This document shows, piece by piece, positions 1 to 50,807 of a stretch of 50,807 nt of DNA. The DNA comes from Pontiellaceae bacterium B12219 (GTDB lineage Bacteria; Verrucomicrobiota; Kiritimatiellia; Kiritimatiellales; Pontiellaceae): positions 1 through 50,807 of the forward strand of contig JARNMJ010000031.1 of the NCBI GenBank assembly GCA_029432795.1. Direction: 5' to 3'. Numbering within the stretch: position 1 is the stretch's first letter; every line of letters begins with the position of its first letter. A program made the translations under genes and the position numbers. Below the pieces are notes generated by a model. That model worked only from the letters and a program-made list of their open reading frames with translations. It was not told where the DNA came from and did not search any database.

Positions 1-122
1 TGGATTTAAGAATTTCGAAAATTACAGGTTGAGAGTCATCGTCCTGTGTGGTTAAAGAAAACCGCCCTCGCCCCCGTATTTGGTGGAGAGCCAAATATAC
101 GAAAGTTCGTATTAAGGATTAA
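1..122. other. tRNA 3' flank, no gene
   Basis: No coding sequence is visible. The stretch has two short inverted repeats just 3' of the tRNA on the minus strand: GTATTTGG/CCAAATATAC around 76-100 and a palindrome TACGAA-AG-TTCGTA at 98-111. Neither is followed by a clear U-tract on the minus strand, so a terminator role for the tRNA is only possible. Confidence 0.3.
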
Positions 123-207
123 TGGTGCCGGGGGCGGGACTCGAACCCGCATGACCGAAGTCGCGGGATTTTGAATCCCGTGCGTCTACCAATTTCGCCA
201 CCCCGGC
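123..207 (-). tRNA. tRNA-Leu (anticodon CAA)
   Basis: The reverse complement folds as a class II tRNA. The acceptor stem is GCCGGGG/CCCCGGC, followed by discriminator A and an encoded CCA (123-125). The D arm contains GGTAGA, the anticodon stem is CGGGA/TCCCG around the loop TTCAAAA, giving anticodon CAA (reads UUG). A long variable arm built on GAC-TTCG-GTC and a T arm GCGGG-TTCGAGT-CCCGC complete it. The long variable arm and the anticodon identify leucine; the layout matches the E. coli leuX type. The gene is intact and single. Confidence 0.96.
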
Positions 208-225
208 TCGGTGTGGAAAGCGAGG

Positions 226-253
226 AAGATAGCAAAATACCGGAGTTTGGCAA
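226..253 (-). promoter_or_regulatory. candidate sigma70-type promoter of tRNA-Leu
   Basis: On the minus strand TTGCCA (248-253) and TATCTT (226-231) are separated by 16 bp. The -10 element ends about 18 nt before the first base of the tRNA. The match is moderate and judged by eye. Confidence 0.35.
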
Positions 254-292
254 TAGCTTTTGATGAGCTATTCTTCACACGTCTACAAATTC

Positions 293-1375
293 TTAAAGAA
301 GATCGGTATAGGTCCCCTTTTCCCGGAGAGCCACAACCATTTTTTTTATGTCCTGCGCTCGGTCTTTCGGACAGACCAGCGTGACGCCTTCCGCCTGAAC
401 AACAATAAGGTCCGAGACACCGATGACGGCAGTTAAATGGTTTTTGGAGAGGATGATATTCTGTGCTGAATCCAGCAGTTCAACCTGTCCGATGGCCGTA
501 TTTCCGGATGCATCCTGATCAAAATGATTTTCCAGTGCGGGCCAGGCGCCGACGTCGTCCCAATAGAACGTGCCACAGGCCATTACAATATTATCGGCCT
601 TTTCCATCAGGGCATAATCAACCGAAATTTTTCCAAGGTTTGGATACGTGGCATTCATACCTTCGATAATCTGTCCGTCCTTCGCATAACCGGAGAGCAC
701 ACTCATCAGTTCAAACATTTCGGGACAATGGGTCTGAAAGGCCTTTTCCAGGGTCTGGACGGACCAGATAAACATGCCGGAGTTCCAGAAAAATGTTCCG
801 GTTTCCAGATAGCCGGTCGCCGTGACCTCATCGGGCTTTTCGACAAATCGGACGGCTTTTTTAAAATCCACCTTTTCCGAGGTCTGGAAATGATCACCCG
901 ATTCAATATAACCAAATCCGGTAGCCGGATATGTGGGTTTGATACCGATGGTTACCAGAATATCGTTTGTTTCAGCCAGGTCCATTCCGCCTTTGAGCGT
1001 GTTGGAAAAGATATTCAGATCGCGCATAACCTGGTCGGCCGTGAGTACAGCAAAGACTCCATTTGGATCTTTTGCTTTCACGAGTGCTCCGCCGCAGGCC
1101 ACTGCCGCAGCGGTGTCGCGACCGATCGGCTCGCCAACCACATTTTCGGGAGGAAGCAGGGGCGCGGCTTTACGCGTGGCTTCCACCAAATCTGCATTGG
1201 TGACCACAAACACGTTTTCCGGAGGCACAAGACCTTCCAAACGATCCACCGCCTGAGCAATCAGCGGCTTATCCCCCACCAATGCCAATAGTTGTTTTGG
1301 ACATTTTGAGGTACTGAGCGGCCAGAATCGCTCCCCCTTTCCCCCTGCCATGATGACTGCGTAACGACCTGCCAT
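293..1375 (-). CDS. manC: mannose-1-phosphate guanylyltransferase
   Basis: Makes GDP-mannose from mannose-1-phosphate and GTP in the cytoplasm, feeding mannose- or fucose-containing glycans. The 360-residue protein opens with the nucleotidyltransferase signature AGGKGERFWPLS and then PKQLLAL, where the Lys-Gln follows the usual pyrophosphorylase pattern. VEKP near residue 180 and FFWNSGMFIW near 200 are typical of GDP-mannose pyrophosphorylases. The length fits the monofunctional form: there is no C-terminal cupin isomerase domain as in AlgA. It lies 30 bp downstream of trpA and is probably co-transcribed. The window's 15-bp palindrome occurs three times inside it (631, 746, 875). Confidence 0.92.
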   Translation of the reverse strand: MAGRYAVIMAGGKGERFWPLSTSKCPKQLLALVGDKPLIAQAVDRLEGLVPPENVFVVTNADLVEATRKAAPLLPPENVVGEPIGRDTAAAVACGGALVKAKDPNGVFAVLTADQVMRDLNIFSNTLKGGMDLAETNDILVTIGIKPTYPATGFGYIESGDHFQTSEKVDFKKAVRFVEKPDEVTATGYLETGTFFWNSGMFIWSVQTLEKAFQTHCPEMFELMSVLSGYAKDGQIIEGMNATYPNLGKISVDYALMEKADNIVMACGTFYWDDVGAWPALENHFDQDASGNTAIGQVELLDSAQNIILSKNHLTAVIGVSDLIVVQAEGVTLVCPKDRAQDIKKMVVALREKGTYTDLL

Positions 1376-1405
1376 GAGAACCTCTGTAGTATAACCTGTT
1401 GAATT

Positions 1406-2212
1406 CTAAACTGATTTGACTGCGTCCACCATGCTTTTGACAAATGCGGTGGCTTCCGCCCGGCCTTCTGGTGTATGGGCCTGATTATGGAATGCATTCA
1501 CAATGGCACTTCCAACCACCACTGCATCCGAGAGTCTGGCGGCATCGCGCGCCTGTTCGGGCGTACCAATTCCGAAACCAAGGGCCACCGGAAGATTTGT
1601 TTCACTTTTTATACGTTGAACCAACGCTCCGGCTCCTACGGCAATTTCATCCTGCACTCCGGTCACGCCTTCGCGCGACACGCAATAGATAAATCCGTTG
1701 GCCTGCTTCACAATTTTATGAATGCGCTCATTCGGTGTTGTGGGGGTTACCAGCTGAATCGCATTGAGCGCATTCTGCTTCAGGGCATTACGATACGGTC
1801 TGGCTTCTTCCAGCGGCAGATCCAGCAGAAGAAAACCATCGATCCCGGCCTGTGCAGCGATAGCAATCGACTGTTCATAACCACGGGCCAACAACGGGTT
1901 CATGTAGGCGTAAAAGATCATCGGAACTTCAGAACGCTTCCGAATATTCGAAATACATTCCATTACGCCCTCGAAGGTTGAACCGGCCTCCAATGCCCGG
2001 GTGGCAGCTTCCTGATTCACACGTCCGTCGGCCAGAGGATCCGAAAACGGCAATCCCAACTCAATTACATCCACTCCGGCATCTTCCAACCGAAGACAGA
2101 TATCCTCTGTATCTTTCAGGTTGGGATCGCCGGCGGCGAGATAAGCGATGAATCCTTTTTTATTCTGCTTCTTCAATTCAGAAAAACGGTGATCTACTCT
2201 GGTCATTTTCAT
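1406..2212 (-). CDS. trpA: tryptophan synthase alpha subunit
   Basis: Cleaves indole-3-glycerol phosphate to indole and glyceraldehyde-3-phosphate and passes indole to the beta subunit, the last step of tryptophan synthesis. The 268-residue TIM barrel has IELGLPFSDPLADG, which carries the catalytic Glu and Asp, and later SREGVTG and FGIGTPEQA, which bind phosphate. One oddity: the motif continues RVNQ where most homologues have a Pro-x-Ile-Gln sequence. Initiation at the first or third codon (both Met) is possible. No other trp gene is in the window, so it stands apart from a trp operon, paired with manC. Confidence 0.94.
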   Translation of the reverse strand: MKMTRVDHRFSELKKQNKKGFIAYLAAGDPNLKDTEDICLRLEDAGVDVIELGLPFSDPLADGRVNQEAATRALEAGSTFEGVMECISNIRKRSEVPMIFYAYMNPLLARGYEQSIAIAAQAGIDGFLLLDLPLEEARPYRNALKQNALNAIQLVTPTTPNERIHKIVKQANGFIYCVSREGVTGVQDEIAVGAGALVQRIKSETNLPVALGFGIGTPEQARDAARLSDAVVVGSAIVNAFHNQAHTPEGRAEATAFVKSMVDAVKSV

Positions 2213-2313
2213 AGGTATTCCCGGTTAAAAACTAGAGCATGAATACTACGTAAATTTACAACCATTGGAAGCACCACGATCACAAAAAACGACACCCCTT
2301 TTTTAAAATATGA

Positions 2314-2745
2314 TCAAAGCGAGTTGGCAAACCCAAGACGCTCGACGCCGCTTTCAGCACAGGCATCCATTACGTCGATAATACGGTAATGCAAAGTTTC
2401 CTGATGAGGCAGCAAGGTGACATGGAATGCCGATCCCTGACTCGTCGCAATTTGCCGTAATCCAGAGATCTGAGCTGACAACTCTTCAAGCATACGATCT
2501 GCTCCGGAAAACCGCATTCCATCCAATTCCACTGTTCCATCGGGTTTAACCTCAATCAAAGCTTCGATGGGGACTTCGGTCAGTAGTATTTCATCGGGTA
2601 AAGGTATTAGAAAAGAGATGTCCGCCTCCTTCCTGATCAGCGATGCCGTCACCATGAAGTAGATCAGCATTAAAAAAACCACATCAATCAATGAGGCCAT
2701 CTGCATTTTCAGATCCGTACTTTCCATTACACCTGCCAGTTTCAT
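2314..2745 (-). CDS. ExbD/TolR-type transport protein (third ExbD of the cluster)
   Basis: This 143-residue protein has a short cytoplasmic N-terminus, one membrane helix with the key Asp (LIDVVFLMLIYFMV, about residues 20-35) and a periplasmic domain. ExbD proteins use proton flow through ExbB to drive an envelope partner. It is clearly paralogous to the gene at 2871-3305: both share VTASLIRKEADI after the helix, a GMRF segment and RIIDVMDACA near the end. It is the last gene of the cluster but lies behind an intrinsic terminator (2812-2843). A good GGAGG ribosome binding site precedes the ATG, and a perfect copy of the dispersed palindrome lies just upstream. Confidence 0.88.
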   Translation of the reverse strand: MKLAGVMESTDLKMQMASLIDVVFLMLIYFMVTASLIRKEADISFLIPLPDEILLTEVPIEALIEVKPDGTVELDGMRFSGADRMLEELSAQISGLRQIATSQGSAFHVTLLPHQETLHYRIIDVMDACAESGVERLGFANSL

Positions 2746-2755
2746 TATACCCTCC

Positions 2756-2770
2756 TTCCAAGGATTGGAA
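2756..2770. repeat. dispersed palindrome, exact intergenic copy
   Basis: TTCCAAGGATTGGAA is a perfect 6-3-6 inverted repeat. It sits immediately upstream of the ribosome binding site of the ExbD gene that starts at 2745. See the finding on the dispersed family. Confidence 0.8.
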
Positions 2771-2811
2771 CATGGAGGATACGTCTCTCACGAAAAAAAC
2801 CTTTGCAGAAC

Positions 2812-2843
2812 ACAAAAAAAGCCGCCTCGATTTGATCGAGGCG
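2812..2843 (-). terminator. intrinsic terminator between two exbD paralogues
   Basis: On the minus strand the perfect 8-bp stem CGCCTCGA/TCGAGGCG (2823-2843, loop of 5) is followed directly by GGCTTTTTTTG. It follows the stop codon of the ExbD gene at 2871-3305 by about 30 bp and should end most transcripts before the third exbD. Confidence 0.85.
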
Positions 2844-2870
2844 ACTTCCAACAACGTACCCTGTTATACG

Positions 2871-3305
2871 TTACAATGATTTACTGAAGGTCAAGCTGTT
2901 CACTCCGGCAGCGGCACAGGCATCCATCACATCAATAATGCGGCGGTGCAAGGCATCCTGATGCGGCAGTACATTCACAAAGAACGGAGAACTTTGTGAT
3001 GCCGCGATTTCTTTCAGTCCTGCGATCTGCGTTACCAGATCGCTCAACTCACGATCCTCCTCAGCAAAGCGCATGCCTTCTACCTGAACAGTACCATCAA
3101 CCGTAATTTCAATCAGAACCTCAACCGGAATCTCCTGCATGTCCTCAACAGCTACGTTAGCCGGGAGCATAAAGCCGATATCCGCTTCTTTTCTGATCAA
3201 TGAGGCGGTGACCATGAAGTAAATGAGCAGCAGGAATACGACGTCGATCAACGGCGCGATCTGGAGCTCAAGTTTTGCATCTTCGTAATGTTGACTTAAA
3301 TTCAT
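2871..3305 (-). CDS. ExbD/TolR-type transport protein (second ExbD)
   Basis: 144 residues: a short N-terminus, one membrane helix with the conserved Asp (APLIDVVFLLLIYFMV) and a periplasmic domain of about 100 residues. It should pair with the ExbB encoded at 3780-4550. It is 6 bp downstream of the first ExbD and closely related to the third (2314-2745), which suggests a local duplication. The first ExbD is more distant (MSPMIDMVFLLLIFFIV). An ExbB with three ExbDs may make ExbD hetero-oligomers; that is an inference. Confidence 0.9.
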   Translation of the reverse strand: MNLSQHYEDAKLELQIAPLIDVVFLLLIYFMVTASLIRKEADIGFMLPANVAVEDMQEIPVEVLIEITVDGTVQVEGMRFAEEDRELSDLVTQIAGLKEIAASQSSPFFVNVLPHQDALHRRIIDVMDACAAAGVNSLTFSKSL

Positions 3306-3311
3306 GGATTC

Positions 3312-3722
3312 CTACTCCTCAAATACGGAATAGATCAGGTCTTGAGCACCAACCTCAGCACATGCAACCGTAATCTTCTCGTTAACCTTGTATTTCGTTT
3401 CGCCATCAGAGCGAATCAGGACCCGTAATTTTGGATCGGCATTGATTTCCTGCTCAATACGTAGCGTTATCTGCTCAATCGTCTTCGGTTCCGGATCGGA
3501 ACCGATGAAATATTTTTCATCTTTGGTAACGGAAATCATGAGTCGGCCAGTTGTATCTTCCGGCACCTTACCGTAGGCTGCCGTCGGAACGTCAACCTGC
3601 GGTTTTTCATCAATAATCTGCGAAGCCACGATGAAAAAAATCAGCAGGAGGAAGACCATGTCGATCATGGGAGACATGTCGAGTTCTAGATCTTCACCGA
3701 TTTCTTTCTGTGCGAGTTTCAT
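3312..3722 (-). CDS. ExbD/TolR-type transport protein (first ExbD)
   Basis: 136 residues, with one membrane helix carrying the conserved Asp (SPMIDMVFLLLIFFIV) and then a periplasmic domain with IEQEINADPKLRVLIRSD, a typical ExbD segment. It sits 57 bp downstream of the ExbB gene and directly upstream of two further exbD genes, all on the minus strand. The upstream gap holds one exact copy of the dispersed palindrome (3737-3751). It is the most canonical of the three ExbD proteins here. Confidence 0.92.
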   Translation of the reverse strand: MKLAQKEIGEDLELDMSPMIDMVFLLLIFFIVASQIIDEKPQVDVPTAAYGKVPEDTTGRLMISVTKDEKYFIGSDPEPKTIEQITLRIEQEINADPKLRVLIRSDGETKYKVNEKITVACAEVGAQDLIYSVFEE

Positions 3723-3736
3723 AGCAGTTCCCTACT

Positions 3737-3751
3737 TTCCAGGGGTTGGAA
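3737..3751. repeat. dispersed palindrome, intergenic copy
   Basis: TTCCAGGGGTTGGAA lies between the ExbB stop and the first ExbD start. It matches TTCCRRNNNYTGGAA exactly. Confidence 0.75.
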
Positions 3752-3779
3752 AAACAGAATAACTGAAGAAATGAAGAGC

Positions 3780-4550
3780 TTATTCGCCGTCCATTTTCTC
3801 CAGCGTTTCAAGATCCATGAAGCTGACCGGCTCTTTACCCGTCTGCAATGCATCGAACAGAAATCCGATGTTACGTCCGAGCGTGGCCAGCGTTTTCTGG
3901 AAACCTTTCTTGAAGAAGAAGAAAAAGAACATAGACGGAATCGCAATCACCAGACCAGTAGCTGTCGTAATCAGGGCCTCACCAATGTTGGCCGCGAGCA
4001 GTTCCGGTTTACCCATCCCCTGTGAACCCATGGTGTGGAAGGCCTTAATCATACCGGATACCGTACCCAGCAGACCCAACATCGGCGAACTGGCACCGAT
4101 AATGGAAAGGTAGTCGATCGGTTTCATGAGTTTGGACATCTGTTCAACAGAAGCTTCTTCCACAGAGTCTTTCACCTTCTGGAAATCAATATCCGATTCT
4201 CCATCCAGACACCGTTCAAGACCGGCACCGAACGTATGAGAAAACATAGATGGATGTTTGCGGCAGTAAATAAGTGCTGTTTTACATTTTTTGTCCAACA
4301 TCATCTGCAACAGTTCCGGCATCTGCTCTGAATGCAACAGCGTTTTCGGACGCAGCGAAATAAAGTTTTGAATAATAAGCGCCACCATAAAGAAGGAGAA
4401 TGCACCCAACGGGAACATTGCCCATCCCCCCTGTTTAAGGAGCGACCATAAGTCGGTTTTCTGAGCTGCCGCCGCAGTCTCAATATCACCTTGCGCAAAT
4501 GCAGCACCTGCTACTGCGAGCAGCGCCATCATTAAGAGTCCTTTTTTCAT
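3780..4550 (-). CDS. MotA/TolQ/ExbB proton channel protein
   Basis: This 256-residue inner membrane protein is the channel partner of the ExbD proteins downstream. It starts with a cleavable-looking signal peptide (KKGLLMMALLAVAGAAFAQ), as in many periplasm-first ExbB forms. The first membrane helix is around residues 40-65 (GGWAMFPLGAFSFFMVALII). The family signature follows: SIIGASSPMLGLLGTVSGMI and then EALITTATGLVIAIPSMF. It lies 18 bp downstream of the TPR-like gene at 4569. No TonB gene is in this cluster, so the output partner is unknown; the anchored proteins at 10.7-13.9 kb are candidates by inference. Confidence 0.92.
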   Translation of the reverse strand: MKKGLLMMALLAVAGAAFAQGDIETAAAAQKTDLWSLLKQGGWAMFPLGAFSFFMVALIIQNFISLRPKTLLHSEQMPELLQMMLDKKCKTALIYCRKHPSMFSHTFGAGLERCLDGESDIDFQKVKDSVEEASVEQMSKLMKPIDYLSIIGASSPMLGLLGTVSGMIKAFHTMGSQGMGKPELLAANIGEALITTATGLVIAIPSMFFFFFFKKGFQKTLATLGRNIGFLFDALQTGKEPVSFMDLETLEKMDGE

Positions 4551-4568
4551 TTTGTTGCCTCCGTTTCC

Positions 4569-5579
4569 TTATTCAGATTCTGATTCTGTATTTGTGTTAA
4601 CACCCGTTTTCGCAGCCGCGGCTGCTTTTTTCGCAGCTGCTTCCGCTTCTTTTCTAGCCTTTTTCTCTGCGGCACGTCTTTCCTCGGCTATTTTACGAGC
4701 CGCCTCGCGCTCGGCTTTTTCCAAAGCTTCCGCTGCTGCAATTTCGGCGCCACCCAGACTGACCCAGAGTTTTTGTGCATCAATCGCCACTGCAGTACCA
4801 GAATACATATTCTTTACCTGTCTGGCTGTATTCAATGCAGAATTGGTCGTGATAACAGAATTGGTTCCAACCATATCCAGATAGCAATAAGCAGAAAGCA
4901 ATTCACTGGCCGGCAGCCATTCGAGATCGTTTGCATGTTCCTCAATCATGAGGGTAACCGTCTGAATGGCTTTTTTCGGCTCGCCCAAGGCCCGTTCGAT
5001 AGATGCCTGAAGAAACATCCCCGCAGCAACCGACTTTTCCGACACTTCAAGCTTCAGCTTTTCCGCCTCGCCCATCTGCCCCTTCTGAATCGCCACAAGA
5101 GCCAATCCCGCCTTGCCTTTCAATTGCAATTTTTCATCGTTGCACTCCACCATCTTCTTGGCAAATTTTTCAGCATTTTCGAAATCGCCACTGAAGCGGT
5201 AGCAGTTATACATCAGCAAAAACTGACTCCGCATATTATTTTCGATCGACATATATTGAAAATAATCCGGCATCACGGGTTCAAGGATTTCCAATGCACC
5301 GGCGAAATCGCCCGCAATGAATAAATCATTAACAGCGGCCTCGTCATATTTGGGATAAAACTCAAGACTGTTAATTTTTGAAGCAGGAACCGTTATATCT
5401 TTCGGAGATTTAAACGGTTGGAACGTCAGATTATCCCCTTCCAGACTCTGAAGAAATACCCTTGCTTTTTTTCCGTTTGCCGCCTCAAGCGTTGCAGGCG
5501 TTCCTGACTGAACAACCTGATCCTGAGCCGTTACAGCCACAGCAGAAATCGCCATTAGGCTAATTAAGATTCGTTTCAT
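4569..5579 (-). CDS. exported TPR-like protein with Ala/Lys/Glu-rich tail
   Basis: 336 residues with a signal peptide (KRILISLMAISAVAVTAQ). Residues of about 30-75 look like a small SHD1-type beta domain (ANGKKARVFLQSLEGDN, then ITVPASKINSLEF). The middle, about 80-250, is made of helical repeats of TPR type (LFIAGDFAGALEIL, YRFSGDFENAEKF). The last 70 residues are a highly charged Ala/Glu/Arg/Lys coiled coil ending in a short acidic tail. The ATG overlaps the stop of the upstream 1024-residue gene (TAATG), so the two are translationally coupled. The function is unknown. The context suggests a periplasmic scaffold for the ExbBD complex. Confidence 0.85.
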   Translation of the reverse strand: MKRILISLMAISAVAVTAQDQVVQSGTPATLEAANGKKARVFLQSLEGDNLTFQPFKSPKDITVPASKINSLEFYPKYDEAAVNDLFIAGDFAGALEILEPVMPDYFQYMSIENNMRSQFLLMYNCYRFSGDFENAEKFAKKMVECNDEKLQLKGKAGLALVAIQKGQMGEAEKLKLEVSEKSVAAGMFLQASIERALGEPKKAIQTVTLMIEEHANDLEWLPASELLSAYCYLDMVGTNSVITTNSALNTARQVKNMYSGTAVAIDAQKLWVSLGGAEIAAAEALEKAEREAARKIAEERRAAEKKARKEAEAAAKKAAAAAKTGVNTNTESESE

Positions 5580-8500
5580 TATTCGCTCTCCTCCGAGGAA
5601 GATTCTTCTGCTGTTCCTGACGCGGTTTTCGAACCGCCAGTCAGCTCAGCTTCAACAACAATTGAAATATTGGTTGTACTACCGGTTTCAAGGAAGGCTT
5701 CGATCTCCGCAACTTCCGCCGCTCCAAGATACGTACTGGCCACCTCAGCCTGCGGCAGCGTATTCACATAAGGATCGAACAGCATCGCCCGATAAGTATT
5801 ACGCACATCATTTTCACGGCCCATTTTTTTCAGGATTTCTGCACTGGCCAGATAGCCTTCAGCCGCCCAATACCCACCGGCATGTCCTTTATACTGGAAG
5901 TAAGTACGCTGATAGAATGCAAAGGCTTTGGCCAGGTTTCCGGCAGCTTCCTCAACCTGACCGAGCTGATAGGTTGCCTGAGCCACAGGAACACCGCGCC
6001 AGGATGGAACCGTCAGGATACTCATATTCGCTTCACGCGCTTCTTCAATATCACCTTCAGCAAGGAACACCCGGGCTTTCAGCAACTGAGCCCAGGCCAC
6101 ATCGAAATCCGTTCCATAAAGCGCCTGAGCATCATTAATGGTTTGCATCGTGCCTTCATAATCTTCCTCGGCAAACTGTCCGAACCCGCGCAGCTTATAA
6201 GCAGCCCGCATGAAGTCGGAATCCTCGAATTTATTAACAAAGATGCGTAATAATTCCTCTGACCGGGAATAGTCCTCAATTTCAAAGGAGGCGTCGCAAA
6301 TGGTGGCAAGTACCGGAGGCGACGCATTGTCCAGGGTATCGAGCTCCGCCAGCAGCTGTCTGCCAAGTTCAAACTCGGTTCCCTGCAGTTTCGCGAGCGT
6401 AACCCGCAAACGAAGCTGGAGGGTTTCATTTGCAGCAACGGCTTCCGCGGCCATCAGATCTGCAACCAGCTCTTCCCGCTGTTCCGGAGTCAGATAGATG
6501 GAGGAAATTTTAACCAGCTCTGAAATCATCAAATCGACGCCGTCCTGCCGAAGGTCGCCGCCATATTCAACAATGGCATCGACATAGGTTTCGACTGCTT
6601 CATCGTAGCGTTTCTGCTGAATCTTGGTTTTACCAATCCAGTACAGCGCTTTAGCGATATCCGCTTCTCCGCCCCAGCGATCTTTATAACGCTCAACCAC
6701 ACGAATAATATCTTCGTATTTTGCCTCTGCTTCGTATACCTCAGCCATCTGGAACGTCGCATAGGTGGCCTGATTCGGTTTAACAGAGGCTTCAAAAGCC
6801 CGTTCATAATCTGCAATTGCTTCATCCAGCAAACCGTCCGCGCCGTAAATGTCTCCACGCATACTGCAGGCTTCCGGATAGACGGAAGAGTTTGGGAAGC
6901 TTTCGATTACATAGCTGAAACGCTCCTGTGCTTCAGGATATTTTTCCTGACCAAACAGGCAGATCCCGCCTTGGTAATAGCATTCATCGACATACTGATC
7001 CTGCGGGAACTGCTTGATATACCGTTCAAAATTCGGATAGGCCTCGGCATATTTCTGAAGGAACAGCTGCGACATCGAATACCAATAAATACTGTTGGCT
7101 TCCTGATGAGATCCCGGAAATGCATCCAGCACATATTTAAAGGAGCTTTCAGATGCTTCATAGTTCTGCATGACCAGATCAGCCACCCCCTGCATGAAAT
7201 ACAACTCTGCATCATATCGCACAATGAACTCATCATTCGTCCGAACAAAATCATCGATATACGGTTTGAGGGTTTTAATACTGGGCATCATATCGTGCTG
7301 CTGATAGTAGCCTGTGAGCATGTAGGCCAACTGACGGGGAGTCGCGCCTTCTTTGTAGTTACTGATATGATTCAGAGCCAGCGTTTCGGCGGTTTCCAAT
7401 TCATTCAGACTTTGAAGCAGCATATCCACCATTTCGTAAATACAACGCTCTCCAATTTCCGAGATGGGGTCCGCCTGATAAACCGTGCCGAAAAATTTCA
7501 GAGCTTCCCAGTACCGCTCAACGGTTTTATAGAGGTCCGCCATGCGATATTGAATATCCAGCTCATAGGGCGGAAGATTTTTCAGCGCGACAATCAGAGC
7601 TTCGAGTTCTACCAGTTGCTTCGGTTTGTTTACTTCCGCCTCTGCAGTCGCAGCGGCATCCCCACCGAAAAGCAGCATTTCCTCTTCGGTTAGTTCTGCA
7701 CCGGCTTCCGGAGGAAGCCCTACCGCAATGCGCATTTCACGCATTTGGGCTTCCTGATAGGCAATGAGTTCATCCCGAGGCATAATCATGCGGTATAACG
7801 GCAATGCGCTATCGTATTCCCCTTCTTCGTACAGGGCCGCGGCAGCATTCATAAGGGCCAGATTCACCCGGATATCGTAGCGAGCGCTTGTTCGGTATAA
7901 TTGAGGAACCCACTCCATGATCCGATCATAGGCGGGGATATTAATCAGCGCATTAATAACCTGCATAATGGCATAGCCTTTACGCTGGCTGTTCGATGTA
8001 TGCTCAATCACATAGGAGAACGGGCGAATACAGAGATCCCATTCCTCCAGTTTATAATACGACTCCGCCAACGTCATATGCAGCGTCGTCAAATCCTTCT
8101 GCGTATATTCAGGTTCAGGCTCAATCTTCGTTTTCGAATAGTCCTCTTCGTCCGAATCGGTTACCCGCTGCGCAATGAGAACGGGGTTTTCATTATAATA
8201 AATCGCATTCGTAACCGTTGCTGCACAATCTTCGTACGCTTCAATATCGAAATAACAGGTGGCCAGCATTTTCATCGCCTGTCGTTTTTTCAACGCAAGC
8301 GGCTGATCAATATAATCCTGAAGAATCGCAGCGGCTTCATCCATGCGCTCTTGCTGAATCAGTATCGAAGCAAGTTTGAATCGAATGTCCTGAGCAATGG
8401 AGACAACACGCGGGGCTTTCGACTCCGACACCTCCCCCAGATACATATACATTGACTCAATGGCATCATCGTAGCGCTTGGCTTCCATCGCCTGCATGGC

Positions 8501-8653
8501 CGCTTTCAGCATTTCCCCGGCGGTCATGGCATCCTGAGCGAGTGCCAGCGATGCCGACCCCATGAGGGCGACTACAAGTACACATTGACGAAATAACGAA
8601 AAACGTCCGGCTTTTTTAGTTAACATCATTAACGAATCCCAAACTGAATTCAC
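5579..8653 (-). CDS. large exported TPR-repeat protein
   Basis: 1024 residues. After a basic N-terminus comes a signal sequence (LVVALMGSASLALAQ, about residues 26-40). Nearly all the rest is tetratricopeptide-like helical pairs with spacing near 34-37 residues, for example AMEAKRYDDAIESMYMYL, LVMQNYEASESSFKYVL and GLLDEAIADYERAFEAS, as in outer-membrane assembly and gliding scaffolds such as YbgF-like proteins. The C-terminus is a Ser/Glu-rich tail. The first codon at 8653 is GTG; an ATG pair at 8629/8626, close to the signal peptide, may be the real start. It is the first gene of the ExbBD operon and probably acts in the periplasm, binding partners rather than catalysing a reaction. Confidence 0.87.
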   Translation of the reverse strand: MNSVWDSLMMLTKKAGRFSLFRQCVLVVALMGSASLALAQDAMTAGEMLKAAMQAMEAKRYDDAIESMYMYLGEVSESKAPRVVSIAQDIRFKLASILIQQERMDEAAAILQDYIDQPLALKKRQAMKMLATCYFDIEAYEDCAATVTNAIYYNENPVLIAQRVTDSDEEDYSKTKIEPEPEYTQKDLTTLHMTLAESYYKLEEWDLCIRPFSYVIEHTSNSQRKGYAIMQVINALINIPAYDRIMEWVPQLYRTSARYDIRVNLALMNAAAALYEEGEYDSALPLYRMIMPRDELIAYQEAQMREMRIAVGLPPEAGAELTEEEMLLFGGDAAATAEAEVNKPKQLVELEALIVALKNLPPYELDIQYRMADLYKTVERYWEALKFFGTVYQADPISEIGERCIYEMVDMLLQSLNELETAETLALNHISNYKEGATPRQLAYMLTGYYQQHDMMPSIKTLKPYIDDFVRTNDEFIVRYDAELYFMQGVADLVMQNYEASESSFKYVLDAFPGSHQEANSIYWYSMSQLFLQKYAEAYPNFERYIKQFPQDQYVDECYYQGGICLFGQEKYPEAQERFSYVIESFPNSSVYPEACSMRGDIYGADGLLDEAIADYERAFEASVKPNQATYATFQMAEVYEAEAKYEDIIRVVERYKDRWGGEADIAKALYWIGKTKIQQKRYDEAVETYVDAIVEYGGDLRQDGVDLMISELVKISSIYLTPEQREELVADLMAAEAVAANETLQLRLRVTLAKLQGTEFELGRQLLAELDTLDNASPPVLATICDASFEIEDYSRSEELLRIFVNKFEDSDFMRAAYKLRGFGQFAEEDYEGTMQTINDAQALYGTDFDVAWAQLLKARVFLAEGDIEEAREANMSILTVPSWRGVPVAQATYQLGQVEEAAGNLAKAFAFYQRTYFQYKGHAGGYWAAEGYLASAEILKKMGRENDVRNTYRAMLFDPYVNTLPQAEVASTYLGAAEVAEIEAFLETGSTTNISIVVEAELTGGSKTASGTAEESSSEESE

Positions 8654-9102
8654 GTTCCCTTACGCCTCGAACCACATCTAACAAGTTCAGAGACACTAAA
8701 AAAGGCAACAACCTATTCTATCATACCCCTTATCCAGACCTCGAATGACGAGTATCCAGAAATACAGGGAAAATATATGAGAAAATAAACCCGTGAGAAA
8801 GATCTAAGTTTGTAAAAAGTGATTTATTATCCGCTCTTTCCCTCTCATTTCAACGGAACTGAGCCCTTATGTTTGACTTACACAAATAAAATATCAGATC
8901 ACAATTCATCCAAATTTAACATTCCGCACCCAGTCCAACGCCATTCTCGCTTTCAATGTACTTCTTAAACATTGAAAAAGGCGGCTTGTAATTCCTTCCT
9001 GTTGGAACCACTATCCCGCGCCTTTACGCAAGGAATGTTGATTTTCTAAAATCCGCATATTGCCCGGCACCCCTTCAATCCAACCAGACAGGAACACAGT
9101 TC
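8654..9102. other. 449-bp divergent intergenic region with a hairpin
   Basis: No gene is visible. The region should hold the promoters of the ExbBD operon (leftward) and of the methyltransferase gene (rightward), but I see no convincing -35/-10 pair. The clearest structure is a 9-bp inverted repeat, TTTCAATGT (8951-8959) and ACATTGAAA (8969-8977), with a 9-bp AT-rich loop. No U-tract follows on either strand, so an operator is more likely than a terminator. A smaller palindrome, GATTTT-CT-AAAATC, lies at 9040-9053. Confidence 0.4.
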
Positions 9103-9774
9103 ATGAATCCATGGGTTTTACTCGACACCACAGAAGTCCCCGGCGACGGCGGTATAATGAAGCTATACCAGCGAGCCTTCGAATTTTCAATCAGTGTAAA
9201 AAATGAAGAACTGATGAACAGCCGCATGCACGGCTCCGAAGATGCCCTGGCGGAACTGGCCTGCCGCCGCGTAGCGCAGCGCCAAAACCCCTGCGTTCTC
9301 ATCGGCGGGCTTGGAATGGGATTCACTCTGCGAGCCGCCCTGAACGAATTCGGGCCTGTTGCAACCGTCGAAGTGGCAGAACTGGTTCCCGCCGTGGTTC
9401 GGTGGAACCGCACCCATCTGGCCGATCTCGCCGAAAATCCACTGGCCGATTCCCGAACCGTGGTTCATGAATCCGATGTCGGGCTGGTCATCCGCAACGC
9501 CACCAACCAATACGACGCCATTATGCTCGATGTCGACAACGGCCCCGACGGCCTCACTCACGCCGGCAACGACCGCCTCTATACCGCCGGCGGCATCAGC
9601 GCCGCAAAAAAAGCCCTCAAACCCGGCGGTACCCTCGGCATCTGGTCTGCCGAACCCGACGCATCCTTCACCAAGCGTCTGCGCGGTGCCGGCCTGAAAA
9701 TCGAAGAGGTCACCGTACGCGCCCGAAAAAATAAAGGCCGCCGCCACACCATCTGGCTCGCAGAGAAAACGTAG
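9103..9774 (+). CDS. spermidine synthase-like SAM-dependent methyltransferase
   Basis: 223 residues with a Rossmann fold of the spermine/spermidine synthase type. The glycine-rich SAM-binding loop is PCVLIGGLGMGFTLRAAL (about 65-82), an acidic strand end follows (VATVEVAELVPAVVRW), and the polyamine-synthase-like DVDNGPDG is near residue 146. The usual GGGDG loop is replaced by GGLGMG, so true spermidine synthesis is uncertain; many such proteins are of unknown substrate. It is followed 59 bp later by a pseudouridine synthase gene on the same strand. Confidence 0.8.
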   Translation: MNPWVLLDTTEVPGDGGIMKLYQRAFEFSISVKNEELMNSRMHGSEDALAELACRRVAQRQNPCVLIGGLGMGFTLRAALNEFGPVATVEVAELVPAVVRWNRTHLADLAENPLADSRTVVHESDVGLVIRNATNQYDAIMLDVDNGPDGLTHAGNDRLYTAGGISAAKKALKPGGTLGIWSAEPDASFTKRLRGAGLKIEEVTVRARKNKGRRHTIWLAEKT

Positions 9775-9788
9775 CGCGTTCTTGTAAT

Positions 9789-9803
9789 TTCCAATTATTG
9801 GAA
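9789..9803. repeat. dispersed palindrome, exact intergenic copy
   Basis: TTCCAATTATTGGAA is a perfect 6-3-6 inverted repeat in the short gap between the methyltransferase stop and the pseudouridine synthase start (9834). Confidence 0.8.
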
Positions 9804-9833
9804 ACATGATGTTCGGCTTAATCAGGAATCACT

Positions 9834-10664
9834 ATGAAAAAACAAAGCTTCACCGTTCAATATAAAGACGAAGGCAAACGGCTTTTTGCCGTCATTGCGG
9901 AACAACTCAATATTTCAAAAAAGCAGGCGCAGGCCGCCATCGATGCCAAGCTGGTCCTCGTGAATGGCAAACGCGTCTGGATTCGCCGGCATGAGGTAAA
10001 AGAAGACGATCTCGTTGAAATTATGATCGACGATTTCAAAAAACCAACTGCCAAGCACATCGCGATTCTCTGGCAGGACAAAGACTATCTGATCGTCAAC
10101 AAACCCGCCTATTATGTAACCAATGCGGCGGATGACAGCATTGAAGCCAAACTCCGCATACAGGAAAAAATTCCGAGCATCTGCGCAGTTCACCGATTGG
10201 ATAAAGAAACATCGGGCTGTGTGATTTTTGCTAAAAACTCGGAATCCAAAAAAGTGATGCTTCCTTTATTTAAAGGGCGCGACATCATGAAAATCTATCG
10301 TGCCATCACCGTCGGTGAAGTGCCGAAGATCTGGAAAGAAATCCGAACCGACATCGACGGCTATATGTCCACCACCCTGCTCAAAATTCTCGACACTAAA
10401 AAACAGGCCAGTTACCTCGAGCTGCGCATTGAAACCGGCCGAACGCATCAGATTCGCCGCCACCTCGCCGATAAACGCTATCCCGTGATGGGCGACAAAA
10501 AGTATGGCGGAACCGGCAATGAGATTTCTCTCGAACAGCCCCGCCAGATGCTGCATGCCTACCGCCTGATTTTCCCGCATCCGAAAACCGGTGAGCCCAT
10601 TCGCGCCACCGCCCCGCTGCCCGGCGATTTCAAAAAATGCCTGGCGCAGCTGAGGCTGAAGTAA
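9834..10664 (+). CDS. RluA-family pseudouridine synthase
   Basis: Isomerises uridine to pseudouridine in rRNA or tRNA. The 276-residue protein has an N-terminal S4 RNA-binding domain (about residues 10-70, with KKQAQAAIDAKLVLVNGK) and then the catalytic domain. The active-site motif HRLDKETSGCVIFAKN around residue 120 carries the catalytic Asp. The C-terminal RTHQIRRHLADKRYPVMGD is also typical of RluA/RluC/RluD proteins. The exact target position cannot be read from the sequence. It converges with the gene at 10671, leaving only 6 bp between stop codons. Confidence 0.92.
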   Translation: MKKQSFTVQYKDEGKRLFAVIAEQLNISKKQAQAAIDAKLVLVNGKRVWIRRHEVKEDDLVEIMIDDFKKPTAKHIAILWQDKDYLIVNKPAYYVTNAADDSIEAKLRIQEKIPSICAVHRLDKETSGCVIFAKNSESKKVMLPLFKGRDIMKIYRAITVGEVPKIWKEIRTDIDGYMSTTLLKILDTKKQASYLELRIETGRTHQIRRHLADKRYPVMGDKKYGGTGNEISLEQPRQMLHAYRLIFPHPKTGEPIRATAPLPGDFKKCLAQLRLK

Positions 10665-10670
10665 GCGGGA

Positions 10671-12521
10671 TCAATCGTACAGACTTTTCGGGCCGGGGCC
10701 GGTTGGATAGACACGTGCTCCGGTTTTATCGAGAAAGTTACCCACCTTCAGGTTTCGGAGTTTTCCAAGGTTTGGAAAAAGCCAGTTGGCCGAAGAACTG
10801 TGCTGGATAATTTCTCCGCGCTCATCGGTCAGCACCAAAAGGTAGTCGGAATATTTCTGACCGTGCGGTTCGCTGGTGTCGTAACTCATCAGCTCCACCG
10901 GTTCTCCTCTGAAAATGTGCGACCGGCCGTTTTCCGAATCCGGGATAAAGGAGCTGACCTGATGATCCAGCAAAACAAACTTACGGTCATCAATCCGCTG
11001 CTGCCCCAGCACAAAAAGCTCGACAGAAATCCTGTGCGGATACGCCCGTGCCGTCGTCTGTTTCATTTTGGCACCGAAGGTATACTCCAGCAGCCTGGGC
11101 GGAATCTCATTAAGATAAGGCGTCGTTTTGATAATCCGCTGCGAGCTCTGCTTGGTGAACGAACAATTAAATGCTGGCGGCTCCGCCAGTTCGACAACCT
11201 TCCGATCATCGGAAGAAAGCTCCCCGAAAGGAATCCGAACCGTTGAGCCCAACGCATTTTTCAGCACCACCTGATCCCCCATCCGACTGACAAACTCCCC
11301 CTTAACTGCCGCGCCGTCGATCCGGGTCCATATTCGAATTGGAGAAGCGGGAACATTAATCGGCGCTTCCAAAGGCTGGAACTGCGCTTCCGGCAATTCA
11401 GAAGGAGGAATATCGCGGAAGACCGGTCCGCCATTCACCGCGGCATGATCATAGGTCAGCGATTCATAGATACGGTCCTTCAGATCGCGGCTGGGTTCTA
11501 CGGTTTTAAACATCGGAAGAATCGGCGCCTGCTCGCGGTTCAACGCATAATCCACCCCCTGCACTTCCACCGTCAGCATCGAACAGAACGTTCCGCCGGG
11601 CACCTCACCGATGATGACTTCCATATCAAGCGGCTCTCCCTTTTTAAGGGTAATCCAGTCGCCGACCACCGCCTTGTTATTCCCCATAGTATAAGTCCGC
11701 GATTTTGGCGACGAACTCTGCCACCCGCCCGCGGCAGACGTCAGAGCTTCCTGTGTTGACCAGGAGCCTCCGGGCCAGCTGGCCATCAGCACCTCTTCAC
11801 CATCCACCCGCACCGCCATAATGTCATCACCCTGCCCCCAAAATCGGAAGGTGATATCGTCGTGATACACCAACTGTCCTTTATAATGCGCGAGCCAGCA
11901 ATAGCCCACGGTATCCGCCTCATCAAACGCCGCCGGAGCCACAGACGATTTAACCGGCGGAACCATAAAACAACCGGCGTAAAGCTGTTTCGGAGAACGA
12001 TAAAACCGGGCCAATTCAGATATGCGCCAATCGCCCCGAATAAACCCGGCCACTTCCGCAACAAACTGATGCGGATCCATCGGCACCGTACGGCCGGTAC
12101 GATCGCGTTTAAAATCGTAGAACGTACCCACAAAATCAAAGCCGGTCCCGAAAGAGTCGCCAACCAGCGTCGAGGTTGCTTCCGGCGCTCCGAAATCCAT
12201 CGAAAGATCAAGCCCCGTATCCCCCAGGTTCGCCCCCAATTCCGGCACCTCCATCTGCGGCCGATCCAGCGAATTCTTTGTAACCGAAATCGGCGTAACC
12301 TGACGGGCCGGGCTGGACGATTGTTCAATTCTCACCTGTGGCCGGATCAAGTCCAGTTTCACGGGCTCACGCACAATCATAATGGGCGGAGCCGGCTTCT
12401 GAACCACCAGAAAAATTGAAGTGGCAAGCAGCGCCACTCCAAGATGGAGAAGAATACTGATAATCCAGCCACTGGAAGTTCCTTTAACCACGCCACGATA
12501 CGTTTGAACCAATGTTTTCAT
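10671..12521 (-). CDS. membrane-anchored protein with PA14-like and SHD1-like domains
   Basis: 616 residues. A cytoplasmic N-terminus and one membrane helix (GWIISILLHLGVALLATSIF, about 18-37) lead to a Pro-rich linker, an arrangement like TonB. Residues of about 130-330 resemble a PA14/GLEYA-type beta sandwich (ITFRFWGQGDDIMAVRVDG). Around residues 400-450 an SHD1-like domain is visible (GEFVSRMGDQVVLKNALG and then IPFGELSSDDRKVV). The rest is unassigned. It is 9 bp downstream of the gene at 12531, whose N-terminus has the same anchor-plus-linker design. No enzyme motif is seen. A link to the ExbBD cluster at 2.3-8.7 kb is inferred from proximity and topology. Confidence 0.75.
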   Translation of the reverse strand: MKTLVQTYRGVVKGTSSGWIISILLHLGVALLATSIFLVVQKPAPPIMIVREPVKLDLIRPQVRIEQSSSPARQVTPISVTKNSLDRPQMEVPELGANLGDTGLDLSMDFGAPEATSTLVGDSFGTGFDFVGTFYDFKRDRTGRTVPMDPHQFVAEVAGFIRGDWRISELARFYRSPKQLYAGCFMVPPVKSSVAPAAFDEADTVGYCWLAHYKGQLVYHDDITFRFWGQGDDIMAVRVDGEEVLMASWPGGSWSTQEALTSAAGGWQSSSPKSRTYTMGNNKAVVGDWITLKKGEPLDMEVIIGEVPGGTFCSMLTVEVQGVDYALNREQAPILPMFKTVEPSRDLKDRIYESLTYDHAAVNGGPVFRDIPPSELPEAQFQPLEAPINVPASPIRIWTRIDGAAVKGEFVSRMGDQVVLKNALGSTVRIPFGELSSDDRKVVELAEPPAFNCSFTKQSSQRIIKTTPYLNEIPPRLLEYTFGAKMKQTTARAYPHRISVELFVLGQQRIDDRKFVLLDHQVSSFIPDSENGRSHIFRGEPVELMSYDTSEPHGQKYSDYLLVLTDERGEIIQHSSSANWLFPNLGKLRNLKVGNFLDKTGARVYPTGPGPKSLYD

Positions 12522-12530
12522 TTCTGCCTC

Positions 12531-13865
12531 CTAGTCTGATTCCAGATCATTTTGTATCATTTCCAAACCCGCCACCGTCTCATATCCACCCCGACATAAC
12601 CGGGTCAGTTTTTTAAAGCGCCCGTCGATTTTCGTTTCACCGGAAACCGGAACAAACTGAATGACATTAAATGAGAACCGATCACCGCGCCCTTTCAGCC
12701 GTTCGCGCAGATTCTCCTCTTTTTCAGCACGCTGAATTTCGAAGGCTTCCTGAAATTCCTGAGGCGTGAAATGATAGTAAGCGGCAGATGGCGGCCTCGG
12801 CGTACCCGGATAATATTCATTCATTAAACCCCAGCTCCCATTTGCCACCACCTTCGGCGGTTGACCGGCCGTTTTACGCCGGCGATTTTCTTCTGCCAGC
12901 AATTTTTTCGCATTCTCAATATGCTGAAGCCAACGCTTTCCTTCAGAACTGGAGAACCAGGCCTTTTGAACTGCAGACCGTTTTTCAGAAACCCGGCGTT
13001 GCCGCCCCCACGTATTCGTCAGCAGAAAAATCGCATCCGCCCGCTGTTGCATCGCCACCATGGCCGGAACAAACCAGCGATCCTGCCGATAGCCTCCGCC
13101 ATCGGACTCCGGTTCTTCCGCAAACGGCCCAACGCGCATATCCTCGCGCTGTTGAATCCCGCCTTTTTCCAAGGTCTGGATCCCGTAACGACCGGTCGAT
13201 GCGCTTTCCTCCGCACCGTTCAACGGCTCAAGCCAGGCCTCGGCCTGCCGGGTATTCGCCGTCGTTGCAGACACCAGTGCCGGAAACAGCGTAATTGTTT
13301 TCCCGTTTCCAAAAACGCACACATTGAAAACCGCCGTTGGAGGCAGTTCCCGCAGCATGCGGACCATCTCCTGTTTAATGATGGTATAGGCCGGAATTCC
13401 GCCCATTTCATCCACCAGCATCTGTTCGCCGGCATCCAGAATCAGGAAGACCTTTTCTCCCCGCCCTTTTATATTAAACAGCTCCAGCTCGGGCATCGAA
13501 AATGCAATGGTGCTCAACGCGCCGCCACCGGTCCCTGCGCTTCCGCCCAGCTCGCTCTTAACCGACTGAAGCTCCGGGAGCTTAATGTCCGTCACCTTCT
13601 GCTCCACCCGCACGTTCACCGGAACCCGTACAAAGTTCGGCTTTGCCGGTTTCAGATTCCGGACAGAAGAAGGAGGTCGGATATTCCGCAATGGGATATT
13701 TTGCCGAACCGCAGCCCGATGAACAAAAGCCGGACGTTCGGTAATGATCGTATTCATAACCACCAACGAAAGACCGGCAATAATGAAGATGGCGTGCAGG
13801 ATCAGCGTGACCACCGCCGCACTGGATTTCGTGTGTTTCGAGAAGAACCGTTTCTTTGCATTCAT
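12531..13865 (-). CDS. membrane-anchored protein with degenerate VWA-like domain
   Basis: 444 residues. The N-terminus is basic, with one membrane helix (AAVVTLILHAIFIIAGLSLVV, about 16-36, split here as one segment) and then a proline-rich periplasmic linker. From about residue 135 the sequence resembles a von Willebrand A fold: a strand KVFLILDAGEQM, which has Asp-x-Gly where a MIDAS would have DxSxS, a helix and then AVFNVCVFGNG. The metal site looks incomplete. It is the first gene of a two-gene unit with the PA14/SHD1-like protein. Its promoter region contains the 12-copy heptamer array. Confidence 0.65.
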   Translation of the reverse strand: MNAKKRFFSKHTKSSAAVVTLILHAIFIIAGLSLVVMNTIITERPAFVHRAAVRQNIPLRNIRPPSSVRNLKPAKPNFVRVPVNVRVEQKVTDIKLPELQSVKSELGGSAGTGGGALSTIAFSMPELELFNIKGRGEKVFLILDAGEQMLVDEMGGIPAYTIIKQEMVRMLRELPPTAVFNVCVFGNGKTITLFPALVSATTANTRQAEAWLEPLNGAEESASTGRYGIQTLEKGGIQQREDMRVGPFAEEPESDGGGYRQDRWFVPAMVAMQQRADAIFLLTNTWGRQRRVSEKRSAVQKAWFSSSEGKRWLQHIENAKKLLAEENRRRKTAGQPPKVVANGSWGLMNEYYPGTPRPPSAAYYHFTPQEFQEAFEIQRAEKEENLRERLKGRGDRFSFNVIQFVPVSGETKIDGRFKKLTRLCRGGYETVAGLEMIQNDLESD

Positions 13866-13922
13866 AATTTATCCCTTTCTAATGGGGATACGAATGCGGC
13901 GAGGAAAAGCTTTGTGAAAAAT

Positions 13923-14011
13923 GCGTAGTGCGTAGTGCGTAGTGCGTAGTGCGTAGTGCGTAGTGCGTAGTGCGTAGTGCGTAGTGCGTAGTGCGTAGTG
14001 CGTAGTGCGTA
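13923..14011. repeat. tandem heptamer array (GCGTAGT)12
   Basis: Twelve perfect copies of GCGTAGT (13923-14006) are followed by a partial GCGTA. The array lies 58 bp upstream of the start codon at 13865 and 65 bp downstream of the purF stop. Related AT-rich fragments (GCGTAA, CGAATTACG) follow to about 14070. A 7-bp unit is not a multiple of three but lies outside genes, where copy changes could alter promoter spacing. Confidence 0.95.
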
Positions 14012-14075
14012 AAATTTTCGCATCCGGACGAACCCCGTCCAGCGCGAATTACGAATTACCCGTTACGCATTACCT

Positions 14076-15971
14076 TTAATACGCGCGGGCGTCGCTGTTT
14101 TCCATAAAGTTGATGAAGGAACGATTGGCCACGCGATGGCCGCCGGGCGTTGGATAGTTACCCGTAAAATACCAGTCGCCACGATGATCCGGACACGCTT
14201 CATGAAGCCCGCCGATACTCTGGTAAATAATCTGCACTTCGGCTTTCATTCCCTCAGGCGTCAGAATCTCTGCAATTTTATCTGAGACCTGCTGCGGCGT
14301 GAAAGGATCGAACATGTGAATCACCTGATTCTGCGCTTCCGCCATCGGCTTTTTCTCGTCCGCCTTGCAGGCTTCATAAATATCCGTCAGCACCTTTTCC
14401 CGGCCGGTTTCTCGCAGCAGCGCAACGCAAGCTTCGAAGGCAATAAAATCTTTCATCTTCGACATATCAATGCCGTAACAGTCCGGAAAACGAATCTGCG
14501 GAGCGGACGAAACAATCACGACCTTTTTCATGCCCAGTCGATCAAGAATACGGAGAATGCTGGTCCGCAGTGTGGTGCCGCGCACAATGGAGTCGTCGAG
14601 AATCACCAACGTGTCCTGCGGCTTCACAATGCCGTACGTGGTGTCATACACCTGCGCAACCAGATCATTACGATCGGCATCGGCTGTGATAAAGGTCCGC
14701 AACTTGGCATCTTTAGTCATCAGTTTTTCAACGCGGGGCTGGAACGACAGCAATTCATCAATCCGTTCCGCCGTCAGCCGTTTCTCTTTCAGCAAATGGA
14801 ATTTCATCCGTTCGCCGACCATATCCTTCACCCCTTCCACCAAACCGTAGAACGCGGTTTCAGCCGTGTTGGGAATATAGGAGAACACCGTATTTTCCAG
14901 ATCATAATCCACGGCATCGAGTACCCGGCGCACCAATGAGCGCCCCAGATTTTTACGTTCCTGATAAATGTCTTTATCGGTACCGCGCGAGAAATAAATA
15001 CGTTCAAACGAACACGGCGTTTTTTTCAGCGGCTCATTCACCTTTTCCATGGTGACTTCGCCGGTGCGTTTCACAATCAGAGCATGACCGGGTTCGATTT
15101 CCTTCACAGTTTCAATCGGGACATTCAGTGCCGTTTGAATCTGTGGACGTTCAGAAGCAATCAGCACAATTTCATCGTCCTGATAGTAGAATCCCGGGCG
15201 GATACCGCTCGGGTCGCGCAGTGCAAACATATCGCCATGGCCGATCATACCGCACATCACGTAGCCGCCATCAAAAGACCGCGTCGCTTTTTTCAGCACC
15301 CGCGTAATATCCAGTTCCCGGATAATTTTTTCAGTAATCTCCAGGCGCGTCATGCCTTCCTTACGGTATTTGCGGAAAAGAAAGTCGTTGGCCTCGTCCA
15401 GAAAATGGCCGATTTTTTCCAGTACCATCACAGTATCCGCTTTATTGCGCGGATGCTGGCCCAGTTCGACAAGCATATCGAACAGCTCTTTATTATTCGT
15501 CAGATTAAAGTTACCGGCCACCACCAGATTTCGGGTCATCCAGTTGTTCTGCCGGAGGAACGGGTGGCAGAAAGATTCCCCCTGGGCGCCGTGTGTGCCG
15601 TAGCGCAAATGTCCAAGCAACAGCTCTCCGGCAAAAAGGACATTCTGTTTCACCCATGCGCCATCGTTCATTTTATCCGGATGTTTTTCACGGGCATCGG
15701 CAAATGCTTTCACCATCCGGTTTCGGACCGACATAATCGGATTCTTGTCAGCGGAGCGGGTACGGAAAATATAGGGTTCTCCCGCGGGCATATCCAGCTT
15801 GATGGCGCAGGCCCCGGCACCGTCCTGGCCGCGGTTATGCTGTTTTTCCATCAGAAGGGTGAGTTTGTTCACGGCATACATAGCCGTTCCGTACTTCTCG
15901 ATGTAGAAATCGAGAGGTTTCAATAATCGTACCGCGGCAATACCGCACTCATGGCCGATCCAATCGCTCAT
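14076..15971 (-). CDS. purF: amidophosphoribosyltransferase (long form)
   Basis: Catalyses the first committed step of purine synthesis, converting PRPP and glutamine to phosphoribosylamine. The N-terminal Ntn-type glutaminase begins after a short propeptide: MSDWIGHE is followed by Cys9 as the expected nucleophile (ECGIAAV). RYGTHG and NNKELFDML belong to this domain. The C-terminal phosphoribosyltransferase domain has the PRPP motif VILDDSIVRGTTLR around residue 465. At 631 residues it is about 125 longer than E. coli PurF, matching the long form I associate with Bacteroidetes and relatives. It is a single-gene unit. Confidence 0.92.
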   Translation of the reverse strand: MSDWIGHECGIAAVRLLKPLDFYIEKYGTAMYAVNKLTLLMEKQHNRGQDGAGACAIKLDMPAGEPYIFRTRSADKNPIMSVRNRMVKAFADAREKHPDKMNDGAWVKQNVLFAGELLLGHLRYGTHGAQGESFCHPFLRQNNWMTRNLVVAGNFNLTNNKELFDMLVELGQHPRNKADTVMVLEKIGHFLDEANDFLFRKYRKEGMTRLEITEKIIRELDITRVLKKATRSFDGGYVMCGMIGHGDMFALRDPSGIRPGFYYQDDEIVLIASERPQIQTALNVPIETVKEIEPGHALIVKRTGEVTMEKVNEPLKKTPCSFERIYFSRGTDKDIYQERKNLGRSLVRRVLDAVDYDLENTVFSYIPNTAETAFYGLVEGVKDMVGERMKFHLLKEKRLTAERIDELLSFQPRVEKLMTKDAKLRTFITADADRNDLVAQVYDTTYGIVKPQDTLVILDDSIVRGTTLRTSILRILDRLGMKKVVIVSSAPQIRFPDCYGIDMSKMKDFIAFEACVALLRETGREKVLTDIYEACKADEKKPMAEAQNQVIHMFDPFTPQQVSDKIAEILTPEGMKAEVQIIYQSIGGLHEACPDHRGDWYFTGNYPTPGGHRVANRSFINFMENSDARAY

Positions 15972-16183
15972 AACATACCGTCCTCTGGTTATGTTGGGTT
16001 TTGATTAGGAAAGACGGCAAAGTGCACTAGAACGCGGAGCCGGTCAAGCTCCGCTGAAGCTTTTCCGAACCTTGGAAAATTTGCATTGTCGACAAATTTA
16101 AAAATCATCATATTTTACACGATTTTTGAACATTCCAGCTGCAGAAGCGTCTACTCGGAAAACTTTATAAGGAGCAAGAAGTT
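15972..16183. other. divergent purF/zinc-peptidase intergenic region
   Basis: The region holds a perfect 7-bp hairpin GCGGAGC/GCTCCGC (16034-16054) and an exact copy of the dispersed palindrome, TTCCGAACCTTGGAA (16063-16077). The 8-bp palindrome AGTGCACT lies at 16021-16028. A ribosome binding site AAGGAGC precedes the gene at 16184. I see no known purine-responsive riboswitch. Confidence 0.45.
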
Positions 16184-16882
16184 ATGTTTTTATCACTCGA
16201 TCCCGTCTATTGGCTGTTTCTGATTCCCGGCCTGATTCTGGCCGGCATTGCCTCGGCAAAAACCAAAGGTACCTTCAATAAATACAGTAAAGTGGCCGCC
16301 AGCTCCCGCATGACCGGCGAACAGGCCGCGCGCCGTATGCTCGACCGCAACGGGTTGCAGAATGTCACCATCAACCGGGTACGCGGATTTCTTTCCGACC
16401 ACTACAACCCGATGAACCGTACGCTGAACCTCTCGCCCGATGTCTACGACTCCCCATCGCTCTCCGCCATCGGCGTGGCCTGCCACGAAGCCGGCCATGC
16501 CTTGCAGCACGCCACCGGCTATGTTCCCCTCCAGATCCGCAGTGCCATGGTGCCGATCACCCAGTTCAGCTCGTGGGGTTCTTACATCTTTATTCTGCTC
16601 GGCGTTTTCATGCAAAGCGCCGGCATGATGAAACTTGGCGTCATCCTCTTCGCCGTCGGATTCATCTTTTCCGTCATCACCCTTCCGGTCGAATGGGATG
16701 CTTCCGCCCGCGCCAAACGCCAAATGGTCACCGACGGAATCGTCCAGCCTTCGGAAGCGCAGGATGCCGGGAAAGTGCTCGATGCGGCCTTTCTCACCTA
16801 CGTCGCCTCCGCCGTCACCGCACTGCTCACCCTGCTCTACTACATGATGCGCCTCGGTCTGCTCGGCGGCCGCGACGACTAA
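16184..16882 (+). CDS. membrane zinc metallopeptidase, YugP-like
   Basis: 232 residues. An N-terminal membrane helix (WLFLIPGLILAGIASA) is followed by the zinc-binding motif HEAGH (in CHEAGHALQHATGY, about residue 103), where the two His and the Glu are the metal and catalytic residues. At least three more hydrophobic segments follow. The order and size match the neutral zinc metallopeptidase family of B. subtilis YugP. The substrate is unknown. A clear AAGGAG site 10 bp upstream supports the start. It stands 66 bp before a glycosyltransferase gene on the same strand. Confidence 0.88.
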   Translation: MFLSLDPVYWLFLIPGLILAGIASAKTKGTFNKYSKVAASSRMTGEQAARRMLDRNGLQNVTINRVRGFLSDHYNPMNRTLNLSPDVYDSPSLSAIGVACHEAGHALQHATGYVPLQIRSAMVPITQFSSWGSYIFILLGVFMQSAGMMKLGVILFAVGFIFSVITLPVEWDASARAKRQMVTDGIVQPSEAQDAGKVLDAAFLTYVASAVTALLTLLYYMMRLGLLGGRDD

Positions 16883-16948
16883 AATCACAAAGGCGCAATA
16901 CCGCCCTTGCGCGCCGCTAACATGAATCGCTTAGTTTAACGGCGGTTT

Positions 16949-18166
16949 ATGAAAGTCTGCGACATTGTACAATTTTATAGCGCGCTCAGCGGCGGCGTTA
17001 AACGCTACATCGACGATAAAGCACGTTATTTCGCCACGCAGCCCGATATCGAGCATGTGGTCATCGTGCCATCCGACCGCAATGCAATTCGGTCCGAGGG
17101 ATGCACCCGCATCTATGAAATCAAATCGCACCGCGTCATTTTTTCCGACAGCTACCGACTGCTGATTTCCATCAAACGCATCTCCGACATCATTAAAAGC
17201 GAAAACCCGGATCTGATCGAAGTCGGCGATCCCTATCACACCGCATGGATTGCCCACAGCATTGCCCGCCGCGCCAATATTCCCGTCGTCGCCTACTACC
17301 ACTCAGACTATCCCCGCGCCTTCGGCCGCACCCTCGAAAAATACTGCGGAAAACCCATCGGCCGCATGGCTGAAAAAATAATCACCTTCTATCTCAAACG
17401 GCTCTACAACCGCATGAACGCCACCATCGTGGCCACAGGAAAGCTGAAGAAGGTACTCGCAGATATCGGCATTGAACGCATCATTCAGGTTCCGCTCGGA
17501 ACCGACATCAACCGCTTTCATCCCATCGACCAGCGTGCACAGGTCTTGAACGATCTCGGGCTTTCCAATGATTGGAAGCTCCTGCTTTACGTCGGCCGCA
17601 TGGCCCGTGAAAAAAATGTCCTCAACTTAACAAAAATGATGGCACAGTTTCCCGAACACGAAAAAATCGCCCTGCTGCTGGTTGGCGATGGCGAACAGGG
17701 CGACGAAATTCAAAACCTGGCCCGCCGGCACGCCAACATCTTCTGGCACCCCTACTGCAGCAGTCCCGAACTGCTTTCCGTTTTTTATTCCGCCGCCGAT
17801 GTCTTTGTTCACCCCGGCACCAACGAAACCTTCGGCCTCGTTTCGTTGGAAGCTCAGGCCTGCGGAGCTCCCGTGGTCGCCGTGAAAGGCGGCGGTGTTG
17901 ACGCCACTCTGAAACAAGAACCCGTTCTTCATCTGGCGGAAAACGCCTCGCCATGCGCACTAAAAAAAGCCGTCGCCCGACAACTGGACCGTAATGAACA
18001 TCAGCACCACCGCGCCGAACGCCGACAGCGCGTCATCCACCACTACGGCCGCGACACCACCTGCGGCCTCCTTGTTGATCTCTATGAAGTGGTACTCGCC
18101 GAATACGGCACCGTTTCCGACCAACCTGAGGAATTAATCCTGCCGCAGGAAATTCCCGGTTTATGA
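16949..18166 (+). CDS. GT4-family glycosyltransferase
   Basis: 405 residues with the GT-B fold of group 1 (GT4) glycosyltransferases. The N-terminal half has GGVKRYIDD near the start; the C-terminal half has LLYVGRMAREKNV, LLVGDG and the nucleotide-sugar motif HPGTNETFGLVSLEAQACG, with the two spaced glutamates (EX7E). It probably transfers mannose or glucose to a lipid or oligosaccharide; the substrate cannot be read. Its stop overlaps the start of the next gene (ATGA at 18163), so translation is coupled to a flippase-like membrane protein. One exact dispersed palindrome lies inside (17563). Confidence 0.9.
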   Translation: MKVCDIVQFYSALSGGVKRYIDDKARYFATQPDIEHVVIVPSDRNAIRSEGCTRIYEIKSHRVIFSDSYRLLISIKRISDIIKSENPDLIEVGDPYHTAWIAHSIARRANIPVVAYYHSDYPRAFGRTLEKYCGKPIGRMAEKIITFYLKRLYNRMNATIVATGKLKKVLADIGIERIIQVPLGTDINRFHPIDQRAQVLNDLGLSNDWKLLLYVGRMAREKNVLNLTKMMAQFPEHEKIALLLVGDGEQGDEIQNLARRHANIFWHPYCSSPELLSVFYSAADVFVHPGTNETFGLVSLEAQACGAPVVAVKGGGVDATLKQEPVLHLAENASPCALKKAVARQLDRNEHQHHRAERRQRVIHHYGRDTTCGLLVDLYEVVLAEYGTVSDQPEELILPQEIPGL

Positions 18167-19179
18167 AACAAGCCGCACTCAACACCCGAACGTTCATAAC
18201 GATTGCGATTCAGGGCCTCGTCATCACCGTCGTGGTTTCCAGTCTGGTGCTCCTCGTCACCTCCTCCGGCGATACACTCGAACAGGTTCGAAAACATTTA
18301 AACATGCGGACCGTTCCATTGCTGGCGCTGCCTATTATTATTTCATGGACCTGCAACGGACTGCGCTTCTGGCTCATGTGCCGCTGCATCCAACAGCCGA
18401 TTCCCCTCTTCCGCGCATGGGCCATTGCCGTTTCCTCTGAATTCGCCACAGCGGCATCCCCCGGCGGAGTCGGCGGCACCGCCGTGCGATTGGGCTTTCT
18501 GAAAAAATCAGGACTCAGTTTTGTGCAAGGCGGTTCGCTCCTTGCCGCAGATGTCGCGTTGGATCTACTCTTTTTTCTCCTCATCATCCCGTTTGCGCTC
18601 TATGCCCTGCTTCACTGTTTTTCCATCAACACCGCCACGTTTTCCAAACCCTGGAACCTATATTGGTTGTTGCTCCTGCTCGTGCCCATCGGCCTCGCCT
18701 TAAACCATCGGCGCATTTTCCAAACATTGGAAAAACACCCCGCTTATCAAAAATACCGGTTAAAAGGAAAGCTGCGGCTGGGCCTGAAAAAACTGAAACA
18801 CAGCCTGCAACAAGGCCGGAATTCGATCGTGCTTATTTTTAAAAATCACAAAGGCATTCTATGGGTTAATTTTGCTTTGTCTGCGCTTCAATTCTCCGCC
18901 CGCTACAGCGTGCTTCCGCTGGCGATTCTATTGCTTGGCATTCCCGTTAACCCATTTCCATTACTTGTGATGCAGGGTGCACTTTACATGATTTCGATGC
19001 TGGTGGTGGCGCCCGGCGGAGGCGGGAGCGTGGAAGTGCTCGCCGCTGTGGCGTTGCCACAATTGATGCCGGTGCATCTGGTGGGCGTGGCCATTCTTTT
19101 ATGGCGTCTCTTTACCTACCACTTTTATCTGCTTTTCGGCGGAATGGTTTTTGCCCGCACCTTCAAAAAGCTGATGTGA
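18163..19179 (+). CDS. lysylphosphatidylglycerol synthase TM-region/flippase-like protein
   Basis: 338 residues with about seven to eight hydrophobic helices and no soluble domain, as in UPF0104 proteins related to the membrane part of MprF. SPGGVGGTAVRLGFLKKSG (about 105-124) and VAPGGGGSVE near residue 285 are the conserved loops. Family members are thought to move lipids or glycolipids. It is coupled to the GT4 gene by a 4-bp overlap, which suggests that both act on one glycolipid. Its last 81 bp overlap the 3' end of the DUF2334 gene on the other strand. Confidence 0.85.
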   Translation: MKQAALNTRTFITIAIQGLVITVVVSSLVLLVTSSGDTLEQVRKHLNMRTVPLLALPIIISWTCNGLRFWLMCRCIQQPIPLFRAWAIAVSSEFATAASPGGVGGTAVRLGFLKKSGLSFVQGGSLLAADVALDLLFFLLIIPFALYALLHCFSINTATFSKPWNLYWLLLLLVPIGLALNHRRIFQTLEKHPAYQKYRLKGKLRLGLKKLKHSLQQGRNSIVLIFKNHKGILWVNFALSALQFSARYSVLPLAILLLGIPVNPFPLLVMQGALYMISMLVVAPGGGGSVEVLAAVALPQLMPVHLVGVAILLWRLFTYHFYLLFGGMVFARTFKKLM

Positions 19180-19824
19180 AACCAGCTCCTGATAGGTCGT
19201 CGGTTCGCGATCGGCCAAACACTGCTCAATCAACCGGAAAATAAAATGCTCAATTTCCGGCCATTGGAAATCCACCGGATGCACAGCAATACGCAGAATC
19301 GGTTCATTCCGATGTTTCCGGGCCAGACCGGATACGACCTGCCGCGTCAGGGCCCGGCGCAACCGGGTGCGTGATGTGGTGCAGAGCACCGGTGCGTACA
19401 GTGTTTCCAATCGCTTTAAATCATAAATATGCTTAAAGGTGACGCAATAGCTGAGTTCGGCCTTTTCAACGATTGGAATATGTTCATTTTCCATCAACCA
19501 GGCCGGCGCAATAAACCCGTTGGCCTGAATGCCGGCCTGCCGGAAAAGTTCCAACCCTTGGAAAAGAAGCATATCAGCCTCCGGCACGGAGAGTTTATAA
19601 AACTCCCCTTCGCCGGCGGTATATATATTGGCCATCAACCACTCCACCGGTTTTTCCGGTCGGTGGCCCGCGCGATGGGCATAACCATGCAGACTGATAT
19701 CGTGATCGAGCTGTTGCAACCAATCGCACAACTCCGGATTCCGCGCAATCGGCGACTGATGATACCAATTCGGTACAACCAACAAACTCGCACGCGGCAC
19801 ACCCACTGTTTCCAGCCGTTGGAG
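18642..19824. repeat. six dispersed palindromes within 1.2 kb
   Basis: Copies at 18642, 18718, 19255, 19464, 19549 and 19810 (15 bp each) fall in the flippase-like gene and the DUF2334 gene. Four are exact matches to TTCCRRNNNYTGGAA and two have one mismatch. This is the densest run in the window. Confidence 0.8.
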
Positions 19825-19923
19825 AAAACGAGCGCAGCATTCCATTGTTCCCGGATGCAGATCGTGAAAGCTGACAATCAGCTTGCGTTTATGATGCAGA
19901 GAAATCGCGGACAAGGGTTGCAA
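19099..19923 (-). CDS. DUF2334 / polysaccharide deacetylase-like protein
   Basis: 274 residues of the NodB-like carbohydrate esterase fold. SFHDLHPGT near residue 18 carries the first Asp of the metal site, and HDISLHGYAHRAGH (about 87-100) gives the HxxxH-type metal ligands. IAPAWLMEN and LRIAVHPVDFQ are further conserved blocks. It may remove acyl groups from a sugar. The start lies inside the 3' end of the GNAT gene (35-bp overlap), so the two are co-transcribed. The 3' end overlaps the convergent flippase-like gene by 81 bp. It contains four dispersed palindromes; in one, the DNA reads FQGLE. Confidence 0.85.
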   Translation of the reverse strand: MQPLSAISLHHKRKLIVSFHDLHPGTMECCARFLQRLETVGVPRASLLVVPNWYHQSPIARNPELCDWLQQLDHDISLHGYAHRAGHRPEKPVEWLMANIYTAGEGEFYKLSVPEADMLLFQGLELFRQAGIQANGFIAPAWLMENEHIPIVEKAELSYCVTFKHIYDLKRLETLYAPVLCTTSRTRLRRALTRQVVSGLARKHRNEPILRIAVHPVDFQWPEIEHFIFRLIEQCLADREPTTYQELVSHQLFEGAGKNHSAEKQIKVVGKETP

Positions 19924-20593
19924 CCTGAACTCCTTTCACGCCGAAGCGTTCAAACTTGGTGACTTCGCGGGTGTCATAAACCTGAAACCCAAATCGTTTA
20001 AAAAGTTTTTCCGCGCGGCGCGATTCATAGATCTGCATCTGTCCATAAACCAGTCCGACTCCCCATTTCGGAATCGACTTCAGCAAGGAAATCAAAAGAT
20101 GGCGGCCTGCTTCGCCGCGCCATTCCGGCAACACATTAATATGAAAATGGGCGGCCTTTTTCGGTGCCTTCGGTGTCTCCTTTCCGGCCTTGCGCAACAG
20201 CCAGCTCAGAAAAACATAATCGCTTTTACGATACCGTCCGAGACCCATTTTCCCAATCACGAACGGAAGATTGCGCATGACCACCCACGCTTGCCGTACA
20301 GGATATTTTTTAAAATCGGTGGCCATAATAATATACCCCACCACTTCACCGGCGGCGCTCTCCGCCACCAAACAATATTCCGGCTCAAAATCGGTATAAT
20401 AGCCGGTAAAAAAATCGGCAAAGGCCTCGCGATCGGAATAAAGCGGATCTACCGGTTTTCCCATGAATCCCGTTTCGCAGCAGATATGCCGGACCGCCGC
20501 ACGATCCGAAGGAACAAACGGTCTTGCCCGGCAGCCCTTTAGCGTCTTTACCCCTGGAGCCGCGGGAAGATTAAACCCTGTATCATCGCTCAT
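19889..20593 (-). CDS. GNAT-family N-acetyltransferase
   Basis: 234 residues. After about 20 residues the GNAT fold begins with ARPFVPSDRAAVRHICCET. CLVAESAAGEVVGYIIMAT is the central strand pair. HINVLPEWRGEAGRHLLISLL (about 155-175) matches the acetyl-CoA binding motif, with a somewhat altered Q/RxxGxA loop (RGEAGRH). The acceptor substrate is unknown. It precedes and overlaps the DUF2334 gene and diverges from the DUF3108 gene at 20651. Confidence 0.87.
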   Translation of the reverse strand: MSDDTGFNLPAAPGVKTLKGCRARPFVPSDRAAVRHICCETGFMGKPVDPLYSDREAFADFFTGYYTDFEPEYCLVAESAAGEVVGYIIMATDFKKYPVRQAWVVMRNLPFVIGKMGLGRYRKSDYVFLSWLLRKAGKETPKAPKKAAHFHINVLPEWRGEAGRHLLISLLKSIPKWGVGLVYGQMQIYESRRAEKLFKRFGFQVYDTREVTKFERFGVKGVQVATLVRDFSAS

Positions 20594-20650
20594 TTTTCAC
20601 TAACACCTTTTGCGTACATTCTGTCCTTCATTGCTCAACAGGAAGAAACC

Positions 20651-21601
20651 ATGCAAAGAATTTATGTGCGTATTGTTGGTCTGATGTTAGTGCTTTGCGG
20701 TTCCGTCCAGGCGGCCCCCGGAAAACATGCCGACCTCGACCGATTTCAAGCCTCCAAAAACGGCGTCGAACTGACCTATCAGATTTCCTATCACGTTTTT
20801 GGACTCAAATTAATGCGTATCGGCGAAGCCCGCTCATACTCTGTGGAAGGCCTTTGGACGAATGACGAAGGTGAACCCGTTCCGGCCTTTTATTCCGAAG
20901 TGCGATTCGACACCCGCGATGATCCGGCAGCCGACGACCGCGGGCGTATCTCCATTCACAACAGAATGGTCGCCGTGATGTCGAACCCCGAACTTAAAAC
21001 CATGCTCTATTTCAAAGATGCCAATGAATATCTAAACCCCTTTTTCAAGGGGCCAAAACATGAATATTATCTCGACAGCTATTCCATTAACGAAGGAAAC
21101 ATCGACTACTTTCGCGAAGACTACATCACAGGAGAAAAAACTACGGAGTTGGAAAATGCGGATGCGTTGCTTCAGCAAAGCCACGCCATTGCCGCAACCC
21201 TGCAACGCATGTCGAACGTCTATCTGGGGAACGAAGATGCGCTCACGCCCGACTCCGATTTCCGAGTCTTTTTCAATGTGGCCGGCGAAGTGAAACCCTT
21301 CGCAGCAAAAAGTGCAATGGAACGGTTTAAGGTGAAACCAATCAACCAGAAAATGGATGCGTTACGCGTGGAGATCCGCCTCGCTCCGGAAGCTGAAGGT
21401 AAAGCGGGCGATCTAACCCTCTGGGGCGTTCCATTCTCCGAACTCGCCGCAACATCCGGGAAAGCCGAACTTATCCAGCTGGCGGACGAAGCGCCTGATT
21501 GGTCGATGATTCCTCTGCGTATGAACTACAAACGGCCCGTCGGCTATATCCGCTGCCACCTCGAAACCATCGGGGGCCGACCTTTCGAAACACCGTTATA
21601 G
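20651..21601 (+). CDS. DUF3108 domain exported protein
   Basis: 316 residues with a signal peptide (IVGLMLVLCGSVQAAPG). The mature part starts ELTYQISYHVFGLKLMRIG, the usual opening of DUF3108 proteins, which are periplasmic or outer-membrane beta-rich proteins of unknown role. It continues with VEIRLAPEAEG and a C-terminal domain ending in a conserved Pro-rich strand. GGAAG just upstream of the ATG acts as ribosome binding site. The gene converges with the one at 21604, leaving 2 bp between stop codons. Confidence 0.82.
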   Translation: MQRIYVRIVGLMLVLCGSVQAAPGKHADLDRFQASKNGVELTYQISYHVFGLKLMRIGEARSYSVEGLWTNDEGEPVPAFYSEVRFDTRDDPAADDRGRISIHNRMVAVMSNPELKTMLYFKDANEYLNPFFKGPKHEYYLDSYSINEGNIDYFREDYITGEKTTELENADALLQQSHAIAATLQRMSNVYLGNEDALTPDSDFRVFFNVAGEVKPFAAKSAMERFKVKPINQKMDALRVEIRLAPEAEGKAGDLTLWGVPFSELAATSGKAELIQLADEAPDWSMIPLRMNYKRPVGYIRCHLETIGGRPFETPL

Positions 21602-21603
21602 CA

Positions 21604-22290
21604 TTATGACTTTTCTTCCGCCTTTTCCGCTTCTTCTTTCGTAACCTCGACCTGCTCACAAAGACTGCAGGTGATAACCGTAATCATTTCTGTGAGATGG
21701 GTCGTCTTCTTTTTGAAATATCGGTCGACCAATCCGAGGTGACGGGCGAAAAAGCGGCTGAATGCATTTTCCGGATAGGCATAAACCGCCGCGGTATAGT
21801 GCACCCCCAGATCACCGCAATCGGTGATCTGAACATGGATGAGTGCTTGAAATTTCCCAAAGGAACGTCTGCCGGAGGAATAGAAGATAATCGCGAATGT
21901 TTTATCCGACGATGCCCCGCGCATCACTTCTGAAATATCGGTGCGTTCCCCGTGTCGGTTTACATAAAAATAAGTATTCTCAGCCGTTTGCCGGATATTA
22001 AACTCGGGAGTGCCGTCATCGGTGATCAGTTCATTGTAGGCGGTCTGCACATTGGATAAAAAATTCGGTTGCGAGAAAACCGTCAGAGCCTGGCTGAAGT
22101 CCACCGGCACCGAACCGCTCGTTTCGGAATAGATTGGTTTTTTGTTTTCGAGCAATGCCTTCGACGGCCCGTCGGGCAACAACGCCTTCGTTTCCAATGC
22201 CTGGACCGAGAGTGTTCCCGCAAGCGAGGCAACGAGAACCAGATTACAAATTGTGAAATACGCGTTACGCCTATAGTTTTTCAAGAGCAT
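21604..22290 (-). CDS. exported protein of unknown function
   Basis: I do not recognise a family. From the Met at 22290 the protein has 228 residues with a signal peptide (YFTICNLVLVASLAGTLSVQA) and a mature domain with IIFYSSGRRSFGKFQALIHV and a Cys pair, CSLCEQ, near a Lys/Glu-rich C-terminal tail. An upstream in-frame Met at 22326 would add 12 residues and lengthen the overlap with the preceding PHP-glycosyltransferase gene from 20 to 56 bp. The later start puts the signal peptide at a normal position. It is probably co-transcribed with that gene. Confidence 0.7.
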   Translation of the reverse strand: MLLKNYRRNAYFTICNLVLVASLAGTLSVQALETKALLPDGPSKALLENKKPIYSETSGSVPVDFSQALTVFSQPNFLSNVQTAYNELITDDGTPEFNIRQTAENTYFYVNRHGERTDISEVMRGASSDKTFAIIFYSSGRRSFGKFQALIHVQITDCGDLGVHYTAAVYAYPENAFSRFFARHLGLVDRYFKKKTTHLTEMITVITCSLCEQVEVTKEEAEKAEEKS

Positions 22291-24709
22291 ACTCCCAGCG
22301 GCTATCGCACGCTTTTCGTTCTGCATTCGCTTTCAATTCTTCATAGAGTTCAACATCGGTGGTGACCCGTTTCATGGCTTCAAATAATTCGTGGGGCGTC
22401 CGGGCATTCACCACCATTCCGGAACCGTGCGATTCCACAATTTCCTGCGGACCGCCTTCGTTCGAAACAATGGCCGGCAAGCCTGAAGCATGGGCTTCGA
22501 GCACCACATTGCCAAAGGTGTCGGTTAAACTCGGGAACACAAACAGATCCGCGCTGGCATACGCCTTCGCCAATTCCTCTCCATACAAATAGCCGGTGAA
22601 AACAATCTGCGGATCGTTATATTTCAACTGGAGTTCGTCGCGTTGCGGCCCATCGCCGACCACAATCAGATCGGCATCGCATCCGGCTTCAACTAATTTC
22701 ATGAAAGCTTTCAGCATGACCTCAATATTTTTTTCCTTCGAAATCCGGCCGGCATAAATAAACTTAAAACTGCCGTTCCGATTGTAGTCCGCCCACATGC
22801 TGCGGTTGCGGAACGATGGATTAAATTTTTCACGGTTAATTCCGCGCGGCATCACATCGATGTTGTCGCCATCAAACCCGCCATCCATCAGCAACATTTT
22901 ATACCGTTTTGTCGGCACCAAAATCTGATCCATCTTTCCGAAGAACCAGCGCATATACCGCCAGACCCCCTCGCCGATATTTTCATCTTCCGTGATGTCC
23001 GCAAAAAACCGCGGGAAATCGGTGTGATAAATCCCCTTCGTTTTCAACCCCAACATTGTGGCCGCCCCCAGCGCACAAAGGCCCAGTGTGCCGGGCGTGG
23101 AGATAATGATTTCGTCAAATTCCTCGGCTTCAAAATAAGCCAGCAGTTCCATAAAAGGCGGATAACTGATGAGCAGCGATTCATATTCCGGCATGCGGAA
23201 CGAGCCGACGGGCTTAAAATTTTTCAGCGGAAAATCGGCCTGCGGCTCATCATCCAGACTCGTGATGACCGTAATGTTTTTTTCGGCCCCTTTTGCCATA
23301 CCCGCCAATGTTCGTATGGTTTTGGTGACGCCATTCACATCGGTGAACGTGTCCGTTACCCACGCCTTTTTACCCGTTTTATTTTTAAGGTTTCCAATGC
23401 CTGGAAAATGTTCGGCAATCGATCGCAGGAAATCTTCATCTTTATGCTGCGTGGAAAAAGCCGTCAGATACGGAGCAATCCCTAAAGCCACCGGACCGAG
23501 CGATGAAACAGCCTGGAGCGAGCCGATCAGCTCCCCCTTCCGAATCTTCTGAATCGCTTTTTGCATAAAGGCAAAACTCAATTCCTGACTCAACCGACAG
23601 GCCGATTTAAAATTAACCGTATCTTCTTCCGCCGTGCTCAAATCGTGCTGCGTGTCTTCAAGCACACGGGAAAATTCTTCCACAATCATCTGCTCAATTT
23701 CATTCATCTGCGTTTTCACGTAGGCCTTGGTGATCCGCCGCTGAAATGCGGCCTTCACGTTGGCACGAAACCCCGTGGGTTCCGGCTCTTTTTCATCCGG
23801 TGTTTCCGCCAGTGTTTTCAGCACCGCGCCCATCACAGAACGGTCGCTCGTGCCGGGCGCCAAAAAGCGGTCTTTATAAAAACTGTAGGCAATGCGATAC
23901 AGACTGTTCGCCAACCGCACACTGGTGCCGCTGCACCCGCCCGGCTCGTGCTGGCCTTCGCGAATAAATTCCAAATAATCAATCACCGTCGGCGCAAAAG
24001 GTGTCACCGTGTAGGCACTGGCAATATACAGTCCTCCGTGATCGTCCGACCCGCCCGTCAGGGTTTTATTCCACGGCTCCAGCCCCACCGGAGTCAGACC
24101 GTGCCGGTTCGCCATTTCAGAAATTATTTCCGGCGTCAGATGGTCAAAAACGGCATTGCCAATATCACAGGCCCGCGGAACACGGGAGCCGTTGATGCCT
24201 TCAAAACGGTTAAATAAAACCAGTAGTTTTTCAAACTGCTCAACCGTCAGTTTTTCATTCACACGAAACAGCGGATGCGCAATCGTATGGATGACGCGGT
24301 TCTGATTCATGTATTGCTGAAGGTCATAAATATTTTCGCGCAGTGACTGCATTTCATGAAACTGCTTTTCCGTAATCCCGGAAACCAGACAATGAATCTT
24401 GCAACCGTTTTCCGGAAAATAGGTCGTCAGTTCAGATGAGATAAAGGTTCCCGGCAAATGCGCAATTTCACAGGCTCCTCCGATGCTGTTATGATCCGAA
24501 ATGGTGACATAATCCATACCCGCAACTTTACAGGCGTTATAGATATCCAGCGGTTCCATAAAACTTTCCGGCGCCCCGATTCGACGCAAGAACCATTCGG
24601 ACGGGCGGTTGGAATATTTACTGTGAACATGAAGATCGGCTTTGGATACAGCAGTGATTGTTTTCATGCGCGCAACTTCGCCCGAACCCGTTATTGCTGA
24701 ATGTGACAT
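22271..24709 (-). CDS. PHP-domain and GT4 glycosyltransferase fusion
   Basis: 812 residues. The N-terminal third is a PHP phosphoesterase-like domain: ADLHVHSKYSN (about 24-34) with the HxH pair, TISDHNS near 75, and later TGGSDDHGG, all metal ligands in PHP proteins. The middle is a helical linker. The C-terminal part (about 440-812) is a GT-B glycosyltransferase with FIYAGRISKEKNI, LIVVGDGPQ and the EX7E motif in DTFGNVVLEAHASG. A Met 14 codons in (24667) is also a possible start; neither has a strong ribosome binding site. The PHP part may remove a phosphate from, or bind, the lipid or sugar product; this is inference. Confidence 0.9.
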   Translation of the reverse strand: MSHSAITGSGEVARMKTITAVSKADLHVHSKYSNRPSEWFLRRIGAPESFMEPLDIYNACKVAGMDYVTISDHNSIGGACEIAHLPGTFISSELTTYFPENGCKIHCLVSGITEKQFHEMQSLRENIYDLQQYMNQNRVIHTIAHPLFRVNEKLTVEQFEKLLVLFNRFEGINGSRVPRACDIGNAVFDHLTPEIISEMANRHGLTPVGLEPWNKTLTGGSDDHGGLYIASAYTVTPFAPTVIDYLEFIREGQHEPGGCSGTSVRLANSLYRIAYSFYKDRFLAPGTSDRSVMGAVLKTLAETPDEKEPEPTGFRANVKAAFQRRITKAYVKTQMNEIEQMIVEEFSRVLEDTQHDLSTAEEDTVNFKSACRLSQELSFAFMQKAIQKIRKGELIGSLQAVSSLGPVALGIAPYLTAFSTQHKDEDFLRSIAEHFPGIGNLKNKTGKKAWVTDTFTDVNGVTKTIRTLAGMAKGAEKNITVITSLDDEPQADFPLKNFKPVGSFRMPEYESLLISYPPFMELLAYFEAEEFDEIIISTPGTLGLCALGAATMLGLKTKGIYHTDFPRFFADITEDENIGEGVWRYMRWFFGKMDQILVPTKRYKMLLMDGGFDGDNIDVMPRGINREKFNPSFRNRSMWADYNRNGSFKFIYAGRISKEKNIEVMLKAFMKLVEAGCDADLIVVGDGPQRDELQLKYNDPQIVFTGYLYGEELAKAYASADLFVFPSLTDTFGNVVLEAHASGLPAIVSNEGGPQEIVESHGSGMVVNARTPHELFEAMKRVTTDVELYEELKANAERKACDSRWEYALEKL

Positions 24710-24832
24710 TGATTAGGATTCGGTGAGATCGTTGTGCCCCAATTCAAAACGCCACCCCATAATTTGTGGTCTGCACTCCCCGCTTGATTTTACAATCCCC
24801 GGAACTATAGTCCCGCACGTTCAATCGAGTTT

Positions 24833-24896
24833 AACCACAGAAAACACGGAATACACGGAAGTCCTGTTTTCTGTGTATTCTGTACCTTCCGTGGTT
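24833..24896. repeat. imperfect hairpin repeat (AACCACAGAAAACAC family)
   Basis: A 31-bp arm, starting AACCACAGAAAACACGGAAT, faces an inverted copy ending in TTCCGTGGTT at 24896. The arms differ at only a few positions. The hairpin sits 14 bp before the tcdA start codon, where a leader would be. Two related hairpins lie at 25715-25785 and 30484-30551. Confidence 0.8.
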
Positions 24897-24910
24897 ACTG
24901 ATTTTAATCT

Positions 24911-25708
24911 ATGAGTGAAATTGAAACAGGTGGATATGAACACCGCTTCGGCGGGCTTTTCCGACTCTACGGAAAAACGGCGATGAAAACGCTGCAATCG
25001 GCGCACGTGCTGATTGTCGGCGTCGGGGGCGTCGGTTCCTGGGTGGCCGAAGCATTGGCCCGTTCAGGCGTTGGAAACCTCACGCTGGTCGACTGGGACG
25101 ACATCTGTTTTTCCAATACCAACCGGCAGATTCACGCCATGACCGGCACTGCCGGCCGCGCCAAAGTGGATATTCTTTCCGAACGCATTCACCTGATTAA
25201 TCCGGAATGCAATGTCACCCCGATCCGCGAATTCTATTCCGATAAAAATGCCGACGAACTCATCACCCCCGGCCTGTCGTACGTCGTCGATGCCATTGAT
25301 AAAAAGAACGCCAAGATTCACCTGATCACACAATGCAAACTTATGGGGATTCCCGTAATCGTCAGCGGCGGTGCCGGCGGCCGGGTGGACCCGTCAAAAA
25401 TCGAGGTCACCGATCTGCGCGATTCCTTCAACGATCCCCTGCTCGCCGCCTGCCGCAAGCAACTGCGGAAAAACATTCCCGGCATGCATCTGCAGCATAA
25501 AAAAAAGTTCGGAATCGCCTGCGCCTTTTCATCCGAAACCATTCGCTATCCGCACCCCGACGGCGGAATCTGTTTTGAAAAACCCGCAGCAGGTGATGGC
25601 CCCAAACAGCTCGACTGTCAGTTTGGATTCGGTTCCGCCACTTTCTTAACCGGTAGCTTCGGCTTCGCCATGGCCGCCCGCATCATCAACGACCTTGTAG
25701 AAAAGTAA
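24911..25708 (+). CDS. tcdA: tRNA threonylcarbamoyladenosine dehydratase
   Basis: Forms the cyclic t6A (ct6A) at position 37 of tRNAs by ATP-dependent dehydration. The 265-residue protein is an E1-like ThiF/HesA fold: RFGGLFRLYG at the start, the nucleotide loop VLIVGVGGVGSWVAEALARSG (positions about 34-54, given as key glycines), SNTNRQIHA with the conserved Asn-Arg-Gln, and GGAGGRVDPSKIEVTDL. It matches E. coli TcdA (CsdL) block for block. No ribosome binding site is clear: the leader is occupied by a hairpin repeat. It converges with the GreA-like gene. Confidence 0.94.
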   Translation: MSEIETGGYEHRFGGLFRLYGKTAMKTLQSAHVLIVGVGGVGSWVAEALARSGVGNLTLVDWDDICFSNTNRQIHAMTGTAGRAKVDILSERIHLINPECNVTPIREFYSDKNADELITPGLSYVVDAIDKKNAKIHLITQCKLMGIPVIVSGGAGGRVDPSKIEVTDLRDSFNDPLLAACRKQLRKNIPGMHLQHKKKFGIACAFSSETIRYPHPDGGICFEKPAAGDGPKQLDCQFGFGSATFLTGSFGFAMAARIINDLVEK

Positions 25709-25714
25709 AATTTA

Positions 25715-25785
25715 GCCACAAAGAGGCACAAAAATCACAAAGACCATTCCTCGGAAGTTTCGTGTTTCTTGAGCCTCTTCGTGGC
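25715..25785. repeat. imperfect hairpin repeat between convergent genes
   Basis: GCCACAAAGAGGCACAAAAA (from 25715) pairs with an inverted arm ending GAGCCTCTTCGTGGC (to 25785). It fills the gap between tcdA and the convergent GreA-like gene, where it could act as a two-way terminator. It resembles the hairpins at 24833 and 30484 in design. Confidence 0.75.
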
Positions 25786-25787
25786 CA

Positions 25788-26252
25788 TTAAAATACCTGA
25801 AGAATAATGCCTTCGAGGCCGGAGGGCAGCTCAACAAAGCCCGCTTCAATATTACCCATCAGTTTTGAGCCGAGCGGCGATTCGGGTGTGATAACGGTAA
25901 CGGTCCGCCCCTCCACCGTCACCTCCGTTCCGCCGCCGCAGTTGAGCAGCATATACAGATCGGTCTCTCCATCCAGATCCACTTCAGCAATCGCGCCGAT
26001 GTCGATTTCCTGACCCGAGAAATCTTCAATCGGCATCGCCTTCAATTCATCGAGCTGACGCTGAAGCTGCTGCACGTGGTTCGCATAGCCTTTCGCCAGA
26101 AAAGCCGCTTCGAACCCGGTCGTATCGCGCTGTTTCTCCGCGCCCACCGCACTGAATGCCGCTCCGGCATTCGACTGCACATTCGCCCGCGCCTGCCGCA
26201 CAAGCTCGTTTTCCAAGGTCTGGATCACCGCATTTAAAATGGTTTGTTTCAT
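25788..26252 (-). CDS. GreA/GreB-family elongation factor-like protein
   Basis: 154 residues. An N-terminal helical region (about 1-80) with coiled-coil character is followed by a beta-rich domain; TPESPLGSKLMGN (about 125-137) matches the SPLG block of the GreA/GreB C-terminal domain. Gre proteins enter the RNA polymerase channel and help cut backtracked RNA; the divergent N-terminus leaves the precise role open. Its first 14 codons are exactly repeated at 27033-27075, on the far side of the MntA/HepT pair. Before that insertion the gene probably began at a GTG (27076) overlapping the stop of the 63-residue upstream gene. Confidence 0.75.
   Translation of the reverse strand: MKQTILNAVIQTLENELVRQARANVQSNAGAAFSAVGAEKQRDTTGFEAAFLAKGYANHVQQLQRQLDELKAMPIEDFSGQEIDIGAIAEVDLDGETDLYMLLNCGGGTEVTVEGRTVTVITPESPLGSKLMGNIEAGFVELPSGLEGIILQVF
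26209..26251. repeat. 43-bp direct repeat, copy 1 (start of GreA-like gene)
   Basis: Identical over 43 bp to 27033-27075. This copy holds the working start of the GreA-like gene, with ATG at 26252. It includes one dispersed palindrome (26211-26225). The flanking bases differ (G/A before, T/C after), which marks the repeat limits. Confidence 0.97.
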
Positions 26253-26300
26253 ACAGATAGATCTTTATTCTTAACTGTCTTAACGCTGAACCAGCCTGCT

Positions 26301-26600
26301 TTAGTTTAAAGAAAGGATTTCGTAGTTTGCCTCAATGACGGCTCGAAATTCCGGGGTAATCGCATGCCAATCGAGCACATCAATCTGAATGGGCAAATCA
26401 GATTCTTCAAATGCTTCCCGAATGTCTGCAAGGGTTAAAAAATTCAGTTTGTCAGGTCCGACAATCGCAAGATCCAGATCCGACCAGGACTTTTCCGTTC
26501 CCCGAACTCTGGAACCGAAAGCCCGAATTTCACAGGACGGAACATAGTCCGCCAGAATCCGCCGGACGGTATTCAGATGATTCTCTGCCAGGTTAATCAT
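26301..26600 (-). CDS. mntA: MntA-like minimal nucleotidyltransferase antitoxin
   Basis: 99 residues. The polymerase-beta-type motif GSX10DXD is complete: GSRVRG through SDLDLAI (about residues 29-44), and a third acidic site is in IQIDVLDW. MntA proteins neutralise the HEPN toxin HepT by adding AMP units to it (type VII toxin-antitoxin). Its start overlaps the end of hepT by 8 bp, so the two are coupled in the usual toxin-first order. Both lie within a segment bounded by a 43-bp direct repeat. Confidence 0.92.
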   Translation of the reverse strand: MINLAENHLNTVRRILADYVPSCEIRAFGSRVRGTEKSWSDLDLAIVGPDKLNFLTLADIREAFEESDLPIQIDVLDWHAITPEFRAVIEANYEILSLN

Positions 26601-27006
26601 TGCGGGCCGTTATCCTGGAAAGCACATCCATTGAAGCCGGCAGAAAGGCCTGTGCCACACTGAATACATCATTTACCGTTTCAACATTATAGGTATGTGA
26701 GGTTTCGTTTCTGGATTTATGAAATACCATCCAGCCCTCCACATCATCAATCAACCGGTTTTCATGGCACAGACGGAAAAGCTGGCGACGCGATACACCA
26801 TCAACTTCCTCAGCGCTCACATTGGCCTCCAGCCAACGTTTCATCATTTTCCAGCATTGTTCATAAGCCACTTCAAAATTCTGCACAACACCGGCACGCA
26901 AGGTTGCCATCAGATCTTCATCGCCGCCCGCCTGCTCCTTTGCAACGCGCAAAGACCGTTCCAGTGCCGCAATTGCCTTTTCAAGACTGATTAACTCAAG
27001 TGCCAT
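26593..27006 (-). CDS. hepT: HepT-like HEPN RNase toxin
   Basis: 137 residues, all helical, of the HI0074/HepT group. The RX4HXY active site is intact: RNETSHTY near residue 98. In this family it cuts RNA unless AMPylated by MntA. A good AGGAG site lies 7 bp before the ATG and directly follows the stop codon (27020-27022) of the truncated leader reading frame, so ribosomes finishing that leader could restart here. The N-terminal 40 residues contain the long helix EKAIAALERSLRVAKEQAGG. Confidence 0.92.
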   Translation of the reverse strand: MALELISLEKAIAALERSLRVAKEQAGGDEDLMATLRAGVVQNFEVAYEQCWKMMKRWLEANVSAEEVDGVSRRQLFRLCHENRLIDDVEGWMVFHKSRNETSHTYNVETVNDVFSVAQAFLPASMDVLSRITARND

Positions 27007-27019
27007 AGCCTATCTCCTG

Positions 27020-27076
27020 TCAAACCATCGAATTTTCCAAGGTCTGGATCACCGCATTTAAAATGGTTTGTTTCAC
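27020..27076 (-). pseudogene. truncated original 5' end of the GreA-like gene
   Basis: A GTG at 27076 opens 14 codons identical to the GreA-like start, then four codons not shared with it and a TGA (27020-27022). The GTG overlaps the TGA of the upstream 63-residue gene as GTGA, a usual translational coupling. This suggests that the gene first started here and that the toxin-antitoxin segment entered later. Confidence 0.75.
27033..27075. repeat. 43-bp direct repeat, copy 2
   Basis: Exact copy of 26209-26251, 824 bp away start to start. Together the copies frame mntA and hepT. One dispersed palindrome (27035-27049) is inside. Confidence 0.97.
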
Positions 27077-27264
27077 GGTTCGTAATCGAGCAGTTCGGCG
27101 CCTTTGATCAGGCGGCAGAATTCTTTTTTGGTGACGAGGTGCGTGGTGCCCTCGCCCGTAACCGGATCCGTCATGATTTTGTAACTGACGGCTAAACGCG
27201 CGAGTTCACAGACGCGGATATACTCGTCGCCCTTTTTATAAAGTTGGTTCTGTTGTAATTTCAT
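27073..27264 (-). CDS. small conserved-looking hypothetical protein
   Basis: 63 residues (MKLQQNQLYKKGDEYIRV at the start), with a basic, beta-rich first half and a C-terminal VTKKEFCRLIKGAELLDYEP. I do not recognise a family. An in-frame extension to 27366 exists but would run into the end of the upstream gene, so the ATG at 27264 is preferred. Its stop TGA overlaps the GTG of the truncated GreA-like leader. Confidence 0.65.
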   Translation of the reverse strand: MKLQQNQLYKKGDEYIRVCELARLAVSYKIMTDPVTGEGTTHLVTKKEFCRLIKGAELLDYEP

Positions 27265-27322
27265 GCCGCGTATGTAGCACGATCCCCCGAACGACTCCAC
27301 GAAATTGGCATTGAAAACAGAA

Positions 27323-29041
27323 TCACTTAAAAATTGAATCGAAGCCCATGGCGGATTCAGAGGCAAATTCGGGAATGGCTTTTTTGCCGAAACGTTTAAA
27401 AAGCGGGTAGCAGAAAGACAGAATATTCAGCGTTACGATCCGATCGAACAGGCGATACCCATGCTCCCCGCGAAAGAACATTCTGAGCATCAGATTCAAA
27501 TGCGACCGCCGCAGTTTAAACGCAGAAAAATCAAGCATCAGCGTATAGCGCGGTTCCGCATAATTGGCTTCATAGTCGACTTTCAGCTGAATCAGGCGTT
27601 TTTCCAGTTCCGGGGTGAAATCGAGGAAATAGTATTCACGCACGGTGGCAATAATTTCAAACGTGTCATATTGAAATTTAAGATCTTCCACCGGCAATCC
27701 CAGCCTGGCGGCGAGTTCCTGCATCCGCTTGATTTTTCCCAATGCCTGGAAGCCCTGCTCCACCACCTTCTGCCCATCGGAAACATAGCAGCGCATAAAT
27801 TTGCGCATAAAGTGGTTCGCCACGATATGCCGCCAATACACCGAGACCAGCGGCGGCACCCGCAGGCGACGGAAATAAATCATACGCGAGGCAAAATCCT
27901 CGATATACAACAGCTCTTTAATCACCTCATCGGAAAGTTTCAGCAGTTCCTGCAGGGCCCGCCAATGCGGATCGGAATAGCGGTCGCGGTAATAGTCCTG
28001 AATGGCCTGATCGGCCGAGATGCCATCGCGAAACAGGCGTACCGTGACCAGCGTGTTGATTTCATTCCAGACCGCATTGTTGTCCAGAAATGTCAGACGT
28101 CGGAACCCACTCCACCCACCGGTCTGACTCCAGACGGAGATGCCGGCAATATTCTGCCCCACCAGTTGATTGCGGATTTTTTCATAATCCCAGCCGACGA
28201 AGGAGGGATATTCCCCGAACCCCTCGTATTCCCGGCGCGCCTGAAATTCCACCAGTTTCCGATGCCCGCCGCGAAAAAACAGCCGGCTCAGCGGAAGGTA
28301 GCGGAAGAAATCGGAGGCCCCGTATTTCATGGAAATGATAAAATGGTCGTTTTCCAATCCCTGGAAAACCGAATCAAAAGTTTCCGGATTCCAGATAATG
28401 TCGCCCACCCGGCCGACGCCGACGCTCCACGTTCTGAAAATCAGATTGCAGCCGAACTCCTCGAATACCGGAATCAGCGCCTCAATCATTTTGCGCGCCT
28501 GAGCCGGGCGTTTAATCACCATGCGGCTCTGAAAATCTCCAATCACATCCAGCCCGTCCGATTCTCCAATCCGGATGATGATTCCTCCAACGTTTGGAAA
28601 ATCGGTAAAGAGCTGTCGGCAGGCGGCGGCAGCAAATTTTCGCAGCTCGTCGGCGGAGGTTCCAATATGCCGCTCAATGGCATCATTGAAAAAAAGCAGA
28701 TCAGTCGTGATGTAAGGGCGCAAGCCGAACCCATCGGCAATTTCAAAAAGTTCGCTGAACAGCAGGCGGTATTCAAAAATTTTATGCGCCAAATCCGCAT
28801 CATAAAAATCGAAGATGCAGCAATGCGCCAGATCATCAAGCGTGATGGCGTTGTAGCCGGCCGCCGCCGCTTTTTCACAGAAGATTTTAAAATCGCGCCG
28901 GATCTGTTGGACCCGTCGGACATTCAGACCGTTGCCCTCTTCCAAATGCGAAAAAGGGACTTTGGACCAGTTGATAACGTCCCGGTCATACTCCCTGAAA
29001 AACGGCGCAATGCCATCAATTAAAAACAGTTCCATGGGCAC
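27323..29041 (-). CDS. putative TIM-barrel glycoside hydrolase-like protein
   Basis: 572 residues without signal peptide. The N-terminal 350 residues look like a TIM barrel: YNAITLDDL, IIIRIGESDGLDV (acidic residues at a strand end), LIFRTWSVGVG and ISMKYGASDFFRYLPLSRL. The second half is helical. The pattern recalls GH67 alpha-glucuronidase-like barrels, but I cannot fix the family or the catalytic pair. It lies 9 bp downstream of the TPR gene that closes the TonB operon and may be transcribed with it. Confidence 0.55.
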   Translation of the reverse strand: MPMELFLIDGIAPFFREYDRDVINWSKVPFSHLEEGNGLNVRRVQQIRRDFKIFCEKAAAAGYNAITLDDLAHCCIFDFYDADLAHKIFEYRLLFSELFEIADGFGLRPYITTDLLFFNDAIERHIGTSADELRKFAAAACRQLFTDFPNVGGIIIRIGESDGLDVIGDFQSRMVIKRPAQARKMIEALIPVFEEFGCNLIFRTWSVGVGRVGDIIWNPETFDSVFQGLENDHFIISMKYGASDFFRYLPLSRLFFRGGHRKLVEFQARREYEGFGEYPSFVGWDYEKIRNQLVGQNIAGISVWSQTGGWSGFRRLTFLDNNAVWNEINTLVTVRLFRDGISADQAIQDYYRDRYSDPHWRALQELLKLSDEVIKELLYIEDFASRMIYFRRLRVPPLVSVYWRHIVANHFMRKFMRCYVSDGQKVVEQGFQALGKIKRMQELAARLGLPVEDLKFQYDTFEIIATVREYYFLDFTPELEKRLIQLKVDYEANYAEPRYTLMLDFSAFKLRRSHLNLMLRMFFRGEHGYRLFDRIVTLNILSFCYPLFKRFGKKAIPEFASESAMGFDSIFK

Positions 29042-29050
29042 CTGAATGGA

Positions 29051-30577
29051 CTACCCGCGCGTTTTGGCAATGCGTTCAACTTGTTTCACGTAATCCTGAA
29101 TATCGGAACGGGGCTTGAGTTCGTAGGCGCGGCGCAGCAGCGGAAGCGCGTCTACATATTTCGCCTGACCGACCAGCAGCTGCCCATGATACAACTTGGC
29201 TTCCGCTTCAAACTTTTCAATTCCGGCGGCGCGTTCATAATAGAAAATTGCTTTTTCCGGCGTATTCCGTCCGTAGTGCTGGGCCAGCAGAATCAACGCT
29301 TCACCATCCAGCGGATCCACCTCAACGGCTTCCTCCAGAATCGCCACCACCTCTTCGCTGCCCCCTTCAGCAACGGCCACACGGGCCTGCAGTTTCAACA
29401 GCTCTTTCAGATCGGTCTGATCCAGCGCACTTTTCCGTTCGGCCACACGGTTGAGGAGGCGCTTCGATTGTTCCAGCGATCCGCGGGAAGCCAGAATTTT
29501 GGCCGCACGCAACGGCTTGGCCGGATTGTTTCCATTATCCAGTTCAAAAGAACGCAGGTAGGCATCGGCCGCCATATCCCAATGCTCTTCGTTCACATAG
29601 ATATCGCCCAGCATGGTCATGCTTTCCGCGGTTGCCTGGCCCATGGCATTGACATATTCATAATTTTCAGCCGCGCGCATCGGCTGTTTAAGGCCCAGAT
29701 AGGCGTTGGCCTGCAGCAGCCAGAAATCGCCGTTGTCCGGTTTCTTTTCCAGCAGAATATTGCAAAGGCTGACGGCATCGCCGAATTTCTGCTGCTTGAA
29801 AAAGCTGCGCGCCAGCCCCAGCTGCCAATCGATGGTTTCCGGATCGAGCAGAATCGCCTGGCGGTAAGCCGACTCGGCACAAAGCTGATTTTCGGTTGAC
29901 CCGTAGGCAAACCCGAGCAGCCCGTAGGCAATCCCGGAATGCCCCCCCAGATCAATGGTTTTGGTGAGGTATGGAATGGCCTTCTTGAAGTCCCCGTTGC
30001 GCACATGAATCAATCCGGCATTTTTATAGGCGCGGCGAAAGTTCGGAAACTGCTTAATCGCTTCGTCGTACCAATAAAGCGCATCATTGAGTTTATCCTG
30101 CTGGAAATAGATATTCGCCAGCGTGAATTCAAACGTGGCAGACGACGATTCCTTGCAGTTTTTCAGCAACAGCTTTTCCGCTTTTTCCGTATCGTCATCT
30201 TCCGACATGGCATCGAGAATTTTCTGCATCTGTTCGTATTCAACCGCCGTCAGTTTCGGTTCAATATCGGTATTCACCCCATAGCTGGCCATGAACTGTT
30301 TCTGAAAAGCGTCTTCGTCCCAGATGGAAAGATCTTCAATCTTTTTCGGCTTCGTGTTCACCATCGATTCCGGCGGATTACGAATGGTTCCCATGTCCGG
30401 CAGCGCATTGATGAAATCCTGCATTTCATTGGCACCGGCCACTCCGGCCATCAACAGGACACTTAAGAAGTACATTTTTTTTGAACCGCTAAAGAGCGCA
30501 GAGAACGCGAAAGCTGAGGTTTCCCTGTGATCTTTGCGCTCTTTCGCGGTTAATATATTCAGTTGTTTCATTTTCAT
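29051..30577 (-). CDS. TPR-repeat protein of TonB2-type operon
   Basis: 508 residues from the ATG at 30577, which has AGGAA 6 bp upstream. A second in-frame Met (30475) begins a normal signal peptide, MYFLSVLLMAGVAGANE, but lacks a ribosome binding site. The 34 residues between are encoded by a hairpin repeat (30484-30551), so the repeat probably entered between the ribosome binding site and signal peptide; the mature protein may be the same. The rest is TPR motifs (KLNDALYWYDEAIKQFPNF, KAIFYYERAAGIEKFEAEAK). TonB2-type operons commonly end with such a TPR protein. Confidence 0.82.
   Translation of the reverse strand: MKMKQLNILTAKERKDHRETSAFAFSALFSGSKKMYFLSVLLMAGVAGANEMQDFINALPDMGTIRNPPESMVNTKPKKIEDLSIWDEDAFQKQFMASYGVNTDIEPKLTAVEYEQMQKILDAMSEDDDTEKAEKLLLKNCKESSSATFEFTLANIYFQQDKLNDALYWYDEAIKQFPNFRRAYKNAGLIHVRNGDFKKAIPYLTKTIDLGGHSGIAYGLLGFAYGSTENQLCAESAYRQAILLDPETIDWQLGLARSFFKQQKFGDAVSLCNILLEKKPDNGDFWLLQANAYLGLKQPMRAAENYEYVNAMGQATAESMTMLGDIYVNEEHWDMAADAYLRSFELDNGNNPAKPLRAAKILASRGSLEQSKRLLNRVAERKSALDQTDLKELLKLQARVAVAEGGSEEVVAILEEAVEVDPLDGEALILLAQHYGRNTPEKAIFYYERAAGIEKFEAEAKLYHGQLLVGQAKYVDALPLLRRAYELKPRSDIQDYVKQVERIAKTRG
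30484..30551. repeat. hairpin repeat inside an N-terminal coding region
   Basis: Arms AACCGCTAAAGAGCGCAGAG (30484) and its inverted copy ending CTTTCGCGGTT (30551) match at about 18 of 20 positions. It lies within the first 34 codons of the TPR gene. It resembles the hairpins at 24833 and 25715. Confidence 0.8.
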
Positions 30578-30586
30578 AGTTCGTTC

Positions 30587-31246
30587 CTACTTTTGGAAAG
30601 TGATCGGCACGCGCATCCGGAACTGGACGGCTTTGCCTTTACGTTTACCCGGTTCAAATTTCCACTGCTTAACCGCCTTCAATGCGGGATTGTTAAAGGA
30701 AGGATGCGTAGATTTCTGCACCTTTAAATCGCGCGGCCGGCCGGACTGGTCGACCACGAATAAAATATAGACAGTTCCCTGCATTCCTTTACGGGCCAGC
30801 TCGGGCGGATAGATCGGCGCGGGCTGATACACCACGCGCGGTTTCTGGTCGAGATCCGACAGCGAAAAGATGGCATCCACATCGTTCCCTTTTCCGGCTA
30901 CGCCATCGAGGTTGATGGAAAAATCGCCGCCGCCGAACCCGCCGTCGCCCGGATTCAAAGCCAGCTCAAGCTGGGAAAGATCCAACGGTGCGGCATCCAC
31001 CGCCGGGGGCGGAGGCGGCTGTTCTTCCGGCTCCGGCTCTTCCTCTTCCTCCATCGGAGGCGGAGGCGGGGGCGGCACATTGGCCACCTCCACCGAACGA
31101 ATCGTCAGATCCTTGCCAGGCGGTTTGGTGATTACCTGCAGAATGGGCAGCAGCATGAAAAAACAGAACGTCAGTCCCAGCCCCAGTCCAAGACTGGCGG
31201 ACTGGCGAAGAACCGAACGAAAAAATCTGGCGAGCGTTTCCAACAC
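30587..31246 (-). CDS. tonB: TonB energy transducer
   Basis: 219 residues. A cytoplasmic N-terminus, one membrane helix (GLGLGLTFCFFMLLPILQVI, about 19-38), then a Pro/Glu-rich linker (PPPPPPP and EEEEEPEPEE around 58-78) that spans the periplasm, and a TonB C-terminal domain (about 135-219) with YPPELARKGMQGTVYILFVV and WKFEPGKRKGKAV. It carries proton-motive energy from ExbB/ExbD to outer-membrane receptors such as the one at 34788. The stop is a TAG. A dispersed palindrome overlaps the last codons (30584-30598). Confidence 0.93.
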   Translation of the reverse strand: MLETLARFFRSVLRQSASLGLGLGLTFCFFMLLPILQVITKPPGKDLTIRSVEVANVPPPPPPPMEEEEEPEPEEQPPPPPAVDAAPLDLSQLELALNPGDGGFGGGDFSINLDGVAGKGNDVDAIFSLSDLDQKPRVVYQPAPIYPPELARKGMQGTVYILFVVDQSGRPRDLKVQKSTHPSFNNPALKAVKQWKFEPGKRKGKAVQFRMRVPITFQK

Positions 31247-31249
31247 AAT

Positions 31250-31660
31250 CTACCCCTGATTTTTGAGGGTGGCGATGCTCACCTTCACGGCACCGGCCAG
31301 CTTGGCTTCGTCGATCACGCGGACCATCAGGCCCGACATCACATTCTGATCGGCCTGAATGATGACCGGCACTTCTTCCTTCTGCATCATCCGTTTCACC
31401 AGCGGGCGAATTCCACTGATTCCGATTTCATTTCCGCCATACACAATTTCTCCGTTTCCGGTGATCGCAATCATGATGCTGGTTTTCTCCAACTGGACCG
31501 ATGAAGCCGCCTGAGGTTTATCCACCTCCACGCCGGTTTCCTCCACAAAGGTGGTGGTCACGATGAAGAAAATGAGAAGAATGAAAACACAGTCAATCAG
31601 CGGGGAAATATCCACCACTGCTTCGGTATCGTCGTCCGAACTGCTTTTAAAACGAGCCAT
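31250..31660 (-). CDS. exbD: ExbD of TonB2-type system
   Basis: 136 residues with one membrane helix and the conserved Asp (SPLIDCVFILLIFFIVTT). The periplasmic part has EEVPVIIQADQNV and ends at VKVSIATLKNQG. It lies 3 bp upstream of tonB and follows exbB after a 138-bp gap without a visible gene. It forms the proton-motive complex with the ExbB at 31799. Confidence 0.93.
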   Translation of the reverse strand: MARFKSSSDDDTEAVVDISPLIDCVFILLIFFIVTTTFVEETGVEVDKPQAASSVQLEKTSIMIAITGNGEIVYGGNEIGISGIRPLVKRMMQKEEVPVIIQADQNVMSGLMVRVIDEAKLAGAVKVSIATLKNQG

Positions 31661-31798
31661 TGTTTATACTCCGTAAATTGAAAGATGAAGGTTGAAATCA
31701 GAACAATGAAACTCGACCCGACGGCGCTGTGGCATCTATTGAGGCAAACGCCGAATGAGTTCCGTTTTCTTCTTTCATCATTCCTCTTTTTTCTTTGC

Positions 31799-32425
31799 CT
31801 AAGCGGCTTTGGCCGCGTGTTGGCTTTCTTTAAAAATCCGTTGAGAACACACCGTGTTCAGGTGTGCTAGGAAGGCCTTATACTGCTGGTGTTCCCGTCC
31901 GAGTTTGTACTGAAAAATCAGGCCTGGAAGCGCGATGAGCAATCCGGTTTCGGTGGTGATCAAGGCTTCCGAAATCCCGGAGGCCACCATGCCCATGGTT
32001 TTGTCGCCGCCCGCTCCGGTGGCCAGAGCGGCAAAGGTGGCGAGCATACCGGTCACGGTGCCGAGCAGCCCGAGCAGCGGCGCAATGCTCACACAGGTCT
32101 GCATCACTTTCAGGTCGCGGTTAATCGGAGCAATTTCAGTTTGGTTCAGCTCATCAAAGAAAATATTGATCTCTTTGAGCGTATTGGCGCTCATCACAAA
32201 CCGGATCATCCGCCCGACGGGACCGCGGCCTTTTTCCGGCTCTTTGACCCAGCGCTTCATTTTCTTTTCGGTAACGTAGAGGTAGCCCTTTTCCCGAATG
32301 CGGAAAAAGATACTGGACCCCATATAGAAAATGATCAGGGCATCCACGGCCAGCGCGATCATCGCCCATCCGCCGGAAGCCCAGATGGCAAGGGCCTGTT
32401 CCCAAATTGTTTTTGTCTCTTCCAT
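31799..32425 (-). CDS. exbB: ExbB of TonB2-type system
   Basis: 208 residues with three hydrophobic segments. The first is AIWASGGWAMIALAVDALIIFY (as positions about 13-34), then the signature SIAPLLGLLGTVTGMLATFAAL and EALITTETGLLIALPGLIF. It has no signal peptide and is shorter than the other ExbB-like protein (3780), as expected of ExbB2 in TonB2 loci. It is 34 bp downstream of the TtpC-like gene; the gap contains a GTGCGTAA fragment like the heptamer region at 13.9 kb. Confidence 0.92.
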   Translation of the reverse strand: MEETKTIWEQALAIWASGGWAMIALAVDALIIFYMGSSIFFRIREKGYLYVTEKKMKRWVKEPEKGRGPVGRMIRFVMSANTLKEINIFFDELNQTEIAPINRDLKVMQTCVSIAPLLGLLGTVTGMLATFAALATGAGGDKTMGMVASGISEALITTETGLLIALPGLIFQYKLGREHQQYKAFLAHLNTVCSQRIFKESQHAAKAA

Positions 32426-32459
32426 AGTGCGTAATCCGTGAAACGTGAGGCGCGATTAA

Positions 32460-33932
32460 TTACGCAGGAACGGGTTCGAGTTCAGCAACGGCGGCTTCCG
32501 CTTCCGGCGGTTCTTCAACAGAACGCGTGGCGCGGTTCATGAAGAGAATCGCAATCTGTTCCATCGTGTCGGTAATGCGTTTGGCCTTGCGGGTGAGGAA
32601 GGCACTGAGCACCAATGCGGAGATGGCCACCACCAGCCCCAGTTCGGTTGTGATGAGCGCCTCGGAAATTCCGCCCGACAGTGTTTTCACATCGCCCGAA
32701 CCAAACACGGTAATCAGCTTAAAGGTGTTGATAATCCCGGTCACCGTGCCGAGCAGCCCCATCAGCGGAGCGGTGGAAGCACAGATTGCCAGCACCGGCG
32801 TGAGCTTGGTAACCTTCATGCGGGTCGTCAGCATTTCTTCATACATGACTTCTTCCACCAGATCTTTCGGCTCATTGATGTGTTCAATGCCGACGGTGAG
32901 CATCGCGGCGGTCGGGCCTTTCAGTTTTTTGATTTCGGCAGCGGCTGTTGCATGGTCGTTCTCGAGCATGGCCCGCAGCACCGGCTGAACAGCCTTTTCC
33001 GAGGTCTTCGGAATGGCGGAAAGCTGAATCCATTTGATGAGTGCAATCACGACACTGAGCCCGAACATGCCGAGAATGACATACGCCACCATGCCGCCTT
33101 TTTGAATATGCTCCTTAAACGACTCCTGGGTCTCTTCAATTTTGCGGGCGTTTCCAAGGCTTGGATCAAACGGAAAGAGGCCGCCCTTTGCGGCCACGGC
33201 GGAGGCCGTCATTTCCGCATTTGCGAGATCAGCAAAAGGCAGAACGGTGGGTTCCAGCGAGCCGAGGCGTTGTTCCGCAATCCCGGAAAGCGAACCGTCG
33301 TTCGCGGCAAACAAAGCAATGGGACCGATCAGCAGAAATTCGCCCTGCTTAACCAGACCGTCTTCCCCGGCTGCGGTACCCGAAAAGGCATCGCCGCCGA
33401 CAACCGATTGCAACCGGGCAATCGACGCTTCCACCAACGCGGTCTGCTCAACAAAAATCTCCTCATCGGAAAGGTTGCTGTTATCCGGCGCAAGAATCGC
33501 GGACTGAACAACGTCTTCGTATTGATCCAGTTCAGCAATATGTAAACGCGTTTCAAAGTTGCGGGTATATTCGCCGAGCAGGCTGGAAATATAACTGATC
33601 TCTCCTTTGCGTGCTTTAATGTCTGCACGCAGATTATTGAGATCCAGATTTCGACTGTCGAGCTGGCGTGTAATCTTCTGGTTTTCAAGCCGCACATCCA
33701 GCACTTCGTCTTCCAGGGCATTCAGCCCCTTGACCATCGGCAGTTTTTCTTTGGCGATGGTTTTCCGAACATTGGAAAGTTCCTGCAGGCTGGCTTCGAG
33801 CTTCTGCTGCATTTCGGTTTGTGAATCGGCAAACGTGTACATGGCAAACAGGCCGAGCACACAAACCGTGAAAATAAGTATCCGTTCAATTCGGTTACGG
33901 CGTTGGGTGAAATAAAATCCAATATCGTTCAT
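32460..33932 (-). CDS. TtpC-like MotA/TolQ protein with periplasmic coiled coil
   Basis: 490 residues. An N-terminal membrane helix (ERILIFTVCVLGLFAMYTF, about 16-34) leads to a long periplasmic coiled coil (about 40-130) and a linker region. The MotA/TolQ/ExbB module starts near 290 with VAYVILGMFGLSVVIALI; ASTAPLMGLLGTVTGIINT and EALITTELGLVVAISALVL follow. This design is that of TtpC, an extra protein needed by the Vibrio TonB2 system, which joins ExbB2, ExbD2 and TonB2 in the inner membrane. The gene order here (DUF3450, TtpC, ExbB, ExbD, TonB, TPR) is the same as in gammaproteobacterial loci I know. Confidence 0.9.
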   Translation of the reverse strand: MNDIGFYFTQRRNRIERILIFTVCVLGLFAMYTFADSQTEMQQKLEASLQELSNVRKTIAKEKLPMVKGLNALEDEVLDVRLENQKITRQLDSRNLDLNNLRADIKARKGEISYISSLLGEYTRNFETRLHIAELDQYEDVVQSAILAPDNSNLSDEEIFVEQTALVEASIARLQSVVGGDAFSGTAAGEDGLVKQGEFLLIGPIALFAANDGSLSGIAEQRLGSLEPTVLPFADLANAEMTASAVAAKGGLFPFDPSLGNARKIEETQESFKEHIQKGGMVAYVILGMFGLSVVIALIKWIQLSAIPKTSEKAVQPVLRAMLENDHATAAAEIKKLKGPTAAMLTVGIEHINEPKDLVEEVMYEEMLTTRMKVTKLTPVLAICASTAPLMGLLGTVTGIINTFKLITVFGSGDVKTLSGGISEALITTELGLVVAISALVLSAFLTRKAKRITDTMEQIAILFMNRATRSVEEPPEAEAAVAELEPVPA

Positions 33933-33970
33933 CTGATGTCCTATGTGTTCAAACGTGAATTAAAAATGGG

Positions 33971-34720
33971 TTAGTCAATGCGGACAGGCAGCGGAAGAAA
34001 GGCCGCCACTTTTTCATTTTTCAAAATGGAAATGGAATCGGCCACGGTCTGCGCCATTTCATTTTTCTGCTCCCACTTCCAACCCTTGGACGTCGGCGAT
34101 CCGACAAAAGCCACGTCGCCGTTGTTGTTGCAGGAGTAGGCGGCGGAATAGCCGATGTATAAGGTCTGCACTTCAGCGGTCGTGCCGTCGGCCAGCGTTT
34201 TCACTTCGCTCAGCACCGTAATTTCACCGGCCCCTTTATTAAGGTCGTTAATAATTCCGATCACGTTCTGATAACGCTCCGACAGCGAAAGATCGGTTTC
34301 CTGCGTTTTCGGAATGCGCTGGCTCAGCGGTTTAATGCGATCCTGCACCGGTTCCGGCAGCATTGTTAAAAGATCCAGAACTTCGCGCTCCAAGGTAAAG
34401 ATTCGGTTAACCAATGTGGCAGACGCATTTTTAAGTTCGTCCTTTTCCTTAACCAGATCCTCACGCTTTTTATCGGCATCGGTGATCAACGATTGGGTTT
34501 CGTGTATTTTTTTACTGAGCGTATCGCGCTCATTGCGAACCAGGTCAATCCGGTCGCCCAGGATTTCCCGTTCCAGCTCCCACCCCTGCTTTTCCTCCGA
34601 GATCAGCTTACGGGTTTCCACCCATTTCGAAAGGGTTTCACGGGTCATGTCCAGCTCATCGGCATGCACGCCGAAAGCGGCACTGGAAATTGCTAAAATT
34701 ATCAACAGTTGTTTTTTCAT
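33971..34720 (-). CDS. DUF3450 domain periplasmic protein
   Basis: 249 residues with a signal peptide (KKQLLIILAISSAAFGVHA) and a long coiled coil to about residue 120 (REILGDRIDLVRNERDTLSK). The C-terminal half is globular, with LYIGYSAAYSCNNNGDVAF and PTSKGWKWEQKNEM. This is the layout of DUF3450 proteins, usually found directly before TtpC/MotA-TolQ genes as here (38 bp). The role is unknown; a periplasmic partner of the TtpC coiled coil is likely. One dispersed palindrome at 34077. Confidence 0.88.
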   Translation of the reverse strand: MKKQLLIILAISSAAFGVHADELDMTRETLSKWVETRKLISEEKQGWELEREILGDRIDLVRNERDTLSKKIHETQSLITDADKKREDLVKEKDELKNASATLVNRIFTLEREVLDLLTMLPEPVQDRIKPLSQRIPKTQETDLSLSERYQNVIGIINDLNKGAGEITVLSEVKTLADGTTAEVQTLYIGYSAAYSCNNNGDVAFVGSPTSKGWKWEQKNEMAQTVADSISILKNEKVAAFLPLPVRID

Positions 34721-34787
34721 ATTTACCTCGGACTAGATTTCTATTGTCAGAATGTTATTTCAGAATGAGCAGTTCATTAGGGAAGTG

Positions 34788-37700
34788 TTACCAGAAGGCG
34801 GTTAGATCCAGGGAATACTCCAGCCCGCGCTGATAGGAGGTCTTCACCTGATCTGCTCCCGTATAGGGCGAGCGATAGACTTCCTGAATAACCGGGTCCG
34901 TCAGGTTCTTGGCCTTAAAGGTCAATCGCAAGTGGTTGCCCAGATTCTGTGAAACCGAAAAATTGAGCACCCCGAACTCTTTGGCATAGACATCCGGAAT
35001 GTATCCGATATCAGTGGCCGCTCCGGCGACCAGCGTATCTCCTTTCACGAAATAAAAGAGCCCGAACTGTGTGCCGAATTTTGCAAGATCATAGGTCAGG
35101 TTTACATTGAACAGGCGATCCGGCGTATTGAGCATATCCCGCGTTGCTCCGGGATAACCGGCGGTCTCCAGCCGGGCGGCATCGGTTTCATCCAGCGTGA
35201 CTTCCGATTCTATGAAGGTGGCATTTGCACCGAACGTCAGGCCTTCAAGCGGATCCCAGAACTGTCCCAGCTGCTGCCGAAACTCCAGTTCGATTCCGGT
35301 CAGCTTCCCTTCCGGATAATTAACCGGCGTAATATAGCTGCCGACGTTGGCGGCATACCCCTGGGTATATTCAATCGGGTCTTCAATGGTTTTATAAAAC
35401 CAGGATCCCGAAATCAGTCCGCCGGGATAGGGCGAATAATCCACACGCACATCGTAGTTTTTCAGATTGCTCATGATTAAATTCGGATTACCGATGAAGA
35501 CCTCCGCCCCCAGATATTCCTGCTGTTGAAGCGGGGTGAGTTCCTTGAAGGTCTGGCGGGCCACCGTCTCCGCATAAGAGAGGCGGATGATGACCGAATC
35601 AATCGGCTTAACTTCCAGCCCGAGCGACGGCAGCACATCGTTCTGCTGATAATCCACATCGGCCTCGCTGGGCAAAAGTTTGGACACCCCGGACTCCCCC
35701 GGCTTCACCCAATAAACATCGTCCTCAGGATCAACAATCGTGGTCGAAATATCCGTACTCTCATAGCGTGCGCCGCCAATGAAGGTCAAATGGGAGGAAA
35801 CCGGAAGTTCCAGCATATAGTACCAGGCGGAAATATCCTGAGCCCCGTCATACCCCGCATCAATATCCGAAGCAAACATGACATCATTCGCGGTTGGATA
35901 GTCGTCTGTCCAGAATTCACTCCATGGCAGGGACGGTCCTTTATTCGGGTTGATATTCGAATCCCCAATTTTCTTGGTATTACTGAATGATTCCTTTGTA
36001 TAGGTCCGCCGTACTTTATCATTAAACAAGCCCAGTTTCAACGCGCCCTTATCGCCGCTCCACTGCTCAAACGGCAGGCTTCCATTCAGGAAATACTGCT
36101 CACTGGTTTCATCAATGGTTTCCCAGATTCGCTGGACATTCCCCAACGATTCCACGGGCGGTTTATCCTGATAATAGCTCTGCGCAACCGCATTGGTTGT
36201 GGCGGGATTTCCCCGTCGGCCGGGAATGATCTCCGTATATCCCGGATTCCAAATAGAGCCGAACAACCGTTTATCCGGACTGTTCAGATACGAGTCGCTG
36301 CCGGCAATGGTCCAGTCCAGTTCCGGTTCCAGGAACCACAGAACATCTTTTTTTCCAAACTCCGGAAACGGCAGCACGTGCTCCCCGTGCAACTGCAGCG
36401 TAGAGGTGTCGCGTTCAATATACTGCAGTGTCTGATTCCGGCGATACGGTGCCGCATCCACATATTCCGCGCTGTCCGCCGGAGCCATCGGATCGTAACC
36501 CGGAACCTGTGAGGTCACATAAAATTCTTTGCCGCGAGTATCCTCTGCAAGCGTAGCTTTGGTTTCGGCCACATGCGTTTCCATATATAACAGTGAAACC
36601 TTCTGCTGCCCGATCTCCGCACCAACGGAACCAAGGCCTCCCCACTGGATTTCTTCGGTGCCCTGATCCACATTAAACAGACTGGTTTTAAACTGTTTCC
36701 CGGCCGTCGAATACAGGGGGTCCTCTTCAGAATGAATCGGAACATAGGCTCCGTCCCGATACCACCATTGATCATCGGTGGCATTATCCACATAAGACGC
36801 CTCCGATTTATAATAGAAATTCCCCAGGGCAGAAATCCGCACATGATCGGAAACGTTGAACGAATCGCCGGCCGTAAGCGACCAGTTATACATCGGCAGC
36901 GCATCGCCTTTACCTGTGCCCACCGCGCCGCTCCAGGTGGTGCCGGGCGTTTGCGGATCATCCGACGCTTCGAGCTGCCCCCAGTAATTCATGTCTGCCC
37001 CGTCATAGGTCAGGAAATCTCCAGCGCCCGGAACGGCGGTTTTATATTTCGTTCCCACCTTGAATTTAAGCACCGGTTCCGTCGGCATGCTTTTCAGCAC
37101 AATATTCACCGCACCGCCGGACGCATCGCCCTGCTGATTCGGGGTGAATGTTTTGGTCACCTGCATGCTTTCAATCAAGTCGCTGGGAAACTGATCCAGC
37201 TGCACGGCGCGTTTATCCGGATCGGCGGAAGGGAGGCGCACCCCGTTCATCTGCGAGCTGACATAGCGATCCGGCAGACCGCGTACCACCGCATACTTTC
37301 CATCCTGCACCGTGGTTCCCGGCACCAGACTCAACGCCTGCGCCGCATCCGAAGCCCCCGCCTGCCCCATCATATCCGAGCCCACGGAATCCATCATGGC
37401 CACACTGTCCATGCGCAGGTTCAGCAGGCCGATCTCCGAGGCCCCGCCGAGCTGAATATCGCGCACCACCAGCTCATCCATCTCTTCGTATTCGCCGGCC
37501 ATTCTGGCTTCAACATCTTTCAGTTTCCCCGGAACCACCACCACTTCGGATTGCGTAAAACGGGTATAGCCTCCTTTACTGAACATCAGGGTATATGCAC
37601 CCGGTTCAATATTCTGAAGGTTATAACTGCCCGTATCACCCGTCACAGTTTCCTGACCGGTTTCAGACACCACCACTTTCACGCCGGGAAGCGGAACCTC

Positions 37701-37811
37701 GAAATCCGAATCCATCACCACCCCGCGAATACCGCCCACCTGAGCGAATACCGCCGTGGCGGAAAGTATGAATCCCATCCCCAACGTTCTGAAAATTGTC
37801 CGGCTTACCAT
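34788..37811 (-). CDS. TonB-dependent outer membrane receptor
   Basis: 1007 residues. After a signal peptide, a carboxypeptidase-regulatory-like beta domain (about 28-95: GIRGVVMDSDFEVPLPGVKV, given to 20) precedes a likely TonB box, MDELVV near 111. The plug domain follows (SLVPGTTVQDGKYAVVRGLP, MNGVRLPS, QGDASGGAVNIVLK) and then a 22-strand-type barrel ending in a Trp after a Phe (TAFW), the usual end signal for BAM. The ligand is not known. The gene overlaps the TPR gene upstream by 7 bp and precedes DUF3450-TtpC-ExbBD-TonB, so receptor and energy supply are in one operon. Confidence 0.93.
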   Translation of the reverse strand: MVSRTIFRTLGMGFILSATAVFAQVGGIRGVVMDSDFEVPLPGVKVVVSETGQETVTGDTGSYNLQNIEPGAYTLMFSKGGYTRFTQSEVVVVPGKLKDVEARMAGEYEEMDELVVRDIQLGGASEIGLLNLRMDSVAMMDSVGSDMMGQAGASDAAQALSLVPGTTVQDGKYAVVRGLPDRYVSSQMNGVRLPSADPDKRAVQLDQFPSDLIESMQVTKTFTPNQQGDASGGAVNIVLKSMPTEPVLKFKVGTKYKTAVPGAGDFLTYDGADMNYWGQLEASDDPQTPGTTWSGAVGTGKGDALPMYNWSLTAGDSFNVSDHVRISALGNFYYKSEASYVDNATDDQWWYRDGAYVPIHSEEDPLYSTAGKQFKTSLFNVDQGTEEIQWGGLGSVGAEIGQQKVSLLYMETHVAETKATLAEDTRGKEFYVTSQVPGYDPMAPADSAEYVDAAPYRRNQTLQYIERDTSTLQLHGEHVLPFPEFGKKDVLWFLEPELDWTIAGSDSYLNSPDKRLFGSIWNPGYTEIIPGRRGNPATTNAVAQSYYQDKPPVESLGNVQRIWETIDETSEQYFLNGSLPFEQWSGDKGALKLGLFNDKVRRTYTKESFSNTKKIGDSNINPNKGPSLPWSEFWTDDYPTANDVMFASDIDAGYDGAQDISAWYYMLELPVSSHLTFIGGARYESTDISTTIVDPEDDVYWVKPGESGVSKLLPSEADVDYQQNDVLPSLGLEVKPIDSVIIRLSYAETVARQTFKELTPLQQQEYLGAEVFIGNPNLIMSNLKNYDVRVDYSPYPGGLISGSWFYKTIEDPIEYTQGYAANVGSYITPVNYPEGKLTGIELEFRQQLGQFWDPLEGLTFGANATFIESEVTLDETDAARLETAGYPGATRDMLNTPDRLFNVNLTYDLAKFGTQFGLFYFVKGDTLVAGAATDIGYIPDVYAKEFGVLNFSVSQNLGNHLRLTFKAKNLTDPVIQEVYRSPYTGADQVKTSYQRGLEYSLDLTAFW

Positions 37812-39010
37812 GGGTTGCCCAATCCTGCTTTAATTTCAGCCATCCGGTCCCGAAGCGCAGCATCGGGTTCAACGTCAAGGCGGGCCATCGAAAGGCCGAT
37901 CAGACACAGATCTTCCGCACGGGGACGGGAGTTGCTGTTCACCACCGCTTCCTCCACGGCCAGCGCATAGATGTTCCGGGCCTTGGAAAAATCGCCCATC
38001 CGGGCATACGCCTCGGCAACCGACAGCAACGATTCCGTGCGAAAGACATCAATGATCTCGCCCTTCTGCTCGGAGAAAACTTCAACGGCTTGCTGCAGCG
38101 CTTCGGCAGCAAGCTCCGGTTGTGCACAAAGGCAACGGAGGTCGGCCATTTTGGCCAGCACCTGCACATGATATTCCGCCGGCCAGACTGAACCGTCCAC
38201 AATCGCCTGCGCCTCATCGGTAAGGTGCTGCGCGGTTTCCAGATCCCCGGCCTGCTGCGCGGTTTCCGTCATCGTGGTCAGCAGATCAATTCGGCTTAAA
38301 TACGGCAGTTTATTCCAGCCGCCCAGAATCGCCTGTTCAATCCATTCACGGCGGGCGGTATCGGCATAAAACTGTTTATAAAGAGTGGTATAGGATGCGA
38401 GGGCCGTCTGCTGCAGTTCCAGACCGCCCACGGCAAGCTGGGCATTCAGCTTTGCGGCATAGTCATCAAATTCATCCGGCGCACAAACCTGCGCATTATT
38501 CAGTTCAGCAGAACCCTGTTCCGATGCATTCAGCACCCGGTTGACCTGCTGCAGCTTATTGGTGTTTCCTAACGCCTTCCAGGCCTTGGAAAGTTTCAGC
38601 AGCACCGTATCGCGCCGCCATTCCTGCTCGGCCGTATCCGCCGAAAACCGGGCCTGATTCAACAGCGTTTCCAATTGGTTCGTCACCCCGTGGGCAATGC
38701 TGTAATTGGCGTAGTCAGCGAGCGCCACACCCTGCCGCCAGTTTGGAATCTGTTCCGCGTATTTCAAAGCCAACGACGGCTGATCCAGTTCCAGCGCCGT
38801 CTCAACCGCCTTTTGCTGAAAACGGGCGCGGTCTTTAATATGCGGAGCAAGCGGAATGGCCGTTGCCAGTTCGAACGATTGATTCAACAGCACGCGTTGA
38901 AAGCCGGCGGCCGGAGCATCGGCCAGCTCCATCTTTTTTTCCATTTCCATGCCGTAAGACGCCAGCACAGCAAACGAACCTAACCATAATATTTTTTTAA
39001 TTAACCGCAT
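37805..39010 (-). CDS. exported helical-repeat protein of receptor operon
   Basis: 401 residues from the ATG at 39010, preceded by AAGGTG; an extension to 39088 exists but would place 26 residues before the signal peptide (RLIKKILWLGSFAVLASYG). The rest is helical pairs of TPR/HEAT-like type (ALELDQPSLALKYAEQIPNW, EAYARMGDFSKARNIYALAV). The function is unknown. It is placed between the beta-helix protein and the TonB-dependent receptor and may sit in the periplasm beneath the receptor. Two dispersed palindromes (37974, 38577) are inside. Confidence 0.75.
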   Translation of the reverse strand: MRLIKKILWLGSFAVLASYGMEMEKKMELADAPAAGFQRVLLNQSFELATAIPLAPHIKDRARFQQKAVETALELDQPSLALKYAEQIPNWRQGVALADYANYSIAHGVTNQLETLLNQARFSADTAEQEWRRDTVLLKLSKAWKALGNTNKLQQVNRVLNASEQGSAELNNAQVCAPDEFDDYAAKLNAQLAVGGLELQQTALASYTTLYKQFYADTARREWIEQAILGGWNKLPYLSRIDLLTTMTETAQQAGDLETAQHLTDEAQAIVDGSVWPAEYHVQVLAKMADLRCLCAQPELAAEALQQAVEVFSEQKGEIIDVFRTESLLSVAEAYARMGDFSKARNIYALAVEEAVVNSNSRPRAEDLCLIGLSMARLDVEPDAALRDRMAEIKAGLGNPW

Positions 39011-39105
39011 CAAATTCACACCTTTTGCACACATTAATCGAGATATAAGAGCGGTGGCAGGGAAACCCCTGCCACCAGTATATTTCATGTTCCTATCGGA
39101 TCAGG

Positions 39106-40842
39106 TTATTTGGTAACCACGCGGTAGAAACCAGCGGCCTGCAGATTTGCGTCGCCATAGTTTTTATACGATCCATCCCCCATCACCGTGGCCACATACT
39201 TCCAGGGACCACCCGGGTTATCAGAACCTTCGATTGCGTAGGACACGCCATACTCGGACTGGAAGGAAACCACTACTCCCGGATTGATCGTTGCAGCCGG
39301 AGAAGCCGAGTTCATGCTGGTATCCGTCATGCCGTAGGCATCAACCGAAGTCCAGCCGGCCAGCCAGTTATAGCTGGATGAGAATGCTCCGCGATACGGA
39401 GCGGAAACATAGAATCCATCCGCAACTTCCGGAGAGGCAACAGCAAGCGCATCGTTCTGAGCGCACGGGTTGATGTTCGTCACCAACGCAACGCTTTTTC
39501 CGCCGCGGGTAACTGTTTCGCCACGGGTAAAGCTTACAATCGGATCCGCTGTTGTAACCACATTATCGAGTGTCGGATTGCTGGCCCAGGCGCCGGCTGT
39601 TCCGTTCAGAACGCCGAGGGCAAGGATTTGATCATTCGCATCAGACTCATTGCAGTAGTTGAACAGGCAACCTGTCATTTCAGCAAGATAGCCGGAGGTC
39701 TGAACCGGATACGCATCCGCCTGATTGGCATACACATCAGACACCCAGTTTACAGCAGAGTAGTTGCTGTAAGCGGTAGTCCAGGTTTCTGCCCAGGTCA
39801 GAGTTCCGTTATACCCATACCCCTGCGCACCATCTCCGTCATCGCCATCAAAACGAATCGCTTCTTCGCCGATATCCATGAAGATGCTGTTGTGATACTG
39901 CACCCGGGCATTGTCGCGCCATGCGGTTCCGCCGTCACCGGAAAGCGGATTTCCGATTACGGTGAAGTTGGCAATCTTCGTGGTGGTTACCGGCTGTGCA
40001 TCGGAATCTTCCGCACCGTCGATTTCAATACAGTTGTCGCCGAGGCCTGAACCCTGGCTGGCATCTGTGGAATAACCCTGAACGATCAGACCGAACTGCG
40101 CTTTACCACGCCATCCCTGATCCACATCCAGACTGTCATCACCGATGTTCCAGATGTTCAGATATTTCAGGTTAACCGTGCCGCCCCAGATTTCGATGCC
40201 GTCATCCACGTTGTTCATAATATCAATGTGGTGAATATCCGTCTCGCGACCGATCGCACCCAGTGACAAACCATTCAGTTCGTTTGCCAAACCAATAACT
40301 TTACCGCCGTAACGAAGCGACAGATAACTGATCGAGCCGCTGTCATCATTATCATCATTACCGCCGTAATACGTATCATTCACGCCGTCATCAACCAGCC
40401 CTTCCATCTGAACCGTGTTCAAACCGGTCGGAGTCGGTGTATTGCCCGGACGCGAACGAACCGCATCGGAAGAAGCGCCGATCAGGCCGCGTCCCATCAG
40501 CGTCAGGTTGCCCCATTCGTTACAGCCTTCATGCCAGTTCACCAGATCGTCAAGGGTGGAGGTCATAATGACCGGCTCATCCTGCGTTCCTTCAACATAA
40601 ATCTTTGCGCCGCGGGAAACCGCAAGCGATCCGCCCACTCCCGCCGTACTCTGAACCAGCGTTCCTTCTTTAATCGTGAGCGTGGCCCCTGACCGAACAT
40701 AAATCTGTTTCGTCAGGTTATACACATTGTCTTTTGTCCACGTCACCGAATTGGTGATGTCCGATGTGATGTCGATATTGGCTGCCTGAGCGGCAACTCC
40801 GGCACCCATCAATGCTGCTGCAATGATAAACTGCTTTCTCAT
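39106..40842 (-). CDS. exported beta-helix-like protein of receptor operon
   Basis: 578 residues with a signal peptide (KQFIIAAALMGAGVAAQA). The mature part opens ITSDITNSVTWTKDNVY and then QIYVRSGATLTIKEGT, a pattern common in surface proteins of Bacteroidetes and Shewanella-like bacteria that lie next to TonB-dependent receptors. The middle has right-handed beta-helix-like rungs (GETVTRGGKSVALVTNI, IWGGTVNLKYLNIWNIGDDS). The C-terminus is a small beta domain ending in FYRVVTK. It is the first gene of the nine-gene TonB2-type operon, with ribosome binding site AAAGGAGAA. It may be a surface ligand-binding partner or a cargo. The precise role is open. Confidence 0.75.
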   Translation of the reverse strand: MRKQFIIAAALMGAGVAAQAANIDITSDITNSVTWTKDNVYNLTKQIYVRSGATLTIKEGTLVQSTAGVGGSLAVSRGAKIYVEGTQDEPVIMTSTLDDLVNWHEGCNEWGNLTLMGRGLIGASSDAVRSRPGNTPTPTGLNTVQMEGLVDDGVNDTYYGGNDDNDDSGSISYLSLRYGGKVIGLANELNGLSLGAIGRETDIHHIDIMNNVDDGIEIWGGTVNLKYLNIWNIGDDSLDVDQGWRGKAQFGLIVQGYSTDASQGSGLGDNCIEIDGAEDSDAQPVTTTKIANFTVIGNPLSGDGGTAWRDNARVQYHNSIFMDIGEEAIRFDGDDGDGAQGYGYNGTLTWAETWTTAYSNYSAVNWVSDVYANQADAYPVQTSGYLAEMTGCLFNYCNESDANDQILALGVLNGTAGAWASNPTLDNVVTTADPIVSFTRGETVTRGGKSVALVTNINPCAQNDALAVASPEVADGFYVSAPYRGAFSSSYNWLAGWTSVDAYGMTDTSMNSASPAATINPGVVVSFQSEYGVSYAIEGSDNPGGPWKYVATVMGDGSYKNYGDANLQAAGFYRVVTK

Positions 40843-41315
40843 TTAACATTCTCCTTTAGTTTTTATCCGTCAGTTGAAGCGGTCGCCCGCGATATATAAA
40901 ATGGTGCTAAAGGGGAGAACCGGAGGCCTTTTCTTTTTTACCTTCCGTATTCGACAATCCAATTGAAGCGTTAAGTGAAAAGGGTTCGTTAATTAAAAAC
41001 CGTTCCAATTGAATTGCTCCCTTCAACGCCGATGATTTGGCCCTTCCGATGTTTGGAAAACATTAGGAGATCTTATGGATGCCGTTGGCACTTTGTGGCT
41101 GAATCGCTAAGAAAAGGTTAGCGTTCTGTTTGCGCCCTTTAAAACGCCCGGTTTTCCAACCTCTGGAAGACAAACCGGCGGCCGCGGGTTTTCCGAACAG
41201 AAGAATGAGACTCCCCGTTGCAAGCAGACGGGGTATTAAACCCAATGCGTCGCAATAAAAAAACGCCCCGGCACAAATGCACCGGAGCGTTTCCAAAACT
41301 GCCTATTGATTTAAC
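40843..41315. other. 473-bp intergenic region before the TonB2 operon
   Basis: The region holds the TonB operon promoter (leftward; a TATATAT-rich stretch at 40890-40902 may be its -10), two exact dispersed palindromes (41044-41058, 41154-41168), and the terminator of the oxidoreductase unit. No gene is supported: the one long open frame here runs through the terminator. Confidence 0.5.
41257..41292 (-). terminator. intrinsic terminator of the oxidoreductase operon
   Basis: On the minus strand AAACGCTCCGG (41282-41292) pairs with CCGGGGCGTTT (41261-41271) except for one mismatch, with a 10-nt loop, followed by a run of T residues (GCGTTTTTTTATT). It follows the stop codon at 41316 by about 24 bp. 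Confidence 0.88.
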
Positions 41316-42260
41316 CTACAGCGTAACCACCGCTTTCCCCACCGTGCGGCCGGATTCAATCTGAAGGTGCGCATCCTGCAGCTTTTCAAACGGAAAGGTC
41401 ACAGACACGTGCGGTTTCAATGTACCCTCTTTAAGCATCCCCGCCAGCGTGTTCATATCTCCACCGCTCGACTGCACCATCACAAACTCCAGCGCAACAC
41501 CGGCAGCATCGGCCTTGGCCTGCAACGCAGCTTCAAAGCTATGCGTGGGCAGCGATACAATTTTTCCGCCGGACTTCACCACCTGAATGGAGTTTTCAAG
41601 AATATCGCCGCCCATGCCATCCAGCACAAAGTCGATATCGCTCAGTACCTCTTCAAACTTCTGCTCGCGATAGTCGATATGTTCATCGGCACCGAGCGCC
41701 AGACAGAAATCCCGGTTCTTCGAAGATGATGTAGTGACGACCGTTGCACCCATGCTCTTCGCCATTTGGATTGCAAAGTGGCCGACGCCGCCGGAGCCGG
41801 CATGAATCAGCACGCGGTCGCCGGCTTTCACCCGGCCGGTCAGCACCTGCAGCGCCGTCAGCGCAGCCAGCGTGGTGGCGGCGGCATCTTCAAAACTGAT
41901 GCCTTCCGGAATCACCGCCAGCTGGTCGGCCGGAGCAGCCACATAGTCCGCGTAGGCTTTACCCTGCCCCACAAAGTTGACCATGCCGAAGACCTTGTCG
42001 CCGACGTTGAAATCAGTAACGTCCGCACCAACCTCGGCCACGATGCCGGAAATATCCCAGCCGAGAATCACCGGGCGTTCCTCCGTGCCGAGAATCATGC
42101 TGAGGGCTTCTTCATACGGTCTGACTTTTACATCCACCGGATTAATGCTGATGGCTTTGGTTTCCACCAAAACTTCATCCGCTTTAAGGATCGGCTTTTC
42201 GATTTCGCTCAGGACGAGGTTTTCCACGCCGCCCGCTTTGTTTAACAGATATGCTTTCAT
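41316..42260 (-). CDS. NADP-dependent quinone oxidoreductase-like protein
   Basis: 314 residues of the zinc-free MDR family (QOR-like). NPVDVKVRPYEE near residue 40, GWDISGIVAEVGADV near 70, and the Rossmann loop VLIHAGSGGVGHFAIQMAKS (about 149-168) are the main signatures. No structural zinc Cys cluster is present. It probably reduces quinones or enones with NADPH. It follows the DUF4437 gene after 75 bp and a TetR operator lies upstream of that pair, so the gene may respond to a reactive compound. Confidence 0.92.
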   Translation of the reverse strand: MKAYLLNKAGGVENLVLSEIEKPILKADEVLVETKAISINPVDVKVRPYEEALSMILGTEERPVILGWDISGIVAEVGADVTDFNVGDKVFGMVNFVGQGKAYADYVAAPADQLAVIPEGISFEDAAATTLAALTALQVLTGRVKAGDRVLIHAGSGGVGHFAIQMAKSMGATVVTTSSSKNRDFCLALGADEHIDYREQKFEEVLSDIDFVLDGMGGDILENSIQVVKSGGKIVSLPTHSFEAALQAKADAAGVALEFVMVQSSGGDMNTLAGMLKEGTLKPHVSVTFPFEKLQDAHLQIESGRTVGKAVVTL

Positions 42261-42335
42261 TCTATTTTTCCTCAGTTGATTTAAACGGCACAGAGCACCG
42301 TTCTACACAGCATGATGCTCCGCGCCGTGTGGAAG

Positions 42336-43163
42336 TTATTCAGTTATGTTGATCTCGTATTTTCCATCCGTCCGGACATAAAGAAGGCTCTCTTCTTGCG
42401 CTTCAATTTCCAGCACGGCCGGTCCAACCGCTTCGATGCCGCTGCCCGGAAGCAGGTCGTTTTCTTTGTATTCAACCGCGCCCTTAACCAGTACGGCGCG
42501 AAACGTTGAACCAGGGCTTTTGATGCTTCCCTCAAACCCGTCGGCCAGTTTGATAAAGGTTCCGTTCAGTTCACCCTCCTGCCAAAGAAAGGCAACCTGT
42601 GCGTCGGACTGATTCACCCAGGTCATGTCGGATGCATTGAGCCAAACCACATTGGATTCATCCACGTTGACCGGTCGCTCGCCGCTGTCGAAATGCTCTT
42701 CTTCAGGCAGTACCAGATACGGACCCTTTTCGATTTCAATGTAAGCCAGCGAGCTTTGTCCCTCTGCGGCAGTGATATGCACCTCCCCCTTCGGCTGCGT
42801 CCAGAACGAACCCGGCGGCATCCACATCTCGGCAGCATTGGGATCGTCGTTATGAATCACACCCTGAATCACAACACCACGATAGGACACATTATGAATA
42901 TGCGGCGGCGATTCAAAATTGCTCGGCGGCTTGAGCAGAAAACCGGTCGGTTCTGTCCCGTTGCGATCGCCCCACAGCGTTCCGGCTTGGGGTGCCAGGT
43001 CGCCGCGCTTGGGGTTCAGGTGCGTCCACTCCACTTCCGATGCTTGAATAACCGTAACAGTTGCATGGTCATGTTCCGCAGGCTTCGGGGTTCTCCCGCC
43101 GGCCATTGCAAAATTGGCGGCAATGCATGCGGCGAATGCCACGGCTGTTGTTATTTTTTTCAT
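42336..43163 (-). CDS. DUF4437 cupin-type exported protein
   Basis: 275 residues with a signal peptide ([17 protein letters not shown]). Two cupin-like halves follow: the first has [20 protein letters not shown] and [15 protein letters not shown], with His residues suited to a metal; the second has [20 protein letters not shown] and [16 protein letters not shown]. This two-part layout matches DUF4437. The substrate is unknown. It heads an operon with the oxidoreductase and has a TetR-type operator in its upstream region. Confidence 0.87.
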
Positions 43164-43207
43164 ATTCTTCTCTCCTTTCGTTAGGTTCCGTACAACCCGT
43201 CACATAT

Positions 43208-43222
43208 TAGACCGGTCGTCTA
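43208..43222. promoter_or_regulatory. TetR-type operator, copy 1
   Basis: TAGACCGGTCGTCTA, an imperfect palindrome, lies between the regulator gene and the DUF4437 gene, 45 bp upstream of the latter's start. It is identical to 43854-43868. The TAGAC half-site is like those of NemR-type TetR repressors. Confidence 0.85.
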
Positions 43223-43243
43223 GTTTAAAGCAAAAAAATATAC

Positions 43244-43840
43244 TTAGATCACCTTGTCGCTGATTCTTCTTTTAATATGTTCAACGGTCAGCCGCACCGG
43301 TTCCGGACTTCTGAACGTAACCGACCGCTGCGCGGCTCCCGCCCAGTGATCCTGAATCAGTTCGGCCTCGGATGCAGCGTTGTAATCCTTCGGCAGGAAA
43401 CCGGCTTCAATGGCCTCATCCAGCACAATTCGGTAAATATCAACCCAGTTGCGGAATCCGGCTACCAACTCCTTGCGCATGGCTTCGCTCAGGTCCGAAA
43501 CTTCGGAAGCGAGTTTAACAGCTAAACACGGGTATTTCCCTGGATTATTCTCAATAAAATCAACACTGCCATCGAGATATGCAAACAGCCTTTTCAGCGG
43601 ATCCGGTTCAAGATCACGGCAGAAAAGCTGGGAACGCTTAAAGGCACTGCCCTCTTCCATATAATGCCGCAGCAGTTCCGCACCAAACTGCTCCTTGGAT
43701 TCAAAATAATGATAAAACGACCCCTTCGGCACTTTTACCGCGTCGAGCAGTTGCTTCAGACCGACCGCATGGAAACTTTTCTCCAGCATCAGTTCCTCCG
43801 CCGCCTCCAATATACGCTCTTTGGTCGTTTTCTCTTTCAT
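43244..43840 (-). CDS. TetR/AcrR-family repressor
   Basis: 198 residues. The N-terminal helix-turn-helix (about 7-50) includes ILEAAEELMLEKSFHAVGLK and VPKGSFYHYFESKEQFG, typical of the TetR family. The C-terminal ligand domain resembles the AcrR/NemR type. Identical 15-bp operators lie on both sides of the gene: 14 bp upstream of its own start (autoregulation) and before the DUF4437-oxidoreductase operon. A ligand such as an electrophile or quinone is an inference from the oxidoreductase. Confidence 0.93.
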   Translation of the reverse strand: MKEKTTKERILEAAEELMLEKSFHAVGLKQLLDAVKVPKGSFYHYFESKEQFGAELLRHYMEEGSAFKRSQLFCRDLEPDPLKRLFAYLDGSVDFIENNPGKYPCLAVKLASEVSDLSEAMRKELVAGFRNWVDIYRIVLDEAIEAGFLPKDYNAASEAELIQDHWAGAAQRSVTFRSPEPVRLTVEHIKRRISDKVI

Positions 43841-43853
43841 GTGCCGCCCATAC

Positions 43854-43868
43854 TAGACCGGTCGTCTA
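43854..43868. promoter_or_regulatory. TetR-type operator, copy 2
   Basis: The same 15-bp TAGACCGGTCGTCTA lies 14 bp upstream of the TetR gene start, probably within its promoter, giving autorepression. Confidence 0.85.
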
Positions 43869-43891
43869 TGTATGCAAGAAAAAATGCAGCA

Positions 43892-44009
43892 TGGAGGGCT
43901 GCCGTCCCCGGCGGCCACCGAATGAACGGGACAGACAGCGAGGACGCTATCCCTCCAGCTTCCAACCTCTGGAATGCCTGCTTCCAAATTGGAGGATCGT
44001 GGACCTCCA
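43892..44009. repeat. REP-like nested inverted repeats
   Basis: TGGAGGGCTGCCGTCC (43892-43907) and an inverted relative (43942-43957) match at 13 of 16 positions. A second pair, TGGAGG/CCTCCA (43990-43995 and 44004-44009), follows, and one dispersed palindrome (43960-43974) lies between. An outer CCTCCA...TGGAGG pair encloses the palindrome. It fills most of the 323-bp gap between the TetR gene and the cyclotransferase gene. Confidence 0.7.
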
Positions 44010-44163
44010 TGACTTTTCGGAGGAATCGTACTTTCCGAAGTGGCAGCATTTTTCGTGCGGCTGTAGATATACACAGAGCCTCGAAACACCTCAGCTCCGT
44101 TTCATCTTGAACCCTTCTGCTCGTACAGGCACTTTTGGTTGGTGTGTACTGAACAGGATTGCG

Positions 44164-44961
44164 ATGAAGAAATGGTTTTCCAAAAAATTTCAAACGGTTG
44201 CGTTGGTACTCCTGATCTGCGGAATGCCGGCCGCCCGGGTTCTTGCTGCGGAGGCAACCTATACAATTCTTGAAACGGCCGATCATGATCCGACCCTTTT
44301 CACGCAGGGTTTCGTGGTTGATGAGGATGAGCTGATTGAAAGTTCAGGGCTTTACGGGCAATCCCGAATCGTGCGCTACAAAACCGCAACGGGCCAACTT
44401 ATGCAAAGCAAGGCCCTGCCCTCTTCTGTTTTTGCCGAAGGCCTCCATAAATTAAACGACTCGGTCTACCTGCTGACCTGGCGGGAAAATTTCGCTTATC
44501 GACTGGACGCCGCAGACTTCAGCATGCAGCAGCGCTTTGTGCTCGAAACCGAAGGCTGGGGGCTGACGCACGACGGTAAGCATTTCATTCAGAGCGACGG
44601 TTCCAATGTGCTGTATTTCCGCAACAGCTCCACATTCAAAGTGGAGAAACAGCTTCCTGTTTACAATGGAATGCGCCGGCAAAAAAACCTGAACGAATTG
44701 GAATATGCCTGGGGCCTGATCTGGGCGAATGTTTACATGACCCCCGCCATCGTGGCCATTTCGCCGGACAACGGATGCGTTGTCTTTTCGCTGGACCTGT
44801 CCCGTATTGCCGCCCGCCACAGGGATGGAAATCCCGGCCATGTACTCAACGGAATTGCATACGATCCGAGGCGCGACGCCTTCTGGGTAACCGGAAAATG
44901 CTGGAACAAGCGCTACCTGATCCAGATCACTCCTCCGAAAATCGCAACACCGAAGGACTAA
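44164..44961 (+). CDS. glutaminyl-peptide cyclotransferase
   Basis: Converts N-terminal glutamine to pyroglutamate on exported proteins. From the Met at 44164 the protein has 265 residues with a signal peptide (KKFQTVALVLLICGMPAARV). It is the plant/bacterial beta-propeller type, not the zinc type: DPTLFTQGFVVDEDELIESS, SSGLYGQSR, LNELEYAWGLIWAN and HVLNGIAYDP are its usual blocks. The frame stays open up to 43891 but that part covers the REP-like hairpins and has no matching sequence, so the later start is preferred. Confidence 0.88.
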   Translation: MKKWFSKKFQTVALVLLICGMPAARVLAAEATYTILETADHDPTLFTQGFVVDEDELIESSGLYGQSRIVRYKTATGQLMQSKALPSSVFAEGLHKLNDSVYLLTWRENFAYRLDAADFSMQQRFVLETEGWGLTHDGKHFIQSDGSNVLYFRNSSTFKVEKQLPVYNGMRRQKNLNELEYAWGLIWANVYMTPAIVAISPDNGCVVFSLDLSRIAARHRDGNPGHVLNGIAYDPRRDAFWVTGKCWNKRYLIQITPPKIATPKD

Positions 44962-45213
44962 TTTTCACTGCGCTGTTCCACACAGCGAAACGTGTAAACC
45001 CGGTATAAACCTCCAGTCCTGCGAAAAGCATACGGGCTCCGTCCTTTCAGCACCTGCCTGTCGTACCGAGCTTTATCGAGGCGAATGCTCCTCCTCGATC
45101 CTCCCGTAATCATGACATTTTTTTCGCACTCATGTTCCGCTCATGTTCGGTTTGCTTCTATCGCGGCATCGAAGGGGAAGAACCAAAGCCGAAACGGCGA
45201 AATGGAGAAAAAA

Positions 45214-45954
45214 ATGAAAACACAAACAGGTACAATCCTCGCGGCACTGACCCTTGCCATATTCAGCATTTCTGCAAACGCGGAAACTCGCGTCTGGACA
45301 GACGCCAAAGGAAAAACCATCGAAGCGGAACTGGTACAGGTATTAAACAACCAGGTGGAGCTTCAGCTCACGAACGGACATAAAATCAAAGTCTCGCTCG
45401 ACACACTTTGCGCAGAGGACCGCCACCTCGCCATGCTCAGTCAGCCTCCCACCCTTGAATTAAACGTTTCAGCAACCACCGAACTCTCGACCTCCAGTCT
45501 GTTTCAAATAGGTCGTAGTAAACGAATCGAGGTCGACATGGAAAAAACCGTAGTGAAGGTCAACGTAATGAAACTGAGTAGCGCAGTCTATGAAGAGCCT
45601 TTAAAAGCGGTCCTTTTCATAATGGGCCGGCACGATGCTGAGCCGAACGTGGTACTGGATAAGGTTACGACGACATTTGTCTATACCGATACCGATAAAG
45701 AATTCAAGTTTGTAACGGATGCATACAAATCGGAAAATCGCGAAGGAGAGATCAGCGGAAAAGACTACAAAGGCTGGCTCATGGCGGTGTTCGATTCGAA
45801 CGGCGAAGTTGTTGCAATGAAAAGCAGCGAGCCGAAATATAGCGAAAACGCCTTAGCCCTGCTGGAAGCAGAAAGAGGTGAGGTACTAACCGCCGAATAT
45901 AAAACAGCGGATCCGAACCCCGAGTCTATGCTGGCGAAAGGTATCGGACTTTAA
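45214..45954 (+). CDS. exported SHD1-like domain protein
   Basis: 246 residues from the ATG at 45214, which has GGAG 6 bp before it; a frame open to 45085 has no support. A signal peptide (TILAALTLAIFSISANA) leads to an SHD1-like domain (about 20-65: RVWTDAKGKTIEAELVQVL, LCAEDRHLAML), common in Verrucomicrobia and Planctomycetes. The C-terminal part, with VNVMKLSSAVYEEPLKAVLF, is unassigned. The role is unknown. It is a single-gene unit ended by a candidate terminator at 46066. Confidence 0.8.
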   Translation: MKTQTGTILAALTLAIFSISANAETRVWTDAKGKTIEAELVQVLNNQVELQLTNGHKIKVSLDTLCAEDRHLAMLSQPPTLELNVSATTELSTSSLFQIGRSKRIEVDMEKTVVKVNVMKLSSAVYEEPLKAVLFIMGRHDAEPNVVLDKVTTTFVYTDTDKEFKFVTDAYKSENREGEISGKDYKGWLMAVFDSNGEVVAMKSSEPKYSENALALLEAERGEVLTAEYKTADPNPESMLAKGIGL

Positions 45955-46065
45955 AAAGAAAAAGTACAGACGGAAAAATCGAGCCGGTTTGAGGATTTAA
46001 GTTTCGTCCCCCAAATCAGCACACCTTTAAATTTACAGAAACGATTTCCTCATCCCCCGGAAGTG

Positions 46066-46085
46066 GGCCGCACAAATGTGCGGCC
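46066..46085 (+). terminator. candidate terminator after the SHD1 gene
   Basis: A perfect 8-bp stem GGCCGCAC/GTGCGGCC with a 4-nt loop AAAT lies about 110 bp after the stop. The following TGCTTCATTT is only weakly U-rich, so termination efficiency is uncertain. Confidence 0.5.
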
Positions 46086-46222
46086 TGCTTCATTTCGTCC
46101 AACGTGCAGGACGCGAGCGGCTGAAAGGTTTCATTTTTCATGTGCGGGATGGACAAATGGAAGTGAATGACTAGTGTAGGGCGTTTAGATCGACCAGAGC
46201 CAACTTAACAAGAATATTAATA

Positions 46223-47005
46223 ATGAACAAAACACTTCCAATCGCACTTATACTTTCCGTTACAGCCAGCGCGGTATCCTATGCAGATGTTGTCCTTTTC
46301 GAGGATGATTTTTCCGCATCAACCATTACTGATAACAAACGAATTTCCCGGAATGATGCTGGGTATGGATGGCAGAAAAATACAAATTCCCTGTGGACTG
46401 CGTCCGAAGGAAATCTTGCCAATGCGGGCACGACTGCCGAGGTGCCATCAGAGGGGGCCGTTGGGCAGGTGATTTCCGTAACCACAACGGATACAAGCCT
46501 GACCAAAATCCAGGTTTCTTTTGATTATGCAGTCGGTACGGGATCGACACTTTATTTCCATCTTCACGGCTATACGGAAAACGGAGCGCCTGCGGCAAAC
46601 GAACCACTCGCAAATACCGGAGCACAAAACGGCCGCATTCAAAATCAGGCGGAAGACCAGTACGCTGATATCAGCCTCCTGGACGGCAGTGACCCAGCAT
46701 TTGAGCCCTCTGGTTACAGCTTATTTGCGGCCGGCACATCCGGAAACTACGCGCAGACATTCGATCTCACCGAATATTCCTGGTCTGACGATGAACTGCC
46801 CGGGGTTTCAGGAAGCATTGGAAGTGTTGTTGACTTCGACCTCATTCTGGCGGCTTTCGCTTCGAATATGACGGAAACGGATGGATCGGGAGCAATCTCA
46901 ATCGATAATTTTAAAGTCACGGCCATTCCGGAACCGGCGGTCCTTGGATTAGTTGTACTGTTCGGAAGCGGTTTACTCTTTGTTCGACGCTTCTTTGATA
47001 AATAA
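46223..47005 (+). CDS. PEP-CTERM sorting-domain protein
   Basis: 260 residues with a signal peptide (LPIALILSVTASAVSYA) and a Gly/Ser/Thr-rich beta domain (FDYAVGTGSTLYFHLHGY). The C-terminus is a clear PEP-CTERM signal: PEP near residue 237, a hydrophobic stretch (LGLVVLFGSGLLFV) and basic Arg-Arg. Exosortases in EPS-forming bacteria cut such tails and place the protein on the surface. No exosortase gene is in this window. The mature domain resembles a carbohydrate-binding or LamG-like sandwich only loosely. Confidence 0.85.
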   Translation: MNKTLPIALILSVTASAVSYADVVLFEDDFSASTITDNKRISRNDAGYGWQKNTNSLWTASEGNLANAGTTAEVPSEGAVGQVISVTTTDTSLTKIQVSFDYAVGTGSTLYFHLHGYTENGAPAANEPLANTGAQNGRIQNQAEDQYADISLLDGSDPAFEPSGYSLFAAGTSGNYAQTFDLTEYSWSDDELPGVSGSIGSVVDFDLILAAFASNMTETDGSGAISIDNFKVTAIPEPAVLGLVVLFGSGLLFVRRFFDK

Positions 47006-47469
47006 CCTGTCCCAATTCTCTCAAGGACCCGTTTTAAGACAGGGCAGATTCGATAAACCGGCCCGGTAAACCCTCCACTCTTTGGAACGGTCCCAGGTTC
47101 GGGAGCAGGCGAGACGCTTGCGCTAGTTTTCTGAAAAGCCGTCTGTTTACGGTTCTACGCAGATTTTGTGGCGAAGCGGGTGATTTAAAGAGCCCTTGCC
47201 TTCCTCTCAGGAAATTTATTTGCAACGGATGGATAGAATGCAACGGATCGCGACGGGGCTTAATATAAACGTCTATGCGTACTTGCAGGGTTGCACTTGT
47301 CCCCCTCATTATGGGGCTAATTTTAGACCGAAAAAAGAAAACCTGTGAATGGACGTTCCACCAAATATCATCCGTTGCTTTCTATCAATCCGTTGCCCCT
47401 TCCATAAAATTCTACGAAGAGCCTTTAATAGTAGGTCTTTATTGAGCGGCTTATGCTCAAGGAACACGA
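47006..47469. other. 464-bp gap, no gene supported
   Basis: The gap holds only weak features: a CCCC-TCATTA-TGGGG palindrome near 47303-47318 and a two-mismatch relative of the dispersed palindrome at 47073-47087. One open frame on the minus strand (47034-47309) has no family pattern, no good ribosome binding site and an unusual composition. Confidence 0.4.
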
Positions 47470-48216
47470 CTAATCGGTTTCGATGACGATGCCCTTAAAG
47501 ATCTTCAGCGCGGTTGTTACGTTGGAAAGGTCGGGATTGACGGCGCCGTCGCCCCCTGAAATATGCCCGTGCCCGATGAGCTCGGCCAAAACCACAGCGG
47601 CTTCCGGTTTCAGCTCGGCGCTATAAACCAACGACGGCTGGCCATTGGGATTTTTCAGATAGACCGGGTCGTCCGCAAAGGTGGTTTTATTGAAGTAGTC
47701 ATTATCGTCAAAGGACTTGTTCACCTCGATCATGATTTTCGGGTTGCCCGTTGCAGGATATTTCGAAACCAGCGAGAAACTGGTCAGCGGTGTGGCGGCG
47801 GACAGCCCATCGACAACCGCCGAGCCGGCATCCGGCATGTACAGGCCGTCGGCCGATTTCACGCCACGTGCATGACTCCAGACCGGGAGCGCCCCGGGAC
47901 GGCGGTTTTTTCCACCGCTGTAATTTCCGGTGGCCGATTTTCCGGAGACATATAAGGTTTCCAGATAGTTCCCGGCCGCATCTTCCAGCCAGACCGCAAC
48001 CTGCGGAATGGACACCACCAGCTTGCCATCCGGCAGCGTTCGTTTCGTCATGTATTCCGTTCCGGCAATAAAGTCGATCTGAATGGATCGACCGGACGTT
48101 TCCGATTTTGTGGTGATGATATATTCCGTCTTTTTCCGGATTTCATCCTGCTTCCGCAGTGTTTTCCCGAAACCGACAATCTGTTTGAAGGGAAAGAAGG
48201 AATAGGAAATCCCCAC
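47470..48216 (-). CDS. DUF4405 protein, downstream half (split by amber codon)
   Basis: 248 residues from a GTG at 48216. The frame is open further up to an in-frame TAG at 48268-48270, adding 17 codons that encode the start of a membrane helix (FIAPVLLGIVALFIVGISY). The region after the helix (FFPFKQIVGFGKTLRKQDE) matches the part of DUF4405 proteins after their last helix, where IPPFSS is usual. The exported domain that follows has IPQVAVWLEDAAGNYLETLY and RPGALPVWSH, close to DUF2271 in feel; such domains occur with flavin-linked electron transfer. Together with 48268-48468 it looks like one 332-codon gene cut by a nonsense codon. Confidence 0.65.
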   Translation of the reverse strand: MGISYSFFPFKQIVGFGKTLRKQDEIRKKTEYIITTKSETSGRSIQIDFIAGTEYMTKRTLPDGKLVVSIPQVAVWLEDAAGNYLETLYVSGKSATGNYSGGKNRRPGALPVWSHARGVKSADGLYMPDAGSAVVDGLSAATPLTSFSLVSKYPATGNPKIMIEVNKSFDDNDYFNKTTFADDPVYLKNPNGQPSLVYSAELKPEAAVVLAELIGHGHISGGDGAVNPDLSNVTTALKIFKGIVIETD

Positions 48217-48267
48217 AATAAAAAGGGCAACAATCCCCAGCAGAACCGGAGCAATGAAACGAGTCTT

Positions 48268-48468
48268 CTATTTGGTCAGATACGTTTTGAGCGGTTTGTA
48301 GTTATTGAAAATATGAAACAGAGCCAGTGTCAGAAACGACAAACTGAAAATGACATGGAATGCCGACAAGCGCTCATTATATTTCCAGATGTAGCTCATC
48401 ACGCCGGTCACGGCCATTCCGATAAACATGAACGCAATAAACAGCGATACGAAAGCTCTTGATTTCAT
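48268..48468 (-). CDS. DUF4405 protein, upstream half (split by amber codon)
   Basis: 66 residues with two membrane helices (AFVSLFIAFMFIGMAVTGVM and HVIFSLSFLTLALFHIF) and then NYKPLKTYLTK before TAG. HxxxN-type loop His residues are typical heme or quinone sites in DUF4405. DUF4405 proteins continue with a further helix, and the frame after the TAG encodes just that, in register. It is either a pseudogene by point mutation, a sequencing error or a readthrough case. Confidence 0.7.
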   Translation of the reverse strand: MKSRAFVSLFIAFMFIGMAVTGVMSYIWKYNERLSAFHVIFSLSFLTLALFHIFNNYKPLKTYLTK

Positions 48469-48697
48469 ATAATTTTCTCCAACGTGATTTACAGGACTGT
48501 AACGACATTGTCCTGAGGCATGCGAGGCTTTTCAGACGCAGCACCGGTCGATCCGTTCGAAATTAAAACCATATTTCACTCAATTCACCGGATTCCAGTT
48601 CCTTGGTGCAGCTCAGGTAATAGTTCCGGTTGGGGGCGTTTTATTTCCACGCGCGCAAAACCGGGGCGGGCCCGGCTTAGCAAACGTGGTGAAGGGT

Positions 48698-49477
48698 TCA
48701 AATGCTGCGTATGAGACCGCCTTCGGCACGGATGCAGGATCCGTTGATGACAGAAGCGCGTGCGCTGCATAGGAACGTAACGATGTCCCCGATTTCTTTG
48801 GGGTCGATCAGGCGGCCGATCAGGGAAGTCGGGCGGTTCTCGAGCATGAATTTACGTTCAGCTTCAGCGGGTGACAGACCGGGGAAAACATCCTGGATAA
48901 ACTGTTCCACACTATCCGTGCGCGTGGGCCCGGGCAAAACGGAATTAACCGTCACCTCGCTGCCTTTGGTTAATTCAGCCAACGAACGTGAAATCCCTAA
49001 TTGCATCGTTTTGGTTGCACTGTAGTGGGCCATCTCCGGAGCCGGACTAACGCCCGATTCGCTGGAGATAAAAATAAGACGGCCACTTCCGCGCTTCAGC
49101 ATGCCCTGCAGAAAATGCCGGGCAAGGCGGACGCCGCTCATGATATTAATGTCAAAAAGTTTCTGCCATGCTTCATCGGACTCGTCAAAGAAACCAACCG
49201 CTTCGTAGATGCCCAGATTATTGACGAGAATATCGACGTCCTTCAGCTGAGTGATCGTTTCGTTGCAGCCTTCGACGGTTCCATTGTCGGCAACAAGAGG
49301 GATTAGCTCGGCCCCCGGAATGGCGATCTGCTCGATGGCTTCGTCCACTCGTTTCTTTGTTCGGCCGTTAATGACCACCCGCGCCCCTTCTGCAGCCAGC
49401 GAGCGGGCGATTTCCAATCCTATGCCGCTTGACGAGGCGGTTACCAGCGCGGTTTTCCCTTCTAATTCAAGGTTCAT
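48698..49477 (-). CDS. SDR-family oxidoreductase
   Basis: 259 residues. The Rossmann loop TASSSGIGLEIARSL (about 13-27) is followed by NNLGIYEA near 88 and the catalytic Ser-Tyr-Lys: ISSESG, HYSATKTMQLGISRSLAEL (with Tyr-x3-Lys). The C-terminal RPTSLIGRLIDPKEIGDIVT is typical of 3-oxoacyl-ACP reductase-like SDRs. The substrate is unknown. It diverges from a LysR regulator over a 196-bp gap, a classic regulator-target pair. Confidence 0.92.
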   Translation of the reverse strand: MNLELEGKTALVTASSSGIGLEIARSLAAEGARVVINGRTKKRVDEAIEQIAIPGAELIPLVADNGTVEGCNETITQLKDVDILVNNLGIYEAVGFFDESDEAWQKLFDINIMSGVRLARHFLQGMLKRGSGRLIFISSESGVSPAPEMAHYSATKTMQLGISRSLAELTKGSEVTVNSVLPGPTRTDSVEQFIQDVFPGLSPAEAERKFMLENRPTSLIGRLIDPKEIGDIVTFLCSARASVINGSCIRAEGGLIRSI

Positions 49478-49523
49478 AATGTATCTCCGTTTTATGTTAT
49501 TTTTTGATCGGGTTTAAGGCCAA

Positions 49524-49547
49524 GGGCGGGTCTCAGGATTCCCGCCC
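49524..49547. repeat. REP-like GC-rich hairpin
   Basis: GGGCGGG (49524-49530) and CCCGCCC (49541-49547) form a perfect 7-bp stem with a 10-nt loop ending GGATT. It shares the GGGCGGG...TCCCGCC core with the hairpin at 50578-50613. It lies in the SDR-LysR intergenic region, near the SDR start. Confidence 0.6.
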
Positions 49548-49673
49548 GACGTCATGGTTCATGCCTATCCCCCGCGTTCATTCGTTTCGATGAGCGCAAG
49601 GTATATCGGCCGGACGGATAACACAAATAATAGTAATTTGACCTATTCATTATAAAACTGATAGATAGGGCGC

Positions 49674-50651
49674 ATGATAAATCTCGAATGGATCCGCACC
49701 TTTAAAGCCATCTATGAAAAAGGCAGCATGACCGCGGCGGCCGAGGTGCTGTTTACCTCACAGCCCGGGGTCAGCCTGCACCTGAAATCGCTGGAAAACT
49801 ATATCGGCTATCAATTGTTCGAGCGCTTGCCCCGCAAACTGGTGCCGACCGAGCGCGGAAAAATGCTCTACAATGCCGTGATCGATCCGTTGTCCCGGCT
49901 GGAGGAGATCGAGCGAAACGTGCAGCGCAGCGGGAAGACTGATGTTCCGAGCATTACGCTGGGCATGTGTTTTGAAACCTTTCAGCTTTGCCTGGAACCC
50001 TCGGTGCCGGAGCTGCCGTTCAACCTGATTCTTGAATTCGGCGACTACCACGAACTGCTCGGCAAGCTGGACAACAACGTGGTCGATCTGGTGGTGACTC
50101 CGCGCAAAGAGGCGATCACAGAGATTGAATACCGCGCATTCTCACAGGAGCACATTCTGATTGTGGCCGGCTCCGCCACCGACATCCGCGGATTCAACCG
50201 GGTTGTAAAAGCGCAGAAAAAAACGGACCTGCTCGACTGGCTGATCGCGAAACGGTGGTATGGGATCGCGGGGGACAATGAACATCTCCATCGTTTTTGG
50301 ATGCAGAACTTTGACCGCCATCCGGATTTCCGACCCAACTATATCGTGCCGAATATCCAGTCCATCCTCCGCTGTCTGGCTTCCGGCGACGGCCTGGCGG
50401 TCGTCCCCGACTTTCTGGCCCTGCCCTACATCGAACGGGGGGAAATCAAGATGCTCTGGGCCGGCTCCCGTCCGCTCACAAACACGCTCTATTTTGCCCG
50501 CCGGAAGCGGTCTCTGCATACGGAAGCGCTCGACCGGATTGAAGAAATAATCAGCGCCCGCATGCCGGCACGTTGTAGGGCGGGAACGGTTGAGCTTGCG
50601 AATCCTTCCCGCCGAACCCCGCACCGCCGAACCGATCCGCCGGGCGGCTGA
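49674..50651 (+). CDS. LysR-family transcriptional regulator
   Basis: 325 residues. The N-terminal winged helix-turn-helix (about 4-62) has TFKAIYEKGSMTAAAEVLFT and SLHLKSLENYIGYQLFERLP. The effector domain follows, with LDNNVVDLVVTPRKEAI and ASGDGLAVVPDFLALPYI. It diverges from the SDR gene and probably controls it; an imperfect repeat CCTAT...ATAGG lies at about 49642-49670, next to its own start. The last ~25 residues, Arg/Pro-rich, are encoded by a REP element (50578-50651), so the ancestral end was probably near residue 300. Confidence 0.92.
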   Translation: MINLEWIRTFKAIYEKGSMTAAAEVLFTSQPGVSLHLKSLENYIGYQLFERLPRKLVPTERGKMLYNAVIDPLSRLEEIERNVQRSGKTDVPSITLGMCFETFQLCLEPSVPELPFNLILEFGDYHELLGKLDNNVVDLVVTPRKEAITEIEYRAFSQEHILIVAGSATDIRGFNRVVKAQKKTDLLDWLIAKRWYGIAGDNEHLHRFWMQNFDRHPDFRPNYIVPNIQSILRCLASGDGLAVVPDFLALPYIERGEIKMLWAGSRPLTNTLYFARRKRSLHTEALDRIEEIISARMPARCRAGTVELANPSRRTPHRRTDPPGG

Positions 50652-50680
50652 AAGGTCTCGTTCCTCAACCGTTCCCGCCC
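50578..50680. repeat. REP element beside a RAYT-like gene
   Basis: GGGCGGGAACGGTTGAG (50578-50594) and its exact inverse CTCAACCGTTCCCGCCC (50664-50680) are the outer arms. Nested inside is GGCGGGAA (50579-50586) with TTCCCGCC (50606-50613). GCGGCTGAAAGGTCTCGTT (50644-50662) recurs with two changes at 46117-46135. The element overlaps the LysR 3' end. Confidence 0.8.
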
Positions 50681-50724
50681 GACAAAAATTGTTGATCCAT
50701 CTTCCTGTCCAATATGCTCTTCGC

Positions 50725-50807
50725 ATGTCTGAACAACTTCCAGACCGCAACCATCTGAAACGCATTCCTGTATGGATTCCATCCGACCAACGGGTGATTT
50801 ATTTCGT
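50725..50807 (+). CDS. start of a REP-associated tyrosine transposase-like gene (partial)
   Basis: The window ends within this gene. The first 27 codons read MSEQLPDRNHLKRIPVWIPS and then an Asp-Gln-Arg run up to IYFV. Known RAYT (Y1-type) transposases of this kind begin with a short polar leader and then a PVW...YFVT strand before the HUH motif, which lies past the window's edge. The REP hairpin 45 bp upstream supports the call, since RAYTs move and are flanked by REP sequences. Confidence 0.55.
   Translation, partial: MSEQLPDRNHLKRIPVWIPSDQRVIYF

Follow-up and report, generated by a model that had tools for sequence, protein, structure and literature searches.

The movement of small toxin-antitoxin (TA) pairs without a transposase is a long-standing question. 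Insertion with a long duplication of the target is a pattern known for restriction-modification (RM) systems (PMC3874152, PMC1643837, PMC3031569), and when E. coli received DNA that was homologous at one end, 56 out of 60 recombinants had part of the homologous locus duplicated, over 109–950 bp in the 14 that were sequenced (PMC3240628). As for the proteins, the RX4HXY motif of the Legionella HEPN-MNT pair is its RNase site and GSX10DXD its AMPylation site (PMC11586414). Here we describe a predicted HEPN/MNT pair enclosed by a direct repeat in a 50,807-nucleotide stretch of DNA from Pontiellaceae bacterium B12219 (contig JARNMJ010000031.1, referred to below as the window). The locus appears to be a fresh case of a known insertion pattern, the mechanism of which seems better supported through sister cases at other loci.

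The pair and the repeat around it

Profile searches with the hepT product returned PF08780 (4.3e-33, 114.4 bits against a cut-off of 31.8) and TIGR01987 (7.1e-18, 64.8 bits against 55.8), and its RNETSHTY motif fits RX4HXY. The mntA product scored above the cut-off for PF01909 and PF18765, and the motif GSRVRGTEKSWSDLD read in its translation fits GSX10DXD. The nearest solved structures are HI0074 (PDB 1jog) and a Legionella HEPN protein (8xdj) for hepT, and HI0073 (1no5, 5.3e-21) for mntA. The classical HepT/MntA models NF047751 and NF047752 gave 18.5 and 36.7 bits, below their cut-off of 60. By its sequence, the toxin belongs to the HI0074 branch and not to classical HepT, and the name MntA/HepT given in a first-pass annotation is right as to HEPN/MNT but not as to the branch of the toxin (18.5 bits with the HepT model). 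The pair is thus predicted from its families and motifs to be a type VII (HEPN/MNT) toxin-antitoxin system. The mntA product also hits a PADLOC model labelled as a type I specificity subunit, over the first 96 model positions (1.8e-25); a fused nucleotidyltransferase or a mislabelled member in that model may be the reason.

On the minus strand, the gene order is p63, copy 2 of the repeat, hepT, mntA, a 48-bp spacer, and the GreA-like gene beginning in copy 1 (Table 1). The two copies are direct repeats identical at 43 of 43 positions with an offset of 824 bp, and ungapped similarity ceases beyond either end. Such an exact repeat is far beyond chance, and the absence of differences sets an upper 95% bound of 6.7% on the divergence of the copies. 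The p63 gene ends in CCG-TGA, and a GTG (27076-27074) overlaps its stop (GTGA); this GTG is followed in copy 2 by 14 GreA-like codons, then by NSMV and a TGA stop (27022-27020), which immediately precedes the hepT ribosome site (GACAGGAGATAGGCT-ATG). In copy 1, the same 14 codons stand under an ATG (26252-26250). The first-pass annotation had described this exact repeat with its coordinates, the GTGA overlap and the frame lost at TGA 27020, the same codons under ATG 26252, and a leader stop next to the hepT ribosome site, all of which hold.

Table 1. Features of the locus on the minus strand of the window, listed from p63 to the GreA-like gene.
Feature	Position	Strand	Evidence or remark
p63, gene for a conserved 63-residue protein	27073..27264	-	ORF; TGA stop overlapping the copy-2 GTG
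43-bp repeat, copy 2 (outer, relic beginning with GTG)	27033..27075	-	GreA-like codons 1 (part) to 14
Putative short leader frame, VKQTILNAVIQTLENSMV followed by a stop	27020..27076	-	Translation; ends 13 bases before the hepT ATG
hepT, predicted HEPN toxin, HI0074 branch	26593..27006	-	PF08780, TIGR01987; RNETSHTY
mntA, predicted minimal nucleotidyltransferase antitoxin	26301..26600	-	PF01909, PF18765; overlaps hepT by 8 bases
48-bp spacer from mntA to copy 1, newly flanking the GreA-like gene on its 5' side	26253..26300	-	Occurs once in the genome
Copy 1 of the 43-bp repeat, within the intact GreA-like gene (ATG start)	26209..26251	-	Sequence comparison
GreA-like gene, 154 residues, whole	25788..26252	-	Same-genus orthologues; PF01272 weak

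No third copy of the repeat was found in the genome, even allowing 3 mismatches in 30 bp, and the genome contains a single PF08780 gene and no PF01934 gene. With pair and repeat each single in the genome, a multi-copy mobile element was ruled out. In the approximately 0.79 Mb of the genome that was scanned, the repeat of the window was the sole isolated single-copy direct repeat of at least 24 bp at less than 5 kb; the remaining direct repeats of at least 24 bp with a spacing of 60–5000 bp, ten of which were inspected as alignments, resemble paralogues, tandems or dispersed repeats.

The geometry of the locus is that of attL and attR sites with restoration of a gene, as would be produced by site-specific integration of an element whose 43-bp att core rebuilds the start of the gene, the integrase having been lost or acting in trans. 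Such an origin is most improbable, given that the 781 bp between the copies hold just hepT, mntA and short flanks, with no integrase gene, as the first-pass annotation had already remarked, that neither the pair nor the repeat has another copy in the genome, that related pairs lie at unrelated genes with no shared ends, and that no 43-bp core flanking other cargo has been seen so far. An artefactual origin, in which a metagenome contig was wrongly joined through an overlap of 43 bp, deserves similarly little credence: the genome is a fragmented draft of 273 contigs, probably a MAG, and many assembly k-mers are longer than 43 bp, but both junctions require real reads and comparable structures occur in independent genomes.

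The insertion site in related genomes

The p63 gene is present in 12 other genomes of the same genus (66–95% identity), and orthologues of the GreA-like gene were found in 12 same-genus genomes with 56–88% identity over their full length and an MK start in all. The label GreA-like itself, taken over from the first-pass annotation, is weakly supported, as PF01272 was matched in 5 of the 12 orthologues, at best with 0.0019. In four genomes (G026, G005, G001 and G025), p63 is followed by one copy of the GreA-like gene without the pair, which identifies the pair as an insertion. Accordingly, the earlier claims that the pair had inserted between p63 and the GreA-like gene and that the upstream 43-bp copy is a relic of the 5' end of this gene stand, and the full-length similarity to the orthologues bears out that the downstream gene was left whole.

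The first-pass annotation had also taken the GTG for the original start, and had expected relatives lacking the pair to carry p63 followed directly by the GreA-like gene with a GTGA junction. The gene order is as expected but the junction is not: the start is ATG in 12/12 orthologues, and neither a GTGA junction nor a GTG start was found in any of them, an outcome that the annotation itself had listed as speaking against its reading. The junction reads CCG-TAA-G-ATG in G026 and TGA, 9 bp, ATG in G005, and the two genes are separated by roughly 135–157 bp in G001 and G025. The GTG start is therefore probably not ancestral in the genus, and GTGA could be specific to the lineage of the window. 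When the 48-bp spacer was compared with the 5' flanks of the 12 orthologues, no significant similarity appeared; the spacer probably comes from a donor.

The two genes are farther apart in G016, with about 5.1 kb of other sequence between them. In this genome, the closest relative, a palindrome-like sequence (GTAGTTCCGCCTTCAG...CCGCCTGAAGGCGGAACTAC) directly precedes the ATG of the GreA-like gene (L096, G016:C33:60001-80000, 4610-10360), and the spacers of G001 and G025 are short, GC-rich and palindrome-like. Because of the 5.1 kb in G016 and these palindrome-like spacers, the site looks like an insertion hot spot. The frequency of variable-length spacers at this site, and the TGA common to the p63 stop and the gene start at the junction, would agree with a two-step origin, in which the pair entered the p63/GreA-like spacer without making a repeat and a template switch during replication, by way of this common TGA, later copied 43 bp of the GreA-like start to the end of p63. 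As this scheme needs two events and leaves unexplained the recurrence of such repeats at other HEPN/MNT loci, it is very unlikely.

The nearest pairs, with 72–79% identity in hepT, occur in five same-genus genomes at unrelated genes and without flanking repeats, and among the relatives examined no genome was found in which the pair precedes a GreA-like gene that is otherwise intact. In G005 (L094), the pair borders the conserved cluster that in the window (positions 30700-41100) lies next to the insertion site, and does so at the opposite end of this cluster. A local relocation, over about 14 kb, was considered and judged a coincidence, the proteins being no closer than those of other relatives.

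Gene-end relics at other HEPN/MNT loci

The flanks of about 155 distinct HEPN/MNT loci across the phylum were searched for direct repeats bracketing the pair. In the last set, an ungapped score of 30 was reached by 8 of 57 loci, as against 35 when 1342 placements were drawn at random within these stretches (odds ratio 6, p 0.0002, the p value being indicative only because placements overlap). Many of the matches, on both sides, were dispersed repeats. We called gene-end type those cases in which one copy lies at the end of an intact gene and the other is a relic beyond the pair. By eye, and in a classification of our own made after the matches were seen, this type comprises the window and five further pairs (L322, L228, L274, L166 and L290). 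Nine loci were left out, their repeats appearing dispersed or intergenic (L052, L168, L319, L288, L324, L280, L238, L225 and L173), and the repeat at L059 is uncertain.

Among the controls the type was found once, at L330 (7142-8944), where a 45-bp relic of the end of an intact gene (44 positions identical) lies beyond inserted non-TA genes; the gene-end footprint is thus not limited to TA pairs. Outside the HEPN/MNT set, a RelE-like/antitoxin pair at L282 (1376-2436) is bracketed by an imperfect repeat of 115 bp (83%). In G031 (L305, G031:C28:5001-20000, and L274), several HEPN/MNT pairs lie beside sugar-nucleotide genes, with gene-end relics at two of them (fcl and rfbC) and two HepT genes close together at fcl.

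The locus L322, in genome G035, is the closest parallel to the window. Here a mntA-hepT pair lies upstream of lnt, with a 30-bp exact repeat from the TG of the lnt start. In both loci the repeat begins exactly at the TG of the start codon, with GTG in the outer copy and ATG in the inner one. Pair-free relatives from the genus of L322 have the same upstream gene with lnt closely after it, with GTG in five genomes, and the outer copy at L322 has the junction of these relatives. In this parallel case, then, the outer GTG copy does match the arrangement of genomes without the pair. What stands before the inner copy, by contrast, resembles the flank of lnt in another species, G031 (alignment score 103, against 44 for the best of 300 shuffles), and the core of this flank occurs once each in G035 and G031. 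As the outer and inner flanks match different relatives, the copies at L322 carry the flanks of two different lnt alleles.

At L274 and L228, where the neighbouring genes are rfbC and fcl, respectively, the relic on the far side of the pair consists of the 3' end of that gene, in frame to a stop of its own and with a C-terminus that differs from that of the intact gene. Counted from the junction outward, the copies share 29, 30, 30, 28, 25, 25, 13 and 22 of 30 positions at L274 and 21, 22, 20, 11 and 14 of 22 at L228, so that they are almost identical near the junction and fall to the level of separate alleles farther out. At L274, moreover, the two tails are nearest to the rfbC of two different species. 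This is the pattern left when a crossover with a divergent donor falls within the gene and the other end is joined without homology, and it is unexpected from fill-in of a staggered cut. The bias of mismatches among codon positions (4:4:17 in L166, 2:1:8 in L274) was dropped as proof of allelic origin and not used, because a similar bias is predicted for a relic that decays next to a gene under selection.

Origin of the repeat and comparison with known systems

The gene-end relics at these loci suggest that ordinary recombination on the neighbouring gene, and not a dedicated integrase, brought the pair in. For the window, we consider it, by analogy with these loci, somewhat probable (about 0.55) that the locus arose by homology-anchored capture from a close relative. 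The pair would have been acquired recently from a relative having it directly before the same GreA-like gene, on a fragment made of the pair, the spacer and the first part of the GreA-like gene of the donor. This fragment would have recombined by homology within the first codons of the resident gene, while its other end was joined without homology after resident codon 14 (homology-facilitated illegitimate recombination); alternatively, the fragment may have circularised first and entered by one crossover, with the same product. The outer 43 bp with the GTG would then be a relic of the resident gene start, ending where the non-homologous join fell, after codon 14, and the inner copy, with its ATG and the 48-bp spacer, would be the donor's start joined to the resident gene. 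In this manner p63 would retain a stop, the GreA-like gene would remain whole, and the pair could be retained through addiction. We infer the donor, the crossover position and the addiction at this locus.

Capture requires neither integrase nor transposase. It is supported by L322, L274 and L228, where the copies are distinct alleles or one of them has the flank of another allele, and the same gene-end geometry at L166 and L290 also counts for it, with the E. coli recombinants mentioned above as a precedent from the laboratory. A repeat starting at the start-codon TG, as in the window and L322, is expected if homology between alleles begins there, which under capture would be because the upstream DNA of resident and donor differs. 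Against it, RecA-dependent recombination would have had little to work with if the available homology was no more than 43 bp; possibly, a longer donor gene with the crossover farther in supplied more. The failure of the 48-bp spacer to match any relative's 5' flank, the failure to find the donor arrangement among the relatives and the lack of GTGA in them also weigh against it.

The main rival, which we regard as unlikely, is insertion with a long target duplication, in which the pair would have entered at a staggered break about 43 nt wide in a p63-GTGA-GreA-like junction, and fill-in would have left the 43 bp on either side of it. The repeat is a direct repeat of host sequence, exact over its 43 bp and with the insert between the copies, as in the RM pattern, and G026, G005, G001 and G025 provide an empty single-copy allele, albeit with ATG and not GTGA. 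The 43/43 identity fits capture and target duplication alike, the mixed-allele signature not being visible in the window. However, target duplication accounts poorly for a repeat beginning exactly at the start codon in two loci, for two alleles or a second allele's flank at L322, L274 and L228, and for the lack of the GTGA junction in all 12 orthologues, and the locus encodes nothing that is known to produce a break of this kind. As these three loci mix alleles, homologous recombination with a relative's gene is preferred over a target copy or an island-like integration, and the mode proposed in the first-pass annotation, which copies the 5' end of the target, is probably wrong. A bolder variant, that HEPN/MNT pairs, perhaps RM systems too, have their own or a recruited insertion process copying tens of bases of the end of a target gene, would make the TA pair a minimal mobile element and the mixed-allele cases secondary exchanges; we give it very little weight.

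If capture is true, two-gene modules would spread as passengers of homologous recombination at the genes next to them, leaving as a readable footprint a gene-end relic, the truncated second allele of the neighbouring gene. What has been described as long target duplication in RM systems could then also represent two alleles of a single gene. Existing genomes allow a test, by comparing both copies with the alleles of relatives.

With respect to described systems, the pair resembles HI0074/HI0073 (1jog, 1no5) and the Legionella HEPN-MNT pair (8xdj; PMC11586414) in its overlapping genes, both motifs and families, and is unusual in its genomic setting only. The RM long target duplications of Nobusato et al. 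(2000) and Furuta et al. (2010), in the account of PMC3874152 and PMC1643837, likewise combine an addictive pair with a long direct repeat of host sequence, without transposase or integrase and with an empty site in relatives. They differ in that the cargo here is a HEPN/MNT pair with 43 bp, whereas the duplications so recounted are on the order of 100 bp, and in that several HEPN/MNT cases like the window have copies that are different alleles, which points to homologous recombination. Finally, homology-facilitated illegitimate recombination and single-crossover entry of circularised fragments (PMC3240628) would share with the window one homologous anchor and one non-homologous join, but that process was observed in laboratory transformation or conjugation with duplications of 109–950 bp, whereas the process proposed here is deduced from natural genomes and involves 43 bp.

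Follow-up and report, generated by a model that had tools for sequence, protein, structure and literature searches.

Gene Organization of the Locus

The window analyzed here is a 50.8-kb stretch of DNA from Pontiellaceae bacterium B12219. All nine open reading frames of a gene array were found on its minus strand from 40842 to 29051 (Table 1). The array had been described in the initial annotation as nine genes on one strand with short gaps, which was confirmed by the open reading frames, the Pfam families and the intergenic spacings, ranging from an overlap of 7 nt to a gap of 138 nt. Pfam matches above the cutoff were obtained for the TonB-dependent receptor (TBDR; PF00593, PF07715, PF13715), the DUF3450 protein, two MotA_ExbB proteins, ExbD, TonB_C and the last TPR protein; the first TPR gene (TPRa) gave a match below threshold only. 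A tenth gene (27323-29041), whose family was not recognised and for which a PDB sequence search gave nothing useful, lies 9 nt downstream of the array. The same gene order was seen again not only in genomes of the same genus but also in further families of its class and in Planctomycetota; therefore, the array is not a product of chance. The single Rfam match between 27000 and 42500, to Spot 42 RNA, was below threshold (E 0.9) and was dismissed.

Table 1. Features of the BHX locus, in window coordinates.
Feature	Position	Strand	Description
Pho-box-like array 1	41104..41132	-	CAAACAG-N4-CTAACCT-N4-TTAGCGA; three half-sites, 11-bp steps
Pho-box-like array 2	41049..41066	-	CTAATGT-N4-CAAACAT; 66 bp from array 1
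BHX	39106..40842	-	578-aa predicted right-handed beta-helix protein; signal peptide by eye; no lipobox
Hairpin 3' of BHX	39052..39077	-	Terminator-like, weak T tail in window
TPRa	37805..39010	-	401-aa alpha-helical repeat protein
TBDR	34788..37811	-	TonB-dependent receptor, CarboxypepD_reg-like domain
DUF3450 protein, TtpB-like	33971..34720	-	Pfam, 99 bits versus cutoff of 32.6
TtpC-like protein	32460..33932	-	Large MotA/TolQ/ExbB protein; Pfam and Vibrio operon comparison
ExbB-like protein	31799..32425	-	Pfam
ExbD-like protein	31250..31660	-	Pfam
TonB-like protein	30587..31246	-	Pfam; NCBIfam tonB_Cterm, 63.7 bits versus cutoff of 27.1
TPRb, TtpD-like	29051..30577	-	TPR protein; Pfam and Vibrio operon comparison

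The Beta-Helix Protein and Its Receptor

The first protein of the array, BHX, belongs to a widespread family without a Pfam model, and the profile scan found neither a Pfam nor an NCBIfam match for it. PDB sequence searches gave nothing useful, with no solved relative detectable by sequence. A structure was predicted with a mean pLDDT of 78.4, and VIA-align superposed this model on numerous right-handed beta-helices (for the best one, Z 21.3 and rmsd 3.1 over 257 residues), while Foldseek gave no match at E <=0.001. A right-handed beta-helix is thus supported for BHX by the predicted structure together with VIA-align. Invariant carboxylates are numerous in the protein. Sequence comparison showed the window BHX to be homologous to the BHX proteins of both Alteromonas and Sphingomonas, the latter with 35% identity over 237 residues (E 1e-28). 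Inspected by eye, the N-terminus of the window protein contains no cysteine, and those of the Alteromonas and Sphingomonas proteins contain one. The role of the beta-helix protein, initially called unknown, is not wholly so, because probable relatives in the same gene context are phosphate-starvation proteins.

Neighborhoods were taken for 40 of the 69 other genomes with BHX in the phylum, mainly the best-scoring ones, and a TBDR adjoins BHX in 39 of 41 phylum loci examined. Outside the phylum, where 80 of at least 595 BHX relatives from the collection scan were kept, the same was found for 66 of these 80 loci. Comparing the relatedness of the receptors, BHX and one TBDR clade remain linked across phyla. 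The window TBDR has TIGR01782 (TonB-Xanth-Caul) as its best NCBIfam match (227.6 bits, below the curated cutoff of 310), which is also the best NCBIfam match of three Proteobacterial BHX-linked receptors. Two Alphaproteobacteria carry the BHX-TBDR pair in the gene context of Caulobacter ElpS-CC0171, and the Sphingomonas relative lies in a BHX-TBDR-gsp context. The proposal that the first three genes of the array are receptor-specific was supported.

For TPRa, the ATG at 39010 is the more likely start compared to 39088, as it yields an N-terminus that resembles a signal peptide by eye. Several TPRa relatives resemble lipoproteins. In VIA-align, TPRa matched a designed alpha/alpha toroid best (Z 17.3, rmsd 4.9 over 340 residues). 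TPRa was also considered as a SusD-like protein and this candidate was dropped: no SusD-family Pfam match was obtained for BHX, TPRa or the scanned neighbors and no SusD appeared among the best 50 Foldseek or VIA-align rows, a result which by itself excludes nothing.

The gap between BHX and TPRa (start 39010) comprises 95 nt and contains a strong hairpin. A stem is present in all nine related gaps compared; covariation did not exceed that of shuffles in this alignment of nine rows, two of them perhaps misaligned. In Caulobacter, elpS and cc0171 are regulated separately (PMC2996285). Both the terminator-like hairpin and this separate regulation speak against a simple co-expression of BHX with its receptor.

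The TonB Module

The last six genes correspond in kind and order to the Vibrio TonB2 operon (PMC6957404), as had been proposed. The NCBIfam cutoffs for exbB2 (52.1 versus 135.35 bits) and ExbD_2 (30.7 versus 123.45 bits) were not reached, so that the module shares the architecture, but these two proteins are not filed as equivalogs of the Vibrio type. The initial annotation regarded such an operon as unusual outside Gammaproteobacteria, which did not hold: of the 387 genomes in the phylum, at least 106 have DUF3450 above the Pfam cutoff and at least 139 have it at E 1e-3. The genome of B12219 itself carries two further TtpC-ExbB pairs. A BHX locus combined with the energy module was found in the phylum of the window, in Planctomycetota and on three Alteromonadales plasmids. 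Joint descent of motor and BHX across phyla was considered and is not supported by the TtpC tree, in which the three Alteromonadales rows group with C88, a paralogue from the genome of B12219 itself, apart from the group of the window; support for the deep split is weak (75/81), and the tree has long branches.

Linkage to Pho Genes and Pho-Box-Like Arrays

Matches for PhoB and PstS were collected in 42 genomes with BHX, omitting PhoB matches below 217 bits and some DUF3450 fragments. At least 10 genomes encode a PhoB-class regulator within 12 kb of BHX (0.37 expected) and 8 encode PstS (0.38 expected). The union, counted by hand, amounts to at least 15 of 42 genomes from nine families. The remaining 27 have neither of the two within 12 kb among the matches listed, with some contigs too short. 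None of the PhoB-class matches listed reached the curated cutoff of TIGR02154. At control loci, which have DUF3450 but lack BHX within 15 kb, PhoB or PstS was near in 1 of 31 cases among the matches listed. Within the 50.8-kb window no Pho gene was detected; PhoB and PstS are located on other contigs of this draft genome. In the complete genome G380 of the same genus, PhoB, a histidine kinase, a Na/Pi cotransporter and two OprO/P-type porins lie 4-17 kb from BHX, together with PstS, PstC, PstA, PstB and PhoU, these five all above the NCBIfam cutoffs. In the wider collection, a PhoB-, PhoR- or PstS-like match was found in 19 of 80 loci (counted from the rows, with no control set). The Bacteroidota BHX-TBDR loci L102, L112 and L129 adjoin PhoB/PhoR-like genes, and plasmid pBGP9 of Alteromonas macleodii carries phoB, phoR, pstS, an oxygenase gene, BHX, TBDR and the TonB module in a single row. 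Among six of 21 records of Proteobacterial plasmids, two carry the TonB module with no Pho gene named beside it and one lacks both TBDR and module.

A Pho-box-like motif was learned from the upstream regions of pstS, phoB-type and Na/Pi-cotransporter genes of the genus. The BHX promoter of the window contains both arrays. Array 1 is the top site in the 400 nt upstream of this BHX and was matched by 3 of 300 shuffles; its cores are alike in six genus members and weaker in G227. Array 2 alone scored 11.36, close to the 90th percentile for a set of 204 upstream regions that included some from Pho loci. Using the two-site sum, the window ranked third of 67 regions, after a region beside phoB and the BHX promoter of G159; G380, G035 and G227 ranked 8th, 11th and 20th of 67. 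No good Pho-box-like site was found in G003, G032, G081 and G314, and no repeats of the genus type were found outside the genus. E. coli-type Pho boxes before BHX, pstS and phoB-type genes were indistinct from shuffles (at best 34 of 200 were as good). Arrays and Pho-gene neighbors suggest that the BHX locus is controlled by phosphate scarcity, with PhoB as the predicted binding protein.

Proposed Function and Alternative Explanations

We consider the locus to be, with reasonable probability, a PhoB-controlled outer-membrane system for phosphorus scavenging with a private TonB motor, and a variant of the ElpS/FI-receptor pair. At low phosphate, PhoB would bind the CTAACA-type repeats and transcription would start. 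Some transcripts would end at the hairpin after BHX, and read-through would supply receptor and motor; BHX would therefore be made in excess and exported. At or near the cell surface BHX might collect a phosphorus compound by its ladder of invariant carboxylates, which probably holds metal ions, and might hand this compound on to the co-inherited TBDR. The TtpB-TtpC-ExbB-ExbD-TonB-TtpD module would drive this receptor with the ion gradient. The earlier idea of an uptake machine for one ligand agrees with these data, which point to one nutrient, and phosphate-esters were already among the ligands guessed.

Other explanations were weighed against this one. The locus might serve glycan utilisation, with BHX binding or cleaving a polysaccharide, the TBDR importing the products and the Pho link reflecting only phosphate-linked or co-regulated substrates. 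The highest-ranked VIA-align matches of BHX, mostly polysaccharide lyases, epimerases, polygalacturonases and phage tailspikes, point in this direction, as do the undescribed tenth gene in or near the array and the Flavobacterium relatives, which were modelled as polygalacturonase-like with a suggested role in glycan binding or hydrolysis (PMC8115612). Yet a beta-helix fold by itself indicates no function, neither BHX nor the tenth gene has a CAZy-type Pfam or NCBIfam match, and the Pho-gene linkage and the low-phosphate induction of relatives argue against it, so that we regard this explanation as unlikely. An operon for the uptake of iron or another metal, similar to Vibrio TonB2 and with BHX as metal-binding accessory, appears very improbable. 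In its favor, the Vibrio operon is under Fur control and acts in siderophore uptake (PMC6957404), BHX is rich in the carboxylates mentioned, and the TBDR gave weak matches to hemin and siderophore receptor models of NCBIfam, all far under the cutoffs; however, Pho genes lie near BHX loci more often than near the control DUF3450 loci.

The receptor and its motor could instead form an outer-membrane gate for the export of BHX, which would act outside. A precedent is the Myxococcus receptor Oar, which is required for secretion of the protease PopC. The persistent linkage of BHX with the TBDR clade across phyla fits export, and so do the missing lipobox of the window BHX and the fact that no GspD, GspE or GspF was detected within the window. 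Caulobacter ElpS gets to the surface even without the type II secretion system (T2SS; PMC2996285). Against this stand the many BHX proteins that adjoin no TonB module and the fact that TonB-dependent receptors are known best as importers, and export of this kind seems improbable to us. A doubtful extension is that TBDR and private TtpC-type motor move BHX to the surface or cycle it between a free and a receptor-bound state. This would explain why BHX and the receptor clade were kept together across phyla while motor or T2SS were swapped; if true, a secreted phosphorus-catching protein would replace SusD, with one motor per protein pair.

Little is understood of how phosphorus compounds are actively carried across the outer membrane. 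The locus would tie the ElpS/FI family to one receptor clade and, in the phylum of the window, in Planctomycetota and on three Alteromonadales plasmids, to an energy module, and with BHX, receptor and motor in a single operon, all parts for testing how the pair works are present.

Comparison With Known Systems

Among the papers listed in keyword searches of the literature, none joined ElpS/FI-type proteins to a DUF3450/TtpC module. The SusCD/PusCD systems also combine a TBDT with an extracytoplasmic partner, phosphate-controlled in the case of PusCD (PMC8115612), but differ by the SusD-family match lacking in BHX and TPRa. The Vibrio operon TtpB2-TtpC2-ExbB2-ExbD2-TonB2-TtpD2 contains the same six protein kinds in identical order; in the part of PMC6957404 consulted, the published six-gene operon comes without BHX, TPRa and TBDR. 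On Alteromonas macleodii pBGP9, BHX, TBDR and the six-gene module directly follow the Pho genes, while its BHX has 1356 aa with several domain copies, no TPRa is annotated and its TtpC is placed elsewhere in the tree.

The low-phosphate exoproteins FI, FII and FIII of Flavobacterium johnsoniae are beta-helix-like and related to the Caulobacter protein; two adjoin TBDTs (PUSIII and PUSIV), one lies in the phoBR operon, and the ElpS/FI family is abundant in Flavobacterium under phosphate stress (PMC8115612). Likened by description, the Bacteroidota BHX-TBDR loci resemble PUSIII and PUSIV in their PhoB/PhoR-like neighbors. In contrast to the window, FI, FII and FIII are lipoproteins, and the Bacteroidota pairs examined have no adjacent TonB module. 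Caulobacter ElpS is a low-phosphate protein encoded beside a TBDT; cc0171 was reported not to be phosphate-regulated, and in the consulted part of that report deletion of elpS left phosphatase activity unchanged without a shift in intracellular phosphate (PMC2996285). Compared by description and context, ElpS-CC0171 and the window locus share an extracytoplasmic protein beside a TBDR; ElpS is tied to phosphate starvation, and the window locus is predicted to be. The difference is that ElpS is a lipoprotein near T2SS genes, whereas the window BHX has no lipobox and is followed by a TonB module instead.

Organization of the locus

The nine-gene array proposed in the initial annotation was confirmed, with all nine ORFs recovered in place on the - strand and 7/9 assigned by Pfam above cut-offs. 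In transcription order it comprises BHX (a 578-aa predicted beta-helix protein), TPRa (a helical repeat protein), a TonB-dependent receptor (TBDR) and a six-gene TonB module or motor (DUF3450, TtpC, ExbB, ExbD, TonB and the TtpD-like TPRb). BHX is separated from the preceding gene by 473 nt and from TPRa by 95 nt containing a hairpin; the TPRa and TBDR ORFs overlap by 7 nt, and the gaps after TBDR measure 67, 38, 34, 138, 3 and 9 nt. A tenth gene follows 9 nt past TPRb, for which Pfam, NCBIfam and PDB sequence searches gave no match. It was also present behind the operon in three same-genus genomes (G159, G035, G380) and was not found there in two others (G227, G050). The second ExbB-like region of the window is perhaps another MotA/ExbB-type system. 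Two more DUF3450-TtpC-ExbB-ExbD clusters were observed in the same genome on contigs C66 and C88 (L039, L040, L179, L202), each accompanied, at about 6 kb or less, by a different TonB-dependent receptor.

Coordinates of the features discussed
Feature	Position	Strand	Description
Nine-gene array	29051-40842	-	BHX to TPRb
TPRa	37805-39010	-	Helical repeat protein
Tenth gene	27323-29041		572 aa
Second ExbB-like region	3780-13865		ExbB-like gene, TPR-rich proteins upstream, two large proteins further along
Multi-copy BHX, Alteromonas	L163:9758-13828		1356 aa

BHX and TPRa

BHX matched no Pfam or NCBIfam family, and the best Pfam match among 32 aligned members had an E-value of 0.011. Its predicted structure is a right-handed beta-helix. 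Carboxylates were found invariant in 32/32 members, and several of them (D166, E188, D213, D235) are spaced 22-25 residues apart, as would be expected from the sequence for adjacent beta-helix rungs. Because these carboxylates are invariant and placed at rung-like steps, this face of BHX may hold a metal and bind a phosphorus compound. Proteins with two or three copies of the BHX domain (1026-1577 aa) were observed at L066, L068, L070 and L077, and a multi-copy form occurs in Alteromonas as well.

A hairpin 3' of BHX was present in 9/9 gaps compared (the genus, two members of the order, and G314 from outside the genus). Covariation in the stem was no greater than in shuffles, and two of the nine rows may be misaligned. 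The window has a weak T tail here; in G035, G380, G050, G032 and G081 the tail is clear. Two Planctomycetota stretches were compared as well: L084 carried a similar hairpin, and L082 showed no evident one in its first 200 nt. A hairpin at this position would fit production of BHX in excess over its receptor. The TPRa model was confident and all-helical (pLDDT 91.0), with a closed designed toroid as closest structural match; TPRa is itself predicted as an almost closed alpha/alpha solenoid. N360, R362 and P363 were invariant across 23 relatives, and a lipobox-like pattern was seen in 10 of 23 relatives.

Distribution of BHX and its neighbors

BHX is a single-copy gene in its own genome. Matches were found in 70/387 genomes of the phylum, own genome counted, the weakest of which may reflect only shared beta-helix segments. 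In a sample of 41 phylum loci (40 other BHX genomes plus the window) a TBDR lay within 6 kb on the same strand in 39, and in the remaining two (L043, L076) BHX sits at the edge of its contig. For the energy genes, 24/41 loci had four or more of the five on that strand at distances up to 14 kb. Among the best 80 of at least 595 BHX relatives in the wider collection, the same criteria gave a TBDR in 66 and energy genes in 10. Named matches of this collection include Planctomycetota, Bacteroidota, Ignavibacteriaceae, Zixiibacteriota, Latescibacterota, Gemmatimonadales and Opitutae. The Planctomycetota proteins (L082-L092) showed 49-59% identity to the window BHX over the best segment, exceeding the 31-44% of other orders of the same class among the relatives listed, which suggests that BHX was transferred between phyla.

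The BHX-TBDR pair and the motor differ in history

The window TBDR matched the 12 BHX-linked TBDRs listed with E-values from 4e-101 to 2e-17. Its own genome encodes four further Plug-bearing receptors; two of them matched at 0.72 and 8.8, and the remaining two gave no match at E 10. A quickly built tree placed 62 BHX-linked TBDRs in one clade (SH-aLRT 99) apart from these four receptors, an outcome favored both by gathering the 62 with BHX-linked TBDRs as queries and by the very long branches of the four. In the TtpC tree, with weak support at depth, three Alteromonadales sequences did not group with the window's group. In Sphingomonas and Indioceanicola gsp genes follow the BHX-TBDR pair, and most loci of the collection (best 80 of at least 595) had no TonB module nearby. 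From the TBDR clade, the TtpC tree, the gsp contexts and the module-less loci we conclude that BHX and TBDR form a conserved core, to which the motor was attached in some lineages.

Linkage to Pho genes

A PhoB-class regulator within 12 kb of BHX was found in 10/42 BHX genomes versus 0.37 expected, counting regulators of at least 217 bits among the matches listed, none of which attains the cut-off of 296.2. PstS was found at this distance in 8/42 versus 0.38 expected; expected values were computed from gene number and genome size. The union by hand count was 15/42 from nine families, while PhoB or PstS occurred within 15 kb in only 1/31 DUF3450 loci without BHX from the same genomes. The neighboring PhoB was the genome's best or second-best in G003, G032, G081, G294, G380 and G351. 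In G380, a single-contig genome of the same genus, the region at 4-17 kb from BHX holds PhoB, a histidine kinase, a Na/Pi cotransporter, two OprO/P-type porins, PstS, PstC, PstA, PstB and PhoU; in G035 the distances are 19 kb for PhoB and 34 kb for PstS. In the window no Pho genes were detected; 10 kb of its contig remain upstream of BHX, and PhoB and PstS of this genome are on other contigs. Alteromonas pBGP9 carries phoB, phoR, pstS, an oxygenase, BHX, TBDR and the six energy genes in one row. Two Pseudoalteromonas plasmids carry module, BHX and TBDR without an adjoining named Pho gene, and a Marinobacter plasmid match had neither TBDR nor module near. Two PstS-like genes within about 6 kb of BHX were observed in three genomes of one family (L057, L063, L064).

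When expectation maximization was applied to the regions preceding 22 pstS, regulator and Na/Pi-cotransporter genes, it yielded a CTAACA-like motif repeated in tandem every 11 bp, with a layout like that of the classical Pho box. This variant was seen ahead of pstS, PhoB-class and Na/Pi-cotransporter genes in the genus and its order (L173, L175-L178, L188-L196). Upstream of BHX, Pho-box-like arrays lie 66 bp apart in the window, G159, G227 and G380. The best site was equaled by 3 of 300 shuffles for the window, 3 for G159, 10 for G380, 12 for G035, 25 for G050 and 53 for G227. Ranking 67 intergenic upstream regions of genus loci, BHX promoters among them, by two-site sum placed a region beside phoB first, with the BHX promoters of G159, the window and G050 in the next places and those of G380, G035 and G227 at 8, 11 and 20. 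For one site in 260 nt the window's score fell at about the 90th percentile in a set of 204 regions that includes Pho loci. Outside the genus no good site was found upstream of BHX in G003, G032, G081 and G314.

Comparison with known systems

Caulobacter ElpS is reported to be produced under phosphate starvation, located at the outer membrane and released, and reaches the surface even without the T2SS (PMC2996285). Its overproduction raised extracellular phosphatase activity, its deletion caused no decrease, and ElpS itself is seemingly not a phosphatase; cc0171 is described there as not phosphate-regulated (PMC2996285). TonB receptors and the T2SS are among the members of the Caulobacter PhoB regulon (PMC11208175). 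According to PMC8115612, Flavobacterium johnsoniae FI, FII and FIII show 31-36% identity to the Caulobacter lipoprotein, FI and FII adjoin low-phosphate TBDTs, and FI makes up 18.7% of the low-phosphate exoproteome; a glycan role was also proposed by the authors from modelling. The Vibrio vulnificus TonB2 system requires TtpB2 and TtpD2 (PMC6957404). For the system studied here, the initial proposal of an uptake machine dedicated to a single ligand is strengthened, and phosphorus is the likely nutrient. The locus is probably a variant of the ElpS/FI-receptor pair that carries a TtpC-type motor, and no new kind of system.
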